Below are positions 1 to 64,000 of a stretch of 64,000 nt of DNA, piece after piece. A model generated the notes under the pieces. The model saw only the letters and a list, made by a program, of their open reading frames with translations. It made no database searches and had not been told where the DNA came from. How positions within the stretch are numbered: position 1 is the first letter of the stretch; every line of letters starts with the position of its first letter. A program made the position numbers and the translations under genes. This DNA is from Phycisphaerales bacterium (GTDB lineage Bacteria > Planctomycetota > Phycisphaerae > UBA1845): contig CP070691.1 of NCBI GenBank assembly GCA_020353195.1, positions 3,717,665 through 3,781,664 of the forward strand. The letters are read 5' to 3'.

Positions 1-936
1 CACTACGTCGACACGGAACCGGCCAAGTTCGTCAACCTCGACGCGTTTCACGCCGACGGCTTCAAGACGGTGGCCGCCACCTGGTCGCGCCCGGGCAACG
101 TCACCCATTTCGCCCGGGCGGCGTTTGAGAAGGGCGCGCAGGGCCTGCTGCAGACGACCTGGGCCGGTTACTCGCTCGACCCCGAACGCTTCAGTGCTGA
201 GATGCAGCAGTACGCCATGTACGTGCTGGCGGCAGAAGCCGCCTGGAACGCCGCCCGCCCGCCCGACCCGCAGGTCTATCCCTACGGCCTGCACTTTCTG
301 GACTTGATGGGAATGAGCGCCTTGACGCCCGCCAACCGTGCGGGTTGGACCGCCGACTTGAGCCGGGCCTGCAACTATCCGTTGGCGGCGCGGGACCAGG
401 ACGGCTGGTTCGGCCTGGGGCCCGCATTCGATCTTTCGTCCGTGCCCGGCGGTCCGGTCCGTTTCAAGGGCGTGATGTTCCAGGTGGGTCGTCCGGACGA
501 TCCCTCGGTGGACTCCGCCGTGGTCCTGGGCGGCAAACTGACCCGCGACCCGGCATTTCCGGCGGCGTTGGAGGTCTCAATCGACCGGCGAGCGGAGCGG
601 CTCGCGATCCTCCATACCGTCAACTTCGCCTGCCGCCCGGGCACGAAGGTGGCCGAATACCGGCTGACCTATGAGGACGGCGAGGCGGCTACGATCGACG
701 TGGTGTACGGGCGCGACGTTTTCGCGTGCACCGATCTGACCACGGCGGCGGATGCGCCGATCGTCTGGTCGGGCACGAACGGCGCCGGGCAGGGCATAGC
801 CTTGCGTGCGCGGATCTGGTCCCACCCCCATCCGGACAAGGTCATTCGTTCGCTGACCGCTCGGTCCGCCAACGCCGCCGCGTCGTTAATGTTGATCGGG
901 CTGACCGGGCTGGAGACGGCGCCGGCAGTTGAATAG
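1..936 (+). CDS. C-terminal part of a glycoside hydrolase-like protein (5' end outside window)
   Basis: The frame is open from base 1, so the gene starts upstream. The first GTG in frame (position 70) lies inside a domain and is not a believable start. The first ~85 residues resemble the end of a TIM-barrel hydrolase of the GH20-like type: a 'TWSRPGN' stretch, then 'GLLQTTWAGY', then a helical 'AMYVLAAEAAWNA'. A beta-rich C-terminal domain of ~190 residues follows. Family assignment is by general pattern only, since the catalytic residues are outside the window. An N-acetylhexosaminidase role would fit the amino-sugar type operon that converges on it 29 bp downstream, but that is inference. 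It stops at TAG. Confidence 0.5.
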   Translation, partial: HYVDTEPAKFVNLDAFHADGFKTVAATWSRPGNVTHFARAAFEKGAQGLLQTTWAGYSLDPERFSAEMQQYAMYVLAAEAAWNAARPPDPQVYPYGLHFLDLMGMSALTPANRAGWTADLSRACNYPLAARDQDGWFGLGPAFDLSSVPGGPVRFKGVMFQVGRPDDPSVDSAVVLGGKLTRDPAFPAALEVSIDRRAERLAILHTVNFACRPGTKVAEYRLTYEDGEAATIDVVYGRDVFACTDLTTAADAPIVWSGTNGAGQGIALRARIWSHPHPDKVIRSLTARSANAAASLMLIGLTGLETAPAVE

Positions 937-965
937 CGCCGGCGACGGCCAGTGGCACTTCTGTC

Positions 966-1718
966 TTACTCCGCCAGTTCCAGCACGGCGAATTCGTCGA
1001 TCAGGTGGTAGTTGGTCTTGGACAGCCGCGGCGTCATGGTCAGTTCCGGCCCGGGAAGATATCGGGAGTAGTTGTATCGCCCGATCAGCACGCGCCATCT
1101 CGCGCCCGGCTCGAATCGTTCGCCGCGGGCGGTGAGATCCTGGATGGGCATGGCCAACTCGGCCGTCCACTCCGAGTCTTCGTCGCGCCACTCATTGACC
1201 GTGCCGACGCACTGCGCCGCCGCCTTGAGGCCGCAGGTGTAGTCGAAGCAGCTCGGCACGCCGAGCCGCCCGCGTCCGGGGAACCAGTAGCTGCTTTTAT
1301 GGCTGCGTGGCGTCACGTACAGCTCCCAGTACCAGGTCTGCCCTTCGGGCTTGAGGAACAACTCGCACACGTCGCCCTTCTGCCAGTGAGCGAGCTGATC
1401 GGCGTCCCCTTCCGCGACGATGTCGGAATCCGCGAAGCGTGCGGCCAGGTAGAGATAGCGCTGATCCCGTGCGAGACGCACTTCGCCTCCCTCGATGACG
1501 GACTGACCCGTATTCGCGCGGTCGGATGAAAGATGCAGGCGATAGGCCGGGGCACGAGCCCAGATCGGCTCGTCGAGCCGCCCGTCCACCGTTACGGGCG
1601 CGGCGGCGTAGTGCGCCACCATCGTCGGCGGGCCTGCCGGCGCGGGTCTGGACTGGCTGCATCCGGCGGACAGCGCCCCGAGAACGGGTATGCACATTGC
1701 GAGGAATCGAGCGTTCAT
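966..1718 (-). CDS. CBM9-like carbohydrate-binding lipoprotein
   Basis: A 250-residue protein with a lipoprotein signal: hydrophobic N-terminus and lipobox LSAGC, with Cys at residue 20. The rest looks like one family 9 carbohydrate-binding domain: 'VTVDGRLDEPIWARA' near residues 42-56, a central 'GDVCELFLKPEG', and the late 'WTAELAMPI' strand. Such lone CBM9 lipoproteins usually hold sugar ligands at the cell surface. Its ATG overlaps the stop of the upstream symporter by the ATGA four-base pattern (1715-1718), so the two are translationally coupled. The coupling suggests a role in substrate capture for that transporter (inference). Confidence 0.75.
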   Translation of the reverse strand: MNARFLAMCIPVLGALSAGCSQSRPAPAGPPTMVAHYAAAPVTVDGRLDEPIWARAPAYRLHLSSDRANTGQSVIEGGEVRLARDQRYLYLAARFADSDIVAEGDADQLAHWQKGDVCELFLKPEGQTWYWELYVTPRSHKSSYWFPGRGRLGVPSCFDYTCGLKAAAQCVGTVNEWRDEDSEWTAELAMPIQDLTARGERFEPGARWRVLIGRYNYSRYLPGPELTMTPRLSKTNYHLIDEFAVLELAE

Positions 1719-3715
1719 TCGTCGTCGTTCTCCGTATGGACCACCGTGCCGTCGTCCGAATCGTCGCGCTCGGCGGTCCGAAGCCTGCGGAACATGTCAT
1801 TCAAGTCGTGCAGCCCGCCGATCGCGAACCACACCGTTGTCACGGTGCCGAGTAGGAACGCCGCCCATAAATAGTAGCGCCAGAAGACCAGCCAGGATTC
1901 GGTCTTGACGTCCACGACCAGGTTGTAGAGGGTCCCACCGACGAATATCGCCAACCAGCCGAAGAGCCACACGAAGAACGCGACGTAGATGATCTTGTCC
2001 TGCAGGGTGAACTCCGCGCCCATCCGCAGCGCACGCCATCCGTATCGGAGCCCCGTTGTGTCGTCGTCGGCGGCGTCCTTGGCTACGGCATATCGGCCGC
2101 GGTGGAGTATCCGGTCCATGTTGACGCCCTGCTGTCCGGTCAGCAGGGAGACCGTGATGTAAACGATGATGGCCGCCATCATGGCGAAGAAGAACATGCG
2201 CTGCCCGTCGAGCGAGAGGATGTCCTCGACGGTGCGGCTTAGCGTCGGAAACGACTGCAGGCTGTCCAGAAGGGCGCTCAGGTCCACCTTTTTGATGACG
2301 ATACCGGTGACTGCCAGCACGGAGCCGACGATCATCGCCCCCCAGGCCCCCGCCGTCGTGCCGCCCTTCCAGTAGAGCCCACCGACGATCACCGACCCCG
2401 CCCCGCCCAGGTAGATCGCCCCGGTGATGGCGAAGAACATGAAGATGTGCTCGCTTTGCCGGAACAGCAGGCTGAAGAAGAAGATGAAGATCGCCACGCC
2501 GCAGGTGCTCAGACGCAGGAGCAACAGGTGCTGCCTGGGCGTCAGCGGCTTTTTCCGGAACGGGATGACCACGTCCTGGATGAAGATGCTTCCCCAGGAG
2601 TGCAGGTACGTGTCATGCGTGCTGATGAACGCGGCCAGCATGACCGCGCACAAGGCGCCCATGACTCCGGAGGGCAGAAACGCGCCCAGGGCCAGCGGGA
2701 CCGTCATCTGCTTGCCGATCTGCTCGTTCTCGATGCCGGCGAGGGTCGCCCGCACGGCGGCGGCCTGCTCGGCGAAATCCGCATGATGCAGAAACGTGTA
2801 GGCGCAGATCGGCATCAGCAGGATCAGCATGGGGAGAACCATGAAGCGCCATGCGCCCAGCACCTTGCCCATTTTCGCCTCGTGCGGGTTCCGGGCCGAA
2901 CAGTTGTACCCCTGTGTCCCCTGCCAGGCCATCGTCATGTAGAACGCCCCGAACATCGCGATCAGGAAGAAGTAGATGTCGAAGCCCTCGATCTCCGTCG
3001 TGCGGAACGGGTTGACGAGCGAAGCGTCCTTTGGAGCGGACGACAGGGCCTCGGCGATCTGCGACCAGCTGAATTTCTGCGTAAGCACCACGATAATGAT
3101 GAGAAACGCGGCCATGCAGAAAAGGCCCTGAATGAAGTCGGTCACAATGACCGCAATCTGCCCGCCCAGAAACGTGAACAGCAGCGAGATGCCCAGCAGG
3201 AACAGCATGATCAGCACGAACGTGGAGACCCCTACGCCCCCGATCGGGAATGATTCCGGCAACCCGCAGAAGAAGATGAAGAACCGCGCCCCGACGGCGG
3301 GAAAGATGCCGAAGTTGACGAGGCCGGAAACAAACGCCAGCACGCCCGCGAACACGCGAAACCGCCGGCTGTAACGCATCTCGAAGAACTGGGCCATCGT
3401 CATGGCCCGCGTCTGGCGGAAACGGTAGATCACCCAGCCCGCCAGCGCCGTGAAGAAACCGATCGCCAGGACCGGCACGTCCCACCACTGAGCGGTGAAA
3501 CCCGCGTTGTAGATCTTCTCGTAGGTCGCGACGATGGTGATGGCGCCCAGCGCGGCCGCCCCCTCCGATACGGTAATGACGTATCGACCCGCGGATCGCC
3601 CCGCGGCGAGGAAGTCCGCCACGCTTCGCGTGTATCGCTTGGTGGCGACGGCACTCACCGTGACGACGCTAAATAGCGCGGCGACAATCGCCCAGTCCAT
3701 CCAGTCCATGTTCAT
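1715..3715 (-). CDS. Sodium:solute symporter (SSS/SLC5 family)
   Basis: A 666-residue polytopic membrane protein. The N-terminus has the family pattern: a first helix, then 'SVADFLAAGRSAGRY' and a glycine/alanine-rich second helix beginning 'VSEGAAALG'. About a dozen further hydrophobic segments follow, and a long C-terminal tail (beyond ~residue 530) carries extra helices and an acidic end. Family members use the sodium gradient to import sugars, sialic acids, amino acids or vitamins; the substrate cannot be read here. It sits 47 bp after the NagX-like acyltransferase gene and overlaps the CBM9 lipoprotein gene, giving a three-gene minus-strand operon. No clear Shine-Dalgarno is seen. ATG 3715 was chosen, with an in-frame ATG two codons later as an equal alternative. 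Confidence 0.85.
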   Translation of the reverse strand: MNMDWMDWAIVAALFSVVTVSAVATKRYTRSVADFLAAGRSAGRYVITVSEGAAALGAITIVATYEKIYNAGFTAQWWDVPVLAIGFFTALAGWVIYRFRQTRAMTMAQFFEMRYSRRFRVFAGVLAFVSGLVNFGIFPAVGARFFIFFCGLPESFPIGGVGVSTFVLIMLFLLGISLLFTFLGGQIAVIVTDFIQGLFCMAAFLIIIVVLTQKFSWSQIAEALSSAPKDASLVNPFRTTEIEGFDIYFFLIAMFGAFYMTMAWQGTQGYNCSARNPHEAKMGKVLGAWRFMVLPMLILLMPICAYTFLHHADFAEQAAAVRATLAGIENEQIGKQMTVPLALGAFLPSGVMGALCAVMLAAFISTHDTYLHSWGSIFIQDVVIPFRKKPLTPRQHLLLLRLSTCGVAIFIFFFSLLFRQSEHIFMFFAITGAIYLGGAGSVIVGGLYWKGGTTAGAWGAMIVGSVLAVTGIVIKKVDLSALLDSLQSFPTLSRTVEDILSLDGQRMFFFAMMAAIIVYITVSLLTGQQGVNMDRILHRGRYAVAKDAADDDTTGLRYGWRALRMGAEFTLQDKIIYVAFFVWLFGWLAIFVGGTLYNLVVDVKTESWLVFWRYYLWAAFLLGTVTTVWFAIGGLHDLNDMFRRLRTAERDDSDDGTVVHTENDDE

Positions 3716-3762
3716 CGAAGGTGTCGACTGCCTCTTGCGTCAACGGCGGCGATGGCCAGCCG

Positions 3763-5250
3763 TCATGTCCGCCAGAAAACCCCGCGCCGCGTGCACAAAC
3801 TGACCGCCAACGCCAGCATCAGCGTCTTCGCGCACGCCCACACAACGCCCCACCACGGCGACAGACTCCATTCGCGCATCAAGCCCTGAACCAGGCTCTC
3901 CAGCCCGATCAGGCCCAGCACCGGCGGCAGCAGATTCGTGATACCCGCATAAGCGATCATCGGATTCTGACCGTTGTCGATCAGCAGACGTATCCATCGC
4001 CTTCCGGTCAGCCCGTCGATGAGCGCCGCCAAGGCGATCAGCGCGAAGATCGCCAGCCCCGTGGTCACGAAGTAGTAGCTCATCGTGGGGTGGTCCTTCT
4101 TGATGCCGCCCTCGAACGGCTCGAAGACCAGCCCCAGCACGAGCCAGTACGTGCCCCAGGCGAACAGCCGGTTCAGCAGCGTTTCGCAGGCCGTGGCGGG
4201 GTGCGCCAGCAACCGCCAGCCGACCGCACACAGCACGAACGCGACGATCGGCGTCCACGGCAACCAGCGCGCCTGCAGGCCGGCCAGCAGAAGCACGACA
4301 AGCCCCGCCGCCAACGTGGCGATGGCCGACAGGCGCCAGCGGGGCCAACCGCCGCCGGTGCCCACGACGTCGGCGGGCGTTTTCATCCACGTAAGAAGCA
4401 GATCGCCGACAATCGTGCCGGGGATCACGATGAAGAGGTATTGCAGGTAGTACAGCGTGTAAATCCACGGAGCCGGGGAGTAATCCCACAGGTGCTTCAC
4501 CCAGCCCACCGAATCGTGAGACAGGCGAATCGCGATCAGCACGCCGAGGAACCCCAGCCGCAGCAGGAGATTCCGCCGCGACACGAGCCAGGCGATCGAG
4601 CCGAACGCGGCCACGTTGGCCAGCACGAGGATGATGATATCGCTGCGCTCTTTTGAGAACTCGGTACCGAACCGGCTGTCCTCGGGATAGCGAAGGCAGA
4701 GCATCAACGCGATGGCGCCGGCCCATCCAGCGGCCCGAATCGCCCATCGCGCTGTCGGTCTCCACGATCGCGGCAGGCGAGCGAGGATCGGAAACAACAG
4801 GCCGAACCCCAACAGACCCAGCAGCCACGTGCTCGTGCCCGGATGGCCGGCCAGCCCTCCCGGCCGGATGTGCTGGTCGTAAATCGCAAACGCGCCGAGC
4901 AGGAACCCTCGTTTCGCCACGTATGCCGCCAGCTCCCACCAGGACTCGCCCTTCTCGATCCGGCGGGTCAGCGCCAGCGGCATCGACGCCCCCATGGAGA
5001 AGAGGAAGAACGGAAACACTAGGTCCACCCAGGTCAGCCCGGGCGGGGCCAGCGCGGCGTCAAACACATGATCGGGCGGCGGGACCTGAGCGTGGTACAT
5101 CCACGCCGGCAGCACCCCGAACGGGATCAACCCGGAAAGGGCCATCGTGAGAATCGCGAATCCGCGAAGGGCGTCGAGAGCGTCGGCCCGTCTCGGTGGC
5201 GCGGACGTCTTCCCGGGGGTCGGCGTGTCGCGTGACTCTCGCTTGTTCAT
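3763..5250 (-). CDS. NagX-like membrane acyltransferase (DUF5009 / heparan-alpha-glucosaminide N-acetyltransferase family)
   Basis: A 495-residue integral membrane protein with about 11 hydrophobic segments. Near the start it has the family signature 'RADALDALRGFAILTMALSG', and further on 'WVDLVFPFFLFSMGASMPLAL'. Lysosomal HGSNAT and bacterial NagX-type relatives carry acyl groups across the membrane to amino sugars. The frame is open upstream to 5412, but the ATG at 5250 was preferred because the added residues look like translated non-coding DNA and the family starts shortly before 'LDALRGF'. It is the first gene of the operon with the symporter and CBM9 lipoprotein. A paralogue lies at 59254, also beside a symporter. 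The link to amino-sugar catabolism is inference. Confidence 0.8.
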   Translation of the reverse strand: MNKRESRDTPTPGKTSAPPRRADALDALRGFAILTMALSGLIPFGVLPAWMYHAQVPPPDHVFDAALAPPGLTWVDLVFPFFLFSMGASMPLALTRRIEKGESWWELAAYVAKRGFLLGAFAIYDQHIRPGGLAGHPGTSTWLLGLLGFGLLFPILARLPRSWRPTARWAIRAAGWAGAIALMLCLRYPEDSRFGTEFSKERSDIIILVLANVAAFGSIAWLVSRRNLLLRLGFLGVLIAIRLSHDSVGWVKHLWDYSPAPWIYTLYYLQYLFIVIPGTIVGDLLLTWMKTPADVVGTGGGWPRWRLSAIATLAAGLVVLLLAGLQARWLPWTPIVAFVLCAVGWRLLAHPATACETLLNRLFAWGTYWLVLGLVFEPFEGGIKKDHPTMSYYFVTTGLAIFALIALAALIDGLTGRRWIRLLIDNGQNPMIAYAGITNLLPPVLGLIGLESLVQGLMREWSLSPWWGVVWACAKTLMLALAVSLCTRRGVFWRT

Positions 5251-5600
5251 CAATGCCAGATCACAGGGCGGATGGTCGACCCGCCGACTCCTTTCATCAT
5301 CACTACGAGGCGGCAGTATCACCGGACGGCCCGGTGCGAGCAAGACGCTTGGAACCGCTCCGGCACGACAAGGAGGGTTTCCGTGCGGCAATCCCCCGTG
5401 CTGATTGTCCATGCGCGCGCCGTCCGCTATAGTTCCAGTCTGAGCTTGGCGGTGTATTTCGCGCCGCCGGGGATCCCTGCGGGATGTCGTGATTCAAACA
5501 GTGTGTTCCCCAGTCGCCGACGGTCGCGGATCACCTGGCCGATTCGGGAATGACGAAAGCGTGAAGGTGCCGCGGAACACCGGCAAGGAGTGAAGTATCG
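5251..5600. other. Divergent intergenic region
   Basis: 350 bp between the minus-strand acyltransferase operon and the plus-strand glycosidase. It holds one plausible plus-strand promoter (5405-5433). No convincing promoter was found for the minus-strand operon, and no small gene or RNA was recognised. Confidence 0.6.
5405..5433 (+). promoter_or_regulatory. Putative housekeeping-type promoter of the 5601 glycosidase gene
   Basis: TTGTCC (5405-5410), 17-base spacer, TATAGT (5428-5433): 4/6 and 5/6 matches to the sigma-70 consensus. It would give a leader of about 160 nt. It matches the layout of several other promoters in this window. Confidence 0.45.
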
Positions 5601-8093
5601 ATGCGCACGCTGACGGCCGCTGCCTGCAGCTGGTTGATGGTCATACCGTTTGGCTGTGACAAGCCGGGTCAGCCGGACCTGGAACCGCAGCAGCAGCCGG
5701 CGACGCCGACAACGCAGATGTCGGACCCCGAGACGTTCGCGACGGCCGAATCGCTGGACGGCTGGTCGTTCAGCAACGGGCGGGAATGGCCGGGGGCGAC
5801 GGGCAAGCTGGAATGGCGCGCCGGTGCGGGCCGAACCGGCGATGGAGCGGCCGCACTCTCCTACAACTTCGAGAAGGGCGGGCATTACGTAGCCGCCATC
5901 GTCGACCTGCCCCAGGATCGGGAGGTGAAAGCCGTTCGCCTGTGGGTGCACAAGCCGGCCGCCAACCTGATGATCTTCCGGGCCACCGATCAGGACGGTG
6001 AGTCCTTTCAAAAGAACCTCCGCTATCACTACCCCGACTGGCAACAGCTGGAGATCACGCTGGACGCCTGGCTGTATTCCTGGGGCGGCGACGGGACGTT
6101 TCGCGGGCCGCCCACGCGGTTCGACATTCTCGTCGAGAACGACGGCGGGCACCGGGTGGGCACCGCTCTGCTGGACGACGTGCAGTACGTGTTCGAGCCG
6201 CCGCCGGCGAGCGGTGCCGCAAGCACGACGTACGTGGAGTCGGAATTCGCGCCCGGTGACCGCTGGACGTACGTCGGGACGGACGGCGGCGGTCTGGACC
6301 ACGGCGTGTGGACCTACCGCGTGCCGTCGGATTCGCCGCTCAGCCGACTCACGTACGACCGCGGCATCCTTGGCCGGCCGGCGGCGATGCGCCTGACCGT
6401 CAAGAGTGACGGGTCCGGTCATGAGATGATCGCCCAAATCGGATCGCACTTCCAGTTGTTCGAGCGCCCGCTTGGCACGCTGGATCGCCAGGGCGCGATG
6501 ACGTTCCAGGTTCCAATGGGCGACATGAAGACATGGCGGCATTTCGGCGGCGAGGATGACGGCATCGTTCGCTATCCGCTGCGCCTCGCCCATATCGGCG
6601 TGGCCCGCAAGGGGACGACGGACCGCGGCGCGATCGAACCCGTCCGCCTGGAGTTCGTCACGGAGTTCGAGCGCGACACCCAGACGGTTTCGCTGGTTCC
6701 GCACGCGTCCGTCGGTGACGAAGGCCGGCTGCGTTTCAAGATCGAGCTTCGCAGCTTGGCGGAACAGCCGCTGACCGGGAACCTGCACTGGTCGCTGCAC
6801 GGTATCGATCGGCCGCTCAATCGCGGGCGAGTGCCGTTGACGATCCCGGCCCGGGGCGGTCCGATCGAGTCGGAGATCACCGGGTCGCTTGCCGGCGCGA
6901 CGATGGTCGAGGGGCGGTTTCAGTTCGTGGCCGATTCGATCGCCAGTCCGCAGGTCACCACCACGATCGCCGACGCCCCGCCGGGCGATGCCGACCGAAC
7001 GCTCGATCCCGACAGTCGGATGGGCGTCGGGCTGTACCTCTACCGGTTCCACAAGCACCCCGAGGCGAAGCAGTGGATGGAGCGGATGTGCGAACTGGCC
7101 GCCGGAGCCGGCGTCAAATGGACGCGCGAGGAGTTCCACTGGAACTGGATCGAGCCGGTCAAAGGCGAGTACGACTTCCGCTTCTTCGACCAACTGGTCG
7201 AGACAGCCGGCGCCAGCGGCATCAGCGTTTACGCCCTGTGCTGTTACTGGACCGAATGGACCGGCCCGCCCATGACCGAGGAGTTCATCGAGCCCTACTG
7301 CGATTACCTCCGCGCCCTCGTCGGTCGCTACGGCGACCGCATCAAGCACTGGGAGATCTGGAACGAGCCCAACGTTTTCTTCTGGCCGGGACCGAAGGCG
7401 CTGTACCCGCGGCTGCTCGAGCGCGCCTACCAGACGATCAAGGAGGCGGACCCGGAGGCGCAGGTGCTGGGCTGCTCGACGGCCGGCATCGACACCGGCT
7501 TCGTCCAGATGGTGCTCGATGCGGGCGCACCGTTCGACGCCCTCACCGTGCATCCGTACCGCGGCTCGCTCGATCCTCACGGGTTCATCAAGGAACTTCG
7601 CGATGTGCGCGACATGGTCGGCGGGCGCGACGTGTGGATCACGGAGATGGGCTGGCCGTCCCACGTCGGCGGACTGGCCGAACGCGAGCAGGCCAACCAC
7701 GTAGCCCGCACCTACATCTCCGCGCTGGCGTCGGGGGCGGCGCGGAGCGTCGCCTGGTACGACTTCCGGGAGGACGGAAACGATCCATTCTACAACGAAC
7801 ACCATTTCGGCCTGATCCGCAACGACCTGACGCCAAAGATCGGCTACCGGACGCTGGCGGCGGTAGGACAGTTGCTTGGCACAGCCGAATATGACGGCGA
7901 GCTGTCGCTCGGCGGCGATGTCATCGCCTTTCTCTTTCGCAACGGACAGCGCCGTATCGCCGCCCTCTGGTCGCCGCACTGTACGCAACTGGTCCACTTC
8001 GACGTGCCCGGACCGGCCACACAGGTGCGGAACGCCATCGGCGAACCGGCCCACTGCGCCCGCGACGGTTCTAAAGTCTTGGTGTTGCTCTAG
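5601..8093 (+). CDS. Secreted clan GH-A glycosidase (GH39/GH5-like) with N-terminal carbohydrate-binding region; ends at in-frame TAG
   Basis: An 830-residue protein with an N-terminal export signal. A Cys at residue 19 follows a poor lipobox (PFG-C), so lipidation is doubtful. Residues ~45-200 look like a CBM-type beta-sandwich ('GDGAAALSYNF', 'LEITLDAWLY', 'FDILVENDGG'). A second beta-rich part runs to ~455, and a TIM barrel covers ~470-790. The barrel has the clan GH-A acid/base 'WNEPN' (Glu589) and a likely nucleophile in 'ITEMGW' (Glu682), both conserved. The expected reaction is retaining hydrolysis of a beta-linked glycan; the exact substrate is unknown. An AAGGAG lies about 11 bases before the ATG. 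The TAG at 8091-8093 is followed in the same frame by 111 more codons that look like the missing C-terminal domain (next entry). Confidence 0.8.
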   Translation: MRTLTAAACSWLMVIPFGCDKPGQPDLEPQQQPATPTTQMSDPETFATAESLDGWSFSNGREWPGATGKLEWRAGAGRTGDGAAALSYNFEKGGHYVAAIVDLPQDREVKAVRLWVHKPAANLMIFRATDQDGESFQKNLRYHYPDWQQLEITLDAWLYSWGGDGTFRGPPTRFDILVENDGGHRVGTALLDDVQYVFEPPPASGAASTTYVESEFAPGDRWTYVGTDGGGLDHGVWTYRVPSDSPLSRLTYDRGILGRPAAMRLTVKSDGSGHEMIAQIGSHFQLFERPLGTLDRQGAMTFQVPMGDMKTWRHFGGEDDGIVRYPLRLAHIGVARKGTTDRGAIEPVRLEFVTEFERDTQTVSLVPHASVGDEGRLRFKIELRSLAEQPLTGNLHWSLHGIDRPLNRGRVPLTIPARGGPIESEITGSLAGATMVEGRFQFVADSIASPQVTTTIADAPPGDADRTLDPDSRMGVGLYLYRFHKHPEAKQWMERMCELAAGAGVKWTREEFHWNWIEPVKGEYDFRFFDQLVETAGASGISVYALCCYWTEWTGPPMTEEFIEPYCDYLRALVGRYGDRIKHWEIWNEPNVFFWPGPKALYPRLLERAYQTIKEADPEAQVLGCSTAGIDTGFVQMVLDAGAPFDALTVHPYRGSLDPHGFIKELRDVRDMVGGRDVWITEMGWPSHVGGLAEREQANHVARTYISALASGAARSVAWYDFREDGNDPFYNEHHFGLIRNDLTPKIGYRTLAAVGQLLGTAEYDGELSLGGDVIAFLFRNGQRRIAALWSPHCTQLVHFDVPGPATQVRNAIGEPAHCARDGSKVLVLL

Positions 8094-8426
8094 CGCAACA
8101 TGCCCGTGTACATCACCGCCGACGGAGCGCTCGAGATAGAGCGGCAAAGCCCGCCCGTACGGATCACGCTGGACTCACCGGCCGTTCAGCCCGGCCAGAC
8201 GTTGACTCTCCTGCGGGAATCGCAGGCGGGTGCCGTCTTCGGCCCGCCGACTCCGCCGCCCGGTTGGCCGGCGCTGAAAGCTGCGGATGACCGTGCCACA
8301 ACGGTGACCGTTCCGAACGGTACGCCCCTCGGCCGATACACGATCACCAACGTCGTCCGCATCGGAGAAACGGAATTCGTGGTCCCGATCGAGGTCGAGG
8401 TCGTACCGCGGCTGCTGAGGGGATAA
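8094..8426 (+). CDS. In-frame C-terminal continuation of the glycosidase after TAG (readthrough, nonsense mutation or sequence error)
   Basis: Directly after the TAG at 8091-8093 the same frame stays open for 111 codons. Residues from the first ATG (8100) begin 'MPVYITADGALEIE' and end in a beta-sandwich-like stretch. Bacterial glycosidases of this type often close with a strand that runs into 'PVYI', and here the residues before the TAG (KVLVLL) and after it (RNMPVYI) join without a gap. No Shine-Dalgarno precedes 8100, so independent translation is unlikely. Most probably this is the real C-terminus, separated by a single stop codon. Confidence 0.6.
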   Translation, partial: RNMPVYITADGALEIERQSPPVRITLDSPAVQPGQTLTLLRESQAGAVFGPPTPPPGWPALKAADDRATTVTVPNGTPLGRYTITNVVRIGETEFVVPIEVEVVPRLLRG

Positions 8427-8570
8427 CCCACCGGGCTCTTCGGCGCGTGTCTTTGAATTGCGGCGGGTCATGGCCGGACTGGCGCGGCCACCGTCATGCC
8501 CGCCGGTGACGCCCGACCGTTGGCACGGTCGTAAAGGATGATTGATGCTCTGCATCGCCGAGACGTGTTG

Positions 8571-9383
8571 ATGACGGGACCAGCGGTGACGTTCGACGAT
8601 ATCATCGCGGGCCTCGACCGCGTGGGCGCACGGAACCGGCGGTTCATCGTGCATGCCTCTCTGTCGAGCTTCGGTCGGGTGGTTGGCGGGGCGGATACGG
8701 TCGTGGACGCGGTAACACAGGTGGGCCAAGCGGTTCTGGCTGCGACGTTCACCTTCTGTCCGGCCGCCGTTGCCCCGCCGGACGACCGCCCGAAACGAAA
8801 CGGCGCCGACTATGACCGGGACCGGTTGGGCGACGAGGATCCCACGCCGTTCACGCCGGACCTTCCGGCGGCCAGGCCCATGGGGATCGTCGCGGAGACG
8901 CTCCGGCGCCGCCCCGAGGCGGTTCGCAGCCGTCATCCGCTGAGCTCGTTCGCCGCCATCGGTCGGGACGCCGACCGCTACGTGGCCGCGCACGACTGGA
9001 ACGCCCCGATGCAGCCGCTTCAGCGGTTGTACGACGACGGCGGATACGTCCTCATGCTGGGGACGCTGCTGACCTCATGCACGACGATTCATCTCGGCGA
9101 GCAGCATGCCGGGCGGTGCCCGTTCATCCGCTGGGCGAAGGTCGCCGACGGCGGCATTCATCGTGTGCGCGTCGGCGGGTGCAGCGACGGGTTCGAGAGG
9201 CTGGCCCCGTGGATCGAGGGCACGGCGCAGACGCACGTCGGGCGGGCCCGGGTGCGGATGTTCAGCATGGCCGCCGCGGTCGAGGCGACCGTTCGCCGGT
9301 TGGCTGAGGATCGCCACGCCCTCGTGTGCCCGCGGCGCTGCCGGCGGTGTATGGACGCGGCCGACGGGGGGCCGCAGGAGTAA
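8571..9383 (+). CDS. Aminoglycoside 3-N-acetyltransferase-fold protein (AAC(3)/YokD-like)
   Basis: About 270 residues. It has the family landmarks in order: 'FIVHASLSSFGRVVGGADTV' near the start (family: VHSSL...GG), 'RSRHPLSSFAAIG' in the middle (family: R-S-x-HP), and 'MLGTLLTSCTTIHLGE' (family: T-x-x-H-x-x-E). Known members transfer acetyl from acetyl-CoA to an amino group of aminoglycosides or other small molecules. The ATG at 8571 gives the usual distance to the VHASL motif; an in-frame ATG at 8538 is possible but lacks a ribosome binding site. A symporter gene starts 62 bp downstream, so it may act on an imported amino compound rather than on an antibiotic (inference). Confidence 0.75.
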   Translation: MTGPAVTFDDIIAGLDRVGARNRRFIVHASLSSFGRVVGGADTVVDAVTQVGQAVLAATFTFCPAAVAPPDDRPKRNGADYDRDRLGDEDPTPFTPDLPAARPMGIVAETLRRRPEAVRSRHPLSSFAAIGRDADRYVAAHDWNAPMQPLQRLYDDGGYVLMLGTLLTSCTTIHLGEQHAGRCPFIRWAKVADGGIHRVRVGGCSDGFERLAPWIEGTAQTHVGRARVRMFSMAAAVEATVRRLAEDRHALVCPRRCRRCMDAADGGPQE

Positions 9384-9432
9384 TCGACGGGTGCGGCCCG
9401 ACGCCGCCGCCCGCGCCAAAGCACGCCAAAAC

Positions 9433-9448
9433 AGGAGGACTGCGGTTG
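9433..9448 (+). promoter_or_regulatory. Strong Shine-Dalgarno that fixes a TTG start
   Basis: AGGAGGA (9433-9439) stands six bases before a TTG (9446-9448) that opens directly on the first residues of the symporter. The longer frame upstream overlaps the AAC(3)-like gene and has no such site. Confidence 0.7.
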
Positions 9449-11443
9449 GAGTTTCTCGGCCCATACGATTACGGCATCATCGGCGTCTACTTCTGTATCC
9501 TCGTCGGCCTGGGCTTCTACCTCAGGAAGAAGGCGTCGGCCAGCCTGGAGGACTACTTCCTCGGAGGGCGCAGGCTTCCGTGGTGGGCGTTGGGCGTCTC
9601 CGGGATGGCCTCGTTCCTGGACATCACGGGGACGATGCTCATCGTGTCCTTCCTCTACATGCTCGGCCCCCGCGGGCTGTTCATCGAGTTTCGCGGTGGG
9701 GCCGTCCTCGTCCTGGTCGTCATGCTGGTCTTTTCGGGCAAATGGCACCGCCGGTCCGGATGCATGACCGGCGCCGAGTGGATGGTCTACCGGTTTGGAG
9801 AGAGCGCAGGCGGGCAGTTCGCCCGCATCGTGACCGCTCTCTGCGCCATGATAGGAACGGTGGGCATGGTGGCGTATCTGTTCAAGGGAGTCGGGCTGTT
9901 CCTCTCCACGTTCCTGCCTTATTCGCCGGTTACGTGCGCCGTCGTCATGTTCGCCGTAGCCACCCTCTACACCATGGTGTCCGGCTTCTATGGTGTTGTC
10001 TATACGGATATGTTCCAGTCGGTGATCATCCTCATTGCGGTCGTCGCCATCACCGCGATGGCGACGCTGGCCGTCGGTCGGCATCCGGGGACGATCGTCG
10101 GCCTCGCCGACACCGTCACCTCGAATCGAGAGTGGATCAGTTCGGTTCCTCACTGGCATACGACCATGCCCGAAGGGTACAAGCAATACTCGGCCTTGGG
10201 CATGTTCGCCTTGTTCTACCTGGTCAAGAACATGTTGGGCGGCGTCGGAGTCGCCGCCGATCCCAAGTATTTCGGCGCCCGTAGCGATCGGGAATGCGGA
10301 AAGCTCACGTTCCTGTGGACCTGTCTGATGATGGTTCGCTGGCCCATGATGATGGGCTTCGCCGTGCTCGGGCTGTTCCTCGTCCACGACCTCTTCCCCA
10401 ATCGCACCGTGCTGGCTGAGTCGGCCGCCATCATCAAGGAATCGCCCGAGTTCGTCGCCGAGTTCGGCGACAACGTTGAAAAGGCCCGGTGGGAGGATGC
10501 ACTGACCGACGTCATGAAAAGCCCCCGGAAGTACCCGCAACTGATCACCCGCCTTCGCGAACCGGATCTTCTCGGCCAGGACTGGAACAGGAAGCTGAAG
10601 CTTCTCGGCCACGAGGGCGGCGTGAACCCGGAGCGAATCCTGCCTGCGGTCATCCTCTTCGATATACCGGGCGGGTTTCGGGGACTTCTGTTGGTGGCCC
10701 TGATCGCCGCCTCGATGTCCACATTCGATTCAGGCATGAACCTGGGTGCGGGGTTCTTCACACGCGACATCTACCAGCGCTATTGGCGACCGACCGCCAA
10801 CACCCGCGAATTGATGCTCGCCACCTACGTGTGGATTGCGGTGGTGGTTGTTGGCGGCTGCGCGATGGGATACAAGGCCAGCAGTATTAACGACATCTGG
10901 GAGTGGCTGATCATGGGCCTCGGGGCCGGCATGCTGGTCCCGGGAATGCTGAAGTTCTTCTGGTGGCGGTTCAACTCGCGTGGCCTCGTGGTCGGGACCC
11001 TGACCGGAGTGATCGGGGCCGTCGTGCAACGTCTGGTCTGTCCTGAACTGGATGGACGGCTCCAGTTCCTGCTTCTGACGGGAATCGGCCTGGTCGGCTG
11101 CATCGTGGGGACGTTCCTGACCCGCCCCGATGACCCGAAGGTCCTCGAACACTTCTACAGGACAACCCGCCCGTTCGGCGCCTGGGGTCCGCTGAAGAAG
11201 GCCCTGTCGCCCGCGATGCGAGTGGCAGTCACCCGTGAGCACCGCAACGACCTGCTCGCCATTCCCTTCACTCTCGGATGGCAGATCACGTTGTTCCTGC
11301 TCCCCATGCAACTGGTCGTCCGCAATCTCGTGGCGTTCGCATATACCCTGCCCATCTTCATCGCGTGCCTGGGCGGGATGTACGTCTTCTGGTACCGCAA
11401 TCTGCCGCCGGACGAACCGGGGCAGACAACAAACAGCCCATGA
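9446..11443 (+). CDS. Sodium:solute symporter (SSS/SLC5 family) with a large soluble insertion
   Basis: 665 residues from a TTG start with an ideal Shine-Dalgarno. The start of the family is clear: 'YDYGIIGVYFCILVGLG', then 'SLEDYFLGGRRLPWWALG', then 'GMASFLDITGTML'. Between helices at about residues 320-405 lies a hydrophilic block of ~85 residues ('ESPEFVAEFGDNVEKARWED' and on) that ordinary SSS members lack, followed by 'GFRGLLLVALIAASMSTFDSGMN', the usual sodium-site helix. About 13-14 hydrophobic segments are present. It lies between the AAC(3)-like acetyltransferase and a Tat-exported metallophosphoesterase on the same strand, with gaps of 62 and 84 bp, so the three probably form one operon. 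The substrate is not readable. Confidence 0.85.
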   Translation: MEFLGPYDYGIIGVYFCILVGLGFYLRKKASASLEDYFLGGRRLPWWALGVSGMASFLDITGTMLIVSFLYMLGPRGLFIEFRGGAVLVLVVMLVFSGKWHRRSGCMTGAEWMVYRFGESAGGQFARIVTALCAMIGTVGMVAYLFKGVGLFLSTFLPYSPVTCAVVMFAVATLYTMVSGFYGVVYTDMFQSVIILIAVVAITAMATLAVGRHPGTIVGLADTVTSNREWISSVPHWHTTMPEGYKQYSALGMFALFYLVKNMLGGVGVAADPKYFGARSDRECGKLTFLWTCLMMVRWPMMMGFAVLGLFLVHDLFPNRTVLAESAAIIKESPEFVAEFGDNVEKARWEDALTDVMKSPRKYPQLITRLREPDLLGQDWNRKLKLLGHEGGVNPERILPAVILFDIPGGFRGLLLVALIAASMSTFDSGMNLGAGFFTRDIYQRYWRPTANTRELMLATYVWIAVVVVGGCAMGYKASSINDIWEWLIMGLGAGMLVPGMLKFFWWRFNSRGLVVGTLTGVIGAVVQRLVCPELDGRLQFLLLTGIGLVGCIVGTFLTRPDDPKVLEHFYRTTRPFGAWGPLKKALSPAMRVAVTREHRNDLLAIPFTLGWQITLFLLPMQLVVRNLVAFAYTLPIFIACLGGMYVFWYRNLPPDEPGQTTNSP

Positions 11444-11527
11444 GGTACGCGGCGGGACCGCATCCGCGGACCGCCCCGCCGTGTGCGTTCGGGACTTCGC
11501 GATGACTTCTTTGCCGTGAGGCGCGAC

Positions 11528-12682
11528 ATGAAAACGCAAAAAGACCGAAATCAAAACTCGACGAAGATGAAAACGTCCGACCCGTCTGACCGGCCGGGCG
11601 CGCGGCCCCGCGCTGCGTCAGGGACTCTCAACCGCCGGGATTTCCTGGCGGGTACGTGCGCGCTCGGGATGGCCGGCATCCTCTCCCAGCCCGGGGCCGC
11701 GGCGGCGGGCCCGGACCGCCGACAACCGCCGGAATCCGACGACGGGTTCACCTTCGTGCATATGACCGACATGCACGTCACGCCCAAGCGATGGGGCGAC
11801 AAGGGGTATCGCAAGTGCATCGAGTCGGTGGCGCAGCGCAGGCCCAAGCCGGCCTTCGCGCTGATGGGCGGCGACCTGGCCTTCGACGGACTGTACACAC
11901 CCAAGGCCCACTTCGAGGAGCAGATCCGCCTCTACAAGGAGATCAGCGACGGGCTGGGCATCCCCTACTACAACTGCATGGGCAATCACGACGCCCTGGG
12001 ATGGTCGTCGCGCCGAAAGGTCTCCGTCGACGACCCCGACCTGGGCAAGAAGATGATCATGGACCGCCTGGAGTGGGACAAGAGCTACTACAGTTTCGAC
12101 TACGGCGGCTGGCATTTCGCCGTCCTGGATTCCATCTTCCCGATCCAAACCGCCGCGGACGGCCCCGGCTACGAGCCGCGGATCGGGCCCGAGCAGCTCG
12201 AATGGCTCGCCTACGATCTGGGCCGCGCCGGCGACCGCCCCAAAGTGCTCGTCACCCATATCGCCGCGTTCTGCAACATCGGGCAGATCAACGGCGATCC
12301 CAACCGCAAGGCGATGGACGGGGGTATGGTCTTGTGGGACACCAGGGAGCTGCGGGCCGTCCTCGAGCGGCATCAGGTCAAAGCCCTACTCCAGGGGCAC
12401 AGCCACCGCATTGAGGAGTACCGCTTCAACGGCGTGCGGTACTTGACCAGTCCGGCGGTCAGCGGCGCGTGGTGGGCAGGCAGCTGGGTCGGCAGCGCCC
12501 CGGGCTACACGGTGTTCTGTTGCAAAGGCGACGAGCTGACCTGGACGCACGCGACGTTTCCGTGGGAGCCGCACCTGGAACCCGACGACGATCTCGAGCG
12601 CAGGAAGATCGCCGAGCAGGCTGCGGCGGCAAGCGAGCAGGCCCGCCTGCGCGACCGGGAGCGGGCTGGGAGGCGCGGGTAG
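11528..12682 (+). CDS. Tat-exported calcineurin-like metallophosphoesterase
   Basis: 384 residues. The N-terminus has a twin-arginine motif, 'LNRRDFLAGTCALGMAG' near residues 36-52, so export in folded form is expected. All metal-binding blocks of the calcineurin-like family are visible: D-x-H in 'HMTDMHV', GD in 'MGGDLAFDG', 'GNHD', the His of 'VTHIA', and 'GHSH'. Such enzymes hydrolyse phosphomono- or diesters with two metal ions. The ATG at 11528 was chosen because GAGG lies six bases before it; the frame is open further up without a site. It follows the symporter gene by 84 bp and probably belongs to its operon. The substrate is unknown. Confidence 0.85.
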   Translation: MKTQKDRNQNSTKMKTSDPSDRPGARPRAASGTLNRRDFLAGTCALGMAGILSQPGAAAAGPDRRQPPESDDGFTFVHMTDMHVTPKRWGDKGYRKCIESVAQRRPKPAFALMGGDLAFDGLYTPKAHFEEQIRLYKEISDGLGIPYYNCMGNHDALGWSSRRKVSVDDPDLGKKMIMDRLEWDKSYYSFDYGGWHFAVLDSIFPIQTAADGPGYEPRIGPEQLEWLAYDLGRAGDRPKVLVTHIAAFCNIGQINGDPNRKAMDGGMVLWDTRELRAVLERHQVKALLQGHSHRIEEYRFNGVRYLTSPAVSGAWWAGSWVGSAPGYTVFCCKGDELTWTHATFPWEPHLEPDDDLERRKIAEQAAAASEQARLRDRERAGRRG

Positions 12683-12711
12683 TTGGAATCCACGGCCAAC
12701 TGACGTATAAT
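12683..12711 (+). promoter_or_regulatory. Putative sigma-70-type promoter of the first pseudopilin gene
   Basis: TTGGAA (12683-12688), 17 bases, then a perfect TATAAT (12706-12711). It begins right after the metallophosphoesterase stop. The remaining ~255 bases before the gene form a long leader with no recognised element. Confidence 0.6.
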
Positions 12712-12969
12712 AATGTGTGATCTGCAGATGTGGGGGCCCACGCTCGATATAATTGCAGAGATGCTTTATTAGGTATTGACCTTAGACGTCGATACTCGTG
12801 CGTTGAGGACAGGCATAGCGCTATTGAAAGCGGCGGCGAGCCGTGGTAGATTCTCGTTTGGCGGACACGCACTGATGTCCGATACTTCGTGTATCGCGAG
12901 TGTCTGTGCACGTCGCGCAGAACAGTGTGAGTGTGCGCATCGCCGCCGGCGAATGCCGGGAGGACAGCC

Positions 12970-14007
12970 ATGTTACGAACACGGAGAACGAAGTCGAGGA
13001 GTTACCGCACGATGAAGGGCAGGCCGACTGGCGGGGCCGCATTCACCCTCATCGAGCTGCTTGTTGTTGTCTCAATCATTGCGCTTCTGGTTGCGATCCT
13101 GCTTCCCTCGCTGACGAAAGCCCGCAAGCAGGCCAAGTCCGTCGTGTGCTTCAGCAACCTCAAGTCGATGGGCACCGGCATACTTACTTATGCGACGGAG
13201 TATGGCGACAGGCTTCCTGGCCCGCTGCACCCTGCGGTCTACAAGTATCAGATTGAGGGGGATACCGAATGGGAGCGGTATCTGCGCGGTCGCCAGTTGA
13301 CTTATGTTCTGGCCAGTACGCTCGGGCAACGGGGCGGCGCGGGAGCTCAGAAGAACATTACCGACGATATTGCCGACTGCCCGGTGATGTCGGCCATCGT
13401 GCCTGACAGCCATTTCTACGCGGTTCAGGCGGCCACCGGGCGGGGCATATCCCCGACGCATTACGCGATGAACCACTACGGGAGTTTCACGGCTGAGCAG
13501 ACCGGGGTCGTCGGAAACTTCAGACTGACGAGCCCGATGTACTACTTCGGGTACAGCCCGCCTCAGCTGCCCAGCCAGTGGAGCGAGACGACGCGCCAGG
13601 AGGTGGTGAACAACCCCCCGCAACCGACAGCCCGGATTCGCCGTCCGTCTGAGGAATGGGTGCTTGCCGACGCCTGGTACCGGCCGCGGGTGAACACCGG
13701 CTATCCCGAGTTGCAGCAGGAAGGCCCCTACCAGTCCAGCTGGAGTGGCATAGCGCTTCCGAGTTTTGCGCCGCACTTCAAGCGGGGGTCAAGGTCCGTT
13801 CCCATCGATGAGGGCGAACGCACTGTTGTCGGGGCGCTGGTCAGGAAGAAGAAGGCAGACGGCAGGACGAACGCCGTGTTCTTTGACGGGCATGCCGCGG
13901 GCGAAGTGTCCAGGACCCTGGAGTGCGAAGGCTGGGACCTTCTTTACGGGTTCAGGGGTACGATGAACCCCAATACGCCGCTTGATCCGTGTATGCGGTG
14001 GAGATAG
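12970..14007 (+). CDS. Type II secretion-type pseudopilin with C-terminal VFFDGH motif
   Basis: 345 residues. The prepilin signature '[19 protein letters not shown]' is followed by 'ILLPSLTKARKQAK', as in the many planctomycete proteins of this class, and the C-terminus has '[12 protein letters not shown]', the processing-associated DG motif. The residue before the Phe is Ala (GGAA-FTLIE) where the prepilin peptidase normally needs Gly, so cleavage may be less efficient. Two starts are credible: ATG 12970 (GGGAGGA before it) and ATG 13012 (GAGGAG ten bases before), giving leaders of ~24 or ~10 residues. It shares 'LPGPLHP' and 'RRPSEEWVLADAWY' with its downstream neighbour, which marks a tandem duplication. 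Probably exported to the surface or periplasm; the cargo role is unknown. Confidence 0.8.
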   Translation: MLRTRRTKSRSYRTMKGRPTGGAAFTLIELLVVVSIIALLVAILLPSLTKARKQAKSVVCFSNLKSMGTGILTYATEYGDRLPGPLHPAVYKYQIEGDTEWERYLRGRQLTYVLASTLGQRGGAGAQKNITDDIADCPVMSAIVPDSHFYAVQAATGRGISPTHYAMNHYGSFTAEQTGVVGNFRLTSPMYYFGYSPPQLPSQWSETTRQEVVNNPPQPTARIRRPSEEWVLADAWYRPRVNTGYPELQQEGPYQSSWSGIALPSFAPHFKRGSRSVPIDEGERTVVGALVRKKKADGRTNAVFFDGHAAGEVSRTLECEGWDLLYGFRGTMNPNTPLDPCMRWR

Positions 14008-14028
14008 CGGCCGCCGGTGCCCGGAGCG

Positions 14029-14054
14029 ATGCCTGAACCGGTGGGGGCATTTTT
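14029..14054 (+). terminator. Possible intrinsic terminator after the first pseudopilin gene
   Basis: ATGCC (14029-14033) pairs with GGCAT (14046-14050) around a 12-base loop, followed by TTTT. The stem is only 5 bp plus a possible G-T pair, so this is tentative. Confidence 0.35.
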
Positions 14055-14085
14055 CGCTTTGCCTGTTATGAGGGAGAGAATTTCG

Positions 14086-14114
14086 TTGTGATACCGGCGC
14101 GTGTCCGGTAGGAT
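14086..14114 (+). promoter_or_regulatory. Putative promoter of the second pseudopilin gene
   Basis: TTGTGA (14086-14091), 17-base spacer, TAGGAT (14109-14114). Same layout as the neighbouring promoters. It lies between the putative terminator and the gene. Confidence 0.45.
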
Positions 14115-14212
14115 CGTAAGGGAGGTGTGTGCTGCTCCTTTTGCCGCGCAGGTGACGGCAAGGCGGCATTTGACAGTTCGTTGGACAGATCAGCGACAAG
14201 GCGGTGATCATC

Positions 14213-15115
14213 ATGAACGGCCAGCGTGATAGACGAGGTGCGATGCGTACTCGGCCAGGCAGTCAGCGAGGCTTTACGCTCATCGAGTTGCTTGTCGTCG
14301 TTTCCATTATTGCGCTGTTGATCGCAATCCTTCTGCCGAGCCTCAAGGCAGCCCGCGAGCAGGCCAAGAGCCTTCAATGTTCGGCCAACCTCCGGTCCAT
14401 GGGGTCGGGCGTTAACCTGTACGTGCAGGACCACGTCATGTTGCCCGGGCCGCTGCATCCGCCGATCTACCGCCGCACGGGGCTCGATGACCCCCGTTTC
14501 AACCCGATGCCGGAGGATACCCAGCGCGTGTGGTTCCTCCTGTATCGGCTGGCCCCGTACTTCAGCAAGTCGGACAACTTCCTCGAATACGCCGATGCCG
14601 TTTCCACCTGCCCGGTGGCCGCTCGAATCAGGAAAGACGAGGAGTTCATCCCGGAGGAAAACGGCGGGCCGGTAGGCAACCCCAGTTGGAGCCACCCCTT
14701 TAACTACCTGCCGAACATGTGGGGCAACACGAACCCGCAGTTCTACTTCGGGTGGGTGAACACCGGCGTAGACTGGGAAGGTGCTGTCAACGGCATTCGC
14801 TCGGGGCAGTATCACGCGCCAATCCCGCTGGACCGGATCAAGCGTCCCGGCGATGAGTGGATGATCGGCGACGCCTGGTGGGACCAGAAAGTCGTGAGAC
14901 CGAACCCGGCGGCCGACCCGGAGCTGACGCTGCTGGGGACGTGGCAAATGGACGGCGGCAGCTCCCAGAATCCGCTCCCGCGGGAGCCGTATCACGGCTC
15001 GAAGAAGAGAGGGACGAACTTGGTGTTCTTCGACGGTCACGCGGCCACGTTTAACGGGATCGAGGAGTGGCCGCTGCACTTCCCCGCCAACCGGCTGCCG
15101 GACGACGGCACATAG
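14213..15115 (+). CDS. Type II secretion-type pseudopilin (paralogue of the preceding gene)
   Basis: About 300 residues. The leader ends in Gly directly before '[18 protein letters not shown]', the textbook prepilin peptidase site, followed by '[14 protein letters not shown]'. The C-terminus carries '[14 protein letters not shown]'. The start is uncertain: ATG 14213 gives a 20-residue leader and ATG 14243 a 10-residue one with GAGG close before it. It shares with its neighbour '[10 protein letters not shown]', '[16 protein letters not shown]' and the DG-motif end. Many such pseudopilins occur in planctomycete genomes without the secretion machinery next to them, and none is seen here. Confidence 0.8.
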
Positions 15116-15245
15116 CGGTCGCAGGCGGGTCGATGGCGGGCTTCGGGCGGGTCCGAAGGACCTGCCGGGCTGCGGGCTTGGCCGGAGGCCTGTGGCAAGC
15201 TGGGGTGGCACAGTAAGAGGTCAGGATGCTGCACGGGGCGGCCCC

Positions 15246-15268
15246 ATAAGGGCTCGCCCTTATTTTAT
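15246..15268 (+). terminator. Intrinsic terminator after the second pseudopilin gene
   Basis: ATAAGGG (15246-15252) and CCCTTAT (15257-15263) form a perfect 7-bp stem with a 4-base loop, followed by TTTAT. It lies 130 bp after the stop of the pseudopilin gene. The sequence 15116-15245 shows nothing else. Confidence 0.6.
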
Positions 15269-15353
15269 GTCGGCTGCATGGAGCGTATGCGGAGGGGCGG
15301 GCGGTAATGACCCTATTTCAGCTTCAGGCCATGGAATTTTGTTACCTGATCTC

Positions 15354-15382
15354 TTGTAATCGATCTGCCCTGCGGCTAGTAT
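15354..15382 (+). promoter_or_regulatory. Putative promoter of the PEP-CTERM gene
   Basis: TTGTAA (15354-15359), 17 bases, TAGTAT (15377-15382). It would start an mRNA with a ~225-nt leader containing two hairpins. Confidence 0.45.
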
Positions 15383-15480
15383 GGTAGTTGGGTGAGGGTG
15401 GGGTAAGAAGTAGTGTCACATCTTCCTTACCCCCGATACCGAGAGAGAGTAGGGTTGTACGCAGGGAGAGAGTGGGTCGG

Positions 15481-15558
15481 CGCAAGCCGGGTCTTCCCGC
15501 TTGCGGTGATGTTGTGCAATGCGGTTGGTGGAGACAAAAACGCCTCGCGTAGAGGCGT
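15481..15558 (+). promoter_or_regulatory. Structured 5' leader with two stable hairpins
   Basis: Hairpin 1 (15481-15505): CGCAAGC pairs with GCTTGCG, then after one bulged C, GGG pairs with CCC around a 4-base loop. Hairpin 2 (15540-15558): ACGCCTC and GAGGCGT pair perfectly around GCGTA. Both lie in the untranslated leader of the PEP-CTERM gene. No T-run follows either, so they are not simple terminators. They match no riboswitch class I recognise. A role in mRNA stability or translation control is inference. Confidence 0.4.
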
Positions 15559-15615
15559 GAGTATGAGCTCTACTTTTGTGGGTACCCTCAAATCTCTCGG
15601 AAGGAGGAACGGAAA

Positions 15616-16374
15616 ATGAAGTATTTAGGAGTGTGTGCACTCGTCATGCTGATGGCGGTGCCGGTGATGGCGACGCCCACCCTCACGGTGTCCATGGGGA
15701 TCCGTGAGACGGACCAGGTCGGCGCGATCGGCGATTCCATGCCGAACGCTGGCGGGGCCATTGAGTGGCTGAACAAGGACGAGTACACGCTGGTGCTGGA
15801 CGGTACGTGGCAGACGTTCTCGTTCGACTTCAGCTCGATGGCTGCGTTCACCGGCGACGGTGCGGTGTCCGCGGATCGCGGGCTGCTGGAGCACATCCGC
15901 TTCCTGAGCACCGGGTATACCCATACCCAGACGGTGTGGGTGGACAATGTGTCGTGCACGTACGACCCCGCCGGCTTGCCGCCGCCGGCCACCTGGTCCA
16001 CGTCGTTCGACGATGTGTCGTACACGGACGGCCAGGAGGTCATGTTCCAGGAGCCGACGTTCTCGGGCTCGACGAGCGGATACATCGTTACCGGCGCCAC
16101 GTCCGGCTTCGACTCGAGCGTGTCGGCGGATGCGAACGGCGGCTCGGTCAAGGCCGAGTGGCAGTTCATCGACGGCAGCACGACCAACTGGCTGCGGTAC
16201 ACGGCGTACAGCACCGGTCAGCCGGAGGCGAATCCGCTGCTGGCGGAGCCTAATGGCCCGGCTGGGGCCTACACCAGCAGTGTGATCACCTTCAGCCTGA
16301 TGGGCGTTCCGGAGCCGGCTTCGCTGTCGCTGCTGGCGGTTGGCGGTCTGGCGCTTCTGCGTCGTCGCCGCTAG
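15616..16374 (+). CDS. PEP-CTERM surface protein with one copy each of modules A and B
   Basis: 252 residues. An N-terminal signal peptide ends at 'VPVMA-TPTL'. The C-terminus is a textbook exosortase sorting tail: 'VPEPASLSLLAVGG', a short hydrophobic stretch, and a run of four Arg. Between them lie module B (GIRET at ~28, IEW, then 'LLEHIRF') and module A ('EVMFQEPTFSGST' at ~141), both found repeatedly in the next two genes. PEP-CTERM proteins are cut by an exosortase and kept or released at the envelope; no exosortase gene is in the window. An excellent Shine-Dalgarno (AAGGAGG, eight bases before ATG) fixes the start. Confidence 0.85.
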   Translation: MKYLGVCALVMLMAVPVMATPTLTVSMGIRETDQVGAIGDSMPNAGGAIEWLNKDEYTLVLDGTWQTFSFDFSSMAAFTGDGAVSADRGLLEHIRFLSTGYTHTQTVWVDNVSCTYDPAGLPPPATWSTSFDDVSYTDGQEVMFQEPTFSGSTSGYIVTGATSGFDSSVSADANGGSVKAEWQFIDGSTTNWLRYTAYSTGQPEANPLLAEPNGPAGAYTSSVITFSLMGVPEPASLSLLAVGGLALLRRRR

Positions 16375-16440
16375 GCGAGTTGCGGCCGTCAAGTGAGTAG
16401 TGTCTCTGGTTTGGAGACCGATTCTCGGGCTCCGCTCTGC

Positions 16441-16484
16441 ACCGGGCCTGTCGAGAGGCCAGGCGGAGCGGGGCCCGGTTCTTT
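16441..16484 (+). terminator. Intrinsic terminator after the PEP-CTERM gene
   Basis: ACCGGGCC (16441-16448) pairs with GGCCCGGT (16472-16479), with further GC-rich pairing inside, followed by TCTTT. It stands about 70 bp after the PEP-CTERM stop codon. Confidence 0.5.
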
Positions 16485-16565
16485 GCGCGCCCGCCCCGTG
16501 CCGGTCTCCGGGGCCGCCGTCGAGGGTCTTCTGCCGGGGCCGATGCCGCTTTCGAGTACTTTCGC

Positions 16566-16594
16566 TTCGTTTCGGTTGCACTTGTCGTTATAAT
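16566..16594 (+). promoter_or_regulatory. Putative promoter of the 802-residue dockerin gene
   Basis: A perfect TATAAT (16589-16594) with TTCGTT (16566-16571) 17 bases upstream. The -35 box is weak. The rest of the intergenic stretch up to 16756 shows nothing else. Confidence 0.4.
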
Positions 16595-16756
16595 CGGGCG
16601 CAGCGGGGGGCAGTCTGGGGGGGCTGGGAGGGTCCCCGACCTGAAGACGCCGCGATGAGGGTCAGAACCGGGCGGAAGAGGCGAGCATGCCGCAGCGACC
16701 ACCTTCCGCATGACGCGAGCAGATTGTGTTTCCCGGGATTGAAGAAGGAGTTGGCT

Positions 16757-19165
16757 ATGAACAGGCGATGGTTATGGATGTTGGCGGTCGGAAGCATCGT
16801 GATGGCGGGGAGCCTGCCGGCGTGGGGGCAGCCGCCACCGTTTATCGAGTTTGTGACGGGCTTTGAGGGGTCGTGGCCGCCGTATCTGGTGGACGGCTCG
16901 GACTGCGAGGTGATCTTCCGCGATCCGCGGAACGCATCCACCACGGAGGGCTTTATCGATGCCGCTGTCCCGAACGACTCGTTCGTCGCCTCGAGTACCG
17001 GCCCGCTCGGGGGGTTCGTCGTGCCGTCGAGCGGCACGCAGGCGAACCTGTCGTACTGGGTGTGGGAGGACTCGGCCCAGCACATCGCCTGGGTCCGTCT
17101 GCAGACGACCAAGACGGTGTACATTCCGAACCCGGCGATTCACCTTGGCGGCAAAGTGCGTTTTTATCTTGGGGGTACGGCGTACACCGACGACTCGTTT
17201 GCGTCGGAGGTCACGACCGCCAACATCTATCTCGGTGTTGGCGTTCGGGAGTCCGGGGCGGGGGTTCCCCTCGGTACGGACGGCGGCATTGCCGGTGCCA
17301 TCGAGTGGGTCGGTGTCGACAAGCTGGTGGAGATCCTGGCGGGTACGAACGGTTTCTGTGACACCACGGCGGACCCGCTGAGCGACGACGTGCAGGTGCT
17401 CGCGCCCGGCACGCCGGCCGGTCCGGACGACGTGTGCGTCGACGGGGGCCCCGACGGTGTTATGGACACGGCCCGAGAAGTGGACGACACGCTTGCCGTC
17501 ACGCCGAAGGGGCTGACCACGGTTCCGTTGGATCGCACGATGCGGCTGTACGAGTTCGACCTGCCCGCGTTGGAGCTGTCCGGCGACGTGCACAGCTTCA
17601 ACGAGGGCGACGGCGCGCTCTTGGCGACGCCGAACAACCGGGGGACGCTGGAGCATCTGGCGCTGGCCAACGACCCGGCCAACGGCGGCAAGAACGCGAA
17701 CCTCATGCTGCTATGGGTCGATGACGTCGAGTTCGAGGCCCCGATTCCCGATCCGCCGGTGATCTCGATTTCGCCCGAGCCGCCGCGTCCGCTGGACAGC
17801 AATGGCGTCAAGCTGGAGGGTCTGGGGTACGGAACCGTCCCGGCCGACCTGGTCGAGGTTTATGTTCAGGGCGTGGGCGGTGATCCGGACTACCTGCTCG
17901 GAACACTTACGGGCCCGGTCACCGGCACGGCCACGGTCCCCACGAGCATCGTGCTGCCGTTCAACGTTTTCATTTACGCCCGGCAGACGGTCGCCGGTGT
18001 GTTGAGTGACAACTCGATTGCGATGAAGGTGTCGACGCCGGGTAACGCGCCTTTGGGTACGTGCATGGCCGTTCGCGAGACCGACCTGTACGACCACGAC
18101 CTGAGCTGCGGCGACAACGGCACCGGATTCGACGCGAGCCAGCCGTCGAACCTGGAGTGGATCGGCTCGACCGGGCATGAGCCGGGCTCATGGGGAACGC
18201 CGGCCGGCACGCGTCGCCTCAGGCCGGAGTTCGGCTGGCGCGAGGTGATCTTCGACCCGTGCACGGACGACATAGGCCTGTTCAGCGGTGATGGCGTTAT
18301 CGCCACGAACGGTGTTGGCCACACGAACGGCGTCTGGGAAGGGCTCTACTTCCGGATTGACGACGCCGCCCCGTCGATGGGACCGTACACGGTTTACATC
18401 GATGACGTGAGGGTGCTCGTGGACGGTGCGGAGCATTGCCTGATCGACGACTTCGAGGGCTACACGATCGGCGATTTTATTGTCGAGGGCGAGGTCACGG
18501 GCGATCCGCCGGTCGCTTACGGTACGGCGGGCACGCTGGCGGCCGGTGACGACGTGCAGGAGGTTCCGCTCGGCGCTCAGACCTACCTTGAGCAGATCAT
18601 TGTCAGCGCCGGAGCGAACGGTGTGATTGACTCGACGCCCGCCAGCGGCGAGTACGTGGACTCCATCCACGCTCGATTCGACACGCCGGGAACGGCGGGC
18701 ACCGATGTCGGCGTGCTCGATGAACCGGCGTTAAGCGCCATCACCGACGAGGAGGCGTGCGGTGGCACGCAGTCGCTGAAGTTGGAATGGGCGTTTGTCA
18801 GTGCGTCGAACAACTACAACCATCTGCGCCTGACGACGAACGAGTTCCTGTATCAGCAGCCCAATCCCTCGGAGATAATGCTGATGCCGGACCCCGTGAT
18901 TCCGTTCACTCTGGACGGCACCTGGTGTGACGGCAGCAGCGACATCGCCTACAGCTTTATGTTCAAGATGGAGCCGACGCCGTTGATGGGTGACTGTGAT
19001 TTCGACGGCGACGTCGACCTGTCGGATGCCGGCTGCTTCCAGGAGTGCTTCGGGACCAGCCCGCTGTCGACCGACTGCGATAGTTGGTTCGACTACAACC
19101 GGGATAACGACGTCGGCTACGACGACTGGTTGATGTTCCAGTTGTCCATGAGCGGGCCTCAGTAG
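16757..19165 (+). CDS. Large secreted modular protein with C-terminal dockerin-like repeats
   Basis: 802 residues. A signal peptide ends near 'LPAWG-QPPP'. Module A-like sequence (GFEGSW, then EVIFRDP at ~51) is followed by module B (GVRES ~162, 'GAIEWVGVDKL', 'LEHLALAND'). A short Ig-like stretch comes next, then a second B-like copy (AVRETD ~437, 'LEWIGSTG'), then a partial A ('SLKLEWAF', 'LRLTTNEF'). The end is a dockerin-like pair of calcium loops: 'DCDFDGDVDLSD' and 'DYNRDNDVGYDD'. AAGGAG lies six bases before the ATG; the long open frame upstream has no site. No enzyme motif is seen. The most likely role is a surface-displayed or complex-forming binding protein (inference). Confidence 0.8.
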   Translation: MNRRWLWMLAVGSIVMAGSLPAWGQPPPFIEFVTGFEGSWPPYLVDGSDCEVIFRDPRNASTTEGFIDAAVPNDSFVASSTGPLGGFVVPSSGTQANLSYWVWEDSAQHIAWVRLQTTKTVYIPNPAIHLGGKVRFYLGGTAYTDDSFASEVTTANIYLGVGVRESGAGVPLGTDGGIAGAIEWVGVDKLVEILAGTNGFCDTTADPLSDDVQVLAPGTPAGPDDVCVDGGPDGVMDTAREVDDTLAVTPKGLTTVPLDRTMRLYEFDLPALELSGDVHSFNEGDGALLATPNNRGTLEHLALANDPANGGKNANLMLLWVDDVEFEAPIPDPPVISISPEPPRPLDSNGVKLEGLGYGTVPADLVEVYVQGVGGDPDYLLGTLTGPVTGTATVPTSIVLPFNVFIYARQTVAGVLSDNSIAMKVSTPGNAPLGTCMAVRETDLYDHDLSCGDNGTGFDASQPSNLEWIGSTGHEPGSWGTPAGTRRLRPEFGWREVIFDPCTDDIGLFSGDGVIATNGVGHTNGVWEGLYFRIDDAAPSMGPYTVYIDDVRVLVDGAEHCLIDDFEGYTIGDFIVEGEVTGDPPVAYGTAGTLAAGDDVQEVPLGAQTYLEQIIVSAGANGVIDSTPASGEYVDSIHARFDTPGTAGTDVGVLDEPALSAITDEEACGGTQSLKLEWAFVSASNNYNHLRLTTNEFLYQQPNPSEIMLMPDPVIPFTLDGTWCDGSSDIAYSFMFKMEPTPLMGDCDFDGDVDLSDAGCFQECFGTSPLSTDCDSWFDYNRDNDVGYDDWLMFQLSMSGPQ

Positions 19166-19196
19166 CCACCTGCGGGCGGGAGGAAAACTTCGAAAC

Positions 19197-19236
19197 GCGC
19201 GCCGACCGGTGTTTCAGCCGGTCGGCGTGCTTTTTT
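19197..19236 (+). terminator. Strong intrinsic terminator after the 802-residue gene
   Basis: A 13-bp stem (GCGCGCCGACCGG with CCGGTCGGCGTGC, one G-T pair) with an 8-base loop and a run of six T directly after it (19231-19236). This is the clearest terminator in the window. Confidence 0.85.
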
Positions 19237-19519
19237 CCACGTCCCGGCCGGCTGGGGCGCCCCATATCCCCTTGGCAGGACAGGCATCCTGTTGCATACG
19301 GGGGTCCGGCGGGAGGCGGGGGAGCTTGCAGCTCCTGAGCCCCGGCGGGAGTTGCGGCCTGTGCCGGCGTCACTGCGGGCGCTGATCAGCCCGAGACGGC
19401 TATGGCGCGCGAATCGGGCTTGTGGACCTGCGGGAAGCCAACATCGAGGGATTAAAGTATCCCGGTAATCATCACGCGGGGCGGGGCCGAAAAAGTCCCC
19501 GTGAGCCGGCGCTTTGCGA

Positions 19520-19548
19520 TTCCAACTCCAGGGGGACCGTGCTAAAAT
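19520..19548 (+). promoter_or_regulatory. Putative promoter of the 1461-residue dockerin gene
   Basis: TTCCAA (19520-19525), 17 bases, TAAAAT (19543-19548) continuing AGGTG. The extended TA.AATAGGTG is shared with the promoter at 38200. No other good -10 box was found between the terminator and the gene. Confidence 0.45.
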
Positions 19549-20023
19549 AGGTGTCGACTCAGTGGCGGCTGGTTCCGCAGCTGTGCCTGCGGTGGCCGAG
19601 CGCCGTGCGGGTCGGATCGGAAAGAGGCGGTTACGGCGCTGGTGGGGCGTTCCGGGGCAGGTTTCCCGGCACGTTGGGTTCGGGAAAGGGGTGCCCGACG
19701 TTGGAGGTTCGGGTGTCAGGGATTCGCATGCCTGCGTCGTACAACCCTCTTGATTGTCACAGAGTTTTGCCGGCATCGAAAGGGTGAGTGCCGGGTCGTG
19801 TCGGCTGGGGGCCGGCCGACGAGAGGTAACTGGTGAAACGAGCGACTCCTGTCCGTCGAGAGTCGGACTGGGCGGGGCTCGTGTTTCATAGTGGCTGTTG
19901 ATCGGTGATGTGTCAGTGGAGCGCTCTACGGCGGACGGGATGCAGGTGATGTCGTTTTCGCCGTCGGCGGGTCCGCAGCGTGCTGAATCCCCAAGGGTGA
20001 TGACCTTTTATGGAGGAAGTCTG
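19549..20023 (+). other. Long untranslated leader (about 470 bases)
   Basis: Between the putative promoter and the ATG at 20024 there is no frame with a ribosome binding site and protein-like sequence. A hairpin of GTCGGC with GCCGAC is possible around 19798-19821. No known riboswitch motif was recognised. Confidence 0.4.
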
Positions 20024-23000
20024 ATGGTGACAAAGTTGTTGCGACTGGCGGTGGTGGGCGTGGTGACCACGATGGTCTGGCCCGCGCCGCTGTGGGCCCA
20101 GTATCCGTCGGAGGTCGTGGGTTTCAACGGCCCGCCGAATGACGATCCGTCTACATCGCAGGAGATGTTCCGAACGCCTCAGATATCCGGAACGACAGCG
20201 CTTTACATCCTCCCGAATGTGAACCCGTACGACAACAACGCGGCGTTCCGGGCGAGCGGGCTGCAGACGGAAGGGGCTGCCGCGCTCGAGGCGTTCTTCA
20301 AATGGGTCGATCCTGCGGATCCGGACGGGTGGCTGCGCCTCACGACGTTCAACGGGGCCGAGCGACCGAATCCAGGCCTGGACACACAGGGCAAGGTGCG
20401 GTTCAAGATCGTCAACAAGGGCGAGATCACCAAGGGTGCAATCGGGCTGTGCCTCGGCATCCGGGAAACCGGCCAGGATGTTCCCCAGTTGCAGAATGGC
20501 GGCACGGTCGGTGACATCGAGTGGGCGGGGGTGAGCGAGGACCTGAGTGTGATCGACGCGGGCACGAACGGAATCATCGAGTCGGCGGTGGCGGGCGATG
20601 ATGTTCTGATCGACACGAACGGGGTCCAGGCCATCAACTGGGGGCCCGACCGCGTTCTCCAGTCGGTCGCCAATCCGACCAGCGACGACGTGGCGGCTTC
20701 CGGGTACGTCCGCAGCAGCGCCACGGGTGGTCGGGTTCCGGTTCCGGCGATCACGATTGGAGTCTCGGTCGTGCCGAAACTGCTCGAGTGGGACCTTTCG
20801 ACGGGCGCGGTTACCGTGGACGGAGGCGGCGCGGTCGGGGGCCTTGCGGGCTTCACGGGCAACGGCGATCTGTCGGATGCGCTGAACCATCGCGGGACGC
20901 TCGAGCATTTGGCCATCACGAACGTGGTGACCGACGCGGCCATCACCATCGACTTCGCGATCGACGAGTTGCAGTTTGAGGCCACGATGCCGGATCCGGT
21001 TCTTCCGCCGTCGGTGGTCTCGCCGATTGTCGCCGGTCAGGAACAGATATCGGTTACCAACTTGATGTATGAGGTGGACGAGGTGTCGCTGTACGTGGCG
21101 ACTCCTCCCGGCGCTCCGGTTTTGGTCGAGACGAAGACGGTCTACAGCAACGCCGATGTGGTGTTCACGATCGGCCCTCCCGGCGCTGTGGAGGACGACG
21201 TGTACACGGCTACGCAGGGCAGTGATCAAAGCGGCACCATGGTCACGAGTGATCACTCGCTTGGCATCACGGTGCTGCCCGCGGCGCCGCCGTTCACGTT
21301 CTCGCTCGTGATGAATGAGGACGGCGACTGTGGTACGGCGACCTACGAGTGGGTCGGCGTCACCTCGATTACCGGCAGCTACGGTGCCCAGGGCACGCCC
21401 GTTTTTGCGGATAGCGCGGTGTGGCAGACGGTCGAGATTCCGCTGGATAACGATGATCTGGTCTGGAGTTGGGCCGGTTACGGCAGCGGCGCTCTGGACG
21501 ACTGCGCCGGGTGTCTGGCCAGTGACGTTTACTCGATGGACACGCTGTGGTTCACGATCGCACCGGATGCCGACTCGAACGGTTTGGGGCCGTGGGAGCT
21601 GTACATCGACGCGGTGCAGATGATTGACTCCGTTGGCGCCGACAGCGACATCATCATGGACTTCGAGGATGGGATCAACCGGATCCAGTTGCCGCGGTAC
21701 CAGAGTCCGGTGCAGACGGTAGACTCGAGTGTTTCCTCGGACGCCTCCTACAGCGGCGACGCGAGCCATCGTCTGATCTGGTCGTATGACTCCACCGATC
21801 CGTCCCTGTCGTTGGGCATGATGCAGCGGACGGGATGGCCCTGTGTTGTCAACCAGGTGCAGTTTGACGACACCTCTTCGGCCTTGCGGTTCCGCCTGTT
21901 GTGCCGCGAGATATCGACGAACGCGTTGCCGCTTCCTGAAGTTGTCGGGCCGATCGTGCTCGGGCAGGGGGCCGAAACCCAGGACACGATCCGAGTCAAC
22001 GTCGATTCGAGCGCGACGTCGGTTCAGCTGCTGATCGACGGGGAGGACGGGGATGTCATATCGCCGATCCCCGGCACCGAGGTTGATTTCACGGGTCAGA
22101 CGCTAGTGGCCGGCCAATCGATTTCCGCCAGGCAGACGCTGCCGGGCGGGATCAGCGATCCGGCGTATCCGAAGCCCGTTGCGCCCAAGTCGTTGCCTCC
22201 GACGGTGAATGGCCCGCTTTTCCCGGGCGATTGGAGTGTTACGGTCAGCGACTGTCTTACCGCTCCTCACGCGACCGCGTACGCCATCTGGGTGTATGCC
22301 GGGGGGACCGAGCTGATCGGTGCCGAGTACGGCGGAACGGAGACCGTGGTGGTGCCATTGTTCAGCAGGCCGCTGGCGCCGGACGAGTTGATCACGGCCG
22401 TCCAGACCGTCAACGGGATCGACAGCGATCCGTCGGAGCCGGTGATCGTGGCGATTCCGGGTCCGACGATCTTTAAGGTTCCGGCACAAGGTGACGCCGA
22501 CGTGAGGGTGATTGACGTCCTCCCGACTGCGTCACTTGTGACGGTCTCGGTGAACGGCGGGGCAACTTCATTCTCGGCGGATCCGGGCGGCGAGACCTGG
22601 GTGAATGTTCCGGTCAGCGGGCTCGTGGCGGGCGACACCGTAACCGCCAACATGACGGTGATGGGCAACCTGAGCGGCGAGTCCGAAGCCGAGACGGTCA
22701 CCACGAATGTGGAGACCCTTATCATATGCGACGACTTTGAATCGTACGCCAACCAGGCGGCTTTCGAGTTGGCCTGGCCGGTGAGGGGCACAACCCTGGA
22801 TCTCGTGGGTCAGAATACCACGCCCGGCGGGAGCCAGGGGCTGTACGCCAACGGGAACGAGGGTAACTGGAAGCTGTTCACGCCCGGAGTCACTCCGGCG
22901 GTACAGGTGCCGGTGGTCTGGACGATGACGTACTACGACTTCGAAGGCGAAGGAGGTCCGGACGACCGCCAGTTCCTGCAGCTTGACGGCAGCTACTGGT

Positions 23001-24409
23001 ATGGAGGCGGGTCCGGGTCGTATTTCCTGCTGGAGATGGGGACCTGGTACGACTCGCGCACGCATTACTGCCTCCGGATATTCGGTAGTGGCGGGCCGGG
23101 CTGGGTGGTCCTCGATCAGTACGACGCTCCCCCGCGGTCGATCGGGTGGCACTCGTTCTCCGTGATCTACAAGGGTGATCGTATCGACGCCTATGTCGAC
23201 GGTCTTCTGGCGTTGAAGAACGTGGCCTCGCCGACAGGGATGGTGCTTGAAGTGGCTCAGCTCGGGGCCAATCCTTACGGCAACGGGCAGATGTACACGG
23301 ACGACTACTGCGTAACGACGGGGCCGGCGCGGATTCCGGTTTTGGATCTTCCGCCGGTGGCGCCGACGGTGGAGAGCCCGCTGGTGGATGGTGACGCCAT
23401 TGTGACGGTGAGCGGCATCACAGACGACGCGGACAGCGTGACCGTGTACACCAACGGCGGATCACCCGTCACGCTCCCGCTGACGCCCGGCGCGCAGACC
23501 GAGGCTGACGTTACGGTGGCGCAGCTGGCGCATCTCGATCTGGTCACGGCGACGCAGCACAACGCCATCGGTGATTCCGGCGTGTCGGCGGCGCTGGAGG
23601 TCGGAAAGGGCAGCGGCGACGTTCTGATCTGCATTGGGATCCGCGATGCGAATGACGACATTGAGTGGGTCGGTGCCTCCACCCACCTGAACGGTGCGCC
23701 GCAGGGCACGGCAATCAGCCCGTCGGCGTCGTGGCAGCCGCTTTCGTTTGACCCCACCGGGCCGGCGGTCAGCCCGATGATTCACGGAACGGGCCCCGTC
23801 GGTGACGGCGTCATCGACGGGACGACCGGGACGCTGGAGCACCTGGCGGTTGCGGTCAATGCCGCCTCGGCAGATCGGAGCACGGGCGTGTACAACCTGT
23901 TCGTGGACAACGTGGATAACCCCGCCGGAGTCGGGCTGATCACCGATTTCGAGTCGTTCGCGCTCGGTGCCGAGGTCCTGTTCCAGGAGCCGACGTACTC
24001 CGGTACGACGTATCCCGACGACCTTTCGTATCCGCCCAGTGTCAGCCAGGTCACTGATGCGCCGGGCAACCCGGGCCAGTCGGCGTGGCTGCGGTGGTTC
24101 TGGAAGGACACGACCGATCAGCGATGGGCGCGGATCACGACGGCCTCGGCGACTAACCTGCCGAGCCCGACCATCGACCTCACGAAGCCGATCAGCATGG
24201 ATATTCTGCTGATGGCGGATTGCGGTACGGTGAGCGGCGACATGGACGATGACGGCGACGTGGACATTGCGGACTACCCGCCGTTCGAGCAGTGTCTGCT
24301 CGGCCCGTTGACGTCGGTCGGCCCGGATTGCGTCTGTGCCGATTTCAACGGGGACCGCGACGTCGATCTCTCAGACGTCGCCCGGTTCCAGCGGGCGTTC
24401 GGCCCGTAA
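20024..24409 (+). CDS. Giant secreted modular protein with repeated A/B modules, LamG-like domain and dockerin-like end
   Basis: 1461 residues. A signal peptide ends at 'PLWA-QYPS'. Reading along: module A (EMFRTP ~47, 'WLRLTTFNGAERPNP'), module B (GIRET ~145, 'DIEWAGVSEDL', 'LEHLAITN'), Ig-like stretches, a second B-like and A-like pair (~430-650), more Ig-like repeats, then a LamG/jelly-roll-like block from about residue 905 ('ICDDFESYANQAAF'). A third B follows (GIRDA ~1205, 'LEHLAVAV', 'LFVDNVDN'), then a third A (EVLFQEPTYSGTT ~1317) and two calcium loops at the end ('DMDDDGDVDIAD', 'DFNGDRDVDLSD'). GGAGGA sits six bases before the ATG. No catalytic motif was seen. Probably a surface scaffold or ligand-binding protein (inference). 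Confidence 0.8.
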   Translation: MVTKLLRLAVVGVVTTMVWPAPLWAQYPSEVVGFNGPPNDDPSTSQEMFRTPQISGTTALYILPNVNPYDNNAAFRASGLQTEGAAALEAFFKWVDPADPDGWLRLTTFNGAERPNPGLDTQGKVRFKIVNKGEITKGAIGLCLGIRETGQDVPQLQNGGTVGDIEWAGVSEDLSVIDAGTNGIIESAVAGDDVLIDTNGVQAINWGPDRVLQSVANPTSDDVAASGYVRSSATGGRVPVPAITIGVSVVPKLLEWDLSTGAVTVDGGGAVGGLAGFTGNGDLSDALNHRGTLEHLAITNVVTDAAITIDFAIDELQFEATMPDPVLPPSVVSPIVAGQEQISVTNLMYEVDEVSLYVATPPGAPVLVETKTVYSNADVVFTIGPPGAVEDDVYTATQGSDQSGTMVTSDHSLGITVLPAAPPFTFSLVMNEDGDCGTATYEWVGVTSITGSYGAQGTPVFADSAVWQTVEIPLDNDDLVWSWAGYGSGALDDCAGCLASDVYSMDTLWFTIAPDADSNGLGPWELYIDAVQMIDSVGADSDIIMDFEDGINRIQLPRYQSPVQTVDSSVSSDASYSGDASHRLIWSYDSTDPSLSLGMMQRTGWPCVVNQVQFDDTSSALRFRLLCREISTNALPLPEVVGPIVLGQGAETQDTIRVNVDSSATSVQLLIDGEDGDVISPIPGTEVDFTGQTLVAGQSISARQTLPGGISDPAYPKPVAPKSLPPTVNGPLFPGDWSVTVSDCLTAPHATAYAIWVYAGGTELIGAEYGGTETVVVPLFSRPLAPDELITAVQTVNGIDSDPSEPVIVAIPGPTIFKVPAQGDADVRVIDVLPTASLVTVSVNGGATSFSADPGGETWVNVPVSGLVAGDTVTANMTVMGNLSGESEAETVTTNVETLIICDDFESYANQAAFELAWPVRGTTLDLVGQNTTPGGSQGLYANGNEGNWKLFTPGVTPAVQVPVVWTMTYYDFEGEGGPDDRQFLQLDGSYWYGGGSGSYFLLEMGTWYDSRTHYCLRIFGSGGPGWVVLDQYDAPPRSIGWHSFSVIYKGDRIDAYVDGLLALKNVASPTGMVLEVAQLGANPYGNGQMYTDDYCVTTGPARIPVLDLPPVAPTVESPLVDGDAIVTVSGITDDADSVTVYTNGGSPVTLPLTPGAQTEADVTVAQLAHLDLVTATQHNAIGDSGVSAALEVGKGSGDVLICIGIRDANDDIEWVGASTHLNGAPQGTAISPSASWQPLSFDPTGPAVSPMIHGTGPVGDGVIDGTTGTLEHLAVAVNAASADRSTGVYNLFVDNVDNPAGVGLITDFESFALGAEVLFQEPTYSGTTYPDDLSYPPSVSQVTDAPGNPGQSAWLRWFWKDTTDQRWARITTASATNLPSPTIDLTKPISMDILLMADCGTVSGDMDDDGDVDIADYPPFEQCLLGPLTSVGPDCVCADFNGDRDVDLSDVARFQRAFGP

Positions 24410-24445
24410 TCTGTCCGGGCGGGGTGGGATGTGTTTGAGACCCTG

Positions 24446-24478
24446 CGGGCCCGCCTGCCTTGATCGCAGGCGGGCCCG
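24446..24478 (+). terminator. Perfect 13-bp inverted repeat between the giant gene and the GHL10 gene
   Basis: CGGGCCCGCCTGC (24446-24458) and its exact complement (24466-24478) with a 7-base loop. Only two T follow, so it may act as a partial terminator, a processing site or an mRNA end-stabiliser rather than a full stop. Confidence 0.5.
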
Positions 24479-24510
24479 TTAGCCATGTTCCCGATCATGG
24501 GAGGAAGACT

Positions 24511-26295
24511 ATGAGGTTTCTCGGCTTGGATGGGAGGACCCGGTGGCCAGGAGTCGGGGCTTCGTTCTGTTGCGTCTTGTTCTGTTCGGTCTTTGTCCGC
24601 GCGGCTGCAGGGCAGGCGATCGCCGTTGATGGCGGGGAGGGCGAGTTTGCTGCCCCGGCCGGGGCGTGGACGACCGGCGAATCTGTGACGCCCGCGACCA
24701 CGCCGTCGGAGTTCCGGGGGTTCTGGGCGGACGTGTTTCACGCGGGCCTTCAGAATGCCGCCCAGGTCGACGAGATGATTGCCGAGGCGGTTGCGGGGAA
24801 TTACAACGCGATCGTGCCGGAGGTCCTGGCATTTCACGACAACCAGTACGGTTCTCACGGTGCGTACTGGAAATCCGACATTGTGGCCCGATCGTCCTAC
24901 GTCACCACGTCGTTCGACCCGTTGGCGTACATCGTGCAGCGGGCTCACGCCAACGGCCTAGAGGTGCACCCGTGGCTGGTTGCGTTTCGCGTGTCCAGCA
25001 CGTGGCCGCCGCCGGGCAACGCCACGGTGGCCGCCCATCCCGAGTGGCTGATGGTCCCCAGGGCGTCCATGGGCAGCGTGGCGACGGTCGGCAGCTACTA
25101 TACGTTCGATCCCGGTTCGCCGGGCGTTCAGGATTATCTGATGAGTATCGTCCGGGAGTTGTGCGAGGACTACGAGATCGACGGCATTCACTGGGACTAC
25201 ATTCGATACACGGACGTGGACGCTGGCTATCCCGCCGACCTGTCGTACGCGCATTCGACGCTGCGGCGGTTCCAGGCGATCACGGGGTATCCGGGTACGC
25301 CGCCTACAGATTACGGGCCGTGGAACGACTTCCGCCGCCGGACCATCACCGAGGTCGTGCGACGGGCCATGTTCGAGATTCCGATCGTCGCGAACCCGCG
25401 TCAGCCGCTGCGGCACACCGCGGCGCTGGTGACGTGGTATCCGGCCAACGTCAATTTCCACCTGACCCGCCCTTATTACGAGTCTTTCAGCGACTGGGAA
25501 TACTGGCAGTCGATGGGCTATCTCGACGCCACGATCCCGATGTGCTACTTCGACGAGAACAGCTACCCGTCGACCTACCGGGCCTGGGTGGACAACTCGG
25601 TGATGTGGGCGAACAACTACAACCGGCACACGTACATCGGGCCGGGTATCTACTTGAACACCTTTGCCGACAGCGTGACGCAGATCCAGTACGCCCGCGC
25701 CGCGGGGGCGCACGGGATCTGCACCTACTCGTACCGGTCGACGAACGACGCGGGGCAGTACTGGTCCAACTGGTACCCGTATGTGGCGACCAACGTCTTC
25801 ACCGAAGCGGCCTCGGTGCCGACCATGCCCTGGCGCGATCCGGCCGCCGCCACGGCGGGTGCGGTCTTCGGGCGCGTGACCGACGGCGCCACCGGTGCGC
25901 CGATCGACGACGCGACCATCGAGGTGAACGGATTTGCGATGGTTCAGACGGACGGGAACGGATGCTATCTAGTGGCGAATCTGTCGGCCGGCGCGTCCGG
26001 CACCATCGTCCCGTTCAGCGCGAACTACGCCGGCTACTCCGAAGTTCACCGCCCGGCGGTGCTGGTCGAGCGGGCCGGTTTCACGGAGGCCAACTTCGCT
26101 CTCGGTACGTGGCTGGAGGGCGACTACGACGTGGACGGGGACGTGGACCTGGACGACTACGACCGGTTCTTCGAATGTCTGACCGATCCGGACGGGGGTC
26201 CGATCGGCGCGGGCTGCGACGTGTTCGACTTTGACACCGACGCCGACGTGGATCTGCGGGATTTCTCCGTGATCCAGGCGTCGTTTACCGATTGA
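24511..26295 (+). CDS. Secreted GHL10/DUF187-type glycosidase with carboxypeptidase-regulatory-like and dockerin-like domains
   Basis: 594 residues. A signal peptide ends near 'RAAAGQ'. The barrel domain (~65-440) begins 'SEFRGFWADVFHAGLQNAAQ' and contains 'DGIHWDYIRYTDVDAGY', the acidic signature strand of the GHL10 family (YngK-like), which acts on polysaccharide or peptidoglycan-type glycans in the few cases studied. Next comes a regulatory-like beta domain ('GRVTDGATGAPIDDATIEVNG'), then a dockerin-like pair of calcium loops. GGGAGGA precedes the ATG. It follows the giant dockerin gene by 101 bp. A close paralogue with the same domain order lies at 38406. Confidence 0.85.
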   Translation: MRFLGLDGRTRWPGVGASFCCVLFCSVFVRAAAGQAIAVDGGEGEFAAPAGAWTTGESVTPATTPSEFRGFWADVFHAGLQNAAQVDEMIAEAVAGNYNAIVPEVLAFHDNQYGSHGAYWKSDIVARSSYVTTSFDPLAYIVQRAHANGLEVHPWLVAFRVSSTWPPPGNATVAAHPEWLMVPRASMGSVATVGSYYTFDPGSPGVQDYLMSIVRELCEDYEIDGIHWDYIRYTDVDAGYPADLSYAHSTLRRFQAITGYPGTPPTDYGPWNDFRRRTITEVVRRAMFEIPIVANPRQPLRHTAALVTWYPANVNFHLTRPYYESFSDWEYWQSMGYLDATIPMCYFDENSYPSTYRAWVDNSVMWANNYNRHTYIGPGIYLNTFADSVTQIQYARAAGAHGICTYSYRSTNDAGQYWSNWYPYVATNVFTEAASVPTMPWRDPAAATAGAVFGRVTDGATGAPIDDATIEVNGFAMVQTDGNGCYLVANLSAGASGTIVPFSANYAGYSEVHRPAVLVERAGFTEANFALGTWLEGDYDVDGDVDLDDYDRFFECLTDPDGGPIGAGCDVFDFDTDADVDLRDFSVIQASFTD

Positions 26296-26332
26296 CGCCC
26301 GGGAGCGGGTTGCGATCGTACTGTGACGGCGC

Positions 26333-26356
26333 GCCGGCACGCCGGTCCGTGCCGGC
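26333..26356. terminator. Hairpin between convergent genes
   Basis: GCCGGCAC (26333-26340) and GTGCCGGC (26349-26356) with an 8-base loop, midway between the GHL10 gene and the convergent glycosyltransferase gene. There is no T-run on either side, so termination is only suggested by position. Confidence 0.35.
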
Positions 26357-26407
26357 CCGGCGCTTCGCTCAGTTCTGCTGCTCACTCTTGAATCACCGGT
26401 GATCGCA

Positions 26408-28024
26408 CTAGTGCGGTGAACCGGCCGCGGCGTTGAGCGTCCTTCGTCGCCGCAGGGCTTCGAGCCTCATGTGGTCCTTGGCGTTGTCGTTGCGGTCGAT
26501 GGTTGCCTGATCGATGCTGTGGTCGGTCCCGCCGGAGTGGCGAATGACTTCGTAGATCGGGTCCCACACGCGCCCGATCGTGTAGCGCTCGCTGACTCGC
26601 AGCACCAGGCCGTAGTCCTCGCCGTAGTTGCGACACGACGGGTCGTCGTTCACGCCGAACCACCCCACGTCGCGAATGACCTTGATGTGGGCGGACCGGG
26701 GTGCGCCGGCTCCGTTGATCCGCAGCAGGTTGTTCCGCCCGTTGTCGGGCGTCCACTCGCCGTGGGTGACGACGGGGATCTCCTCGTTTCGGGTGATTTC
26801 ACCGGTCTGTTCGTTGAGGGTGGAGACTTCATACGACCCGATGACCATGCCGATGGTGGGATCGGAATCAAACACCTCGATGAGCTTCTCGACGGCGTCG
26901 GGTTTCAGGCGGTCGTCCGAGTCGAGTTGAACGTAGTACTTGCCCGATGCGGCGGCGATACCGGCATTGAGGCACAGTCCGAGGTTGTTGATGTCGACCA
27001 CGATGAGCTTGACGGGGGGGGCGGAGGCGTGGTAGCGATCGCCGCCCTGCTGGTAGCGTCGTACGGCGTCGGCGGTGGGATCGTCCGGCCCGCCGTTGAC
27101 CACCACGATGCACTCCACGTTGCGAACGGTCTGGGCCTGGACGCTTTCGACGGCGCGCCCGATGAACTCGGGTCGGTGGTTCACGGGGACGACCACACTG
27201 GCCAGGCAGGCGTCAAACCGCTTCGCTTCGTCTTTTTCGTAGCGGACGGGTTGCACGTGGGCGTTGGGGGTCAGATGCGCCCCTGTTCGTTTGAGATGCT
27301 CGGTGAGCGCGTCCTCCATTTCCAACTGGGAGGACTTGTCGTCGAGGAGATAGTCGAAGACGTTGTGGGTTTTGGGCGGTGCCGCCACCGAGTACAGCGA
27401 GCCGGCGTATCGGTTGGCGATATGGAGCGGCCTGCGCCTTTCGGTGAGGCGCAGGCGCAGGTCGTACAGGTCGGCGGCGTTGTACTTCTGGTTGAACCCG
27501 CCCACGTCGCGCAGCAGCCCCATCGGACACAACAGGACGTGCCCGAAGTCCACGGTGTCTCGGAGGCGCCCCTCGTGCCAATCGAGCAGGTGGATGTCCT
27601 TCCGGACGCCGGCTGCGTCGATCCACTCATAGTCGGCGAAGACCATGCCGGTGTTCTCGTGCCTCGCAGCGGCCATGACCATGGTCTGGACGGCCGACCG
27701 GCGGAGCACGACCTGATCCTGTTGGTTGAAGACCGCCAGGAAGCAGTTACCCCCGGCTGCCTGGATAGCGGCGTTGTACATCGCCGCCCGGTTGGGGTAG
27801 GTGCCTGGCAGGTGACGGATGGGGACGGGGCCTTGTGTCTCCGTGCGATCGAGGTCGAGGCGGGCGGACGGGCCTCGATCATCGATGATGATCACCTCCA
27901 CCGACCGATGGTCCTGGCTGACGGCCGCCTCGAGCATCTGCGCGAAGGCCTCGCGCCCGTAGGGCAACCGGTCGCTCAGAACCATCGCGATGGACACTTT
28001 GACATCTTTGAAGTTCGTGGTCAT
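26408..28024 (-). CDS. Protein with two glycosyltransferase family 2 domains
   Basis: About 538 residues, with two GT-A domains in one chain. The first (~5-235) has 'KVSIAMVLSDR' and 'VEVIIIDDRG' but where the metal-binding DxD is expected it reads 'FNQQDQ', so it may bind sugar without catalysis. The second (~265-510) has 'SVVVPVNHRPEFI', 'VECIVVVNGG', and a proper 'QLDSDD'. GT2 enzymes move sugars from nucleotide donors during cell-surface glycan synthesis. No membrane helix is seen, so it is probably cytoplasmic. The start is unsure: ATG at 28024 is used, ATG 28033 is as likely, and neither has a ribosome binding site. It is transcribed away from the GNAT gene across a 125-bp gap. Confidence 0.8.
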   Translation of the reverse strand: MTTNFKDVKVSIAMVLSDRLPYGREAFAQMLEAAVSQDHRSVEVIIIDDRGPSARLDLDRTETQGPVPIRHLPGTYPNRAAMYNAAIQAAGGNCFLAVFNQQDQVVLRRSAVQTMVMAAARHENTGMVFADYEWIDAAGVRKDIHLLDWHEGRLRDTVDFGHVLLCPMGLLRDVGGFNQKYNAADLYDLRLRLTERRRPLHIANRYAGSLYSVAAPPKTHNVFDYLLDDKSSQLEMEDALTEHLKRTGAHLTPNAHVQPVRYEKDEAKRFDACLASVVVPVNHRPEFIGRAVESVQAQTVRNVECIVVVNGGPDDPTADAVRRYQQGGDRYHASAPPVKLIVVDINNLGLCLNAGIAAASGKYYVQLDSDDRLKPDAVEKLIEVFDSDPTIGMVIGSYEVSTLNEQTGEITRNEEIPVVTHGEWTPDNGRNNLLRINGAGAPRSAHIKVIRDVGWFGVNDDPSCRNYGEDYGLVLRVSERYTIGRVWDPIYEVIRHSGGTDHSIDQATIDRNDNAKDHMRLEALRRRRTLNAAAGSPH

Positions 28025-28149
28025 AAGGGGCATTCTAGCCAATGCCCGGCGGATCGGCCAGCCGGTCCGGGCCGTGGTGTTAGCCGGGCGGCAGGCGGTG
28101 TCGCCGATTTTGCCTGGCCCGGTTCAGTCTGGTGTTCGGAGTCGCAGTG

Positions 28150-29094
28150 ATGTCAACCGAGGCCGAAACTCCGCGAATTCGCGTTGCCGATGAGAATGAT
28201 CTGCCCGTGCTGCACGCCGTGGCGGCGCGGGCGCTGTGTTTCGATTCGTTCACCGAGGAGTTGCTGGGCGAGAAGCTGTTTCGGTGCCCGCGCCCCGATC
28301 GAGAGACGTTTCGGGTCTACCTCGCCGAGCGGAACGGCACACCGGTGGGGATGATGCAATCGGTGTCCCGGCCGGACGATGCGAAGGGTTGGCTTGGTGT
28401 CTTCGCGGTGGATGCTGCCCATCGCCGGCAGGGTATCGCGACGGTGCTGCTCCGGCGGGTGGCGGATGACTGGCGCCGGGCGCGTATTCGTGACGTGGAG
28501 GTTCTGGCGATTCCGGGCAATTACTTCACGCCGGGGTTGGATCCGCGTTATACGGAAGCGTTGTGCTTCCTTGAACATCACGGGTTCGAGCGGTTCAAGG
28601 ATTGCGTGAATCTGCTGGCTGATTTGAGCGACCCGTTCGACACGGCCGGTGAGGAGGCGCGGCTGGGCAAGCTCGGGATCGTCGTTCGCCGTGCCGATCG
28701 CGGTGACGGTGATCTGTTGGACGCGTTTTTCACGGACCATTTCGGGGTGGACTGGCGGCTGGAGGCGGAACTGGCCATGGCGAACGACCCGCCCGGGCTG
28801 CACTTGGCCCTGAAGGGGGGAAACATCATTGCGTTCAGCGCGCATTCCGGCCAGAACCGCGAGTGGGGTTTCTTCGGGCCGATGGGTACGGCGCCGGACG
28901 CGCGAGGCACGGGGATCGGGCGGGTCCTGCTCTGGCATTGCCTCAACGACCTGCGGGACGCCGGGCACAGGACCTCGGTGATTCCGTGGGTCGGGCCGAT
29001 CGGGTTCTACTCTCGTTACATTCCCTGCCGGGTGGAGCGGGTGTTCTGGCGGTACCGCACGGCGGTCAGCGATCCGTCCATGCCGGCTACGTAG
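28150..29094 (+). CDS. Tandem GNAT N-acetyltransferase
   Basis: 314 residues. Two GNAT folds follow one another, each with the acetyl-CoA loop: 'AHRRQGIATVLLRRV' at ~95 and 'DARGTGIGRVLLWHC' at ~255. Tandem GNAT proteins of this size acetylate amines or alcohols of small molecules or proteins; the substrate is unknown. GGAG eight bases before ATG 28150 fixes the start. The last 79 bases overlap, in opposite direction, the end of the metallophosphoesterase/PQQ gene. Confidence 0.75.
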   Translation: MSTEAETPRIRVADENDLPVLHAVAARALCFDSFTEELLGEKLFRCPRPDRETFRVYLAERNGTPVGMMQSVSRPDDAKGWLGVFAVDAAHRRQGIATVLLRRVADDWRRARIRDVEVLAIPGNYFTPGLDPRYTEALCFLEHHGFERFKDCVNLLADLSDPFDTAGEEARLGKLGIVVRRADRGDGDLLDAFFTDHFGVDWRLEAELAMANDPPGLHLALKGGNIIAFSAHSGQNREWGFFGPMGTAPDARGTGIGRVLLWHCLNDLRDAGHRTSVIPWVGPIGFYSRYIPCRVERVFWRYRTAVSDPSMPAT

Positions 29095-31316
29095 CACACC
29101 GGGCCTGCTGCCTCCGCGGCCGGCGAATCGACTGTGGTGGGGGCCAGGACGTAGAAGCCTGGTGTGGCTTGATATTGCCAGAGCAGTTTTCCATCGGTGG
29201 CGTCGAGGACGCTGAGCAGGCCGCCGTTTGAGCAAACGTAGACTCTCCCTTCGTGCTCTGTCGGCGGGATGGGAAACCGCCCGGCGGGGATGTCGACGTC
29301 CCAGCGAGCATGGCCGCCCCTGTCCAGCTTGGAGATCCGGTTATCCGTCGTGCGCACGTAGAGGGACCGTCCGTCCTGAGCCGGTCCGATCCCGGAGGCC
29401 TTGGCGTCCAGGTTCGTCACAAGTTTGCCCTCGGCGGAGTAGGTGCCGAGCCGGTATCCCCGGTCGCAGACAAAGAGCACGTCGTCGATGACGACAGGTC
29501 CGCAGTCGGCGGGCGCCCAATAGCGGACGCCCTTTCCTTCGCTCGATCTGGGGCCGAGCGACTTGTACCGCAGTTCTCCGTCGTCGCGGGCGACGGCGTA
29601 CAGGTACCCGTCCCAGGCGCCGAACACGAGCATATCTTTCCAGAGGGCGGGCTTGGATTCGATGCCGTAGTCGGCTCGGCGGAAGGTCCATCGCGGTTTT
29701 CCGTCGGTCAGGTTCAGCGCGTGCATGTGCCCGCTGTTGTCGCCGATGAAGACGGTGCCGCGTGCGGCTGGGTCGATCAGTGGCCAGCCGTAGACCGGCG
29801 ACCCCGCATCGAACGCCCATTGTTGCTTTCCGTGTTTGTCGAGCGCGTAGACCTTGCCGTCACCCGAGCCGACGACCAGCGTGTCCCCTGACCAGGCCGG
29901 TGTGCCCAGGACTTCGCCACCGGTGTCGAATCGCCATCGTTGGGCCCCGGTGGTCTTGTCCAGCGCGATCACCGCGCCGTCGTTTCGTGCGACAATCAGC
30001 AGGTCATCGGCGATGACCAATCCGGCCTTGATCGCGGCAGGCACTTGCTGTTGCCAGAGCACGTCAACCGACGGCGGGTGCACGCGAAACACGCGTGTGC
30101 GGCGGTCGGTCGTGCCGTCGGGCATGGTGACCTGTGCGGTGAGCAGATGGGCGCCTGCGGTCAGGGCGCCGACGGCTATGCTGTATGTGCGGTGGTGCTT
30201 TTCGTCGCTGGAATCCGAGGGGCGGCGCGCGGCTCTGGCTGTCTGGCCGTCGATCTGGATGTCGACCGTTGCGTCTTCGGCCGCCGTTGGCGTGCGCGAG
30301 ACCCGGAGGGCGAGGTCCACGTCGATGGTATCCGCTTTGCAGATGAATCCGTCCGTCGGGCGGGCGATGTCGAGCAGTCGGCTCGGCGGTGTGCGGGGCA
30401 GGGGCTTTTCCAACACGGCGGTCCAGGCGCGTTTCTTCTTCTTGGTCCCGCCTGCCTGTGGATCGCGATGGTGACGGTAGGCGTAGCGCAGCATGCCGTC
30501 GACTACGCTGAGGATTCCATAGCCGGCATTGGAGCCGAACGTCGAACCGCCCATGACGCCGGAGATGCCCTGGATATCGCGATGGCCGGTTCCATGTCCG
30601 TGCCCGTAGAGGATGAGTACGACGTTGTAGTCCTTGAGCATGTCGATCAGCGTGTCGACCTCGGCGGGGGTGGCGAACCCACCGCTGTCTGGAGGGTGGT
30701 GCATGGCGATGAAGATGGGCGTACCGGCGGGGGTGCGGTCGAGATCCGCCTTGAGCCAGGCCCGGGTCTTCGCGTCTATGGTGGGGACCGGCTCCTGCGG
30801 TGAGGCGGAGCTGATGCAGGCGAAGTGGCAGCCGAACTTGTCGAACGAGTAGCTCTCGCCGCCGTGGCGCTTGCGCATGATGCGGTACATGGCCACCCAC
30901 GTGTTGTCGTGGTTGCCGGGCGTGACGTACATCGGGCAGGGCAGATCGCGGAAGGCCTGCAGGAAGACGTCCCAGGTGTCGTCGATGACGCCGTACTCGG
31001 TCAGATCACCGGTGGCGAAGGCGAAGGCCGGCGCCGGCGCGGTATAGCCGAACGGGGTCAGCTTCTGCGGGGCGGCCGCCTGCTCGCAGATCCAGCGGAT
31101 GGTCCCGTTGCCGCGAGGCGGGCCGGCAGCGCCGGTGCGCAGCAGGTGCGGGCTGACGTGCACGTCGGCGAAATGCAGGACAGAGAATTCGGCACGGTTG
31201 GCCGGGGGTTCCGCCCGGGCCCCCAGAGCGCCGCTTTCGCCCGGTGCGGCGGCCGACCCGACTCCCAGGATAAGGATGATCGGCCACGCCAGCAGCAGAA
31301 ATCGCTTCAGTACCAT
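29016..31316 (-). CDS. Secreted metallophosphoesterase fused to a PQQ-like beta-propeller
   Basis: 766 residues. A signal peptide ends near 'GVGSAAAPG'. The N-terminal half has all calcineurin-like metal blocks: 'HFADVHV', 'ATGDLTEYG', 'GNHD', 'MHHPP' and 'GHGHG'. A linker with an Ig-like beta part (~315-420) leads to a PQQ-type propeller (~425-755) of repeated blades such as 'GAVIALDKTTGAQRW', 'GKVYALDKHGKQQW', 'GHMHALNLTDGKPRW' and 'GLLSVLDATDGKLLW'. Phosphoesterase/propeller fusions of this kind are known in planctomycetes but not characterised to my knowledge. It diverges from the DUF1460 fusion gene (182-bp gap). Its 3' end overlaps the GNAT gene by 79 bp. It is probably periplasmic. Confidence 0.85.
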   Translation of the reverse strand: MVLKRFLLLAWPIILILGVGSAAAPGESGALGARAEPPANRAEFSVLHFADVHVSPHLLRTGAAGPPRGNGTIRWICEQAAAPQKLTPFGYTAPAPAFAFATGDLTEYGVIDDTWDVFLQAFRDLPCPMYVTPGNHDNTWVAMYRIMRKRHGGESYSFDKFGCHFACISSASPQEPVPTIDAKTRAWLKADLDRTPAGTPIFIAMHHPPDSGGFATPAEVDTLIDMLKDYNVVLILYGHGHGTGHRDIQGISGVMGGSTFGSNAGYGILSVVDGMLRYAYRHHRDPQAGGTKKKKRAWTAVLEKPLPRTPPSRLLDIARPTDGFICKADTIDVDLALRVSRTPTAAEDATVDIQIDGQTARAARRPSDSSDEKHHRTYSIAVGALTAGAHLLTAQVTMPDGTTDRRTRVFRVHPPSVDVLWQQQVPAAIKAGLVIADDLLIVARNDGAVIALDKTTGAQRWRFDTGGEVLGTPAWSGDTLVVGSGDGKVYALDKHGKQQWAFDAGSPVYGWPLIDPAARGTVFIGDNSGHMHALNLTDGKPRWTFRRADYGIESKPALWKDMLVFGAWDGYLYAVARDDGELRYKSLGPRSSEGKGVRYWAPADCGPVVIDDVLFVCDRGYRLGTYSAEGKLVTNLDAKASGIGPAQDGRSLYVRTTDNRISKLDRGGHARWDVDIPAGRFPIPPTEHEGRVYVCSNGGLLSVLDATDGKLLWQYQATPGFYVLAPTTVDSPAAEAAGPVCYVAGMDGSLTAVRYRQNTRSTRQGM

Positions 31317-31497
31317 CGCGGGGTCTCCCAGAATGCGCGTTCCGGCGACATCGTGCCGGAATCAGGCTACGATCCGCATCTTGACACGTGCACGGCGTCG
31401 GCGAACCATACTCGCAGGCCTGGCCGGCGCCGTGGATTTGCCATTCTGCGATGATTCCCTCGTGCTGTCCAGTTTCTGCAGGCTGACGGAGAGAACG

Positions 31498-34398
31498 ATG
31501 AAGCGAACAGAACGCGTTGGACGGAGAGTGTGGCCGGCGATCATACTCATCTGGGCCGCGGCAGGCTGCCGACCGGAGCCGACGGCGCCGATGGCCGGTG
31601 GTGAGCGGGGGACGGCGGCGGACCTTGCCGCCAGGCCGCTGTTTACCTTCAGTGAAAACGACCTGGATCGTTACCTGCGTCTGCTGCACGACACGGAACC
31701 GGATCTGCGGCGCCGGATCATCCACCTGGGTCGCAAGGCCATCGGCCAGCCCTACGAGATCTATCTGCTGGGCGAGTTTCCGTACGAGTTCATGGACCCG
31801 GACCCCATCTACTGCCTGGCCAAGAGCGATTGCCTGACCTTCTGCGAGCACATGTACTCGATGGCGCTCAGCGATGACTGGTGGGGCTTCCTGCGCACGT
31901 TGCAGCGCCTCCGGTATCGCGACGGCGTCATCGGGATGGCTACGCGAAACCACTACACCGTCGCGGATTGGAACCGAAACAACGCGTTCCTTTTCGATGA
32001 CCTGACCACGAAGCTGGGCGGCGGGCAGGCGTGGGTGCCGCTGAAGCAGGTGTGCAAGCGGGCGAGGTTCTTCGCCCGGTACGGCATCGGGCAGGACATT
32101 CCGGACGAGCCGATCAGCGATTCGTACGTGCCCAAGGAGGTTCTGCCCGATGTTTTGGACGAGCTGGTCGACGGTGATTTCGTGAACATCATTCGCGGCG
32201 ACGCGGAGTCCCAGGGCGCGGGCCATACCGGTATGATCGCTATCGGCGAAGACGGTACGGTGAACCTGCTCCATTCGGCCAGACCCGCCGTCCGTGAGGA
32301 ATCGCTGATCGAGTACGTGAACCGGAACCGCCGCTGCCTGGGCGTCAAGATCCTGCGGTTGCGCCCTAGCGCCGAGCGGATCATGGAATCGGCGCTGGCG
32401 TCCTCGCCGGAGGCAACGGAGGTGACACGGGCATCGTTGACGGCCGCCCTGGCGGGCTCACCGCTCATGTCGACCGGCGCCCCGCCGTCCTATTCGGAGG
32501 ATTGGGCTTCTGCCATGAGATTGCAGTCCTACCGCCTGACCTACGACACGCCGACCGATCCGGCGCTGCAGGCCGCGCTCGAGGAGATCGACGAGAGGAT
32601 CGGCGGTGAGCTGGGCATCCCGCAGGGTGACCGGGCGTTCGGGGTGCTCGGCCTGACCGGGCAGCGTCTGGCGATGGTCGGGCCGGACGCGATGTTCTAC
32701 GGGGCGAGCGTGCCGAAGATCTGCATTGTGATGGCCTATTTCGCGACGAATCCGGAGGCGGCGGTGAACCTCGATCCGCAGGTCGAGCGCGAGCTGCAGC
32801 TGGTGATCAAGCGTTCGAGCAACGAGCTGGCGGCCAAGTACAGTCAGCTCATCGGACTGGAGGCCATTCAGGAGCTGCTGCAGTCGAAGCGGTACGGCTT
32901 CTACGACGAGGAACACGGTGGGCTGTGGTGTGGGAAGCACTACGGCATCGCCACGCCACGAATGGGCGATCCGGTTCACGACCATTCGCATGGTGTCACG
33001 GTTCGACAGTGCCTGCGGTTTTACCTGATGCTCGAGCAGGGTCGGCTGGTCAGTGCCGAGGCGTGCGCGAAGCTCAAGGAGATATTCGCCGCGCCGCAGC
33101 TGGAGTTCAACAACGACCGGTTTGTTCGCGGCCTCAACGGGCGCGACGTGACGATGGTCCGCAAGAGCGGTCTGTGGGAGGACTGGCACCTGGACACCGC
33201 CCGCGTTCAACACGGCGACCACGTTTACGTGCTGGCGGGGATGGCCCATCATCCCAAGGGCGAGGAATACCTGGCCGGTGTGGCCGCTGCGGTGGACGAG
33301 GCGCTGTGCGGCCCGCAGCCGGTGGAGAAACCGTACGCCCACCGGTTGATCATACACGAGCGGCCGGACGACTTCCGGGGCGGTGCGGGCCGGCAGGGTG
33401 ACGTGTCGTTTGTGCCGGGCGGCGTGCTGCTGCCGGCGGGCACCGGCGGCGCGGGCGCGGTGTACGAGTCACCGGTGATCGAGACGGACTCGAAGTTCAA
33501 CGAGGTGGTTCTTTCGTGGAACGTGGACTCGCCCCCGGGCGTCGGTTTCAGCATTGAGGTCCGAGTCGGGCGTCGCTTCTATGATACCTGGGCGCCCTGG
33601 CTCTACGTGGCCGAGTGGGGCGACGCGGTGCCGACGGGGGAGAAGCTCACCAAGTGCGATGCGGGCTGGATCGACGTGGATTACTTCCGGTCGAAGGAGC
33701 GCTACGACCGCGTGCAATACCGCATTCGGGCTGTCGGCGGCGAATCGTCGGCCGGTGGGCCCGAGCCGGAGCCGGCCCGCATCGAGCGGGTGGCGGTCTG
33801 CCTCAGCGACACGACGGGCATCCCCACGGCATTGCACGCGTCGACGCCGGAACCTGATCCTGTCGAGCCCGGACAATGGCGGCGACGGTTGCCCGTGCCG
33901 TTTCGAAGTCAGAAGACCAGCAGACCCGAAATGGTCGGTGAGATCTGCAGCCCGACGTCTGTGGCCATGGTGATGGCCTATCGGGGCGTGGACAGGACGA
34001 GCGAGGAAGTGGCCGAGCGCGTGTTCGACGCCCGCCACAAGATCTACGGCAATTGGCCGCTGGCGATCCAGGCTGCGTACAGCTTCGGCGTGCCCGGGTA
34101 CCTGACGCGGTTCTCCGATTGGGCGGACGTCGAGCGGGCGATCGCCGTCGGTCAGCCGCTGGTCATTTCCATCGTGGCTCGTCCCGGCGAGTTGACCGGC
34201 GCGCCGTACCCGGACACGCCCGGGCACCTGCTGGTGATCGCCGGGTTCGACGAGGAGGGCAACGTGGCGGTCAACGATCCGGCAGTCGGTTCGGCGGAGG
34301 AAGGTCAACTCAGTTACAAGCGGAACGAGCTGGACACGGTCTGGATGCGGGCCAAGGGCGGGACTGCATACGTTCTGCTGCCTCGACGGCAGGGGTGA
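31498..34398 (+). CDS. Lipoprotein fusing DUF1460 (NlpC/P60-like), class A-like serine hydrolase and peptidase C39-like domains
   Basis: 966 residues. The lipoprotein signal ends 'WAAAGC' (Cys24). Domain 1 (~45-290) is a DUF1460-type cysteine hydrolase: 'AKSDCLTFCEHMY' (Cys112) and 'AGHTGMIAI' (His243). Domain 2 (~365-610) is a class A beta-lactamase/PBP-fold serine hydrolase: SxxK as S404-V-P-K407, SxN as S440-S-N442, and K556-S-G. A beta-sandwich (~635-770) follows, then a C39-like cysteine peptidase (~790-965): 'EICSPTSVAMVMAY' (Cys817), 'GHLLVIAGF' (His910), 'VNDP' (Asp927). All three active sites are intact. GGAG six bases before ATG 31498 decides the start. It lies 121 bp before the second three-hydrolase gene. 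Joint action on peptidoglycan fragments or peptides outside the cell is inference. Confidence 0.8.
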   Translation: MKRTERVGRRVWPAIILIWAAAGCRPEPTAPMAGGERGTAADLAARPLFTFSENDLDRYLRLLHDTEPDLRRRIIHLGRKAIGQPYEIYLLGEFPYEFMDPDPIYCLAKSDCLTFCEHMYSMALSDDWWGFLRTLQRLRYRDGVIGMATRNHYTVADWNRNNAFLFDDLTTKLGGGQAWVPLKQVCKRARFFARYGIGQDIPDEPISDSYVPKEVLPDVLDELVDGDFVNIIRGDAESQGAGHTGMIAIGEDGTVNLLHSARPAVREESLIEYVNRNRRCLGVKILRLRPSAERIMESALASSPEATEVTRASLTAALAGSPLMSTGAPPSYSEDWASAMRLQSYRLTYDTPTDPALQAALEEIDERIGGELGIPQGDRAFGVLGLTGQRLAMVGPDAMFYGASVPKICIVMAYFATNPEAAVNLDPQVERELQLVIKRSSNELAAKYSQLIGLEAIQELLQSKRYGFYDEEHGGLWCGKHYGIATPRMGDPVHDHSHGVTVRQCLRFYLMLEQGRLVSAEACAKLKEIFAAPQLEFNNDRFVRGLNGRDVTMVRKSGLWEDWHLDTARVQHGDHVYVLAGMAHHPKGEEYLAGVAAAVDEALCGPQPVEKPYAHRLIIHERPDDFRGGAGRQGDVSFVPGGVLLPAGTGGAGAVYESPVIETDSKFNEVVLSWNVDSPPGVGFSIEVRVGRRFYDTWAPWLYVAEWGDAVPTGEKLTKCDAGWIDVDYFRSKERYDRVQYRIRAVGGESSAGGPEPEPARIERVAVCLSDTTGIPTALHASTPEPDPVEPGQWRRRLPVPFRSQKTSRPEMVGEICSPTSVAMVMAYRGVDRTSEEVAERVFDARHKIYGNWPLAIQAAYSFGVPGYLTRFSDWADVERAIAVGQPLVISIVARPGELTGAPYPDTPGHLLVIAGFDEEGNVAVNDPAVGSAEEGQLSYKRNELDTVWMRAKGGTAYVLLPRRQG

Positions 34399-34519
34399 CC
34401 GGGCATGTGTCGTGGCGGCGCACGCTCGGGCCCGGCGGAGGCTCGCATATCCGGGCGCAGTTTCCGTGTGCAGGTTGTGGCGTGCGGTCTGTGGTTCATG
34501 GTTCCGAGGAGGTGGGTTC

Positions 34520-37500
34520 ATGATGTCAATGAGGGTTCACGTCGGTTTCCTCGTTGCTGCGGTTCTGTTGCCTTCGATGTGGGCCGTTCGGGCCCTTGCG
34601 CTGGAGACGACCACTGATGACGGGCTGCTCGAAAAAGTCGAGGAGGCGGTTAGCGCCGGGCGTTTCAGCGAGGCCGAGCTGATGCTCCGCGCGCAAATCG
34701 CCGAGCCGGACGGGCCGGTGGTCGGTCCGTACGCGACGCAGTTGGAGATCATCCGGCGAATCCGGCTGGACTACTCGCTGACGGGCGAGGACATGCTGGC
34801 CAAGCTTCGCAAGGTCGCCCCTGACGTGACGGTGAGCGACATCGACCGCTGGCGGGAGCAGGGGGTGTTGCAGTTCCGCCCCATCGACGGTCAGATTCGG
34901 TACTTCAAGCGTGAGCCGTCGAACCTGTTTCGGTTCTGCGAAGAGGCCCGCTCGCGCCGTTCGGCGGCGAAGCAGCCCCGGCGAGCCGGCTGGAAATTCT
35001 CCCTTCCCGCGCATCTGGCGAGGCTGCTCGACCGGGCCCGGCGCAGCGGCGAAGCGGAAGTCTTCCCGGTCAAGCATGAGATCACGTATCGGCTGGCGGT
35101 TCATGAGGGTCATCCGCGGCTGAAGCCCGGGGCGAAGGTGCGCTGCTGGCTGCCGTTTCCGCAGGAGTACCGTCAGCAGAAGTCCGTACGTTTGCTGTCG
35201 GCCGAGCCGGCGGGTGCCGTCGTGGCGCCCAACGGTCACCCGCAGCGGACGATCTACTTCGAGCAGACCATCGTGGACCCGTCGAAGCCGCCGGTGTTTA
35301 CGGCCGAGTTCGAGTTCGTGACCTATGGCTACTGTCCCGACCTCGATCCGGCGAAGGTCCGGCCCTACGATCGCGATGCCGCGTTGTTCCAGGAATACAC
35401 GGCCGAGCGCCCGCCGCACATCGTGTTCACGCCCGAGGTCCGGCGGATCGTGGCGGACGTGGCGGGCGACGAGCCGAATCCGCTGCTGCGCGCCAAGAAG
35501 CTCTTCCGATGGGAGAATGACAACATCCGGTATTGCTCCGAGATGGAATACAGCACGATTGCGAACATCTCGGACAAGGCGTTGACATCGGGCAAGGGCG
35601 ACTGCGGCGTTCAGGGGTTGCTGTTCATCACGCTGTGCCGGGCGGCGGGGATCCCCGCGCGGTGGCAGTCGGGCTGGGAGAGCGAGCCCAACGCCTGGAA
35701 CATGCACGACTGGGCGGAGTTCTACATCGAGCCGTGGGGCTGGTTGCCGGCGGACCCGTCGTACGGGCTGCAGAAGCACGACGATCCGCGCGTGCGGGAG
35801 TTCTACTGCGGGCACCTTGATCCCTACCGCATGATCGTGAATCTCGACTACGCGCGCGAGCTGTCACCGCCGAAGACGAGCTTCCGCAGCGAGCCCAACG
35901 ATTTTCAGCGTGGCGAGATCGAGATCGACGGACACAACCTGTATTTCGACGAGTGGGACTGGACGTTCGACGTGCGCACGGTGCCGCTCGAAGGCGGGCT
36001 GACGGCACTCGAGGAGGCCATGGACGCCGCCGTGCCGGATTTGCTCACCGACGGGAAGATGTCCGGCGCGGTCATAGCCGTGGGGCGCAAGACCGCTGAC
36101 GGCTGGGAGACCTGGCGAAAGGCCTACGGCTACAAGCAGACGGAACCGTCCCCGGCGCCCATGCCCGAAGACGCCGTCTTTGACATGGCATCGCTGAGCA
36201 AGCCGATCGCGGCCGGCACGAGCCTGATGGTGCTGGCGGATCAGGGCAAGGTCGACGTCGGCGATCCGGTGGGCAAGTATCTCCCCGAGTTCAACGAGGG
36301 CGACAAGAAGGATGTCACGATCCGTCACCTGATGACCCACACGTCGGGCGAGAGGCCCTACGTCCACGCCGACGAGCAGAAGAAACTCAAGGCCGAAGGC
36401 GGATTCCCCTGCCGCGATCTGTTAAGAGAGCACATTCGCAAGCTCGACCTGATCCACAAGCCGGGGGAGGTGGTGCATTACAGCTGTCTGAACGCGATAC
36501 TCGCCGCGGAAGTGGTTCGCGTGATCAGCGGGATGGAGCACAGCGACTTCGCCGCCAAGCACGTGTTCGAGCCGCTGGGTTTGAAGGAGACCGGATTCCT
36601 CCCGCCCGAGCGCCTGAGCGCCCGCATGGTTCCCACGACGCAGACGGATTACGGCCGGGGTGAGGGCGGTTTCCTGCTGGGGCAGGTCCACGATCCGCTG
36701 GCGGCCATGCAGGGGGGAGTCTCGGGTAATGCGGGACTGTTCAGCACGGCCGCCGATCTGTCGCGCTTCGCCCGAATGATGCTCAGCGGCGGCGAGCTGG
36801 ACGGTGTGCGCATTCTCGAGCGGAAGACGGTTGAACAGATGACGCGCGTACAGAACCCGGGGGCGAAGAACACGAAAGGCAAGCCCGATCGGCGGGGGCT
36901 GCTGTGGGACATCTACCAACCCGATCCCGGCGACACGGGCGTCGACGCGTTGTACGCGTTCGGTCACACCGGCTACACGGGCCCCGCCATCCGGTTCTAT
37001 CCGCAGCAGGGCGTGTACGTCATTGCGCTGGCCAACCGCGTGCATCCCGACGACAGCGGGAAGGTGGCGGCGTTTCGCAGGAACGTGTGGCGAATCGTGG
37101 GCGAGACGCTCATGGGCGTCAGCGCCGGCGCGCCGGCGAAAGCGGACGTCCCGCCGCCCGGCGGCCCGACCACGCGAGCCTCACCGGCCCCGGAGCCGTC
37201 GTCCGCCGCAGCCGGCCCACCGGGCCAGCGCGTCGGTCCGGACGGGATCGGCGAGCTTTGCGTGCCGTCTGCGTTCCAACTGAGCGACGGGCGGCTCGAT
37301 GTGTTGGTGCATTTCCACGGCGGGTTCCAGCGGGTGGCGTCGGCGGCGGAGGAGGCCCGGATCACGTCGGCCGTTGTGAACGTCTCGAGGCCAGGGTTGT
37401 CCAGCGTTTACGAGAAGCCGTTCTCCGACACCGCGCTCTTCCGCGCGATCATCGACGACGCGATCCGGACACTAACAGAGGGCGGCACGATTCCTCCTGA

Positions 37501-38014
37501 CACCGAGCTGGGGCGGGTCTACGTGTCGTCGTTCAGCGCCGGGTTCGGTGCGGTGCGGGCGATCCTCGGCGTGCCCGAGTACCTCGACCTGATCGACGGG
37601 ATCGTGATGGCCGACTCGCTCTACTGCGGCTACGACGGCCCGGCCGAAAACCGCAAACCGGACGCGCGGCGGATGGGCGGTTTCCGCCGCTTCGCGGCCG
37701 AAGCCGAGGCCGGAAGGAAACTCATGCTCGTGACGCATTCCGCCCAGGTGCCCGGCCGATACGCGAGCACGACCGAGACGGCCGACGATCTCATTGCCCA
37801 TGTCGGGGCCGAGAGGCGCGCTGTCGATCCCGGCGACGGTCACATGCGGCTGGTGTCGCAGGCCGACGCGGGCGGCTTCCACGTGCGCGGCTTCGCCGGT
37901 GGCGAAGGAAGCGATCACATGGCACACCTGCGGCATCTGGGAGTCTGGTACCGGATGCTCCCCGTCAGCCTGGCACGCGGCGACACGCTTCCGGGGGCTA
38001 AGGTCCGCGACTGA
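34520..38014 (+). CDS. Secreted fusion of transglutaminase-like, class C serine hydrolase and alpha/beta hydrolase domains
   Basis: 1164 residues. A signal peptide ends near 'RALALE'. After a helical N-terminal region comes a transglutaminase-type cysteine domain (~200-450): 'KGDCGVQGL' (Cys362), 'NMHDWAEFY' (His396), 'ADPSYG' (Asp412). The second domain (~490-840) is a class C beta-lactamase-like serine hydrolase: 'ASLSKPIAAG' (S558-x-x-K561), Tyr654, 'GHTGYTG' (His816). A Pro-rich linker (~855-890) leads to an alpha/beta hydrolase (~895-1150) with 'VHFHGG' and the nucleophile elbow S1004-F-S1006-A-G. All active sites appear intact. GAGGAGG seven bases before ATG 34520 fixes the start. With the gene before it, it makes a pair with six different hydrolase domains. 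Confidence 0.8.
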   Translation: MMSMRVHVGFLVAAVLLPSMWAVRALALETTTDDGLLEKVEEAVSAGRFSEAELMLRAQIAEPDGPVVGPYATQLEIIRRIRLDYSLTGEDMLAKLRKVAPDVTVSDIDRWREQGVLQFRPIDGQIRYFKREPSNLFRFCEEARSRRSAAKQPRRAGWKFSLPAHLARLLDRARRSGEAEVFPVKHEITYRLAVHEGHPRLKPGAKVRCWLPFPQEYRQQKSVRLLSAEPAGAVVAPNGHPQRTIYFEQTIVDPSKPPVFTAEFEFVTYGYCPDLDPAKVRPYDRDAALFQEYTAERPPHIVFTPEVRRIVADVAGDEPNPLLRAKKLFRWENDNIRYCSEMEYSTIANISDKALTSGKGDCGVQGLLFITLCRAAGIPARWQSGWESEPNAWNMHDWAEFYIEPWGWLPADPSYGLQKHDDPRVREFYCGHLDPYRMIVNLDYARELSPPKTSFRSEPNDFQRGEIEIDGHNLYFDEWDWTFDVRTVPLEGGLTALEEAMDAAVPDLLTDGKMSGAVIAVGRKTADGWETWRKAYGYKQTEPSPAPMPEDAVFDMASLSKPIAAGTSLMVLADQGKVDVGDPVGKYLPEFNEGDKKDVTIRHLMTHTSGERPYVHADEQKKLKAEGGFPCRDLLREHIRKLDLIHKPGEVVHYSCLNAILAAEVVRVISGMEHSDFAAKHVFEPLGLKETGFLPPERLSARMVPTTQTDYGRGEGGFLLGQVHDPLAAMQGGVSGNAGLFSTAADLSRFARMMLSGGELDGVRILERKTVEQMTRVQNPGAKNTKGKPDRRGLLWDIYQPDPGDTGVDALYAFGHTGYTGPAIRFYPQQGVYVIALANRVHPDDSGKVAAFRRNVWRIVGETLMGVSAGAPAKADVPPPGGPTTRASPAPEPSSAAAGPPGQRVGPDGIGELCVPSAFQLSDGRLDVLVHFHGGFQRVASAAEEARITSAVVNVSRPGLSSVYEKPFSDTALFRAIIDDAIRTLTEGGTIPPDTELGRVYVSSFSAGFGAVRAILGVPEYLDLIDGIVMADSLYCGYDGPAENRKPDARRMGGFRRFAAEAEAGRKLMLVTHSAQVPGRYASTTETADDLIAHVGAERRAVDPGDGHMRLVSQADAGGFHVRGFAGGEGSDHMAHLRHLGVWYRMLPVSLARGDTLPGAKVRD

Positions 38015-38176
38015 ACCGGGTTCAGGGTGGATTCCAGCGGAGCCGGCGGCACGCCGCGCGGGCGTTCCGACTGGTTAAGCGTGGGCTTTAATTATCGCAT
38101 TATGACAGGAGGCTGCCCGCCCGGCGGGGTGCTGCGGCGTCGGCGGCCGACGGTCCGCGCGACACGCCGTCCGAGA

Positions 38177-38205
38177 GAGACATCCCTGCCAGGAAAGGCT
38201 ATAAT
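38177..38205 (+). promoter_or_regulatory. Putative promoter of the second GHL10 gene
   Basis: GAGACA (38177-38182), 17 bases, perfect TATAAT (38200-38205) continuing AGGTG, as at 19543. It leaves a leader of about 195 bases. The rest of 38015-38405 shows no gene or terminator. Confidence 0.5.
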
Positions 38206-38405
38206 AGGTGCCCGCCGGTGCGGTTTTGTCGATCGCGTGGACAGCGTCAGGTGATCGGCGAAACGGGCTACGTGACCGCGGTTGGGATGGGATTTCCAGT
38301 CAGCGCGTTATCGGAAGTCCGGGTTCCGGCGTCCCCTGACCGGTACGCCGCGGCATCGCACGGACGCGAATCGGGCGTCCGGCAGCCTGCGTGGAGGAGG
38401 AGTTC

Positions 38406-40145
38406 ATGGTCTCGGCATCGTGTCGTCATCGGACCCTGGTTGTCGTCGTTGCGCTGGGCGTTCTGTCTTGTGTGGGGTCGGTGTCCGCCCAGTCCGAGTT
38501 CCGCGGATTCTGGGTCGACGCGTTTCACCCAGGTTTCAAGACCACCTCGCAGATCAACGACATGGTGAACCGTGCGGTCACGGGCAACTACAACGCCATT
38601 GTCGCGGAGGTTCTGGCGTACCAGGACAACGCCGGCAGCGGTCACGGCGCGTATTGGAAGTCCAGCATCGTTCCGTGGGCCAGTGAGGTTGCGTGGAATT
38701 TCGACCCGCTGGCGTATCTGTGTCAGCAGGCGCATGCCCAGGGGATCGAGGTCCACGCCTGGTTGGTGGCGTACCGGGTCAGCACTTCGTGGCCGCCCAG
38801 CGGAAACTCCACGATCGCCAGTCATCCGGAATGGATCATGGTGCCCCGGGGGAACATGGGCACCGGGCCGGCGCCGATCCTCGGCAAGTACACGCTGGAC
38901 CCCGGCTCGCCCGAGGTGCAGGAGTACATCATCAGCATCGTCCAGGAACTGGTGGGTGGCTATCCCATTGACGGGATCAACTGGGACTACATCCGCTACA
39001 CGCAGACCGACGCCGGATATCCGGCCGACCTGACGTACACGAAGTCCAGCCTGGCCCGTTTCCAGGACATTACGGGGTACGTAGGCACGCCCCCGTCAGA
39101 AGGCGAGGCCTTGTGGGACGATTTCCGCCGGCGGACCATCAACGAGCTGGTTCGTCGCGCCCGAGCCGAGGTCGCCGCGATTGCCTCGAATCCGCGGCAG
39201 CCTGTTTGCCACTCGGCGGACCTGCTTGCCACGGGCAATGCGCCGTACTCCTTCTCGAGCAGCCTCGCTTATATCTACTTCCAGAACTGGCGTCACTGGA
39301 TGGAGATGGGCTGGCTCGACGCAGGCATGCCCATGAACTACAAACGCGAGCACTGCACCGGCGGCGCGCAAGGCGACCAGGCCACGTGGTATCGCAACTG
39401 GATTGACGCCATCGTCAACGACTGGCGATACGATCGGCACATGTACTGTGGTCAGGCGGACTATCTCAACAGCATGGCGAACAGCGTGATCCAGTTGCAG
39501 TACGTGTACGCTGCCGGGGCTGACGGCTCGATGAACTACTCGTACTATGCAACGAGGGCGGCGGAAACCGTGTGCGATGACAGCGACTCCTGGGTCAACG
39601 ACTGGAGTTGGTACTCGTACGTTGCGGCGAACATCTTCACCTCGCCTGCGTCCCTGCCTTCGATGCCCTGGCGCGACCCGGCGGTGGCGGTTGAAGGCAC
39701 GCTGTGGGGACAGGTCACCGACCACAGCACGGGGCTGCCCGTCGACGACGCCACGGTCCAGGTCGGCACGCTCGCCCCGGTCCAGACCGACGGAAACGGG
39801 TACTATGTCGTGACACTGGTCCCGGCGACGCAGACGGGCACCGCCTATGACGTCCAGGTGACGAAAGCGGGGTACCCCGATTGGATGGTCAGCGGCGTCC
39901 TGGTGGTGGCCGGCGATATCCGGCGTCGTGACGTCGACCTCGGCGCACCGCCGCCACCGGGCGACATGGACCACGACGGCGACGTGGATTATGACGATCT
40001 GATGTACTTCGTGTTTTGCCTCCAGGGCCCCGGAGTCACGTATCTGCCGGGTCATTTGTGTCTGGATGGCGACGCGGACGAGGACACGGACGTGGACTTG
40101 GTGGACTTCGCTTCATTCCAGGACGTATTCACCGGTCCGAGCTGA
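38406..40145 (+). CDS. Secreted GHL10/DUF187-type glycosidase with dockerin-like end (paralogue of 24511)
   Basis: 579 residues. A signal peptide ends at 'VSAQ-SEFRGFW'. The domain order is the same as in its paralogue: barrel with 'SEFRGFWVDAFHPGF' and 'DGINWDYIRYTQTDAGY', a regulatory-like domain ('GQVTDHSTGLPVDDATVQVG'), then calcium loops 'DMDHDGDVDYDD' and 'DGDADEDTDVDLVD'. Long stretches match the paralogue closely, including 'TMPW/SMPWRDPA' at the domain border, so duplication is recent enough to see by eye. GGAGGAG lies five bases before ATG 38406; the GTG at 38391 would overlap that site. Expected to act on extracellular glycans. Confidence 0.85.
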   Translation: MVSASCRHRTLVVVVALGVLSCVGSVSAQSEFRGFWVDAFHPGFKTTSQINDMVNRAVTGNYNAIVAEVLAYQDNAGSGHGAYWKSSIVPWASEVAWNFDPLAYLCQQAHAQGIEVHAWLVAYRVSTSWPPSGNSTIASHPEWIMVPRGNMGTGPAPILGKYTLDPGSPEVQEYIISIVQELVGGYPIDGINWDYIRYTQTDAGYPADLTYTKSSLARFQDITGYVGTPPSEGEALWDDFRRRTINELVRRARAEVAAIASNPRQPVCHSADLLATGNAPYSFSSSLAYIYFQNWRHWMEMGWLDAGMPMNYKREHCTGGAQGDQATWYRNWIDAIVNDWRYDRHMYCGQADYLNSMANSVIQLQYVYAAGADGSMNYSYYATRAAETVCDDSDSWVNDWSWYSYVAANIFTSPASLPSMPWRDPAVAVEGTLWGQVTDHSTGLPVDDATVQVGTLAPVQTDGNGYYVVTLVPATQTGTAYDVQVTKAGYPDWMVSGVLVVAGDIRRRDVDLGAPPPPGDMDHDGDVDYDDLMYFVFCLQGPGVTYLPGHLCLDGDADEDTDVDLVDFASFQDVFTGPS

Positions 40146-40250
40146 CGATTCGTGGCGGGCATGCAGTGCAGGTCCTGCGGCATGCCGGCAGACGTGTTCC
40201 CACTCTCCCGAAAGCCCGTCCCACAAGCGAACGGCTTCTATGGCGCGCTG

Positions 40251-41342
40251 TTACGCGGAGTCGATTCTCTTCGTCCGGCTCGGCGTGTATTCGCAGAACG
40301 GCTCTTCGGCCAGGAAGTCGCCAAACTGATAGAACGCGCGGGCGCGGCAGCCGCCGCAGACGCGCCTGAACTCACAGCCGCCGCATTTGCCTGTCAGGCG
40401 GTCCGGGTCGCGGAGCCTGACGAACACGTCGCTGGTCGCCCAGATGTCCGCGAGGCTCTGCTTCGTGACGTTGCCGGCGGACACGGGAAGATACCCGCAG
40501 GGGAACACGTCGCCCTCATGGGAAACGAAGCAGACGGCCGTTCCCGCCAGGCATCCTCTTGTCACCGCATCCATAGCGGCGTGTGGGTGCTTCTGCCGTT
40601 TTGGGACGGGTGTGCCTCGGGTTTTCGCTTCCTGGCGGATGATGCGGTGATAGTGCGGCGCGCAAGTGGCTTTGACCTGGAGCTCGGTTGCCTGGTCGAG
40701 GCGTTGGATTTCGAGCAGGCGGCGCTCGACCTGCGGAGCGTCGAGCATCTGGTCGTCGGCGATCTGCTCGCCGCAGCCGACGGGTACGAGCAGGAAGTAG
40801 TGCATCGCGTCGGCGCCGACCGATTCAGCCAGCTCCAACACGGGCGCCAACTGGTGGGCATTGTGTCTGGCGATGGTGCAGTTGACCTGCGTGCTGACAC
40901 CGGATTCCCGCAGATTGTGCAGCCCGTCGAGGGCCCGCTGAAACGAGCCGGGTAACCGGCGAAACCCGTCGTGCGTGTCGGCGTCGGCCCCGTCAAGTGA
41001 GATGCTGACCCGCTGGAAGCCGGTGTCGGCGATCCGCCGGGCCATCGCTTGGTCGATCATGGTGCCGTTGCTGGCCAGAGCGATCATGAGTCCGGCCCGG
41101 CGGGCGCGGGCGGCCAGTTCGAACAGATCGGGGCGCATCAGCGGCTCGCCGCCGGAGAAGACCAGGATGCACCGGGCGAACCGGGCGAGGTCGTCGATCA
41201 TCCGGCAGGCCTGCTCGCGCGACAAATCGGTTTGCATCAGCTCGCGCGACACGTCGAGGCGGCGGCAGTGGACGCATTCGAGGTTGCATCCGGCCGTCGT
41301 TTCCCAGAACAGCAGTCGAAGCGGGGGGACGTCGGTCTTCAT
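40251..41342 (-). CDS. ahbD: AhbD/NirJ-like radical SAM/SPASM enzyme (heme-synthesis type)
   Basis: 363 residues. The radical SAM cluster is 'TTAGCNLECVHCRR' (CxxxCxxC) near residue 18, with 'FSGGEPLMRPD' after it. The C-terminal SPASM-type part reads 'HEGDVFPCGYLPVSAGNV', then 'GKCGGCEFRRVCGGCRARAF', plus the mid-chain 'ATCAPHYHRI'. These match AhbD, which makes heme from iron-coproporphyrin in the siroheme-dependent pathway, and its relative NirJ. GGAG six bases before ATG 41342 gives the start. No other heme gene is nearby, so the cellular role rests on similarity alone. It converges with the GHL10 gene and shares its strand with the PhzF-like gene upstream. Confidence 0.65.
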   Translation of the reverse strand: MKTDVPPLRLLFWETTAGCNLECVHCRRLDVSRELMQTDLSREQACRMIDDLARFARCILVFSGGEPLMRPDLFELAARARRAGLMIALASNGTMIDQAMARRIADTGFQRVSISLDGADADTHDGFRRLPGSFQRALDGLHNLRESGVSTQVNCTIARHNAHQLAPVLELAESVGADAMHYFLLVPVGCGEQIADDQMLDAPQVERRLLEIQRLDQATELQVKATCAPHYHRIIRQEAKTRGTPVPKRQKHPHAAMDAVTRGCLAGTAVCFVSHEGDVFPCGYLPVSAGNVTKQSLADIWATSDVFVRLRDPDRLTGKCGGCEFRRVCGGCRARAFYQFGDFLAEEPFCEYTPSRTKRIDSA

Positions 41343-41455
41343 GGGCGACTCCAGGCGGGCCACGCCGGGCGGGCCTCGCACGACTGATTATAGGGTCAAA
41401 GGGCGGTAGAGACGATGAGCGAATCCTGCGGTGCTGCGGGTCGTTGACATTGGAA

Positions 41456-42370
41456 TCACACGGTCAGCTTGCCCCGCATGGTGGTCATGCACTGTCCGGC
41501 AATACGGACGGCATAGCCCGCGCCGGGGTGACGCGTGACCAGCGCCCGGACGAGCCCGGCCCGTCCGCCGGCTTCGGCTTGGACGCAACTGACGGCGGCG
41601 GTATGCGAGAGGAACGGGACAAGGTCGTTGACCACCAGGTAGGTGGCCAGCGGGCCGTGGACACTGCCTGTGACCGGGTCCTCGTCGACCCCGGCGGCGG
41701 GTGCGAAGAAGCGCGACTGCACGTGGATCGACGCCGCCAGCGTATCGAGCGTGGCGACGCTGAAGCCGCGGACTTGCTGCCGGTCGGAGAACCGTTTCAG
41801 GCCGACGAAGTCCGGCTCGAGCGACTGAAGCGTGAGCAGATCGTTGACGAACAGGATGACGTCGCCGTCATGGGTTTTCATCATGGGAAGGGAGAGGTCG
41901 AGCGCCTCAAGAGTCGTTCCCAGCAGGTGGGCGAGCTTGTCGGCGTTCAGGTGCACCGGTTCGAGGCGGGGCGTAGGCAGGTCCAGCCAGACCAGATATC
42001 GATCCGCGTCGCCGGGCAGCTTCTCCATGCGGGCGGTCAGCGTGCCGGAGGCGGTCTGGATCGGGAGCAGCGACTGGGGGTCGGTCTTGAGTGTGGCGAA
42101 GCGCCCTCGCTCGACGAGGGCGTGGACGCCGGCCAGCGTCGCATGCCCGCACATTTTCACCTCCGTACCCGGGGTGAACCAGCGAAACCGGACGGCGGCG
42201 TCCGGTGAATCTGAAGGGAAGATGTACGTGGTCTCGCTGAGGTTGAACTCGCGGGCGATGGCCAGCATCTGCGGCCCGTCGAGGGCGTTGGCCTCGAAAA
42301 CGACGGCAGCCGGATTGCCCCGATACCGTTCGTTGGTGAAGGCATCGACGACGACGTATTCGAATTCCAT
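41456..42370 (-). CDS. PhzF-family isomerase-like protein
   Basis: 304 residues. Family motifs are all present: 'VVDAFTNERYRGNPAAVV' at the start, 'FNLSETTYIF' (with the Glu that acts as general acid/base in PhzF), 'RWFTPGTEVKMCGHATLAG' and 'VDEDPVTGSVHGPLA'. PhzF itself isomerises a phenazine precursor; most relatives have unknown substrates, and no phenazine genes are here. GGGGAG five bases before ATG 42370 fixes the start. The lipoprotein gene diverges from it after 183 bp. Confidence 0.85.
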   Translation of the reverse strand: MEFEYVVVDAFTNERYRGNPAAVVFEANALDGPQMLAIAREFNLSETTYIFPSDSPDAAVRFRWFTPGTEVKMCGHATLAGVHALVERGRFATLKTDPQSLLPIQTASGTLTARMEKLPGDADRYLVWLDLPTPRLEPVHLNADKLAHLLGTTLEALDLSLPMMKTHDGDVILFVNDLLTLQSLEPDFVGLKRFSDRQQVRGFSVATLDTLAASIHVQSRFFAPAAGVDEDPVTGSVHGPLATYLVVNDLVPFLSHTAAVSCVQAEAGGRAGLVRALVTRHPGAGYAVRIAGQCMTTMRGKLTV

Positions 42371-42448
42371 GCCCGCTCCCCGATCACGCTGCGCAGCGTT
42401 TGCCCTTGCGGGACCGGCATTGACGCCGGTCGTCGTCATCGCGCCCGG

Positions 42449-42476
42449 TTGCCGCACGCCGGGGCCTCGCTAAGAT
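42449..42476 (+). promoter_or_regulatory. Putative promoter of the 42554 lipoprotein gene
   Basis: TTGCCG (42449-42454), 16-base spacer, TAAGAT (42471-42476). The same TTGC ... GCTAAGAT arrangement precedes mfd. Confidence 0.35.
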
Positions 42477-42553
42477 GATGCCCGGAGGGGCGGTCATTCG
42501 CAACGGGCGGATGGCGGAATTCGCCACGAGGTCCGCATTCGACGAGGTGACGC

Positions 42554-43255
42554 ATGCCCGCACACAGAGCAAGGCGCATGACGGTGACGATGATGATGAC
42601 GGCGACGATGGCGGCCCTGAGCGGTTGCGGTGGGGCCGGCGGGTTCGGTGAGTCGGTTCAACTCCCGCAGGAGACGCGGGTGACGCTCCAGGCCCAGTTC
42701 GCCGAGGGCAAGCCGCTGTACTTTCCCAAGGACCGCCCGTTCAACGTCTTCGACGCTCAGCGGTCGTCGACCGGCGGGGCGACGGCGAAATCGTGGTCCA
42801 CAGAGGGCGGGACCGCGCTGTGCGAGGCCTCAGCGGAGTCGGTCGGCACGGCCCGGGCCGAGTTTCAGTTGGGCCAGGTGATTGACACCCGAGCAGAAGA
42901 GCCGCTGGACGTGACCGCGGTGTTCGATCTGAACTACGAATACTCCGTCAAGGTGGACGCCGAGGATACGTCCAAGCCGCAGGACAAGTTGGCGGTCAAG
43001 GTCTACATCAGCGATTCCGACGGCCACGTGCTGAAACGGGTTCTGCTGGCGGACCTGGGGACGGCCACCGGGCCCAAGCGGTTTTCCGGGCGGGAGAAAC
43101 CGTCATTCGACGTGACGCTGGAGCCGGGCCTGGTGTACCACTTCGTGGTCGCAGGTCTGGTCGAGGTGGAAGCGACGGAGACGTCAACGGCGTCGGCCCG
43201 GATCGACATCCGTTCATTGGAGCTCGAGCTGCTTCCGCGGGCCACGCACAGGTAG
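42554..43255 (+). CDS. Lipoprotein of unknown function
   Basis: 233 residues. The N-terminus has a run of Met/Thr/Ala and a perfect lipobox, LSGC. The mature part is rich in beta strands and acidic residues and has no motif I recognise; spacing of strands from ~40 to 225 suggests one or two beta-sandwich domains. GAGG precedes the ATG at a workable distance. It stands alone on the plus strand before mfd, from which it is separated by 113 bp with a small hairpin at 43267-43282. Confidence 0.65.
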   Translation: MPAHRARRMTVTMMMTATMAALSGCGGAGGFGESVQLPQETRVTLQAQFAEGKPLYFPKDRPFNVFDAQRSSTGGATAKSWSTEGGTALCEASAESVGTARAEFQLGQVIDTRAEEPLDVTAVFDLNYEYSVKVDAEDTSKPQDKLAVKVYISDSDGHVLKRVLLADLGTATGPKRFSGREKPSFDVTLEPGLVYHFVVAGLVEVEATETSTASARIDIRSLELELLPRATHR

Positions 43256-43326
43256 CGCCCCTTGCGCTTGCCCGTGGGCAAGGCGGCCGACAGCCTTCTG
43301 GAGCACTGCGGCCGTACCTGGCGGGG

Positions 43327-43356
43327 TTGCGTCGTCGGCACATCGCGGGCTAAGAT
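43327..43356 (+). promoter_or_regulatory. Putative promoter very close to the mfd start
   Basis: TTGCGT (43327-43332), 18 bases, TAAGAT (43351-43356). The -10 box ends 12 bases before the ATG at 43369, so the transcript would have almost no leader. Confidence 0.35.
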
Positions 43357-43368
43357 TCCTGCAGAGTG

Positions 43369-46300
43369 ATGGTGATCGAGGCGATCGCCAACGATCCTAC
43401 GCTGGTGCGCCTGTGCGAGCGGCTGCGGACCGGTGAGGGGCCCGTATTCGCGACAGGGCTGTGGGGATCGTCTGCGCCCATGGCGGCGGCGACGGTCGCC
43501 CGGCGGACCGGGCGGCTGGTTCTCTACATCACGTCTCATTTCGACGAAGCCGACAACGCCCGCGACGATATCGAGTTCTTCCTGGGGCAGAGTTGCGACC
43601 TGCTACCGGCATGGGAGACGCTGTCCGGCGAAGGGGCGGCGGCAGGGGAGATCGATGCGGAGCGGCTCCGGGTCTGCACGCGGTGGGGTGGGCGCAGTCT
43701 GAGAGCCGTCGCGGCGCCGGCTGCTACGGCGGGCGGTGGTTCCGGCCGGCCTGGAGGAAGCCCATTCTCCGGTACGCAGGCCCTCTGTGGTGATGACGCG
43801 TCAGATGCGGGCGTCATTGTTGCGCCGATCTTGGCGCTGATGCAGCCGGTGCCGATGCCCGACGCCCTGGCGGCGAACATGTTGCGGGTCGCCGTCGGGC
43901 AGCGGATCGACCCGGAGGAAATCATCGGCTGGCTGGTGGATCGCGGGTTCGAGAGGCTGGACCTGGTCGAGTCGCCGGGGGACTTTGCGCTGCGGGGCGG
44001 CATCCTGGATATCTTCCCTCGCGGTGACGACCAGCCGGTACGCGTCGAGCTGTTCGGCGACGAAGTGGAGTCGATCCGACGGTTCGACATCAGCACCCAG
44101 CGGTCCTCGAGCCCGTTGGACGAGCTGGCCTTTGCGGCCATGCCCGATCAGTACTTCCGGTCGCCGCGCGAGGTGACCGACTTTCTGCGTTATCTGCCGG
44201 GCAACGCCGTCGTGGCCATCGACGAACCTGCCGACGTTCAGGCGATGGGCCGGACGCTGCGCCGCCGCCTCGGCGACCCCGATGAGCTGTTCGAGGTCGA
44301 GGCGATCCTTCGGCGGGCCCATGAATTCAATCCGCTGCACCTGTCGCGGCTGGCGGCGGCACCGGCGGCGCCGGCGGAGGACGTGTTCCGGTTCGACGTC
44401 GCGTCGCTGGCGCGTTTTGAGGGCAAAGCCGCCGACGCGGTGGACACGCTTTGTGAGCAGGCCGATGCGTCGCGGGTGATCGTCGTGTGCGACAACGCGG
44501 CGGAGCGAAGCCGACTGGCGGAACTGATTGTCGAGCGGGTCGGATCGGTCCCGAGTGCGATCGACCTGCGGGTTGGCCTGCTGCATCACGGGTTCGAGTG
44601 GCGCCCCGCCGACACGATCGTCGTGGCCCACCACGAGGTTTTCCACCGCTATCGCCAGCGGCGGCGGCTCCGCAAGTTGCACGCCACCCGCCCGCTTGAA
44701 ACGTGGACCGACCTGGAGCCGGGTGACCTTGTCGTCCACACGCTGCACGGGATTGCGAAGTTCCGGGCATTGGACGTGATGAAGAAGGGTGACTCGGCCA
44801 AGGAGGAGGAGTTCCTGACGTTGGAGTTTGCGGACCGAGCGGTGCTGCACGTTCCGACGTCGCAAGTTGACCTGGTGCAGAAGTACGTGGGTGCCGCCGG
44901 GATCAGGCCCAGGTTGTCGAAGCTCGGCGGGACCCGCTGGGGCAAGACGAAAGAGCGTGTTGCGGGTGCGGTCACCGATCTGGCGGAGGCGCTGCTGCGA
45001 ATCCAGGCGGCGCGAGAGACGCACGACGGGACGATGTACCCGGATGACACGCAGTGGCAGCGGGAGTTCGAGGCCGCGTTCATCTACGAGGAGACGGAGG
45101 ATCAGCTGTCGGTGGCCGCGGACGTCAAGGGGGATCTGTGCGGCCGGCGCCCGATGGACCGCCTGCTCTGTGGAGACGTCGGGTACGGCAAGACCGAGAT
45201 CGCGATGCGGGCGGCGTTCAAGGTGGTGGAGTACGGGCGGCAGGTGGCGGTTCTGGTGCCGACCACGGTGCTGGCGGAACAGCACTATCAGACGTTTCGC
45301 GAGCGCATGGCGGAGTATCCGATGGCGATCGCCAGCCTCTCGCGATTCCGATCGAGCAAGGAGCAGTCGACCATCGTTGCCGATGCCAGGCGGGGGCGAA
45401 TCGACATCGTGATCGGAACGCATCGCCTGCTGAGCGCGGACGTGGGGTTCGCCGATTTGGGGCTGGTGATCATCGACGAGGAGCAACGGTTCGGCGTCGA
45501 GCACAAGGAGCGCCTCAAACGCCTTCGCGAGACGGTGGACGTGCTGACGATGACGGCGACGCCGATCCCCCGCACGCTGCATATGTCGTTGCTCGGCATC
45601 CGGGACATCAGTTCGCTGGAAACGCCGCCGATCGACCGTCGGGCGATCGCCACGCGCGTCTGCACGTTCGATCGCCAGTTGATCCGCAATGCGATTGTCC
45701 GCGAGATGAATCGTGACGGGCAGGTGTTCTTCGTCCACAACTTCGTCCAGTCCATCGACCGGATGGCCGACGAAGTGCGGAAGGCGGTCCCCGAGGCCAA
45801 GGTGGTCGTCGGCCACGGGCAGATGAAGGAGGCGAATCTGGAGCGGGTGATGACGGCGTTCATGCGGCACGAAGCCGACGTGCTGGTCTGTACGAGCATC
45901 ATCGAAAGCGGGATCGATATTCCGGCGACGAATACGATCTTCATCGACCGGGCGGACCGCTTCGGTCTGGCCGACCTGCACCAGTTGCGGGGCCGGGTCG
46001 GGCGGTCGAAACACCGGGCGTACTGCTACCTGCTGCTGTCGCCGGATCGGCCTATCACGTCGAAGGCGGCGAAGCGGCTCAAGGCCATCGAGGAGTTCAG
46101 CGAACTCGGGGCGGGTTTCCGCATCGCCATGCGCGATCTGGAGATCCGGGGGGCGGGCAACATCCTCGGGCCCGAGCAGAGCGGGCACATCGCGGCCGTT
46201 GGGTACGAGCTGTATTGCAGCCTGCTGGAGGGCGTGGTTCGGCGGCTGAAGAACGAGCCCGATCCCCGCCCGGCGCCCGTGCACCTCGAGCTGGATATTG

Positions 46301-46719
46301 CCGCCCACATCCCGTCGCACTATATTCGCGCCGAGCGGTCGCGGATCGAGGTGTACCGCCGGACGGTTGCGTGTCGAACCACCGAGGATCTCGAGCAACT
46401 GCAGCGCGACCTGGCGGATGCGTTCGGGCCCTACCCGGAGCCGGTGTCGCGGTTGCTGGAGTTGGCCGAGATCCGCGTACTGGCGAGGCGATGGAAGATC
46501 CGCTCGATCATCCTTCGGGGACCGGACGTGGTGTTCACCGTGGAGAGCGTGGGCGTGGTGGACCGGCTTTTCGCCGACGCGCCGGGGACGGCCCGGATGC
46601 CCGACGACCACACCATTCACCTGCGCCTGCCTCCGCGCTACCTGGAGCCGCAGACGCTGCCGGTCATACTGCGGAAACTGCTCGGGACCCAGGTCCCCGA
46701 CCGGGAGACCGCACAATGA
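43369..46719 (+). CDS. mfd: Transcription-repair coupling factor Mfd
   Basis: About 1116 residues, close to E. coli Mfd (1148). Order of domains: degenerate UvrB-like N-terminal part with a low-complexity stretch near 110-140, RNA polymerase-interacting domain around 'LEPGDLVVHTLHGIAKF', then the RecG-type motor with Walker A 'GDVGYGKTE' (Lys608), 'DEEQRFGVEHKERLK' (DEEQ from Asp703) and 'TATPIPRTLHMSLLGIRDIS'. The second motor half has 'TSIIESGIDIPATNT' and 'QLRGRVGRS', and a TRCF domain ends the chain. Mfd removes stalled RNA polymerase and recruits UvrA. No strong Shine-Dalgarno is seen; GTG 43366 and ATG 43369 are equal candidates. The stop overlaps the next gene's ATG. Confidence 0.97.
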   Translation: MVIEAIANDPTLVRLCERLRTGEGPVFATGLWGSSAPMAAATVARRTGRLVLYITSHFDEADNARDDIEFFLGQSCDLLPAWETLSGEGAAAGEIDAERLRVCTRWGGRSLRAVAAPAATAGGGSGRPGGSPFSGTQALCGDDASDAGVIVAPILALMQPVPMPDALAANMLRVAVGQRIDPEEIIGWLVDRGFERLDLVESPGDFALRGGILDIFPRGDDQPVRVELFGDEVESIRRFDISTQRSSSPLDELAFAAMPDQYFRSPREVTDFLRYLPGNAVVAIDEPADVQAMGRTLRRRLGDPDELFEVEAILRRAHEFNPLHLSRLAAAPAAPAEDVFRFDVASLARFEGKAADAVDTLCEQADASRVIVVCDNAAERSRLAELIVERVGSVPSAIDLRVGLLHHGFEWRPADTIVVAHHEVFHRYRQRRRLRKLHATRPLETWTDLEPGDLVVHTLHGIAKFRALDVMKKGDSAKEEEFLTLEFADRAVLHVPTSQVDLVQKYVGAAGIRPRLSKLGGTRWGKTKERVAGAVTDLAEALLRIQAARETHDGTMYPDDTQWQREFEAAFIYEETEDQLSVAADVKGDLCGRRPMDRLLCGDVGYGKTEIAMRAAFKVVEYGRQVAVLVPTTVLAEQHYQTFRERMAEYPMAIASLSRFRSSKEQSTIVADARRGRIDIVIGTHRLLSADVGFADLGLVIIDEEQRFGVEHKERLKRLRETVDVLTMTATPIPRTLHMSLLGIRDISSLETPPIDRRAIATRVCTFDRQLIRNAIVREMNRDGQVFFVHNFVQSIDRMADEVRKAVPEAKVVVGHGQMKEANLERVMTAFMRHEADVLVCTSIIESGIDIPATNTIFIDRADRFGLADLHQLRGRVGRSKHRAYCYLLLSPDRPITSKAAKRLKAIEEFSELGAGFRIAMRDLEIRGAGNILGPEQSGHIAAVGYELYCSLLEGVVRRLKNEPDPRPAPVHLELDIAAHIPSHYIRAERSRIEVYRRTVACRTTEDLEQLQRDLADAFGPYPEPVSRLLELAEIRVLARRWKIRSIILRGPDVVFTVESVGVVDRLFADAPGTARMPDDHTIHLRLPPRYLEPQTLPVILRKLLGTQVPDRETAQ

Positions 46720-47960
46720 CCGCCGACCATGACGTTAAAGAAGCCGCCGACACCGTGCCGGCGAGTCAGCGCTTCAATGTGTGCGCCGGTGCCCGTGTGC
46801 TGTTTGCCGTCCTACTGGCGGGCGCCGGTTGCGCCGGCCTGAAGAAGGAAGGCCCGACCGCGGAGGCTCGCGGCCAACGATCAGAATCGGGACGGGCGCA
46901 ATCGGACGATCCGTTGACGGAGACCGTCTTGGACGGCGTGTCCGGCACGGAGCAACGCGACCAGTCGCCGGTGACGGTCATGTTCATCAACGGTGACGCG
47001 ATCACGGCGGAGGACGTGATCAGGCCGGTGCTCGACGAGCTGAAAGAACGGGCGGGAGTCATGTCCGCCCAGCGATATCGCGAGTTTCTCGTCGACACGC
47101 TTGGCGCGCGGATCCGGATCGAAGCCCGCGACCGCCTGCTGTATCAGGAGGCCTGCAAGCGCGTGGTCGAGCAGGAATGGGAGCGGATCGACCAGTATGT
47201 CGACCACCAGATCCGCGATATCGTCAACAAGGAGCATCAGGGCCGCCAGACCCGGTATGAAAAAGCGCTGGCCCGGCGAGGCTTGTCAGTGGAGGAGGAC
47301 CAGGAGCGGATCCGTCGCCAGGCGGTCGTGCAGTTGTACCTGACGGAGACCGTCGGTCGTCGGGTTGCGACGCCCACCCGACGCGAGCTGTGGCAGTATT
47401 TCCAGGAGCGCAAGGACGACATGACCCGTCCGTCGCGACGCGAGATGTTCCTGATTGAGGTGACGAAGAACGTGCCGTTGGACGCCGTGACCGCCAATGA
47501 CGGTTCGAAGGTGCCGCTCGACGCGTCGACCGCCATCCGGCTGGCAAAGGCGGAGCTGGTCGCGGGTACCCAGTTCGACGAGGTGGCCAAGAAATACTCG
47601 ACGGGCGTGCACGCGAGTGAAGGCGGCCGGTGGGGTTTCGTAATGCGCGACAGCGTGCGCGAGCGCTGGCAGCCGGCGGTCGATGCCCTGTTCGCGTTGG
47701 CCTGCGGTGAGCACAGCGATGTCATCGAAACCGACGACGCGTACTTCATCGTCAAGTGCGGCGAGATTGACGCCGGCCTGGCGCCGGATTTCGAGGCGAT
47801 GCAGCCGGAGCTGATCAGGAGCTACCGTGAACACCAGTTCAACGTCCTGGTTGAGGAGCTGGTGGTCGAGCTGCAGGCGAAGGCTACGATTCGACCGCGG
47901 GATCTGTCGCGGTTTCTTCGTGGGGCGGTCGAAGCCGCCCCTCGGCCCGCAGGGAGATAG
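46716..47960 (+). CDS. Parvulin-type peptidyl-prolyl isomerase lipoprotein (PrsA/SurA-like)
   Basis: 414 residues. A hydrophobic signal (~28-38) ends 'LLAGAGC', a loose lipobox. A SurA-N-like helical region (~90-240) is followed by a parvulin domain (~245-370) with 'GTQFDEVAKKYSTGVHASEGGRWGF', the conserved core of that fold, and a C-terminal helix. Such proteins help fold exported proteins outside the cytoplasmic membrane, which suits a genome rich in large secreted proteins. The ATG overlaps the mfd stop (ATGA, 46716-46719), so the two are translationally coupled. Confidence 0.85.
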   Translation: MTADHDVKEAADTVPASQRFNVCAGARVLFAVLLAGAGCAGLKKEGPTAEARGQRSESGRAQSDDPLTETVLDGVSGTEQRDQSPVTVMFINGDAITAEDVIRPVLDELKERAGVMSAQRYREFLVDTLGARIRIEARDRLLYQEACKRVVEQEWERIDQYVDHQIRDIVNKEHQGRQTRYEKALARRGLSVEEDQERIRRQAVVQLYLTETVGRRVATPTRRELWQYFQERKDDMTRPSRREMFLIEVTKNVPLDAVTANDGSKVPLDASTAIRLAKAELVAGTQFDEVAKKYSTGVHASEGGRWGFVMRDSVRERWQPAVDALFALACGEHSDVIETDDAYFIVKCGEIDAGLAPDFEAMQPELIRSYREHQFNVLVEELVVELQAKATIRPRDLSRFLRGAVEAAPRPAGR

Positions 47961-48032
47961 TGACGGTCGTTCAGACGGCGGCGCGGGCGGGCAAAGCTGC
48001 CCACCGCGCCCAGAGCAGCGGAGGTGTACACG

Positions 48033-49538
48033 ATGAATGCAGGCTTGGTGATGCTTCCGGCGGTGGTTGCCGTTGCCGTGGTCTCCGCGGCGACGGGCTG
48101 TGCTGCGGGCAGTGATATCGGTGCCACGGTTCGGCCCGCGGACTGCGCGGGGACCTGGTATCCCGGCGACGCCGAGACCCTGGCGAAAGAAGTGGACGAG
48201 CTGCTGGCGGCCGCGGCGCTGCCGACCCTCACCGGAAAGCCCGTGGCGGTGATAGCGCCCCACGCCGGATATCGCTGGGCCGCCCCGGTGGCGGCGGTGG
48301 GATACGGCTGCCTGAAAGGCCACTCCTACAAACGGGTGATCGCGCTGGCGTTTAACCACCGTTTGTCCGGCAGTTACCGCGGCGTGGACGTGCCGGCCGA
48401 GCTGACGGCCTACCAGACGCCGCTCGGACAAGTGCCGGTCGACCGTCCGGTCTGCGACGCGCTGGCCAAGGACTCACTGTTCGCGTCGCACCCCGGGGTG
48501 GATCGGAACGAGTGGTCGCTGGAGCTGCAGCTGCCTTTTCTGCAGAGGATGTTGGGCGAGTTTCGTCTGGTCCCGTTGCTCGTGGGGCGGATGTCCGACC
48601 GCGACTGGGTGGCGGCGGCTGAGGCCATCCTGCCGTGGGTCGACGATGAGACGTTGCTGGCGGTCAGCAGCGATTTCACGCACTACGGCCCGAACTACCG
48701 GTTCGTGCCGTTCACCGACGATATTCCAGACCGGCTCCGCGAGTTGGCCGACGCGGCGGCGGCGCCGATCCTCAAGTGCGACAACGATGGATTCGCGGAG
48801 CATCTGGCCAAGACGCAGGACACGATCTGCGGTCGGGGCCCGATCCGGCTTCTGCTGCGCGTCTTGTCGATGCAGGGCGGGGCCCAAGGTGTGCGCGCGG
48901 CATTCGACACGTCGGGCCGGATGTCCGGTGACTTTACCAACAGCGTGACGTATCAGTCGATTGTGTTGACCCGGCCGAAGGGCACGCTGGAAGGTCCGCA
49001 GCGGGAGTCGCTGTTGCGGCTGGCGCGGGAGACCATCACGGCTCATCTCAACGGCAAGGGACTGCCTGCTGTGGATGCGGAAAAGCTCCCGGCGGCGCTT
49101 CGTGCCCCCGGAGCGTGCTTCGTGACACTGACCAATCGCGGTGAGCTTCGCGGGTGCATCGGGAACATGGCGGCCACCGGTCCGCTGTACGGGGCGGTGA
49201 TCGACAACGCCGTGTCCGCGTGCCGCGATCGCCGTTTCGTGCGCAACCCGGTGACGGCGAAGGAACTGGATGAACTGCACGTCGAGATCAGCTACCTGAC
49301 GCCGATGCAGCGTGTCTCGAAACCGGGCGAGATCATCGTGGGGCGGCATGGTTTGCTGATCGTATCGGGTGGCCGACGGGGCGTACTGCTGCCCCAGGTC
49401 GCGTACTCGCGGGGGTGGAGCCGGGACGAGTTTCTCGCCCAGACGTGCCGCAAAGCCGGCCTGCCCCTCGATGCTTGGAGCCAACCTGCCGCCGAGATAT
49501 ACTCGTTTACGGCCGAAGTGTTCGGCGAGCCGGAATAG
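48033..49538 (+). CDS. amrB-amrA: AmmeMemoRadiSam proteins B (Memo-like) and A (AMMECR1) in one exported chain
   Basis: 501 residues. The N-terminus is a signal with a possible lipobox (ATG-C at ~23). The first part (~30-305) is Memo-like: 'AGTWYPGDAETL', 'VIAPHAGYRWAAPVAAVGY', 'NEWSLELQLPFL', 'SSDFTHYG'. The second (~320-500) is AMMECR1-like: 'GACFVTLTNRGELRGCIGNM', 'AVIDNAVSACRDRRF', 'LHVEISYLTP'. In other genomes these are separate genes next to a radical SAM enzyme; the reaction of the set is not established to my knowledge. GGAGGTG six bases before ATG 48033 decides the start. The DUF362 and radical SAM genes follow on the same strand. Confidence 0.85.
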   Translation: MNAGLVMLPAVVAVAVVSAATGCAAGSDIGATVRPADCAGTWYPGDAETLAKEVDELLAAAALPTLTGKPVAVIAPHAGYRWAAPVAAVGYGCLKGHSYKRVIALAFNHRLSGSYRGVDVPAELTAYQTPLGQVPVDRPVCDALAKDSLFASHPGVDRNEWSLELQLPFLQRMLGEFRLVPLLVGRMSDRDWVAAAEAILPWVDDETLLAVSSDFTHYGPNYRFVPFTDDIPDRLRELADAAAAPILKCDNDGFAEHLAKTQDTICGRGPIRLLLRVLSMQGGAQGVRAAFDTSGRMSGDFTNSVTYQSIVLTRPKGTLEGPQRESLLRLARETITAHLNGKGLPAVDAEKLPAALRAPGACFVTLTNRGELRGCIGNMAATGPLYGAVIDNAVSACRDRRFVRNPVTAKELDELHVEISYLTPMQRVSKPGEIIVGRHGLLIVSGGRRGVLLPQVAYSRGWSRDEFLAQTCRKAGLPLDAWSQPAAEIYSFTAEVFGEPE

Positions 49539-49544
49539 GAACCG

Positions 49545-49673
49545 ATGCGGGCCCCCCCACGGAATCACGTGGTCGGCGAGCGCATGGACGGGGTGTCGGC
49601 GGACTCGGTGTCGGCGCTTCTGGTGGTCAAGGTCCCGTTGCTCCCGTTCGCTCCGTTATTGCCGAAGTTCTAG
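49545..49673 (+). CDS. Candidate small protein (42 residues), doubtful
   Basis: A short frame between amrB-amrA and the DUF362 gene. It starts at ATG with AGGAA only three bases before it and ends TAG 15 bp before the next start codon. The second half is hydrophobic and Pro/Leu-rich ('ALLVVKVPLLPFAPLLPKF'). It matches nothing I know. The position in the operon is the only real support. Confidence 0.2.
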   Translation: MRAPPRNHVVGERMDGVSADSVSALLVVKVPLLPFAPLLPKF

Positions 49674-49688
49674 GCAGGGGTTTGTTGG

Positions 49689-50705
49689 ATGGCGACACAG
49701 CATACACGGCGCGATTTTCTGGCGCGCGTCGGCGCGGCTGCGGCGGGCGTAGCACTGACCGGAGCCACGGCGCCGGGATGTAGTGATCAGCCGGCTGGAA
49801 CGAACAAACGGGCTGACAAGCTGGCCCGGCGCGTCGTGATCGCTCGGGACGAGAAGCTGGCGCAGGGGGCGGTGGACGAGCACCGCGACCTTCTGCGCAA
49901 GTTGCTCAATGGTTCGGTGCAGAGACTGACAGGTGCGCCGGACGCCGGTGCGGCGTGGCGGGGTCTGTTCGGCCGGAAGGATCGTGTCGGGATCAAGGTG
50001 AACACACTGGGCCTGTCGACTCAGCCGGCGGTGGCCGACGCCGTCGTGGCCGGCTTGCGGCACGCCGGCGTACCGGCGGAGAATATCATCATCTGGGACC
50101 GCTTCGATGTGGAGCTGCAGCGGGCCGGGTACAAGCTGAATGCGTCGAAGCAAGGTGTTCGGTGTTTCGGCACAGATGCGGAAGAGGCAGGCCGGGGGTA
50201 TCAGGGGCGGATTGAATCGAGCGGGCGGATCGGGTCGTGCTTTTCGCGGATCGTGGCTGATCAGGTTGACGCGCTGATCAGCGTTCCCGTGCTCAAGGAC
50301 CACAATCTGGCGGGCGTTTCGCTGGGCATGAAGAACTTCTACGGCGCGATCCACAACCCGAACAAGTACCACGATCACAACTGTGATCCGTACATCGCCG
50401 ACGTGGTGGCCCACCGGTTCATCGGTCCCAAGTGGAGACTGACGGTGGTTGACGCGACCCGTGCGCAGTACCACGCCGGGCCGGGGCAGAGTCTGGAGCA
50501 CGCCTGGCCGTTCGGCGGGTTGATCGTCAGCGGTGATTTCGTCGCCGGCGACGCCGTCGCCGCCGACCTGCTCGAAGCGAAGCGTAAGACCGAAGGGCTT
50601 GAATCGCTGACCGACGAGAAGCGCCCGCCGGTGCACATCGCCACCGCCGGCGCGCGTGGGCTCGGCGAAGCCGATCTGAGCCGGATCGAACGTATCGAGG
50701 TGTGA
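49689..50705 (+). CDS. Tat-exported DUF362 protein
   Basis: 338 residues. It opens with a twin-arginine signal, 'HTRRDFLARVGAAAAGVALTG', and a possible lipobox Cys shortly after. The body is DUF362: 'DRVGIKVNTLGLSTQPAVADA', 'IIIWDRFD', 'LISVPVLKDHNLAGVSLGMKNFYGAIHNP', 'VVDATRAQYHAGPG'. DUF362 proteins often accompany iron-sulfur or redox enzymes, but this one lacks the ferredoxin-type cysteines seen in some relatives. Function is unknown. Its stop is one base from the ATG of the radical SAM gene, so the two are made together. Confidence 0.8.
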   Translation: MATQHTRRDFLARVGAAAAGVALTGATAPGCSDQPAGTNKRADKLARRVVIARDEKLAQGAVDEHRDLLRKLLNGSVQRLTGAPDAGAAWRGLFGRKDRVGIKVNTLGLSTQPAVADAVVAGLRHAGVPAENIIIWDRFDVELQRAGYKLNASKQGVRCFGTDAEEAGRGYQGRIESSGRIGSCFSRIVADQVDALISVPVLKDHNLAGVSLGMKNFYGAIHNPNKYHDHNCDPYIADVVAHRFIGPKWRLTVVDATRAQYHAGPGQSLEHAWPFGGLIVSGDFVAGDAVAADLLEAKRKTEGLESLTDEKRPPVHIATAGARGLGEADLSRIERIEV

Positions 50706-50706
50706 C

Positions 50707-51909
50707 ATGGAGTGCCTCGAGAACCTGTTTGCCGAGCCGACGCGGCGCGACGTTCTGCGATGGGGCGTCGCCTGTGGCGCCGCCGGCGTACTGTGTGATT
50801 CGGCCGCTGTCGCGCAGGACACGGCGGGCACCGGGGCTCTGGAGGGCCCGAAGCTCGAAGGTGTCGCCCGTCACGAGGCTCTGTTCTGGGAAGAGCTGGC
50901 GGACAGGAAGGTCAAGTGCACGCTGTGCCCGCGCGAGTGCGAGGTGGCCGACGTCGAACGCGGGTACTGCGGCGTTCGCGAGAATCAGGGCGGCAGGTAC
51001 CAGACCCTCGTCTATGGGGCGCTGTGCTCGGCCAACGTCGACCCGATCGAGAAGAAACCGTTGTTTCACTACCTGCCCGGCACGACGGCGTTTTCGATCG
51101 CCACCGCCGGGTGCAACATCGAGTGCGTGTTCTGCCAGAACTGGAGGATCAGCCAGTTCCGTCCGGAGCAGGTCCCGAGCAGGCACGTTCCGGCGGAGCG
51201 GCTGGTGGGCTCGTGCCGATCGCACGGCTCGCCTACGATCGCCTACACCTACTCCGAGCCGACGGTCTTCTATGAGTACATGCACGATTCGGCGGCGCTG
51301 GCGCGCCGACACGGCATCGGCAGCGTGATGATCTCCAACGGCTACATTCAGGACAAGCCACTGCGGCAGTTATGCCGCCACCTGACCGGTGTCAAGGTTG
51401 ACCTCAAGGCCTTTACCGAGACATTCTACGTCGATCATTGCGCCGGCGAGTTGAAGCCGGTGCTGGAGACGCTGGAGACGCTCAAGGACATCGGCATCTG
51501 GTTCGAGCTGGTGGTCCTGATCATCCCTACGCTCAACGACTCGTCGGACGAGATCAGGCGGATGAGCCGGTGGGTGGTCAAGCACCTCGGGCCGGACGTG
51601 CCGATGCACTTTACGCGCTTTCACCCGACCTACCGGATGACGAATCTGCCCCGCACGCCGGTGTCCACGATCGAACGCTGCCGGCAGGTCGCCTTTGACG
51701 CGGGCGTGCATTACGCCTACGCGGGCAATGTGGCCATGCACCCCGGTGAAAACACGTATTGCCATGGGTGCCGGCACGAACTGATCCGCCGGGTGGGCAT
51801 GCAAACCGCGTCGAACCGCCTCAAGGACGGCAAGTGTCCCAAGTGCGGTACGGCGATCCCCGGTGTCTGGTCGCAGGAGCAGGCCCTGGCGTTCTCGCCG
51901 AGATCATGA
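50707..51909 (+). CDS. amrS: AmmeMemoRadiSam system radical SAM enzyme with a Tat-like signal
   Basis: 400 residues. Near residue 12 it has 'TRRDVLRWGVACGAAGVL', a twin-arginine-like export signal ending around 'AAVAQ'. A Cys-rich block follows: 'CTLCPRECEVADVERGYCGVREN' contains C71, C74 and C78, here described in parts. The radical SAM cluster is C136-N-I-E-C140-V-F-C143 followed by Q-N-W. The barrel has 'YTYSEPTVFYEYM' and 'VDLKAFTETFY'. The C-terminus adds a rubredoxin/zinc-ribbon-like set (CHGC, CPKC). A radical SAM enzyme normally works in the cytoplasm with reduced flavodoxin, so an export signal is notable. It is coupled to the DUF362 gene and next but one to amrB-amrA. Confidence 0.85.
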   Translation: MECLENLFAEPTRRDVLRWGVACGAAGVLCDSAAVAQDTAGTGALEGPKLEGVARHEALFWEELADRKVKCTLCPRECEVADVERGYCGVRENQGGRYQTLVYGALCSANVDPIEKKPLFHYLPGTTAFSIATAGCNIECVFCQNWRISQFRPEQVPSRHVPAERLVGSCRSHGSPTIAYTYSEPTVFYEYMHDSAALARRHGIGSVMISNGYIQDKPLRQLCRHLTGVKVDLKAFTETFYVDHCAGELKPVLETLETLKDIGIWFELVVLIIPTLNDSSDEIRRMSRWVVKHLGPDVPMHFTRFHPTYRMTNLPRTPVSTIERCRQVAFDAGVHYAYAGNVAMHPGENTYCHGCRHELIRRVGMQTASNRLKDGKCPKCGTAIPGVWSQEQALAFSPRS

Positions 51910-52100
51910 GGCCCGCTCGCTTACGGTCGTCACTTGGGCGCTGGGTCTGTCCGGTCGCACGTCGGCGACACGCGGGCGCCGCAGCCACACAACTTTCGAC
52001 ATTTGCACTTTGACCCCAGAAACGATACGGTTGGCCGGAGCGGATAGGTGGGGATGTAGCAGGGCCGGATTCCGCTTGGAAGCCAGACGAGGAGAACCGT

Positions 52101-53900
52101 ATGACACCGCACCAACGCCGACAATTGTTGCCGGTCATCATGTTGTGCGCACTGATCGGCCCGGTCTGTGAGGTGCGCGCCGACACGGACCAGGGCGTGC
52201 AGCCCGGGGAATTCACGCTGGACAACGGGCTGAAGCTGCTGCTTGTTGAACGGCACGAGCAGCCGTCCTTCATAGGCGGCCTGGTTTTCGACGTTGGCTC
52301 GTGCAATGACCCGGCCGGCGTCAGCGGGATCGCCCACATGTTCGAGCACATGCTGTTCAAGGGCTCCCACGTCATCGGAACCACCGACTACGAGGCCGAG
52401 CGGCGGCTGATCGAACAGCAGGACGAGCTCCGGGCGAAGATGAACGCCGAGATGAACCGGATGCGGCTGATCAAACGGCGCGGCGGGATCACCGACGTGC
52501 TTGATCCCGACGAGTGGACGCCCGAGTACAAGAGCATGAAAGAGCAGTACGACACGCTGCTCGAGGCCCAGCGGGCGTACATGAAGGACAACGAGCTGAG
52601 CCAGATCTACTCCGCCAACGGCGGGGCGATGCTCAACGCGGGTACCTCGGAGGACATGACGATCTACTTCGTCCAGCTCCCGTCGAACAAGCTGGAGCTT
52701 TTCTTCTGGATGGAGTCGGACCGCTTGCTTGCGCCGGTGATGCGGGAGTTCTACGTCGAGCGCGAGAACGTTCGCGAAGAGCGCCGGCTCCGTACCGAGA
52801 GCACGCCCACGGGCCGGTTCGACGAGGCGTTTGACGCTTTGTTCTGGCAGAGCCATCCCTACGGCCGACCCGTTCTCGGCTGGGCGTCCGAGGTCGAGTC
52901 CATCACTCGCGACGACGTCCGCGAGTTCTTCAAAGTACACTACGCGCCGAACAACGCCACGCTGGTCATGGTCGGGGACTTTGACTCCGACAAGGTCATC
53001 GAATTGGCCGAGCGGTACTTCGGTCGCGTCCCCCGCGGTGAGACGGAGCCCCCGCCGGTGATCACCGAGGAACCCAAGCCAATCGCCGAGCGGCGGTTCT
53101 ATGCCGAGGCGGAGACCAACCCGCGCGTCCGCATTCGATATCACGGGGTGGCCATCGCCCACGAGGACGAGGCCGCCCTGGACGTGCTGGCCGAGCTGCT
53201 GTCGGGCAAAAGCGGCCGCCTCTACAAACGGCTCGTGACGGTTGAAGACGCCGCCATCGGCCGGCCCGGCGCCTCGAACACCTCCCGCAAGTACGCCGGC
53301 TTCCTCCAGATCAGTGCCACGGTCAAAGAAGGCCGCACGCCCGAAGAAGTCGAGCAGTTCGTCCTGGACGAGATCGACAAGCTTCGCGAGGGCGAGATCA
53401 GCGACCACGAGCTTCAGAAGGTCAAGAACCAGGTGCTGGCGTCGTCGATCCGCAGGCTCAAGAGTAACCCGGGCCTGATGTTCCAGCTTGCCATCTACGA
53501 CACCTGGTACCACTGGAGCTACATCAACGAGGCGCCGAAACGGATGCTCGAAGTCACCGCCGACGACGTGCGCCGCGTGGCGGCGACCTACCTGGACCCC
53601 AAGACCCGGACGGTGGCGATCTACCTCACCAAGGAAGAGGCAGCCACCGAGGAGGATCCGGAACTGGCCGCCGTGCTGGCCCTCCAACCACCCGAACGCC
53701 ACGCCCAGATCAAGGCGATGATCACTCAACTGAAGAAAACCAACGACGCGAGCAAGCTCCAGCAGCAGTTGCAGATGATGGAGCCGGCTTTGACTTCCGG
53801 GCAGATGCCGGAGGACAGGAAGCCGCTACTCGAGTACGCGGTCAAGGTCATCAGGGCCCGCGTGGCTGAGCTGGAATCCGCCAACAAGGAGTCGGAGTAA
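52101..53900 (+). CDS. M16-family zinc metallopeptidase (active-type subunit)
   Basis: 599 residues with a short signal peptide ending near 'VCEVRA'. The inverted zinc motif is intact: H79-M-F-E82-H83 within 'IAHMFEHMLFKG', with the third ligand expected in 'ERENVREERRLR'. A helical, charged insert of ~60 residues (~98-165) splits the N-terminal M16 domain. The second M16 domain runs from ~250, with a charged C-terminal tail. M16 enzymes degrade peptides in a closed chamber. GAGGAG precedes ATG 52101. The next gene starts two bases after the stop and encodes the partner subunit. Confidence 0.9.
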   Translation: MTPHQRRQLLPVIMLCALIGPVCEVRADTDQGVQPGEFTLDNGLKLLLVERHEQPSFIGGLVFDVGSCNDPAGVSGIAHMFEHMLFKGSHVIGTTDYEAERRLIEQQDELRAKMNAEMNRMRLIKRRGGITDVLDPDEWTPEYKSMKEQYDTLLEAQRAYMKDNELSQIYSANGGAMLNAGTSEDMTIYFVQLPSNKLELFFWMESDRLLAPVMREFYVERENVREERRLRTESTPTGRFDEAFDALFWQSHPYGRPVLGWASEVESITRDDVREFFKVHYAPNNATLVMVGDFDSDKVIELAERYFGRVPRGETEPPPVITEEPKPIAERRFYAEAETNPRVRIRYHGVAIAHEDEAALDVLAELLSGKSGRLYKRLVTVEDAAIGRPGASNTSRKYAGFLQISATVKEGRTPEEVEQFVLDEIDKLREGEISDHELQKVKNQVLASSIRRLKSNPGLMFQLAIYDTWYHWSYINEAPKRMLEVTADDVRRVAATYLDPKTRTVAIYLTKEEAATEEDPELAAVLALQPPERHAQIKAMITQLKKTNDASKLQQQLQMMEPALTSGQMPEDRKPLLEYAVKVIRARVAELESANKESE

Positions 53901-53901
53901 C

Positions 53902-55395
53902 ATGTACCATTACGCCAAAACTGTGGTTCTCGTCGGGTTGGCGGCCTGCGTCGTCGCGACGGGCTGTGCCGGCCAACCGACGACGAAGACCATCTCGCCG
54001 CACCCCAGTCAACTCGTGTTTCCGCCGCTGGAGTACGAGGTGCCGGCGCCGTCGCAGTTTCGCGAGGTGTTGCCCAACGGTATGGTCGTCTACATCGCCG
54101 AAGATCGCATACTGCCCACGTTCGACCTGACCGTTTTCATACGCACCGGCGGCGCGTTCGATCCGCCGGGCAAGGCGGGGTTGGCCTCACTGACCGGGGA
54201 ACAGCTGCGCGACGGCGGCACGACGGTGCTTTCACCCGAGGAACTGGACGATCGTGTCGAGTTTCTGGCCGCCTCGCTGACGTCCCGCGTGAGCGACACA
54301 CAGGGGGTGGCCGGTCTGTCGCTGCTGGCCAAGGACATCGATGAGGGGCTCGAACTGCTGGTCGACGTGCTGCGCCGGCCGCGGTTTGACGAGGAGCGCC
54401 TCCGCCTGGCCAAGGACCGACTGCTCCAGAACATCAAGCGCCGCAACGACTCGACGAGGTCCATTGAGGGCGTCGAGTGGGGCTTCCTGATGGACGGCGA
54501 TGACCATTTCAGCAACCGGTACCCAAGCTCGGAATCGATCAACGCCATCACCCGCGACGACATGCTCGCGTTCCATAGCAAGTACTATCATCCGGGAAAC
54601 ATGATGATCGCTGTGGCCGGCGACTTCGACCGCGCCGAGATGCTCGAGAAGATCGAGCGGGCCTTTGGCGACTGGCCCGTCGGCGAAGCCGCCCCCAAGA
54701 CGTTCCCCGAACCCCGGCACGGACCCGAACCCGGCGTCTACGTCGTTGACAAGGAGGACGTCAACCAGGGCCGCGTTTCGATCGGCCACAAGTCCGTTTT
54801 GCGGGGAACCCCCGACGAGTTCGCCCTGCGGATGATGGACACCATCCTCGGTGCCGGCAGCTTCCAGTCGCGCCTGGTGAAGAAGGTTCGCTCGCAGGAG
54901 GGCCTGGCCTACAGCGTGAGAAGCCGGTTCGGGCAGGGCATCTACTATCCCGGAAGCTTCCGATGCAGCTTCCAGAGCAAGAGCGACGCGTGCGCGTATG
55001 CGACCGGGCTGGTGATCGACGAGATCAACCGGCTTCGCACCGAGGAAGTCGACCAGGATGAGCTGGACCGTGCCATCTCCCGTCTCGTCGAGTCGTTCCC
55101 ACAGCGGTTTCAGTCCAAGATGGCCCTGGTGACGACCTACCTCGGTGACGAGTACACCGGTCGGGCCCCGGAATACTGGCAGACGTATGTGGCCAACCTC
55201 AAGCGCGTCACGACCGACGACGTTTTACGCGTGGCGCAAGAGTACCTGCATCCGGACAAGATGGTGATCCTAGCTGTCGGTCAGACCGACGCCCTGTTGG
55301 CCGGCGGGCACGACAAGGACCCCGACGTGCGCTTCGACCGTTTCGGAAACGTCGCAACACTACCTCTCCGCGACCCGGATACGCTGAAGCGCTGA
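53902..55395 (+). CDS. M16-family peptidase-like lipoprotein lacking the zinc motif (partner subunit)
   Basis: 497 residues. The signal ends 'VVATGC', a workable lipobox. The M16 fold is clear ('GRVSIGHKSVLRGTPDEFALRMMDTILG', 'SFQSRLVKKVRSQEGLAYSV'), but at the place of HxxEH it has 'LASLTGEQLRDGGT', so it cannot bind zinc in the usual way. Active/inactive M16 pairs form heterodimers in many bacteria; the inactive half supplies the conserved R/Y substrate-binding site, and here 'GLAYSVRSRF' retains it. Start 53902 is one base after the stop of the active subunit. Confidence 0.88.
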   Translation: MYHYAKTVVLVGLAACVVATGCAGQPTTKTISPHPSQLVFPPLEYEVPAPSQFREVLPNGMVVYIAEDRILPTFDLTVFIRTGGAFDPPGKAGLASLTGEQLRDGGTTVLSPEELDDRVEFLAASLTSRVSDTQGVAGLSLLAKDIDEGLELLVDVLRRPRFDEERLRLAKDRLLQNIKRRNDSTRSIEGVEWGFLMDGDDHFSNRYPSSESINAITRDDMLAFHSKYYHPGNMMIAVAGDFDRAEMLEKIERAFGDWPVGEAAPKTFPEPRHGPEPGVYVVDKEDVNQGRVSIGHKSVLRGTPDEFALRMMDTILGAGSFQSRLVKKVRSQEGLAYSVRSRFGQGIYYPGSFRCSFQSKSDACAYATGLVIDEINRLRTEEVDQDELDRAISRLVESFPQRFQSKMALVTTYLGDEYTGRAPEYWQTYVANLKRVTTDDVLRVAQEYLHPDKMVILAVGQTDALLAGGHDKDPDVRFDRFGNVATLPLRDPDTLKR

Positions 55396-55420
55396 ATGCG
55401 CCCGTCCCCCAAACCGAACC

Positions 55421-55507
55421 GCGACCATAACGAGCCGCGACCGTAAGGGAGCGGACGACCCCCAAGCCCCGCGACCGTAAGGGAGCGGAGAATCCTGACG
55501 GTCGCGG
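55421..55507. repeat. Short interspersed repeat cluster (GCGACC-TAA-type)
   Basis: Units: GCGACCATAACGAGCC (55421-55436), GCGACCGTAAGGGAGCGG (55437-55454 and 55471-55488), and a partial inverted unit near 55495-55507. The same units recur at 63259-63390 and 63963-63980. All copies are between genes. Confidence 0.8.
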
Positions 55508-55563
55508 ACCGACGGGCGCGTGCGACGCCACGTCACGCACCGAACGCGCGATGACGCCCGCGC

Positions 55564-57975
55564 TCACGCGGCGCGCCAAGACCACCTGCCCACCACCAAC
55601 AGCGCCGCTGACGCGAGTTTCATCCCTGCCAGCAGGAAGGCGGCCGCGGCAGTGCCAAACACAGGCACCAGTAAGATACCCGTGATCAGGGCGCCGGCGC
55701 AGGCCCCGGCGTGATCCGCCCCGACAATCTGGCCGGCGGCAGCGCCGGCGCGTCGGGTGGCGGCAAGTTGCACACCGCCGGCCAACGCAAACGCCGCCCC
55801 GCCAAGCAGACCGGTCAACGCCACCATGATCGACACCGCCCACTCCACCAGCACGAATGCCGTCCGCGTATCCTGAACGGCGCCCAGCGCCGGCAGAACG
55901 ACCGGAACCGCCGCAGACAGGACCGCCAGCAACACGTCAACGGCGATGAGCCGGCGCCATACGGTCCCGGAACCCGCCGGCCGCCCCTTCACGCGCCGGC
56001 CCGCCAGCCAGCACCCGAGCACCAGCCCGCCCATGAACACCGCGATGATCCAGCCGATCCGTTGGTACACGTACCCGTAGAGGTTCTGAAACGCATACAG
56101 CCACACGATGCTCAGCGCCATCGTGGCAAACCCGGTTGTGCCGACCGACAGGATGATGGCACTCGTGGAGATCCACGGATTGCGCTGCTGCGGCTTTCGA
56201 CCCCGCAGGTAACACACGATCACCGTGCCGGATGCGACGATCGCCAGTGCCGCGACGAGTTCGATCCAGCCGATCGCCCGCAGCCGTTCGATCATGTACC
56301 CCGACGGGCCGCCGGTCATCCGATCCCACAGTGCCAGGCGTTGCACGTAGACCACAGGCCGCAGGTCCGTGCTGATCTCCATGTCTTCGACCGCGTCAAG
56401 CTCCTCGGCGCGCCGTCGCACCTTGTCGGGATCAAGTTGCTCGGCAAACAGCAGAGGGTGAAACAGGTCTGACCCGGTCGGCCGTTCGGAATAGCGCCGC
56501 GCCAGAGCCTCCACGTCGGTGGCGACAAGCCCGGGCTTCGTGGCGGCGAGTACGTGGGCCGGGTCACCCCATCCGACCGTTACCTGAGGGAAATGCCGCC
56601 GAACCGTGGCCCGCACGGAGGCGAGGTACGCGCCGGAAGCGGGTGACAACTCGCCCGGGGCGGCAGCGAGTGTCATGCATAGCACGGCGTCGGACGTCAT
56701 GGCCCGGCGAAGCTCGCGGTAGAACTCGGTGGTATAGAAGCGGGCCCGCAACGCCGACATCGGCTCCGGGACGCGGGCAATCACCAGGTCGAAACGGTTC
56801 CGCTGCGTCTTGATGAAGTACCGGGCATCGACGTAGTGCACCGTGACCCGCTCGTCGCTCAGGGCCCGTCGGTCCGCGCCGGCCAGATAGTGCCTGATGA
56901 TGTCGATCTGACGGGGATCCGGCTCGACGTAATCCACGTGCTCGACACCGTGACGGAGGATCTCCGCCAACAGGCCTTCCGCGCCGCCGCCCACGACGAG
57001 CACCCGTTTCGGTGACGGATGCTGGCACATCCAGAAATGGGCCAGCGGAACGAACGTGTACGGATCGGGAAAATCGGAGGTCTGCTGCCCGTCGCAATAC
57101 AGCGTGAACTGCTCCGCAAGGCGCATGACGGCGAGGTTCTGATATTTCGAGTCGGCCTCGGCGCACAGCATGTAGTTCGGCGCGACGTCCCGCCACCGGC
57201 GGTAAACAAGCCGATTGTGTAGCGTGTCGCCGACCGTCGCGATCGTCACGACACCCGCCGCCGCCAGCGACGCCGGTAAAACGGCTCCATACGGTCGCCG
57301 CGACGTTGCCGCCAGCAATGCGGCGCACGCAGCCGCCGTAATCACGCCGCACACCAGCGCCGTCTCGATCGGGGCCAGGCGCTCGACCGCCCAGAAGCTG
57401 AAGGCCGCCCCACCGACCAGGCTGCCTGCCGACTCCAACGCGTAGACGATGCCGAGCGGCCCGACGCCGGCGGGCTCGTCGCGCGCGGGAGGCGTCGGCG
57501 CGCCGGCGCAGGGACTGGGCGAGTCGCTTTCGCTTCGGCGCTCCGTAATGCGGCACGCCAGTGGGAACGCCAGCCCGACCAACGCGCTGGCCGGCGACAC
57601 GAACACGACCGCCGCCAGCGCTGACTGCGGTAGCGGCAGCAGTTCGCCCGGTTTGACGCCCAGCCAGGCCCTTGCGCCGCGAAAGACCCACAGCTCCACG
57701 CACGCGGCCACGCTCAGCAGCAACAGCACAGCCACCAGCCAGACGTCCGGGCGCCGCAGCCGGACCGAAAGCCGACCGCCCACCGCACCGCCGACGGCCA
57801 CCCCGAGCAGCCAGGCAAACAGCACCACGCCCCACGCGAACTCGCTGCCGAACATCAGCACCAGCGCCTCGCGGAGCAGCAGCGACTGCGTCACGATCGC
57901 CTGGATCCCCCAGGCCAACACGGCCAGGCCGAACGTGATGGCGGGAAAGGAAAATCGCCGGGGCCGGCTGTTCAC
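55564..57975 (-). CDS. Fused multi-pass membrane protein with central spermidine synthase-like domain
   Basis: About 803 residues. Seven or so helices (~15-260) precede a spermidine-synthase-fold methyltransferase-like domain (~290-540): 'VLVVGGGAEGLLAEIL', 'VDYVEPDPRQIDII', 'VHYVDARYFIK', 'FDLVIARVPEPM'. A second set of about eight helices (~560-800) closes the chain. These fused proteins are common in planctomycetes. The polyamine residues are not obvious here, so the product is unknown. The GTG at 57975 was chosen because it lies four bases after the stop of the methyltransferase gene; an ATG at 58023 inside that gene is the alternative. Confidence 0.8.
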   Translation of the reverse strand: MNSRPRRFSFPAITFGLAVLAWGIQAIVTQSLLLREALVLMFGSEFAWGVVLFAWLLGVAVGGAVGGRLSVRLRRPDVWLVAVLLLLSVAACVELWVFRGARAWLGVKPGELLPLPQSALAAVVFVSPASALVGLAFPLACRITERRSESDSPSPCAGAPTPPARDEPAGVGPLGIVYALESAGSLVGGAAFSFWAVERLAPIETALVCGVITAAACAALLAATSRRPYGAVLPASLAAAGVVTIATVGDTLHNRLVYRRWRDVAPNYMLCAEADSKYQNLAVMRLAEQFTLYCDGQQTSDFPDPYTFVPLAHFWMCQHPSPKRVLVVGGGAEGLLAEILRHGVEHVDYVEPDPRQIDIIRHYLAGADRRALSDERVTVHYVDARYFIKTQRNRFDLVIARVPEPMSALRARFYTTEFYRELRRAMTSDAVLCMTLAAAPGELSPASGAYLASVRATVRRHFPQVTVGWGDPAHVLAATKPGLVATDVEALARRYSERPTGSDLFHPLLFAEQLDPDKVRRRAEELDAVEDMEISTDLRPVVYVQRLALWDRMTGGPSGYMIERLRAIGWIELVAALAIVASGTVIVCYLRGRKPQQRNPWISTSAIILSVGTTGFATMALSIVWLYAFQNLYGYVYQRIGWIIAVFMGGLVLGCWLAGRRVKGRPAGSGTVWRRLIAVDVLLAVLSAAVPVVLPALGAVQDTRTAFVLVEWAVSIMVALTGLLGGAAFALAGGVQLAATRRAGAAAGQIVGADHAGACAGALITGILLVPVFGTAAAAFLLAGMKLASAALLVVGRWSWRAA

Positions 57976-57979
57976 CGCG

Positions 57980-58981
57980 TCATTCCCGTTTCGTCGCCCG
58001 GATGATCGAGTCCATCCACTCATCGTGACGGAGCAACGTCACATCGGCAAAACCGGCGTGGGTCAGGTCCTCGCGGAGCTCGGCGAACGTGTACGTTCCG
58101 CCGCCTTGGGTGGCCACGAGCATGTTCACGGCAAACATCGCTCCGGCGGCGGGGCGTGTCCGCGACTCGTCCATCACGATGTCGCGGATCATGATCTGGC
58201 CGCCGGCCACCAGGGCGCTGCGCACCTTCGCGAAGAGATCGCGGTTCTCCTGCCGCGAGTTCTGGTGGACGATCGCGCTGATCCACGCGAAATCCGCGCC
58301 GGCGGGAAGCGCGTCGACGGTGAAGTCGCCCGCGCCAAACGTGACGCGATCGGTCAGCCCGGCGTCGCCGATCCGCCGGCGCGCGAGAGGGATGACATCC
58401 GGCAGATCGAACAGGTCGGCGGTTGCATCGGGCACGGCCTGAAGGAACGCGATAGTCCACGTGCCGGAGGCGCCGCCGACGTCGAGCAACCGGCGAAAGC
58501 GCGGCGTCCCCAGGGCGGTAACGAGCGCGCCGGCGACGGGCCCGGAGACGTCATGCATCGCGCCGATGAAGGAAGCCTGGTCGGCCGCCTCACCGCGGAT
58601 GCTCGGCGTGCGCTCCGCGGGCTTGCCGGCGCGGGTCACCTGGGCCAGTTGCCCCCACCGGCGAAGGCAGTTGGCCTGATGCCGCACCATGGCCAGCACC
58701 GTGGAACCACTGCCGGTCTCCGTCAGCAGGTCCGACAACGTCGGCGGAGTCGTGTACGTGCCGTCGTGCTTGTCCAGCAGATCCATGGCCGCCAGCGCGT
58801 CCAGCAGCACCGTGACGCCTCGCACGTCGGCACCGAGCGCCGAAGCCAGCGCCGCGGCGGTCATCGGCCCGCCGCTCAGCCCCGTAAAGACGTCCAGTTC
58901 CGCCGCCGCCGCCACCACACACGCCGGCTGATACGCTCTCATCAGTGCCAGTAATTCGTCACGCGTCCATGATTTGGCCAA
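57980..58981 (-). CDS. SAM-dependent O-methyltransferase (plant-type family 2)
   Basis: 333 residues. A winged-helix dimerisation part (~1-110) is followed by the SAM domain: 'RRLLDVGGASGTWTIAFLQ', 'ATADLFDLPDVIPLA', 'RVTFGAGDF', and near the end 'GGQIMIRDIVMDES'. Relatives methylate hydroxyl groups of small aromatic or polyketide molecules. The start is TTG at 58981, supported by AAAGGAGG six bases before it. It is the first gene of a two-gene operon with the fused spermidine synthase-like protein. Confidence 0.8.
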   Translation of the reverse strand: MAKSWTRDELLALMRAYQPACVVAAAAELDVFTGLSGGPMTAAALASALGADVRGVTVLLDALAAMDLLDKHDGTYTTPPTLSDLLTETGSGSTVLAMVRHQANCLRRWGQLAQVTRAGKPAERTPSIRGEAADQASFIGAMHDVSGPVAGALVTALGTPRFRRLLDVGGASGTWTIAFLQAVPDATADLFDLPDVIPLARRRIGDAGLTDRVTFGAGDFTVDALPAGADFAWISAIVHQNSRQENRDLFAKVRSALVAGGQIMIRDIVMDESRTRPAAGAMFAVNMLVATQGGGTYTFAELREDLTHAGFADVTLLRHDEWMDSIIRATKRE

Positions 58982-58987
58982 GGGATG

Positions 58988-58995
58988 CCTCCTTT
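58988..58995 (-). promoter_or_regulatory. Strong Shine-Dalgarno that fixes a TTG start
   Basis: AAAGGAGG on the minus strand, six bases before the TTG of the methyltransferase gene. No ATG or GTG lies at a better distance. Confidence 0.65.
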
Positions 58996-59158
58996 CGGCT
59001 CTGCCCTTTCAGACTCGCCGCCCGCCCCCCACGCCGGGCGTTCACATCCTGCAATCTACCGTTGTCCCGAACGGCTGCAAGCGCCGGTCAGTCCGTTCCC
59101 CCTGCCGGCGGCCCCGCCGGTGTGAGCCCGGCAGGCCGCGAAGTTGCCACCGACGGAG

Positions 59159-59186
59159 TTGTATGCAGCCGCCGGGATGATAGGAT
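59159..59186 (+). promoter_or_regulatory. Putative promoter of the second NagX-like gene
   Basis: TTGTAT (59159-59164), 16 bases, TAGGAT (59181-59186) continuing CGT, as at 14109. It lies about 70 bases before the gene. Confidence 0.35.
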
Positions 59187-59253
59187 CGTCGGGTCGCCCG
59201 CCGGGATGAATGGAAGACGCCGTTGATCCGAGCGCGGGCACGTCAGGTGCATT

Positions 59254-60570
59254 ATGAACGAACCATCGACGGTAGGACGACCCGAGCGTTTGATTTCGCT
59301 GGACGTGTTCCGCGGAATCACCATCGCGGGCATGATCCTGGTGAACCATCCGGGGAGCTGGGGGCACCAATTCGGCCCGGTCAGTCATGCGCAATGGCAC
59401 GGCTGGACGCCGACCGACCTGGTGTTCCCGTTCTTCCTGTTCATCGTGGGCGTGGCGATGGCGTTCTCGTTCGACCGGCGGCTGGCGCAGGGAAGCAGCC
59501 GGGTTCATCTGTTCGGGCACGTGGTCCGACGGACGATCATCCTGTTCTTGCTCGGGTTGATCATGTACGGGTCTCCCAATCTGCGGCTCATCGGCCCCTA
59601 CATTCTGATCATCGTCGGGCTGTGGTTCCTGTATGCGGACGAGCCGACATTGGGTTGGGGCCGCACGTCGGCCGCTCAAACGAAGAAGGTCATCGCGTGG
59701 GTCCTGCTGGTCGGCGGTGTCGCCTACTTCGCGCTGGATTTCGCATACTTCCAGAAGGCCCATCCGCCGGCGACCAGCCCGTTGCGCGTTCCGGGCGTGT
59801 TGCAGCGGATCGCGGTGTGCTACTTCTTCGCCTCGATCATCGTGATGACGTGCGGCGTGCGTGGCAGGGTGATCTGGGCGGCACTGCTGATCGTCGGATA
59901 CTGGTACATCGTCAAGAACGTCGCCCCGCCGGCCGACTACGTACCTGGCTTCGCGGGCCGGCCCGAAGGGCTGCTCCACGACTGGCTCGACCAGAAGCTG
60001 CTGGGCGCCCATCTGTACCGCGAGAGGCCCGATCCTGAAGGCGTGCTCAGCTCGCTCCCCTCGATCGCCACCGTGCTGCTGGGCGTGCTGACCGGCAACT
60101 GGCTGCAGGGGTCGCGCGAGAAGAAGGACAAAGTCATCGGCCTGTTCCTCGCCGCGAACGTCGCGCTGGTCGTCGGCCTGTGGATGAACTGCGCGTTCCC
60201 GATCAACAAGAAGATCTGGACGAGTTCGTACGTCGTGTTTACGGCCGGCCTGGCCATGCACTTCTTGTCCGTGTGCTTCTGGCTCATCGATGTCAAGGGC
60301 TACAAGCGGTGGGCTTGGCCGTTTCTGGTCTACGGCACGAATCCGATCACCGTATACTTCGCTGCGCACCTGGTCTCGAGGCTGCTGTTTCCCTACAAGA
60401 TCGGGGGCGAGGAATCCGGCGTTGCGTTCAAGTCGCTGGTCTACGACAACGTCTTCGCCTCGTGGGCGGAGCCGAAGCTGGCGTCCCTGCTCTTTGCCCT
60501 GACCTACGTCGTGATCTGGTGCCTGCTGATGATCCCGATGTACCGCAAGCGCATCTTCATCAAGATCTGA
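59254..60570 (+). CDS. NagX-like membrane acyltransferase (DUF5009 / HGSNAT family)
   Basis: 438 residues with about 11 helices. The family signature is very clear: 'RLISLDVFRGITIAGMILVNHPGSW' (read in parts), 'PTDLVFPFFLFIVGVAMAFS', 'LRVPGVLQRIAVCYFFASI' and 'YGTNPITVYFAAHLVSRLL'. It is closer to typical bacterial NagX than the paralogue at 3763. Such proteins are thought to acylate amino sugars across the membrane. It ends 13 bp from the end of a convergent symporter gene. Confidence 0.88.
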   Translation: MNEPSTVGRPERLISLDVFRGITIAGMILVNHPGSWGHQFGPVSHAQWHGWTPTDLVFPFFLFIVGVAMAFSFDRRLAQGSSRVHLFGHVVRRTIILFLLGLIMYGSPNLRLIGPYILIIVGLWFLYADEPTLGWGRTSAAQTKKVIAWVLLVGGVAYFALDFAYFQKAHPPATSPLRVPGVLQRIAVCYFFASIIVMTCGVRGRVIWAALLIVGYWYIVKNVAPPADYVPGFAGRPEGLLHDWLDQKLLGAHLYRERPDPEGVLSSLPSIATVLLGVLTGNWLQGSREKKDKVIGLFLAANVALVVGLWMNCAFPINKKIWTSSYVVFTAGLAMHFLSVCFWLIDVKGYKRWAWPFLVYGTNPITVYFAAHLVSRLLFPYKIGGEESGVAFKSLVYDNVFASWAEPKLASLLFALTYVVIWCLLMIPMYRKRIFIKI

Positions 60571-60583
60571 AACGCGAGACAGC

Positions 60584-62872
60584 CTACTTGGCGTCGGCGG
60601 CCGCCCAGCGCCGCTGCGAGAAGCTCCGGGCCACCAGCCAGCCCAACACGACGCCCAGCCCGACGAGAACGCCTCCGATCACCCGATTCGGGATCCATGC
60701 GTCCGTGCGAAAGGCCTCACCCACCATCAGCTTGCCGACGCCGAACAACAGGCAGTACACCGAGGCGATGGCGGCCGCGCATCGTCCCGCGTTGGCCCAC
60801 TGCAACGGCGAATGACTGCGGAACCCGGGGTCGGTCTTGCGGATCTCGGCTTCCACGCGCCGCCAGCCCGGACCGCCCGGCTGGACCTTCCGGGCAAACG
60901 CGGCCAGCTTGTCGGGCGCCACCGGCCTGGTCAGGTACGTTACCACCAGGGCGATGCCGACGGAATACGGCACCAGGATCAGGAGGTTCAACGGATACGG
61001 CGGCAGAAGCCCTCCCAGCTGATCGTCGAATACGCTGACGACCACCACGAGACTCAACAGCGAGACAAGGCAGCTCAACTCCGTCCACGCGTTCACCCGC
61101 CACCAGAACCACCGCAGCAGATAAATGAACCCGGTGCCCGCGCTGAGCGTGCCGATCAGGAACCACGCGTCGGAGATCGTCGTGTAAAACAGGCTGACGG
61201 CCAGCCCGATCAACGCCATGAGCACGGTTGCAATCTGCGATACGATCACGTAATGCCGCTCCGACGCCTGCTTCCTGACGAAAGGCCGGTAAAGATCATT
61301 GAGCAGGTATGACGCACCCAGGTTGAGCTGCGTGGAAATCGTCGACATGAACGCGGCCAGAAACGACGCCAGCACCATGCCCAGAAGCCCCGACGGCAGG
61401 ACGGCCAGCATCACCTTGATGTAACCGTTCTCCGCCACCGCCCCGCCGGGATACTCGCCGGTCACCGCGTCACACGTATAGGGGAACATGACGGCCGCGG
61501 CACATCCGACAATTAGCCAGGGCCACATCCGAAGGCAGTAGTGCGCGGCGGAGTACCACAGGTACCCCAGCGCGGCATGCCGCTCATTCTTGGCCGACAG
61601 CATCCGCTGCGCGAAATACATACCGCCGTCCGTCGGCCCCGTCACGTACCACATGAAGAAAATGAACACCAGAAAATGCGACCACGGCATGAGATCCAGG
61701 TCGCCGGAACCTTGCACGGGAATCATGCCCACCATGCCCTGCGACTTCTCCGCGCCGTACAAGGCGGCCATCTTGCGCAGCATCTCGTCCATCCCGCCCA
61801 GGTGCCGCACGGCGAGAAACGCCAGCGCCACGCAGCCCACCATCGCAATCCAGAACTGCACGAAGTCGGTAACCAGAACGCCCCACAAACCGGAGATCGC
61901 CGTGTACGCGATGACGATCACGAACAGCAGCAGGATGATCTTGAACTTGTTGACGCCGCAGACGGCCTGATTCACGTCGTACAGGATGCGCAGGTCGGCC
62001 GGGACGACGGTCGCCGACGCTGGAGTGTCGGTGCTCGGTCGGATCAGCGGCGCCAAGCCGGTGAGTCGATCCTCCAGGCCCAGCCGGGCGAGGAACGGTT
62101 CTCTTCCAACCTCGGCGGCGTACTCCTGTAGCTGCTGCCGGTCGAGCTGGAATTGTGGACTCTCGGCATGGGCGAGTTTCTTCTCAATGACCGCCAGCCT
62201 TTTAAGAGCAAGCTCCACCTCTGCGAGGACGGCGTGGCGCTCCGGATGGCGATCGAGCTCCCAGTCATCGTAGTACAGTTCGAGCGGGTCCATCCCCCCG
62301 GAGCGCATGGCCGACCGCACCTCGGGCGACACTTCGTTCGATACGGGCGTGTGCAGATACGTCCAGAGCAGCGCCTCGTCCACGACCGCCAGCCGCGGGA
62401 TATTCGGCAGCGTGAGTTGTATGATCTTGGTCATCGCCAGGTTGACCCAGCCGATGATCAGGCACCCGTAAACGAGCGCGAAGTAGGCGGCCTTGAAGCC
62501 GCGGAGCACGTCGGCCGACCGCCCCGAGTAGCGGATGTACACCAGCTCCATGTCCGTCACCAACTCCGAACGCCGCCACAACCGCGCGATGAAGAACACG
62601 CCGAGCATGGTGATGGGAACCTGGCACCACCAGAACCAGTTCTGCGCGATGCCCTTCGTCACGACCCAGCCGGCCAGGGTCAACGGTGTGTCGGCCGCAA
62701 ACGTGGTCGCCACCATCGACGTGCCCAGCAGCCACCACGGCGTCGATCCGCCCGACGTGAAGTACTCGCGGACGGACCGTCGGCCCCGCCGGCTCAGAAT
62801 CACGCCGATCGTGATCGACGTGGCGATGAATGCGGCGATGATGATCCAGTCGATAGGAGCGAGACGGGACAT
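60584..62872 (-). CDS. Sodium:solute symporter (SSS/SLC5 family) with a large soluble insertion
   Basis: 762 residues. The N-terminus fits the family: 'IDWIIIAAFIATSITIGV', 'SVREYFTSGGSTPWWLLG', 'FAADTPLTLAGWV'. After 'YGCLIIGWVNLAMTKI' there is a hydrophilic block of ~140 residues (~170-305) rich in charged helices ('AEVELALKRLAVIEKKLAHA'), then the helices resume with 'FKIILLLFVIVIAYTAI'. The sodium-site helix 'MVLASFLAAFMSTISTQLN' is present. Normal SSS members have no such block. It faces the NagX-like gene tail to tail. No Shine-Dalgarno is visible before the ATG. Confidence 0.85.
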   Translation of the reverse strand: MSRLAPIDWIIIAAFIATSITIGVILSRRGRRSVREYFTSGGSTPWWLLGTSMVATTFAADTPLTLAGWVVTKGIAQNWFWWCQVPITMLGVFFIARLWRRSELVTDMELVYIRYSGRSADVLRGFKAAYFALVYGCLIIGWVNLAMTKIIQLTLPNIPRLAVVDEALLWTYLHTPVSNEVSPEVRSAMRSGGMDPLELYYDDWELDRHPERHAVLAEVELALKRLAVIEKKLAHAESPQFQLDRQQLQEYAAEVGREPFLARLGLEDRLTGLAPLIRPSTDTPASATVVPADLRILYDVNQAVCGVNKFKIILLLFVIVIAYTAISGLWGVLVTDFVQFWIAMVGCVALAFLAVRHLGGMDEMLRKMAALYGAEKSQGMVGMIPVQGSGDLDLMPWSHFLVFIFFMWYVTGPTDGGMYFAQRMLSAKNERHAALGYLWYSAAHYCLRMWPWLIVGCAAAVMFPYTCDAVTGEYPGGAVAENGYIKVMLAVLPSGLLGMVLASFLAAFMSTISTQLNLGASYLLNDLYRPFVRKQASERHYVIVSQIATVLMALIGLAVSLFYTTISDAWFLIGTLSAGTGFIYLLRWFWWRVNAWTELSCLVSLLSLVVVVSVFDDQLGGLLPPYPLNLLILVPYSVGIALVVTYLTRPVAPDKLAAFARKVQPGGPGWRRVEAEIRKTDPGFRSHSPLQWANAGRCAAAIASVYCLLFGVGKLMVGEAFRTDAWIPNRVIGGVLVGLGVVLGWLVARSFSQRRWAAADAK

Positions 62873-63258
62873 TGGTTAGCTGTCGGTCGTCAGGGATCAG
62901 CGGTCAGCCGTCGGTTGGCGGCGATCGGCTGTCGCTTGGTCGTTGTCGGGCTGGACGGCCCGGCTCGGGCGTCCGCCGGTCGTTGTCAGGCGGCGCGGCT
63001 CGGCCGTCCGCCGCGTATCGCTACGGGCTGACTTTGTTAGTCCGCCGGCAGGGGCAAGTCAACACGCACCGGCCCGGTTCGAGCCCGAACGCAGCCGCCC
63101 CCCGGCGCGGAACCGCGTTGAATCGCACTGCTTTCGCAAACCGTCTGCGCGACAACCGGGTGCCGCAGCTCTCTGTAAGTGATTGCTGCGTTCAAGGTTA
63201 GCCGCGCCGTCAGGCAAGTTCCCACCGGCGCCCTGACGAACCCTCAACCGTACCGACC
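62873..63258. other. Intergenic region without a recognisable gene
   Basis: GC-rich sequence upstream of the minus-strand symporter gene. It contains several imperfect repeats built on CGGTCGTTGTC and CGGCTCGG around 62940-63015. No promoter stood out. The open frames here look like chance. Confidence 0.5.
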
Positions 63259-63390
63259 CGCGACCATAACGACCCGCGACCATAACGAGCCGCGACCATA
63301 ACGAGCCGCGACCGTAAGGGAGCGGATAACCCCGAGCATGGTGACCATAACGAGCCGCGACGATAACGAGCCGCGACCGTGAGGGAGCGG
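63259..63390. repeat. Array of the GCGACC-TAA-type interspersed repeat
   Basis: About eight adjoining units of 15-18 bases: four of GCGACCATAACGA(C/G)CC type or close variants, GCGACCGTAAGGGAGCGG at 63308-63325, GCGACGATAACGAGCC near 63357, and GCGACCGTGAGGGAGCGG at 63373-63390. The longer GGGAGCGG-type unit ends each run. Confidence 0.85.
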
Positions 63391-63391
63391 T

Positions 63392-63460
63392 CATGATCTC
63401 CTCGATCCACACAACAAAACCGTTCAGCGCCCATGCTCACGCGAGCGTGAGCACGCCACC
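63392..63460. repeat. 69-bp direct repeat, copy 1
   Basis: Matches 63885-63953 at 55 of 69 positions by hand alignment without gaps. The longest exact core is CCGTTCAGCGCC. It directly follows a GCGACCGTGAGGGAGCGG unit and lies just downstream (3') of the zinc-ribbon gene. Confidence 0.75.
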
Positions 63461-63467
63461 TGCCGCG

Positions 63468-63809
63468 TCATGTCTCATCCGCTTTCACCAGTGGGTACCG
63501 GGCCCGCCTGAATCGCGTGCCACACTCGGAGCAGACGCCGCTGACGTTCCCCCTGAGGTTGTACCCGCACGTCGGACACAGCTTCTCTTTTTTCGGTCTC
63601 TGCCGTTCCAGCGCGCGGAGATTGCGGCGTGCCCAGCGGATGTTGACGGCGCATACGCCCACCGTAATCACGGAAAACACGAGCGGTTTCGACGCGGCAC
63701 GTATTCCCCCGGCATCGAGCACCTGCAGGCCAAAGCCCACCAGGCAAAGCGCCCCACCTACAAGAGATAGCACGATCATCAAGATAGTCCAGCGCCTACC
63801 CAGGAGCAT
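63468..63809 (-). CDS. Small membrane protein with C-terminal zinc ribbon
   Basis: 113 residues. Two hydrophobic helices near the N-terminus ('WTILMIVLSLVGGALCLVGFG' and 'LVFSVITVGVCAVNI') are followed by a basic stretch and 'CPTCGYNLRGNVSGVCSECG', two CxxC pairs that should bind zinc. This zinc ribbon is very common in planctomycete proteins. Function is unknown. GGGAG six bases before ATG 63809 fixes the start. The gene is framed on both sides by 69-bp direct repeats and by units of the GCGACC repeat. Confidence 0.75.
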   Translation of the reverse strand: MLLGRRWTILMIVLSLVGGALCLVGFGLQVLDAGGIRAASKPLVFSVITVGVCAVNIRWARRNLRALERQRPKKEKLCPTCGYNLRGNVSGVCSECGTRFRRARYPLVKADET

Positions 63810-63884
63810 GTGGCACTCCCAACCGCCCCGTCGCCTTGGCTCAAGCGCGACTGCGGCCGCGTGGCACGGCCACGCTCGCGTGAC

Positions 63885-63953
63885 CATGATCTGTTCGATT
63901 CACACGACAAACCCGTTCAGCGCCAATGCGCACGCAGCGGTAAGCGCGCCACG
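63885..63953. repeat. 69-bp direct repeat, copy 2
   Basis: Second copy of the repeat at 63392-63460, in the same orientation, upstream (5') of the zinc-ribbon gene. It is followed within ten bases by a GCGACC repeat unit. Confidence 0.75.
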
Positions 63954-63962
63954 TCCCGAACC

Positions 63963-63980
63963 GCGACCGTGAGGAAGCGG
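63963..63980. repeat. Single GCGACC-type repeat unit at the right edge
   Basis: GCGACCGTGAGGAAGCGG, one base different from the unit at 63373-63390. The remaining 20 bases to the window end show nothing. Confidence 0.75.
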
Positions 63981-64000
63981 CTCTGGCGAAACGGCAGCTG

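Follow-up and report, generated by a model that had tools for sequence, protein, structure and literature searches.

Two adjacent multidomain planctomycete proteins form a probable extracytoplasmic enzyme set for dismantling muropeptides

The gene pair and its domains

The window analyzed here, a stretch of 64,000 nucleotides from a Phycisphaerales bacterium, carries two forward-strand genes whose reading frames are both open on translation and lie 121 bases apart. The first (31498..34398, +) encodes a lipoprotein of 966 aa (protein 1) with a DUF1460 domain, a class A-fold domain, a beta-rich domain and a C39 domain. The second (34520..38014, +) encodes an exported protein of 1164 aa (protein 2), in which an N-terminal domain is followed by transglutaminase-like, class C (S12) and alpha/beta-hydrolase-like domains. 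Shine-Dalgarno sequences precede both starts (GGAGAG upstream of ATG 31498 and GAGGAGG upstream of ATG 34520). The signal peptide of protein 1 (31498..31569, +) contains a lipobox, WAAAGC with C24, found too in many of its orthologues, and that of protein 2 (34520..34603, +) is recognizable by a hydrophobic stretch with ALA at its end. Full-length orthologues of protein 1 occur in other planctomycete genomes at 49–67% identity. No RNA families were detected in the window at gathering threshold, and promoter and terminator scans yielded nothing informative.

A first-pass annotation had credited the pair with six hydrolase domains with intact catalytic sites, and all of its residue numbers agree with the translations. 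Pfam matches above gathering scores back five of the six domains but leave the last, the alpha/beta-hydrolase-like one, in no family. In alignments made per domain (12–29 homologues) all claimed catalytic residues were invariant, although the serine of a KSG motif listed for the class A-fold domain varies among homologues.

DUF1460 proteins are peptidoglycan amidases that cut the MurNAc-L-Ala amide bond. The DUF1460/AmiA-like amidase domain of protein 1 (31729..32331, +) matches PF07313 over residues 78–278 (3e-24; 85.9 bits vs. a gathering score of 27) as well as PDB entries 2p1g, 2im9 and 4h4j/4q68. Its C112, H243 and H259 are invariant in 26/26 homologues, in line with the Cys-His-His (CHH) triad described for DUF1460/AmiA-like amidases (PMC10318531).

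The class A-fold serine domain that follows (32488..33312, +) shows S404xxK407, S440xN442 and K556xG558, with all six of these residues invariant in 28/28 homologues, and a match to Beta-lactamase2 (PF13354, residues 451–580) that is weak at 2.5e-5, yet above the cut-off. AlphaFold modeled it with a pLDDT of 90.5, and Foldseek matched the model to PBP-A 2j7v (E 2.6e-10, TM 0.70–0.74), a DD-peptidase for muropeptides (PMC11189452). The omega-loop position V493, placed by a strong fold match and a weak sequence alignment to PBP-A (E 0.14), is L, V or I in 28/28 homologues, and the equivalent of Glu166 is absent. The annotated class A-like serine site was correct in its motifs and fold but is without the beta-lactamase glutamate; by sequence, the domain is not a beta-lactamase, and it appears to resemble PBP-A most closely and is predicted to be a DD-peptidase.

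Protein 1 continues with a conserved accessory domain of about 160 residues (606–785; 33313..33852, +) that had been overlooked in the first-pass annotation. It is probably beta-rich, belongs to no known family, has no match among PDB profiles, and always lies ahead of C39, including in stand-alone genes. The Peptidase_C39_2 domain itself (33892..34284, +) is placed by PF13529 (residues 799–929, 2.4e-17) and by a PDB profile match to 3erv, a putative C39-like peptidase (3e-4), and its triad C817/H910/D927 is invariant in 27/27 homologues.

In protein 2, an alignment of 27 sequences shows a conserved N-terminal domain (34604..35059, +) upstream of the transglutaminase-like domain (35060..35989, +; core 35447–35758). 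The latter matches Transglut_core (PF01841, residues 310–413, 7e-21) and the PDB entry 3isr, a "putative cysteine protease" (1.7e-6), with the triad C362/H396/D412 invariant in 29/29 homologues. The class C or S12 serine domain (36023..37072, +) is placed by the Beta-lactamase family PF00144 over residues 502–851 (2.5e-60, 204.8 bits), and S558 and K561 of its SxxK motif, Y654, and H816 and G818 of its HTG motif are invariant in 22/22 homologues. A Pro/Ala-rich linker (37175..37294, +) leads to the alpha/beta-hydrolase-like domain (37295..37999, +), in which a 12-sequence alignment revealed HFHG, a GxSxG elbow (GFSAGFG with S1006), D1032 and H1133/H1136. The serine, the aspartate and both histidines are invariant in 12/12 sequences, but the domain matched no family by Pfam or PDB profiles. 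A single-sequence model reached a pLDDT of 43 and gave only chance-level Foldseek matches. Fusion of this domain to protein 2 occurs only in the window genome within our sample.

The SxxK motifs are intact in both the class A and the class C fold, which could suggest beta-lactam resistance or defence against antibiotic peptides by means of the two penicillin-recognizing domains. However, the class A-fold domain is without a Glu166 equivalent, and the S12 domain carries HTG rather than KTG and scores 46.6 bits against the NCBIfam class C beta-lactamase model, far below its cut-off of 415 bits. On these grounds beta-lactam resistance was rejected; nothing was found in favor of defence, and the recurrent partners of the domains are wall enzymes, so that this whole line of explanation is scarcely credible.

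Occurrence of the pair and partners of its domains

The first-pass annotation had proposed a two-protein system, naming recurrence of both genes as neighbors in other genomes as what would support it. Adjacency is confined to the genus, i.e., the window genome and one congener, whereas in 11 other genomes encoding both proteins the two lie on different contigs; a conserved two-gene operon is thus rejected as originally stated. Co-occurrence in the same genomes is nevertheless strong: within the family, eight members encode both proteins, one protein 1 only, none protein 2 only and 42 neither (Fisher p 1.4e-8; 1.4e-4 when collapsed by genus).

The nearest genes to the pair in the window genome are not those of sugar or peptide catabolism. 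A divergent neighbor (29016..31316, −) encodes a calcineurin-like phosphoesterase with a PQQ beta-propeller (PF00149/PF13360), and such a gene also adjoins protein 1 or its parts at seven surveyed loci. Downstream lies a GHL10 (glycosyl-hydrolase-like 10) protein (38391..40145, +; PF02638, 1e-24), found at four loci close to class A-fold, C39 or transglutaminase-S12 genes. Elsewhere, the genome encodes three NamZ proteins away from the pair and a GlcN-6-P deaminase (NagB)/ROK gene pair about 0.4 Mb from it; no M55 D-aminopeptidase was found in this genome.

NamZ is an exo-N-acetylmuramidase and M15 a D-Ala-D-Ala dipeptidase, and both recur as partners of these domains in relatives. S12 relatives at 37–44% identity are fused to NamZ (11 loci), and NamZ adjoins transglutaminase-like genes at four loci, three of them with transglutaminase-S12 genes, a coupling of S12 to NamZ that is seen in relatives and not in the window. 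M15 is fused to the DUF1460 and class A-fold domains (two loci), to DUF1460 and C39 (one locus) and to a full protein 1 (one locus), and the congener's protein 2 carries M15 fused to transglutaminase-like and S12 domains. Further fusions join NAGPA to the class A-fold and C39 domains (two loci) and the alpha/beta-hydrolase-like domain to an M19 dipeptidase (one locus). M55 D-aminopeptidase adjoins C39 at two loci, M19 adjoins a transglutaminase-like gene at one, and S58 with an SSF symporter lies close to a transglutaminase-S12 gene at another. GlcN-6-P deaminase (in some cases with PIG-L), ROK and GntR genes adjoin protein 1 or transglutaminase-like genes. This survey is a descriptive tally, and neighborhoods vary between lineages; across it, all six domains are fused to or beside enzymes of muropeptides or D-amino-acid peptides (NamZ, M15, M55, M19, NAGPA and GlcN-6-P deaminase).

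Muropeptide dismantling and competing explanations

The re-sorting of domains in relatives is the decisive evidence for the cell-wall reading that the first-pass annotation had proposed alongside defence. Since relatives split these domains or join them to peptidoglycan-fragment enzymes, the pair most likely takes apart cell-wall fragments outside the cytoplasm. We therefore consider it likely that the two proteins constitute an extracytoplasmic muropeptide-dismantling enzyme set, in which genes that are separate in relatives have merged to encode one anchored lipoprotein and one exported protein. Several observations speak against this reading: the unplaced alpha/beta-hydrolase-like domain, the phosphoesterase and GHL10 genes next to the pair where catabolic genes might be expected, the distant NagB/ROK pair, the lack of M55 in the genome, and the variation of neighborhoods between lineages.

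From the domains, their intact conserved sites, the export signals, the fusions and neighbors in relatives, and the co-occurrence, we infer the following substrates and order of steps. DUF1460 would cut the MurNAc-L-Ala amide bond and free the stem peptide, as known for its family. The class A-fold domain may act as a PBP-A-like DD-carboxy- or endopeptidase on D-Ala-D-Ala or D-Ala-mDAP. Because of the NamZ fusions in relatives, the S12 domain could be an AmiE-like MurNAc-L-Ala amidase or a D-amino-acid peptidase. The two thiol domains, C39 and transglutaminase-like, would cut remaining stem or cross-bridge bonds, and the alpha/beta-hydrolase-like domain might, more speculatively, remove a further ester or amide group. 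Sugars would be handled by the three NamZ copies and GlcN-6-P deaminase.

Neither the C39 nor the transglutaminase-like family is specific to peptidoglycan, and both, like the alpha/beta-hydrolase fold, are broad. This would be compatible with general scavenging of extracellular peptides and esters, with peptidoglycan as one substrate among many, as would an S9 prolyl oligopeptidase fused to C39 at one locus and a metallopeptidase M1 beside the congener's protein 2. We regard this as improbable: DUF1460 is a family of peptidoglycan amidases, and the recurrent partners NamZ, M15 and M55 are specific to peptidoglycan or D-amino acids and are not general proteases. The many wall-cutting activities predicted for these exported proteins could also indicate a secreted weapon that lyses competitors or prey through the intact sacculus. 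However, Pfam shows no recognized wall-binding domain in either protein, and the recurrent partners (NamZ, M15, M55 and M19) are largely exo-acting, which fits digestion of fragments better than attack on intact sacculi and makes such a weapon very unlikely.

The same chemistry might instead serve the cell's own wall, i.e., recycling or remodeling of its peptidoglycan rather than scavenging of foreign fragments, a possibility that is compatible with muropeptide dismantling but which we do not favor. The genome makes peptidoglycan, as its own Mur ligase cluster indicates, and a lipoprotein anchor fits periplasmic work; B. subtilis AmiE likewise processes the cell's own turnover fragments (PMC5061867). 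On the other hand, both proteins are absent from 42/51 family members, so the pair is not needed for ordinary recycling, and its patchy distribution and its regulator and NagB neighbors look catabolic. Taking muropeptide dismantling further, and only tentatively, the transglutaminase-like (with the N-terminal domain), C39 (with the accessory domain) and alpha/beta-hydrolase-like families, none of which is known for work on peptidoglycan, may be new muropeptide-specific peptidases, in a surface-bound assembly line for stem peptides that would let planctomycetes live on bacterial necromass by a wholly extracytoplasmic route.

Comparison with known systems

If our interpretation is correct, a poorly studied planctomycete lineage packs a pathway for degrading muropeptides into two exported fusion proteins, and the C39-like and transglutaminase-like families, as well as the unplaced alpha/beta-hydrolase-like one, all so far annotated by fold only, gain candidate functions. 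It also becomes testable whether fragments of bacterial walls serve these planctomycetes as food. In the mostly open-access papers searched, we found no earlier description joining planctomycetes and NamZ.

The DUF1460 amidases 2im9, 2p1g and 4h4j/4q68 share the Pfam family and C-H-H triad of the protein 1 domain but are known as stand-alone enzymes, whereas here the domain is one of four in a lipoprotein. PBP-A of Thermosynechococcus (2j7v) has in common with protein 1 the class A fold, SxxK/SxN/KxG and a hydrophobic residue replacing Glu166; unlike PBP-A, the protein 1 domain, at ~20% identity, shares its polypeptide with an amidase domain and with a thiol peptidase domain. AmiE has the S12-family fold, and PeiW and PeiP have a transglutaminase-like fold. 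In B. subtilis, AmiE takes part in the stepwise breakdown of muropeptides outside the cell (PMC5061867). There the S12-family enzyme is encoded with NamZ in the extracytoplasmic AmiE-NagZ-NamZ set (ybbE, ybbD, ybbC), a link that recurs here in S12 relatives fused to NamZ, whereas in the window the fusion partners of the S12 domain are transglutaminase-like and alpha/beta domains, and the NamZ genes of this genome lie elsewhere. PeiW and PeiP are pseudomurein endoisopeptidases and cleave an isopeptide bond of the cell wall (PMC4592898); as archaeal phage enzymes acting on pseudomurein, they offer an analogy only for the transglutaminase-like domain of protein 2. Tannerella forsythia and Fidelibacter multiformis scavenge MurNAc or muropeptides from the environment (PMC7670621, PMC11652737), and such use of environmental peptidoglycan fragments may be a point in common with the system described here, but both lack the ability to synthesize MurNAc or a wall of their own, whereas the window genome has a Mur ligase cluster.

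Domain architecture and active sites

The lipoprotein gene (protein 1, 31498–34398, 966 aa, lipobox at C24) and the gene for the second exported protein (protein 2, 34520–38014, 1164 aa, signal peptide) are uninterrupted open reading frames 121 bases apart, each preceded by a plausible ribosome-binding site and matching coding sequence in third-position GC. Protein 1 combines DUF1460, class A-fold, accessory and C39 domains; protein 2 combines an N-terminal domain with transglutaminase-like, S12 and alpha/beta-hydrolase-like domains. The residue numbers of the first-pass annotation all match the translations. Five of its six proposed hydrolase domains exceed Pfam gathering scores, but the last domain of protein 2 matched no Pfam or PDB profile. 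A single-sequence model of that domain was poor (pLDDT 43), and a fold search with this model yielded no significant match. Its HFHG and GFSAGFG motifs and conserved Asp and His residues suggest a putative alpha/beta hydrolase, and S1006 within GFSAGFG is invariant (12/12 sequences).

We built per-domain alignments from homologues in planctomycete genomes. The active sites had been described as intact, and the catalytic residues are indeed invariant. The DUF1460 triad C112/H243/H259 (26/26) agrees with the Cys-His-His triad published for this family (PMC10318531). Also invariant are C817/H910/D927 of the C39 domain (27/27), C362/H396/D412 of the transglutaminase-like domain (29/29) and S558/K561/Y654/H816/G818 of the S12 domain (22/22, with T817 in 20/22). 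S404, K407, S440, N442, K556 and G558 of the class A-fold domain are likewise invariant (28/28), but the middle residue of its KSG motif varies among the 28 homologues.

The class A-fold domain was modeled confidently (AlphaFold, 17 sequences, pLDDT 90.5), with PBP-A (2j7v; E 2.6e-10, TM 0.70–0.74) and class A beta-lactamases or their precursors as best fold matches; PBP-A also tops the profile matches, weakly (E 0.14). V493, at the position read as aligned with the beta-lactamase omega-loop glutamate, is L, V or I in 28/28 homologues, as expected of a DD-peptidase and not of a beta-lactamase. PBP-A is a DD-carboxy/endopeptidase acting on muropeptides (PMC11189452). From fold and motif we infer a PBP-A-like domain with putative DD-peptidase activity.

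Modularity and co-occurrence

Among 397 genomes of the class, relatives of protein 2 occur in 101 and those of protein 1 in 60, many as single domains on separate genes: DUF1460 (about 300 aa), class A-fold (about 310 aa), accessory domain plus C39 (about 420 aa), N-terminal plus transglutaminase-like domain (about 500 aa), S12, and alpha/beta-like (about 300–400 aa). Partial fusions also occur (DUF1460 with class A-fold, class A-fold with C39, transglutaminase-like with S12), and the accessory domain was never seen without C39 in this class-wide search. Among the relatives found, only the window's genome joins the alpha/beta-like domain to protein 2; in G101, G118, G242 and G254 it lies on a contig apart from protein 2. 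Sequence searches recovered relatives that, where named, come from planctomycete metagenome-assembled genomes, mostly Phycisphaerae; across 392 genomes sampled from the whole phylum, most of the matches covered the C39 half alone.

Of all 51 family genomes examined, 8 carry both proteins at ortholog level, one (G142) has protein 1 alone, none has protein 2 alone and 42 lack both (Fisher p 1.4e-8, or 1.4e-4 after collapsing to genera, a value that still ignores kinship between genera). A search for the two genes side by side recovered one congener (G364, whose contig equals L014 in length and content) besides the window's genome, but in 11 other genomes with both proteins each sits on a contig of its own, in some cases a long one (in G101, for instance, 901 kb and 137 kb). 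Co-occurrence with separate placement thus points to a functional link between the proteins and no fixed operon.

Partner enzymes and genomic surroundings

The main functional evidence comes from partner enzymes in relatives, in which the domains are re-sorted with known muropeptide enzymes. M15 D-Ala-D-Ala dipeptidase is fused with DUF1460 plus class A-fold in L012 and L013 and with DUF1460 plus C39 in L071; L003 has it at the C-terminal end of a complete protein 1, and L014 at the N-terminal end of the congener's protein 2. NamZ is fused with S12 relatives (L080–L090) and M19 dipeptidase with the alpha/beta-like domain (L095), and NAGPA, a phosphodiester glycosidase, takes the place of DUF1460 in L016 and L017. 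M55 D-aminopeptidase adjoins C39 genes (L088, L117), while transglutaminase-like genes adjoin M19 (L108) or a GlcN-6-P deaminase/PIG-L protein (L103) or lie near NamZ (L106, L121, L122, L124). NamZ lies within 3 kb of 4 of 17 transglutaminase-like loci; with three NamZ genes taken for each 5 Mb genome, the chance probability would be near 1e-6, a figure that overstates the significance since the genomes are related. GlcN-6-P deaminase, ROK and GntR regulators recur around protein 1 (L002, L003, L005, L009, L011–L013).

The window's own genome holds three NamZ genes and one GlcN-6-P deaminase with a ROK gene beside it, about 0.4 Mb from the two genes. M55 was not found there, a weak absence at a reported completeness of 78%. 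About 3 kb from one NamZ gene, L150:3010-4371 encodes a conserved protein, some 450 aa in length, that matches nothing in Pfam or NCBIfam. Its homologue in G101 (L092:6338-8500) is the N-terminal portion of a protein with the alpha/beta domain, and the conserved protein possibly represents another muropeptide enzyme family. Two Gate-domain membrane proteins, one passing the Pfam cut-off and the other just missing it, are encoded as a pair directly before NamZ (L149:5718-7091); we take them to be SpmA/SpmB-like. Such pairs also occur beside NamZ-S12 fusions in two relatives (L080, L081) and a few kb past the congener's protein 2 (L135:17962-19499), a possible transporter-like link.

Within the window, the region has a GHL10 glycosyl-hydrolase-like paralogue on either side (24460–26295 and 38391–40145); GHL10 genes turn up again close to class A-fold, C39 and transglutaminase-S12 genes (L111, L118, L120, L088). 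A symporter and its neighbor (966–3715) resemble genes that precede the NAGPA-class A-C39 fusion gene of L017 by a few kb. At 59254–62872, a NagX-like protein (glucosamine N-acetyltransferase; 182.6 bits, short of the cut-off of 480) is encoded next to a sodium:solute symporter and marks a possible amino-sugar locus. Two adjacent prepilin-like proteins with a 13-residue motif are encoded at 12931–15115.

Proposed muropeptide breakdown and known systems

Judged by the named families, the DUF1460 domain would act as a MurNAc-L-Ala amidase, the class A-fold domain as a DD-peptidase, and the S12 domain in a role like that of AmiE, which breaks down muropeptides outside the cytoplasm (PMC5061867). 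Which bonds the C39, transglutaminase-like and alpha/beta-like domains might cut is speculative; our literature search found no link of these families to peptidoglycan. A Mur ligase cluster in the window's own genome indicates that the organism makes its own peptidoglycan, and the two proteins may serve to recycle its own wall. Scavenging of muropeptides, documented in Fidelibacter multiformis (PMC11652737) and Tannerella forsythia (PMC7670621), makes a muropeptide ecology plausible here, if unproven. The searched literature yielded no description of such a six-domain, two-protein compaction; the families of all recognised domains and muropeptide breakdown of the NamZ/AmiE type are already known.
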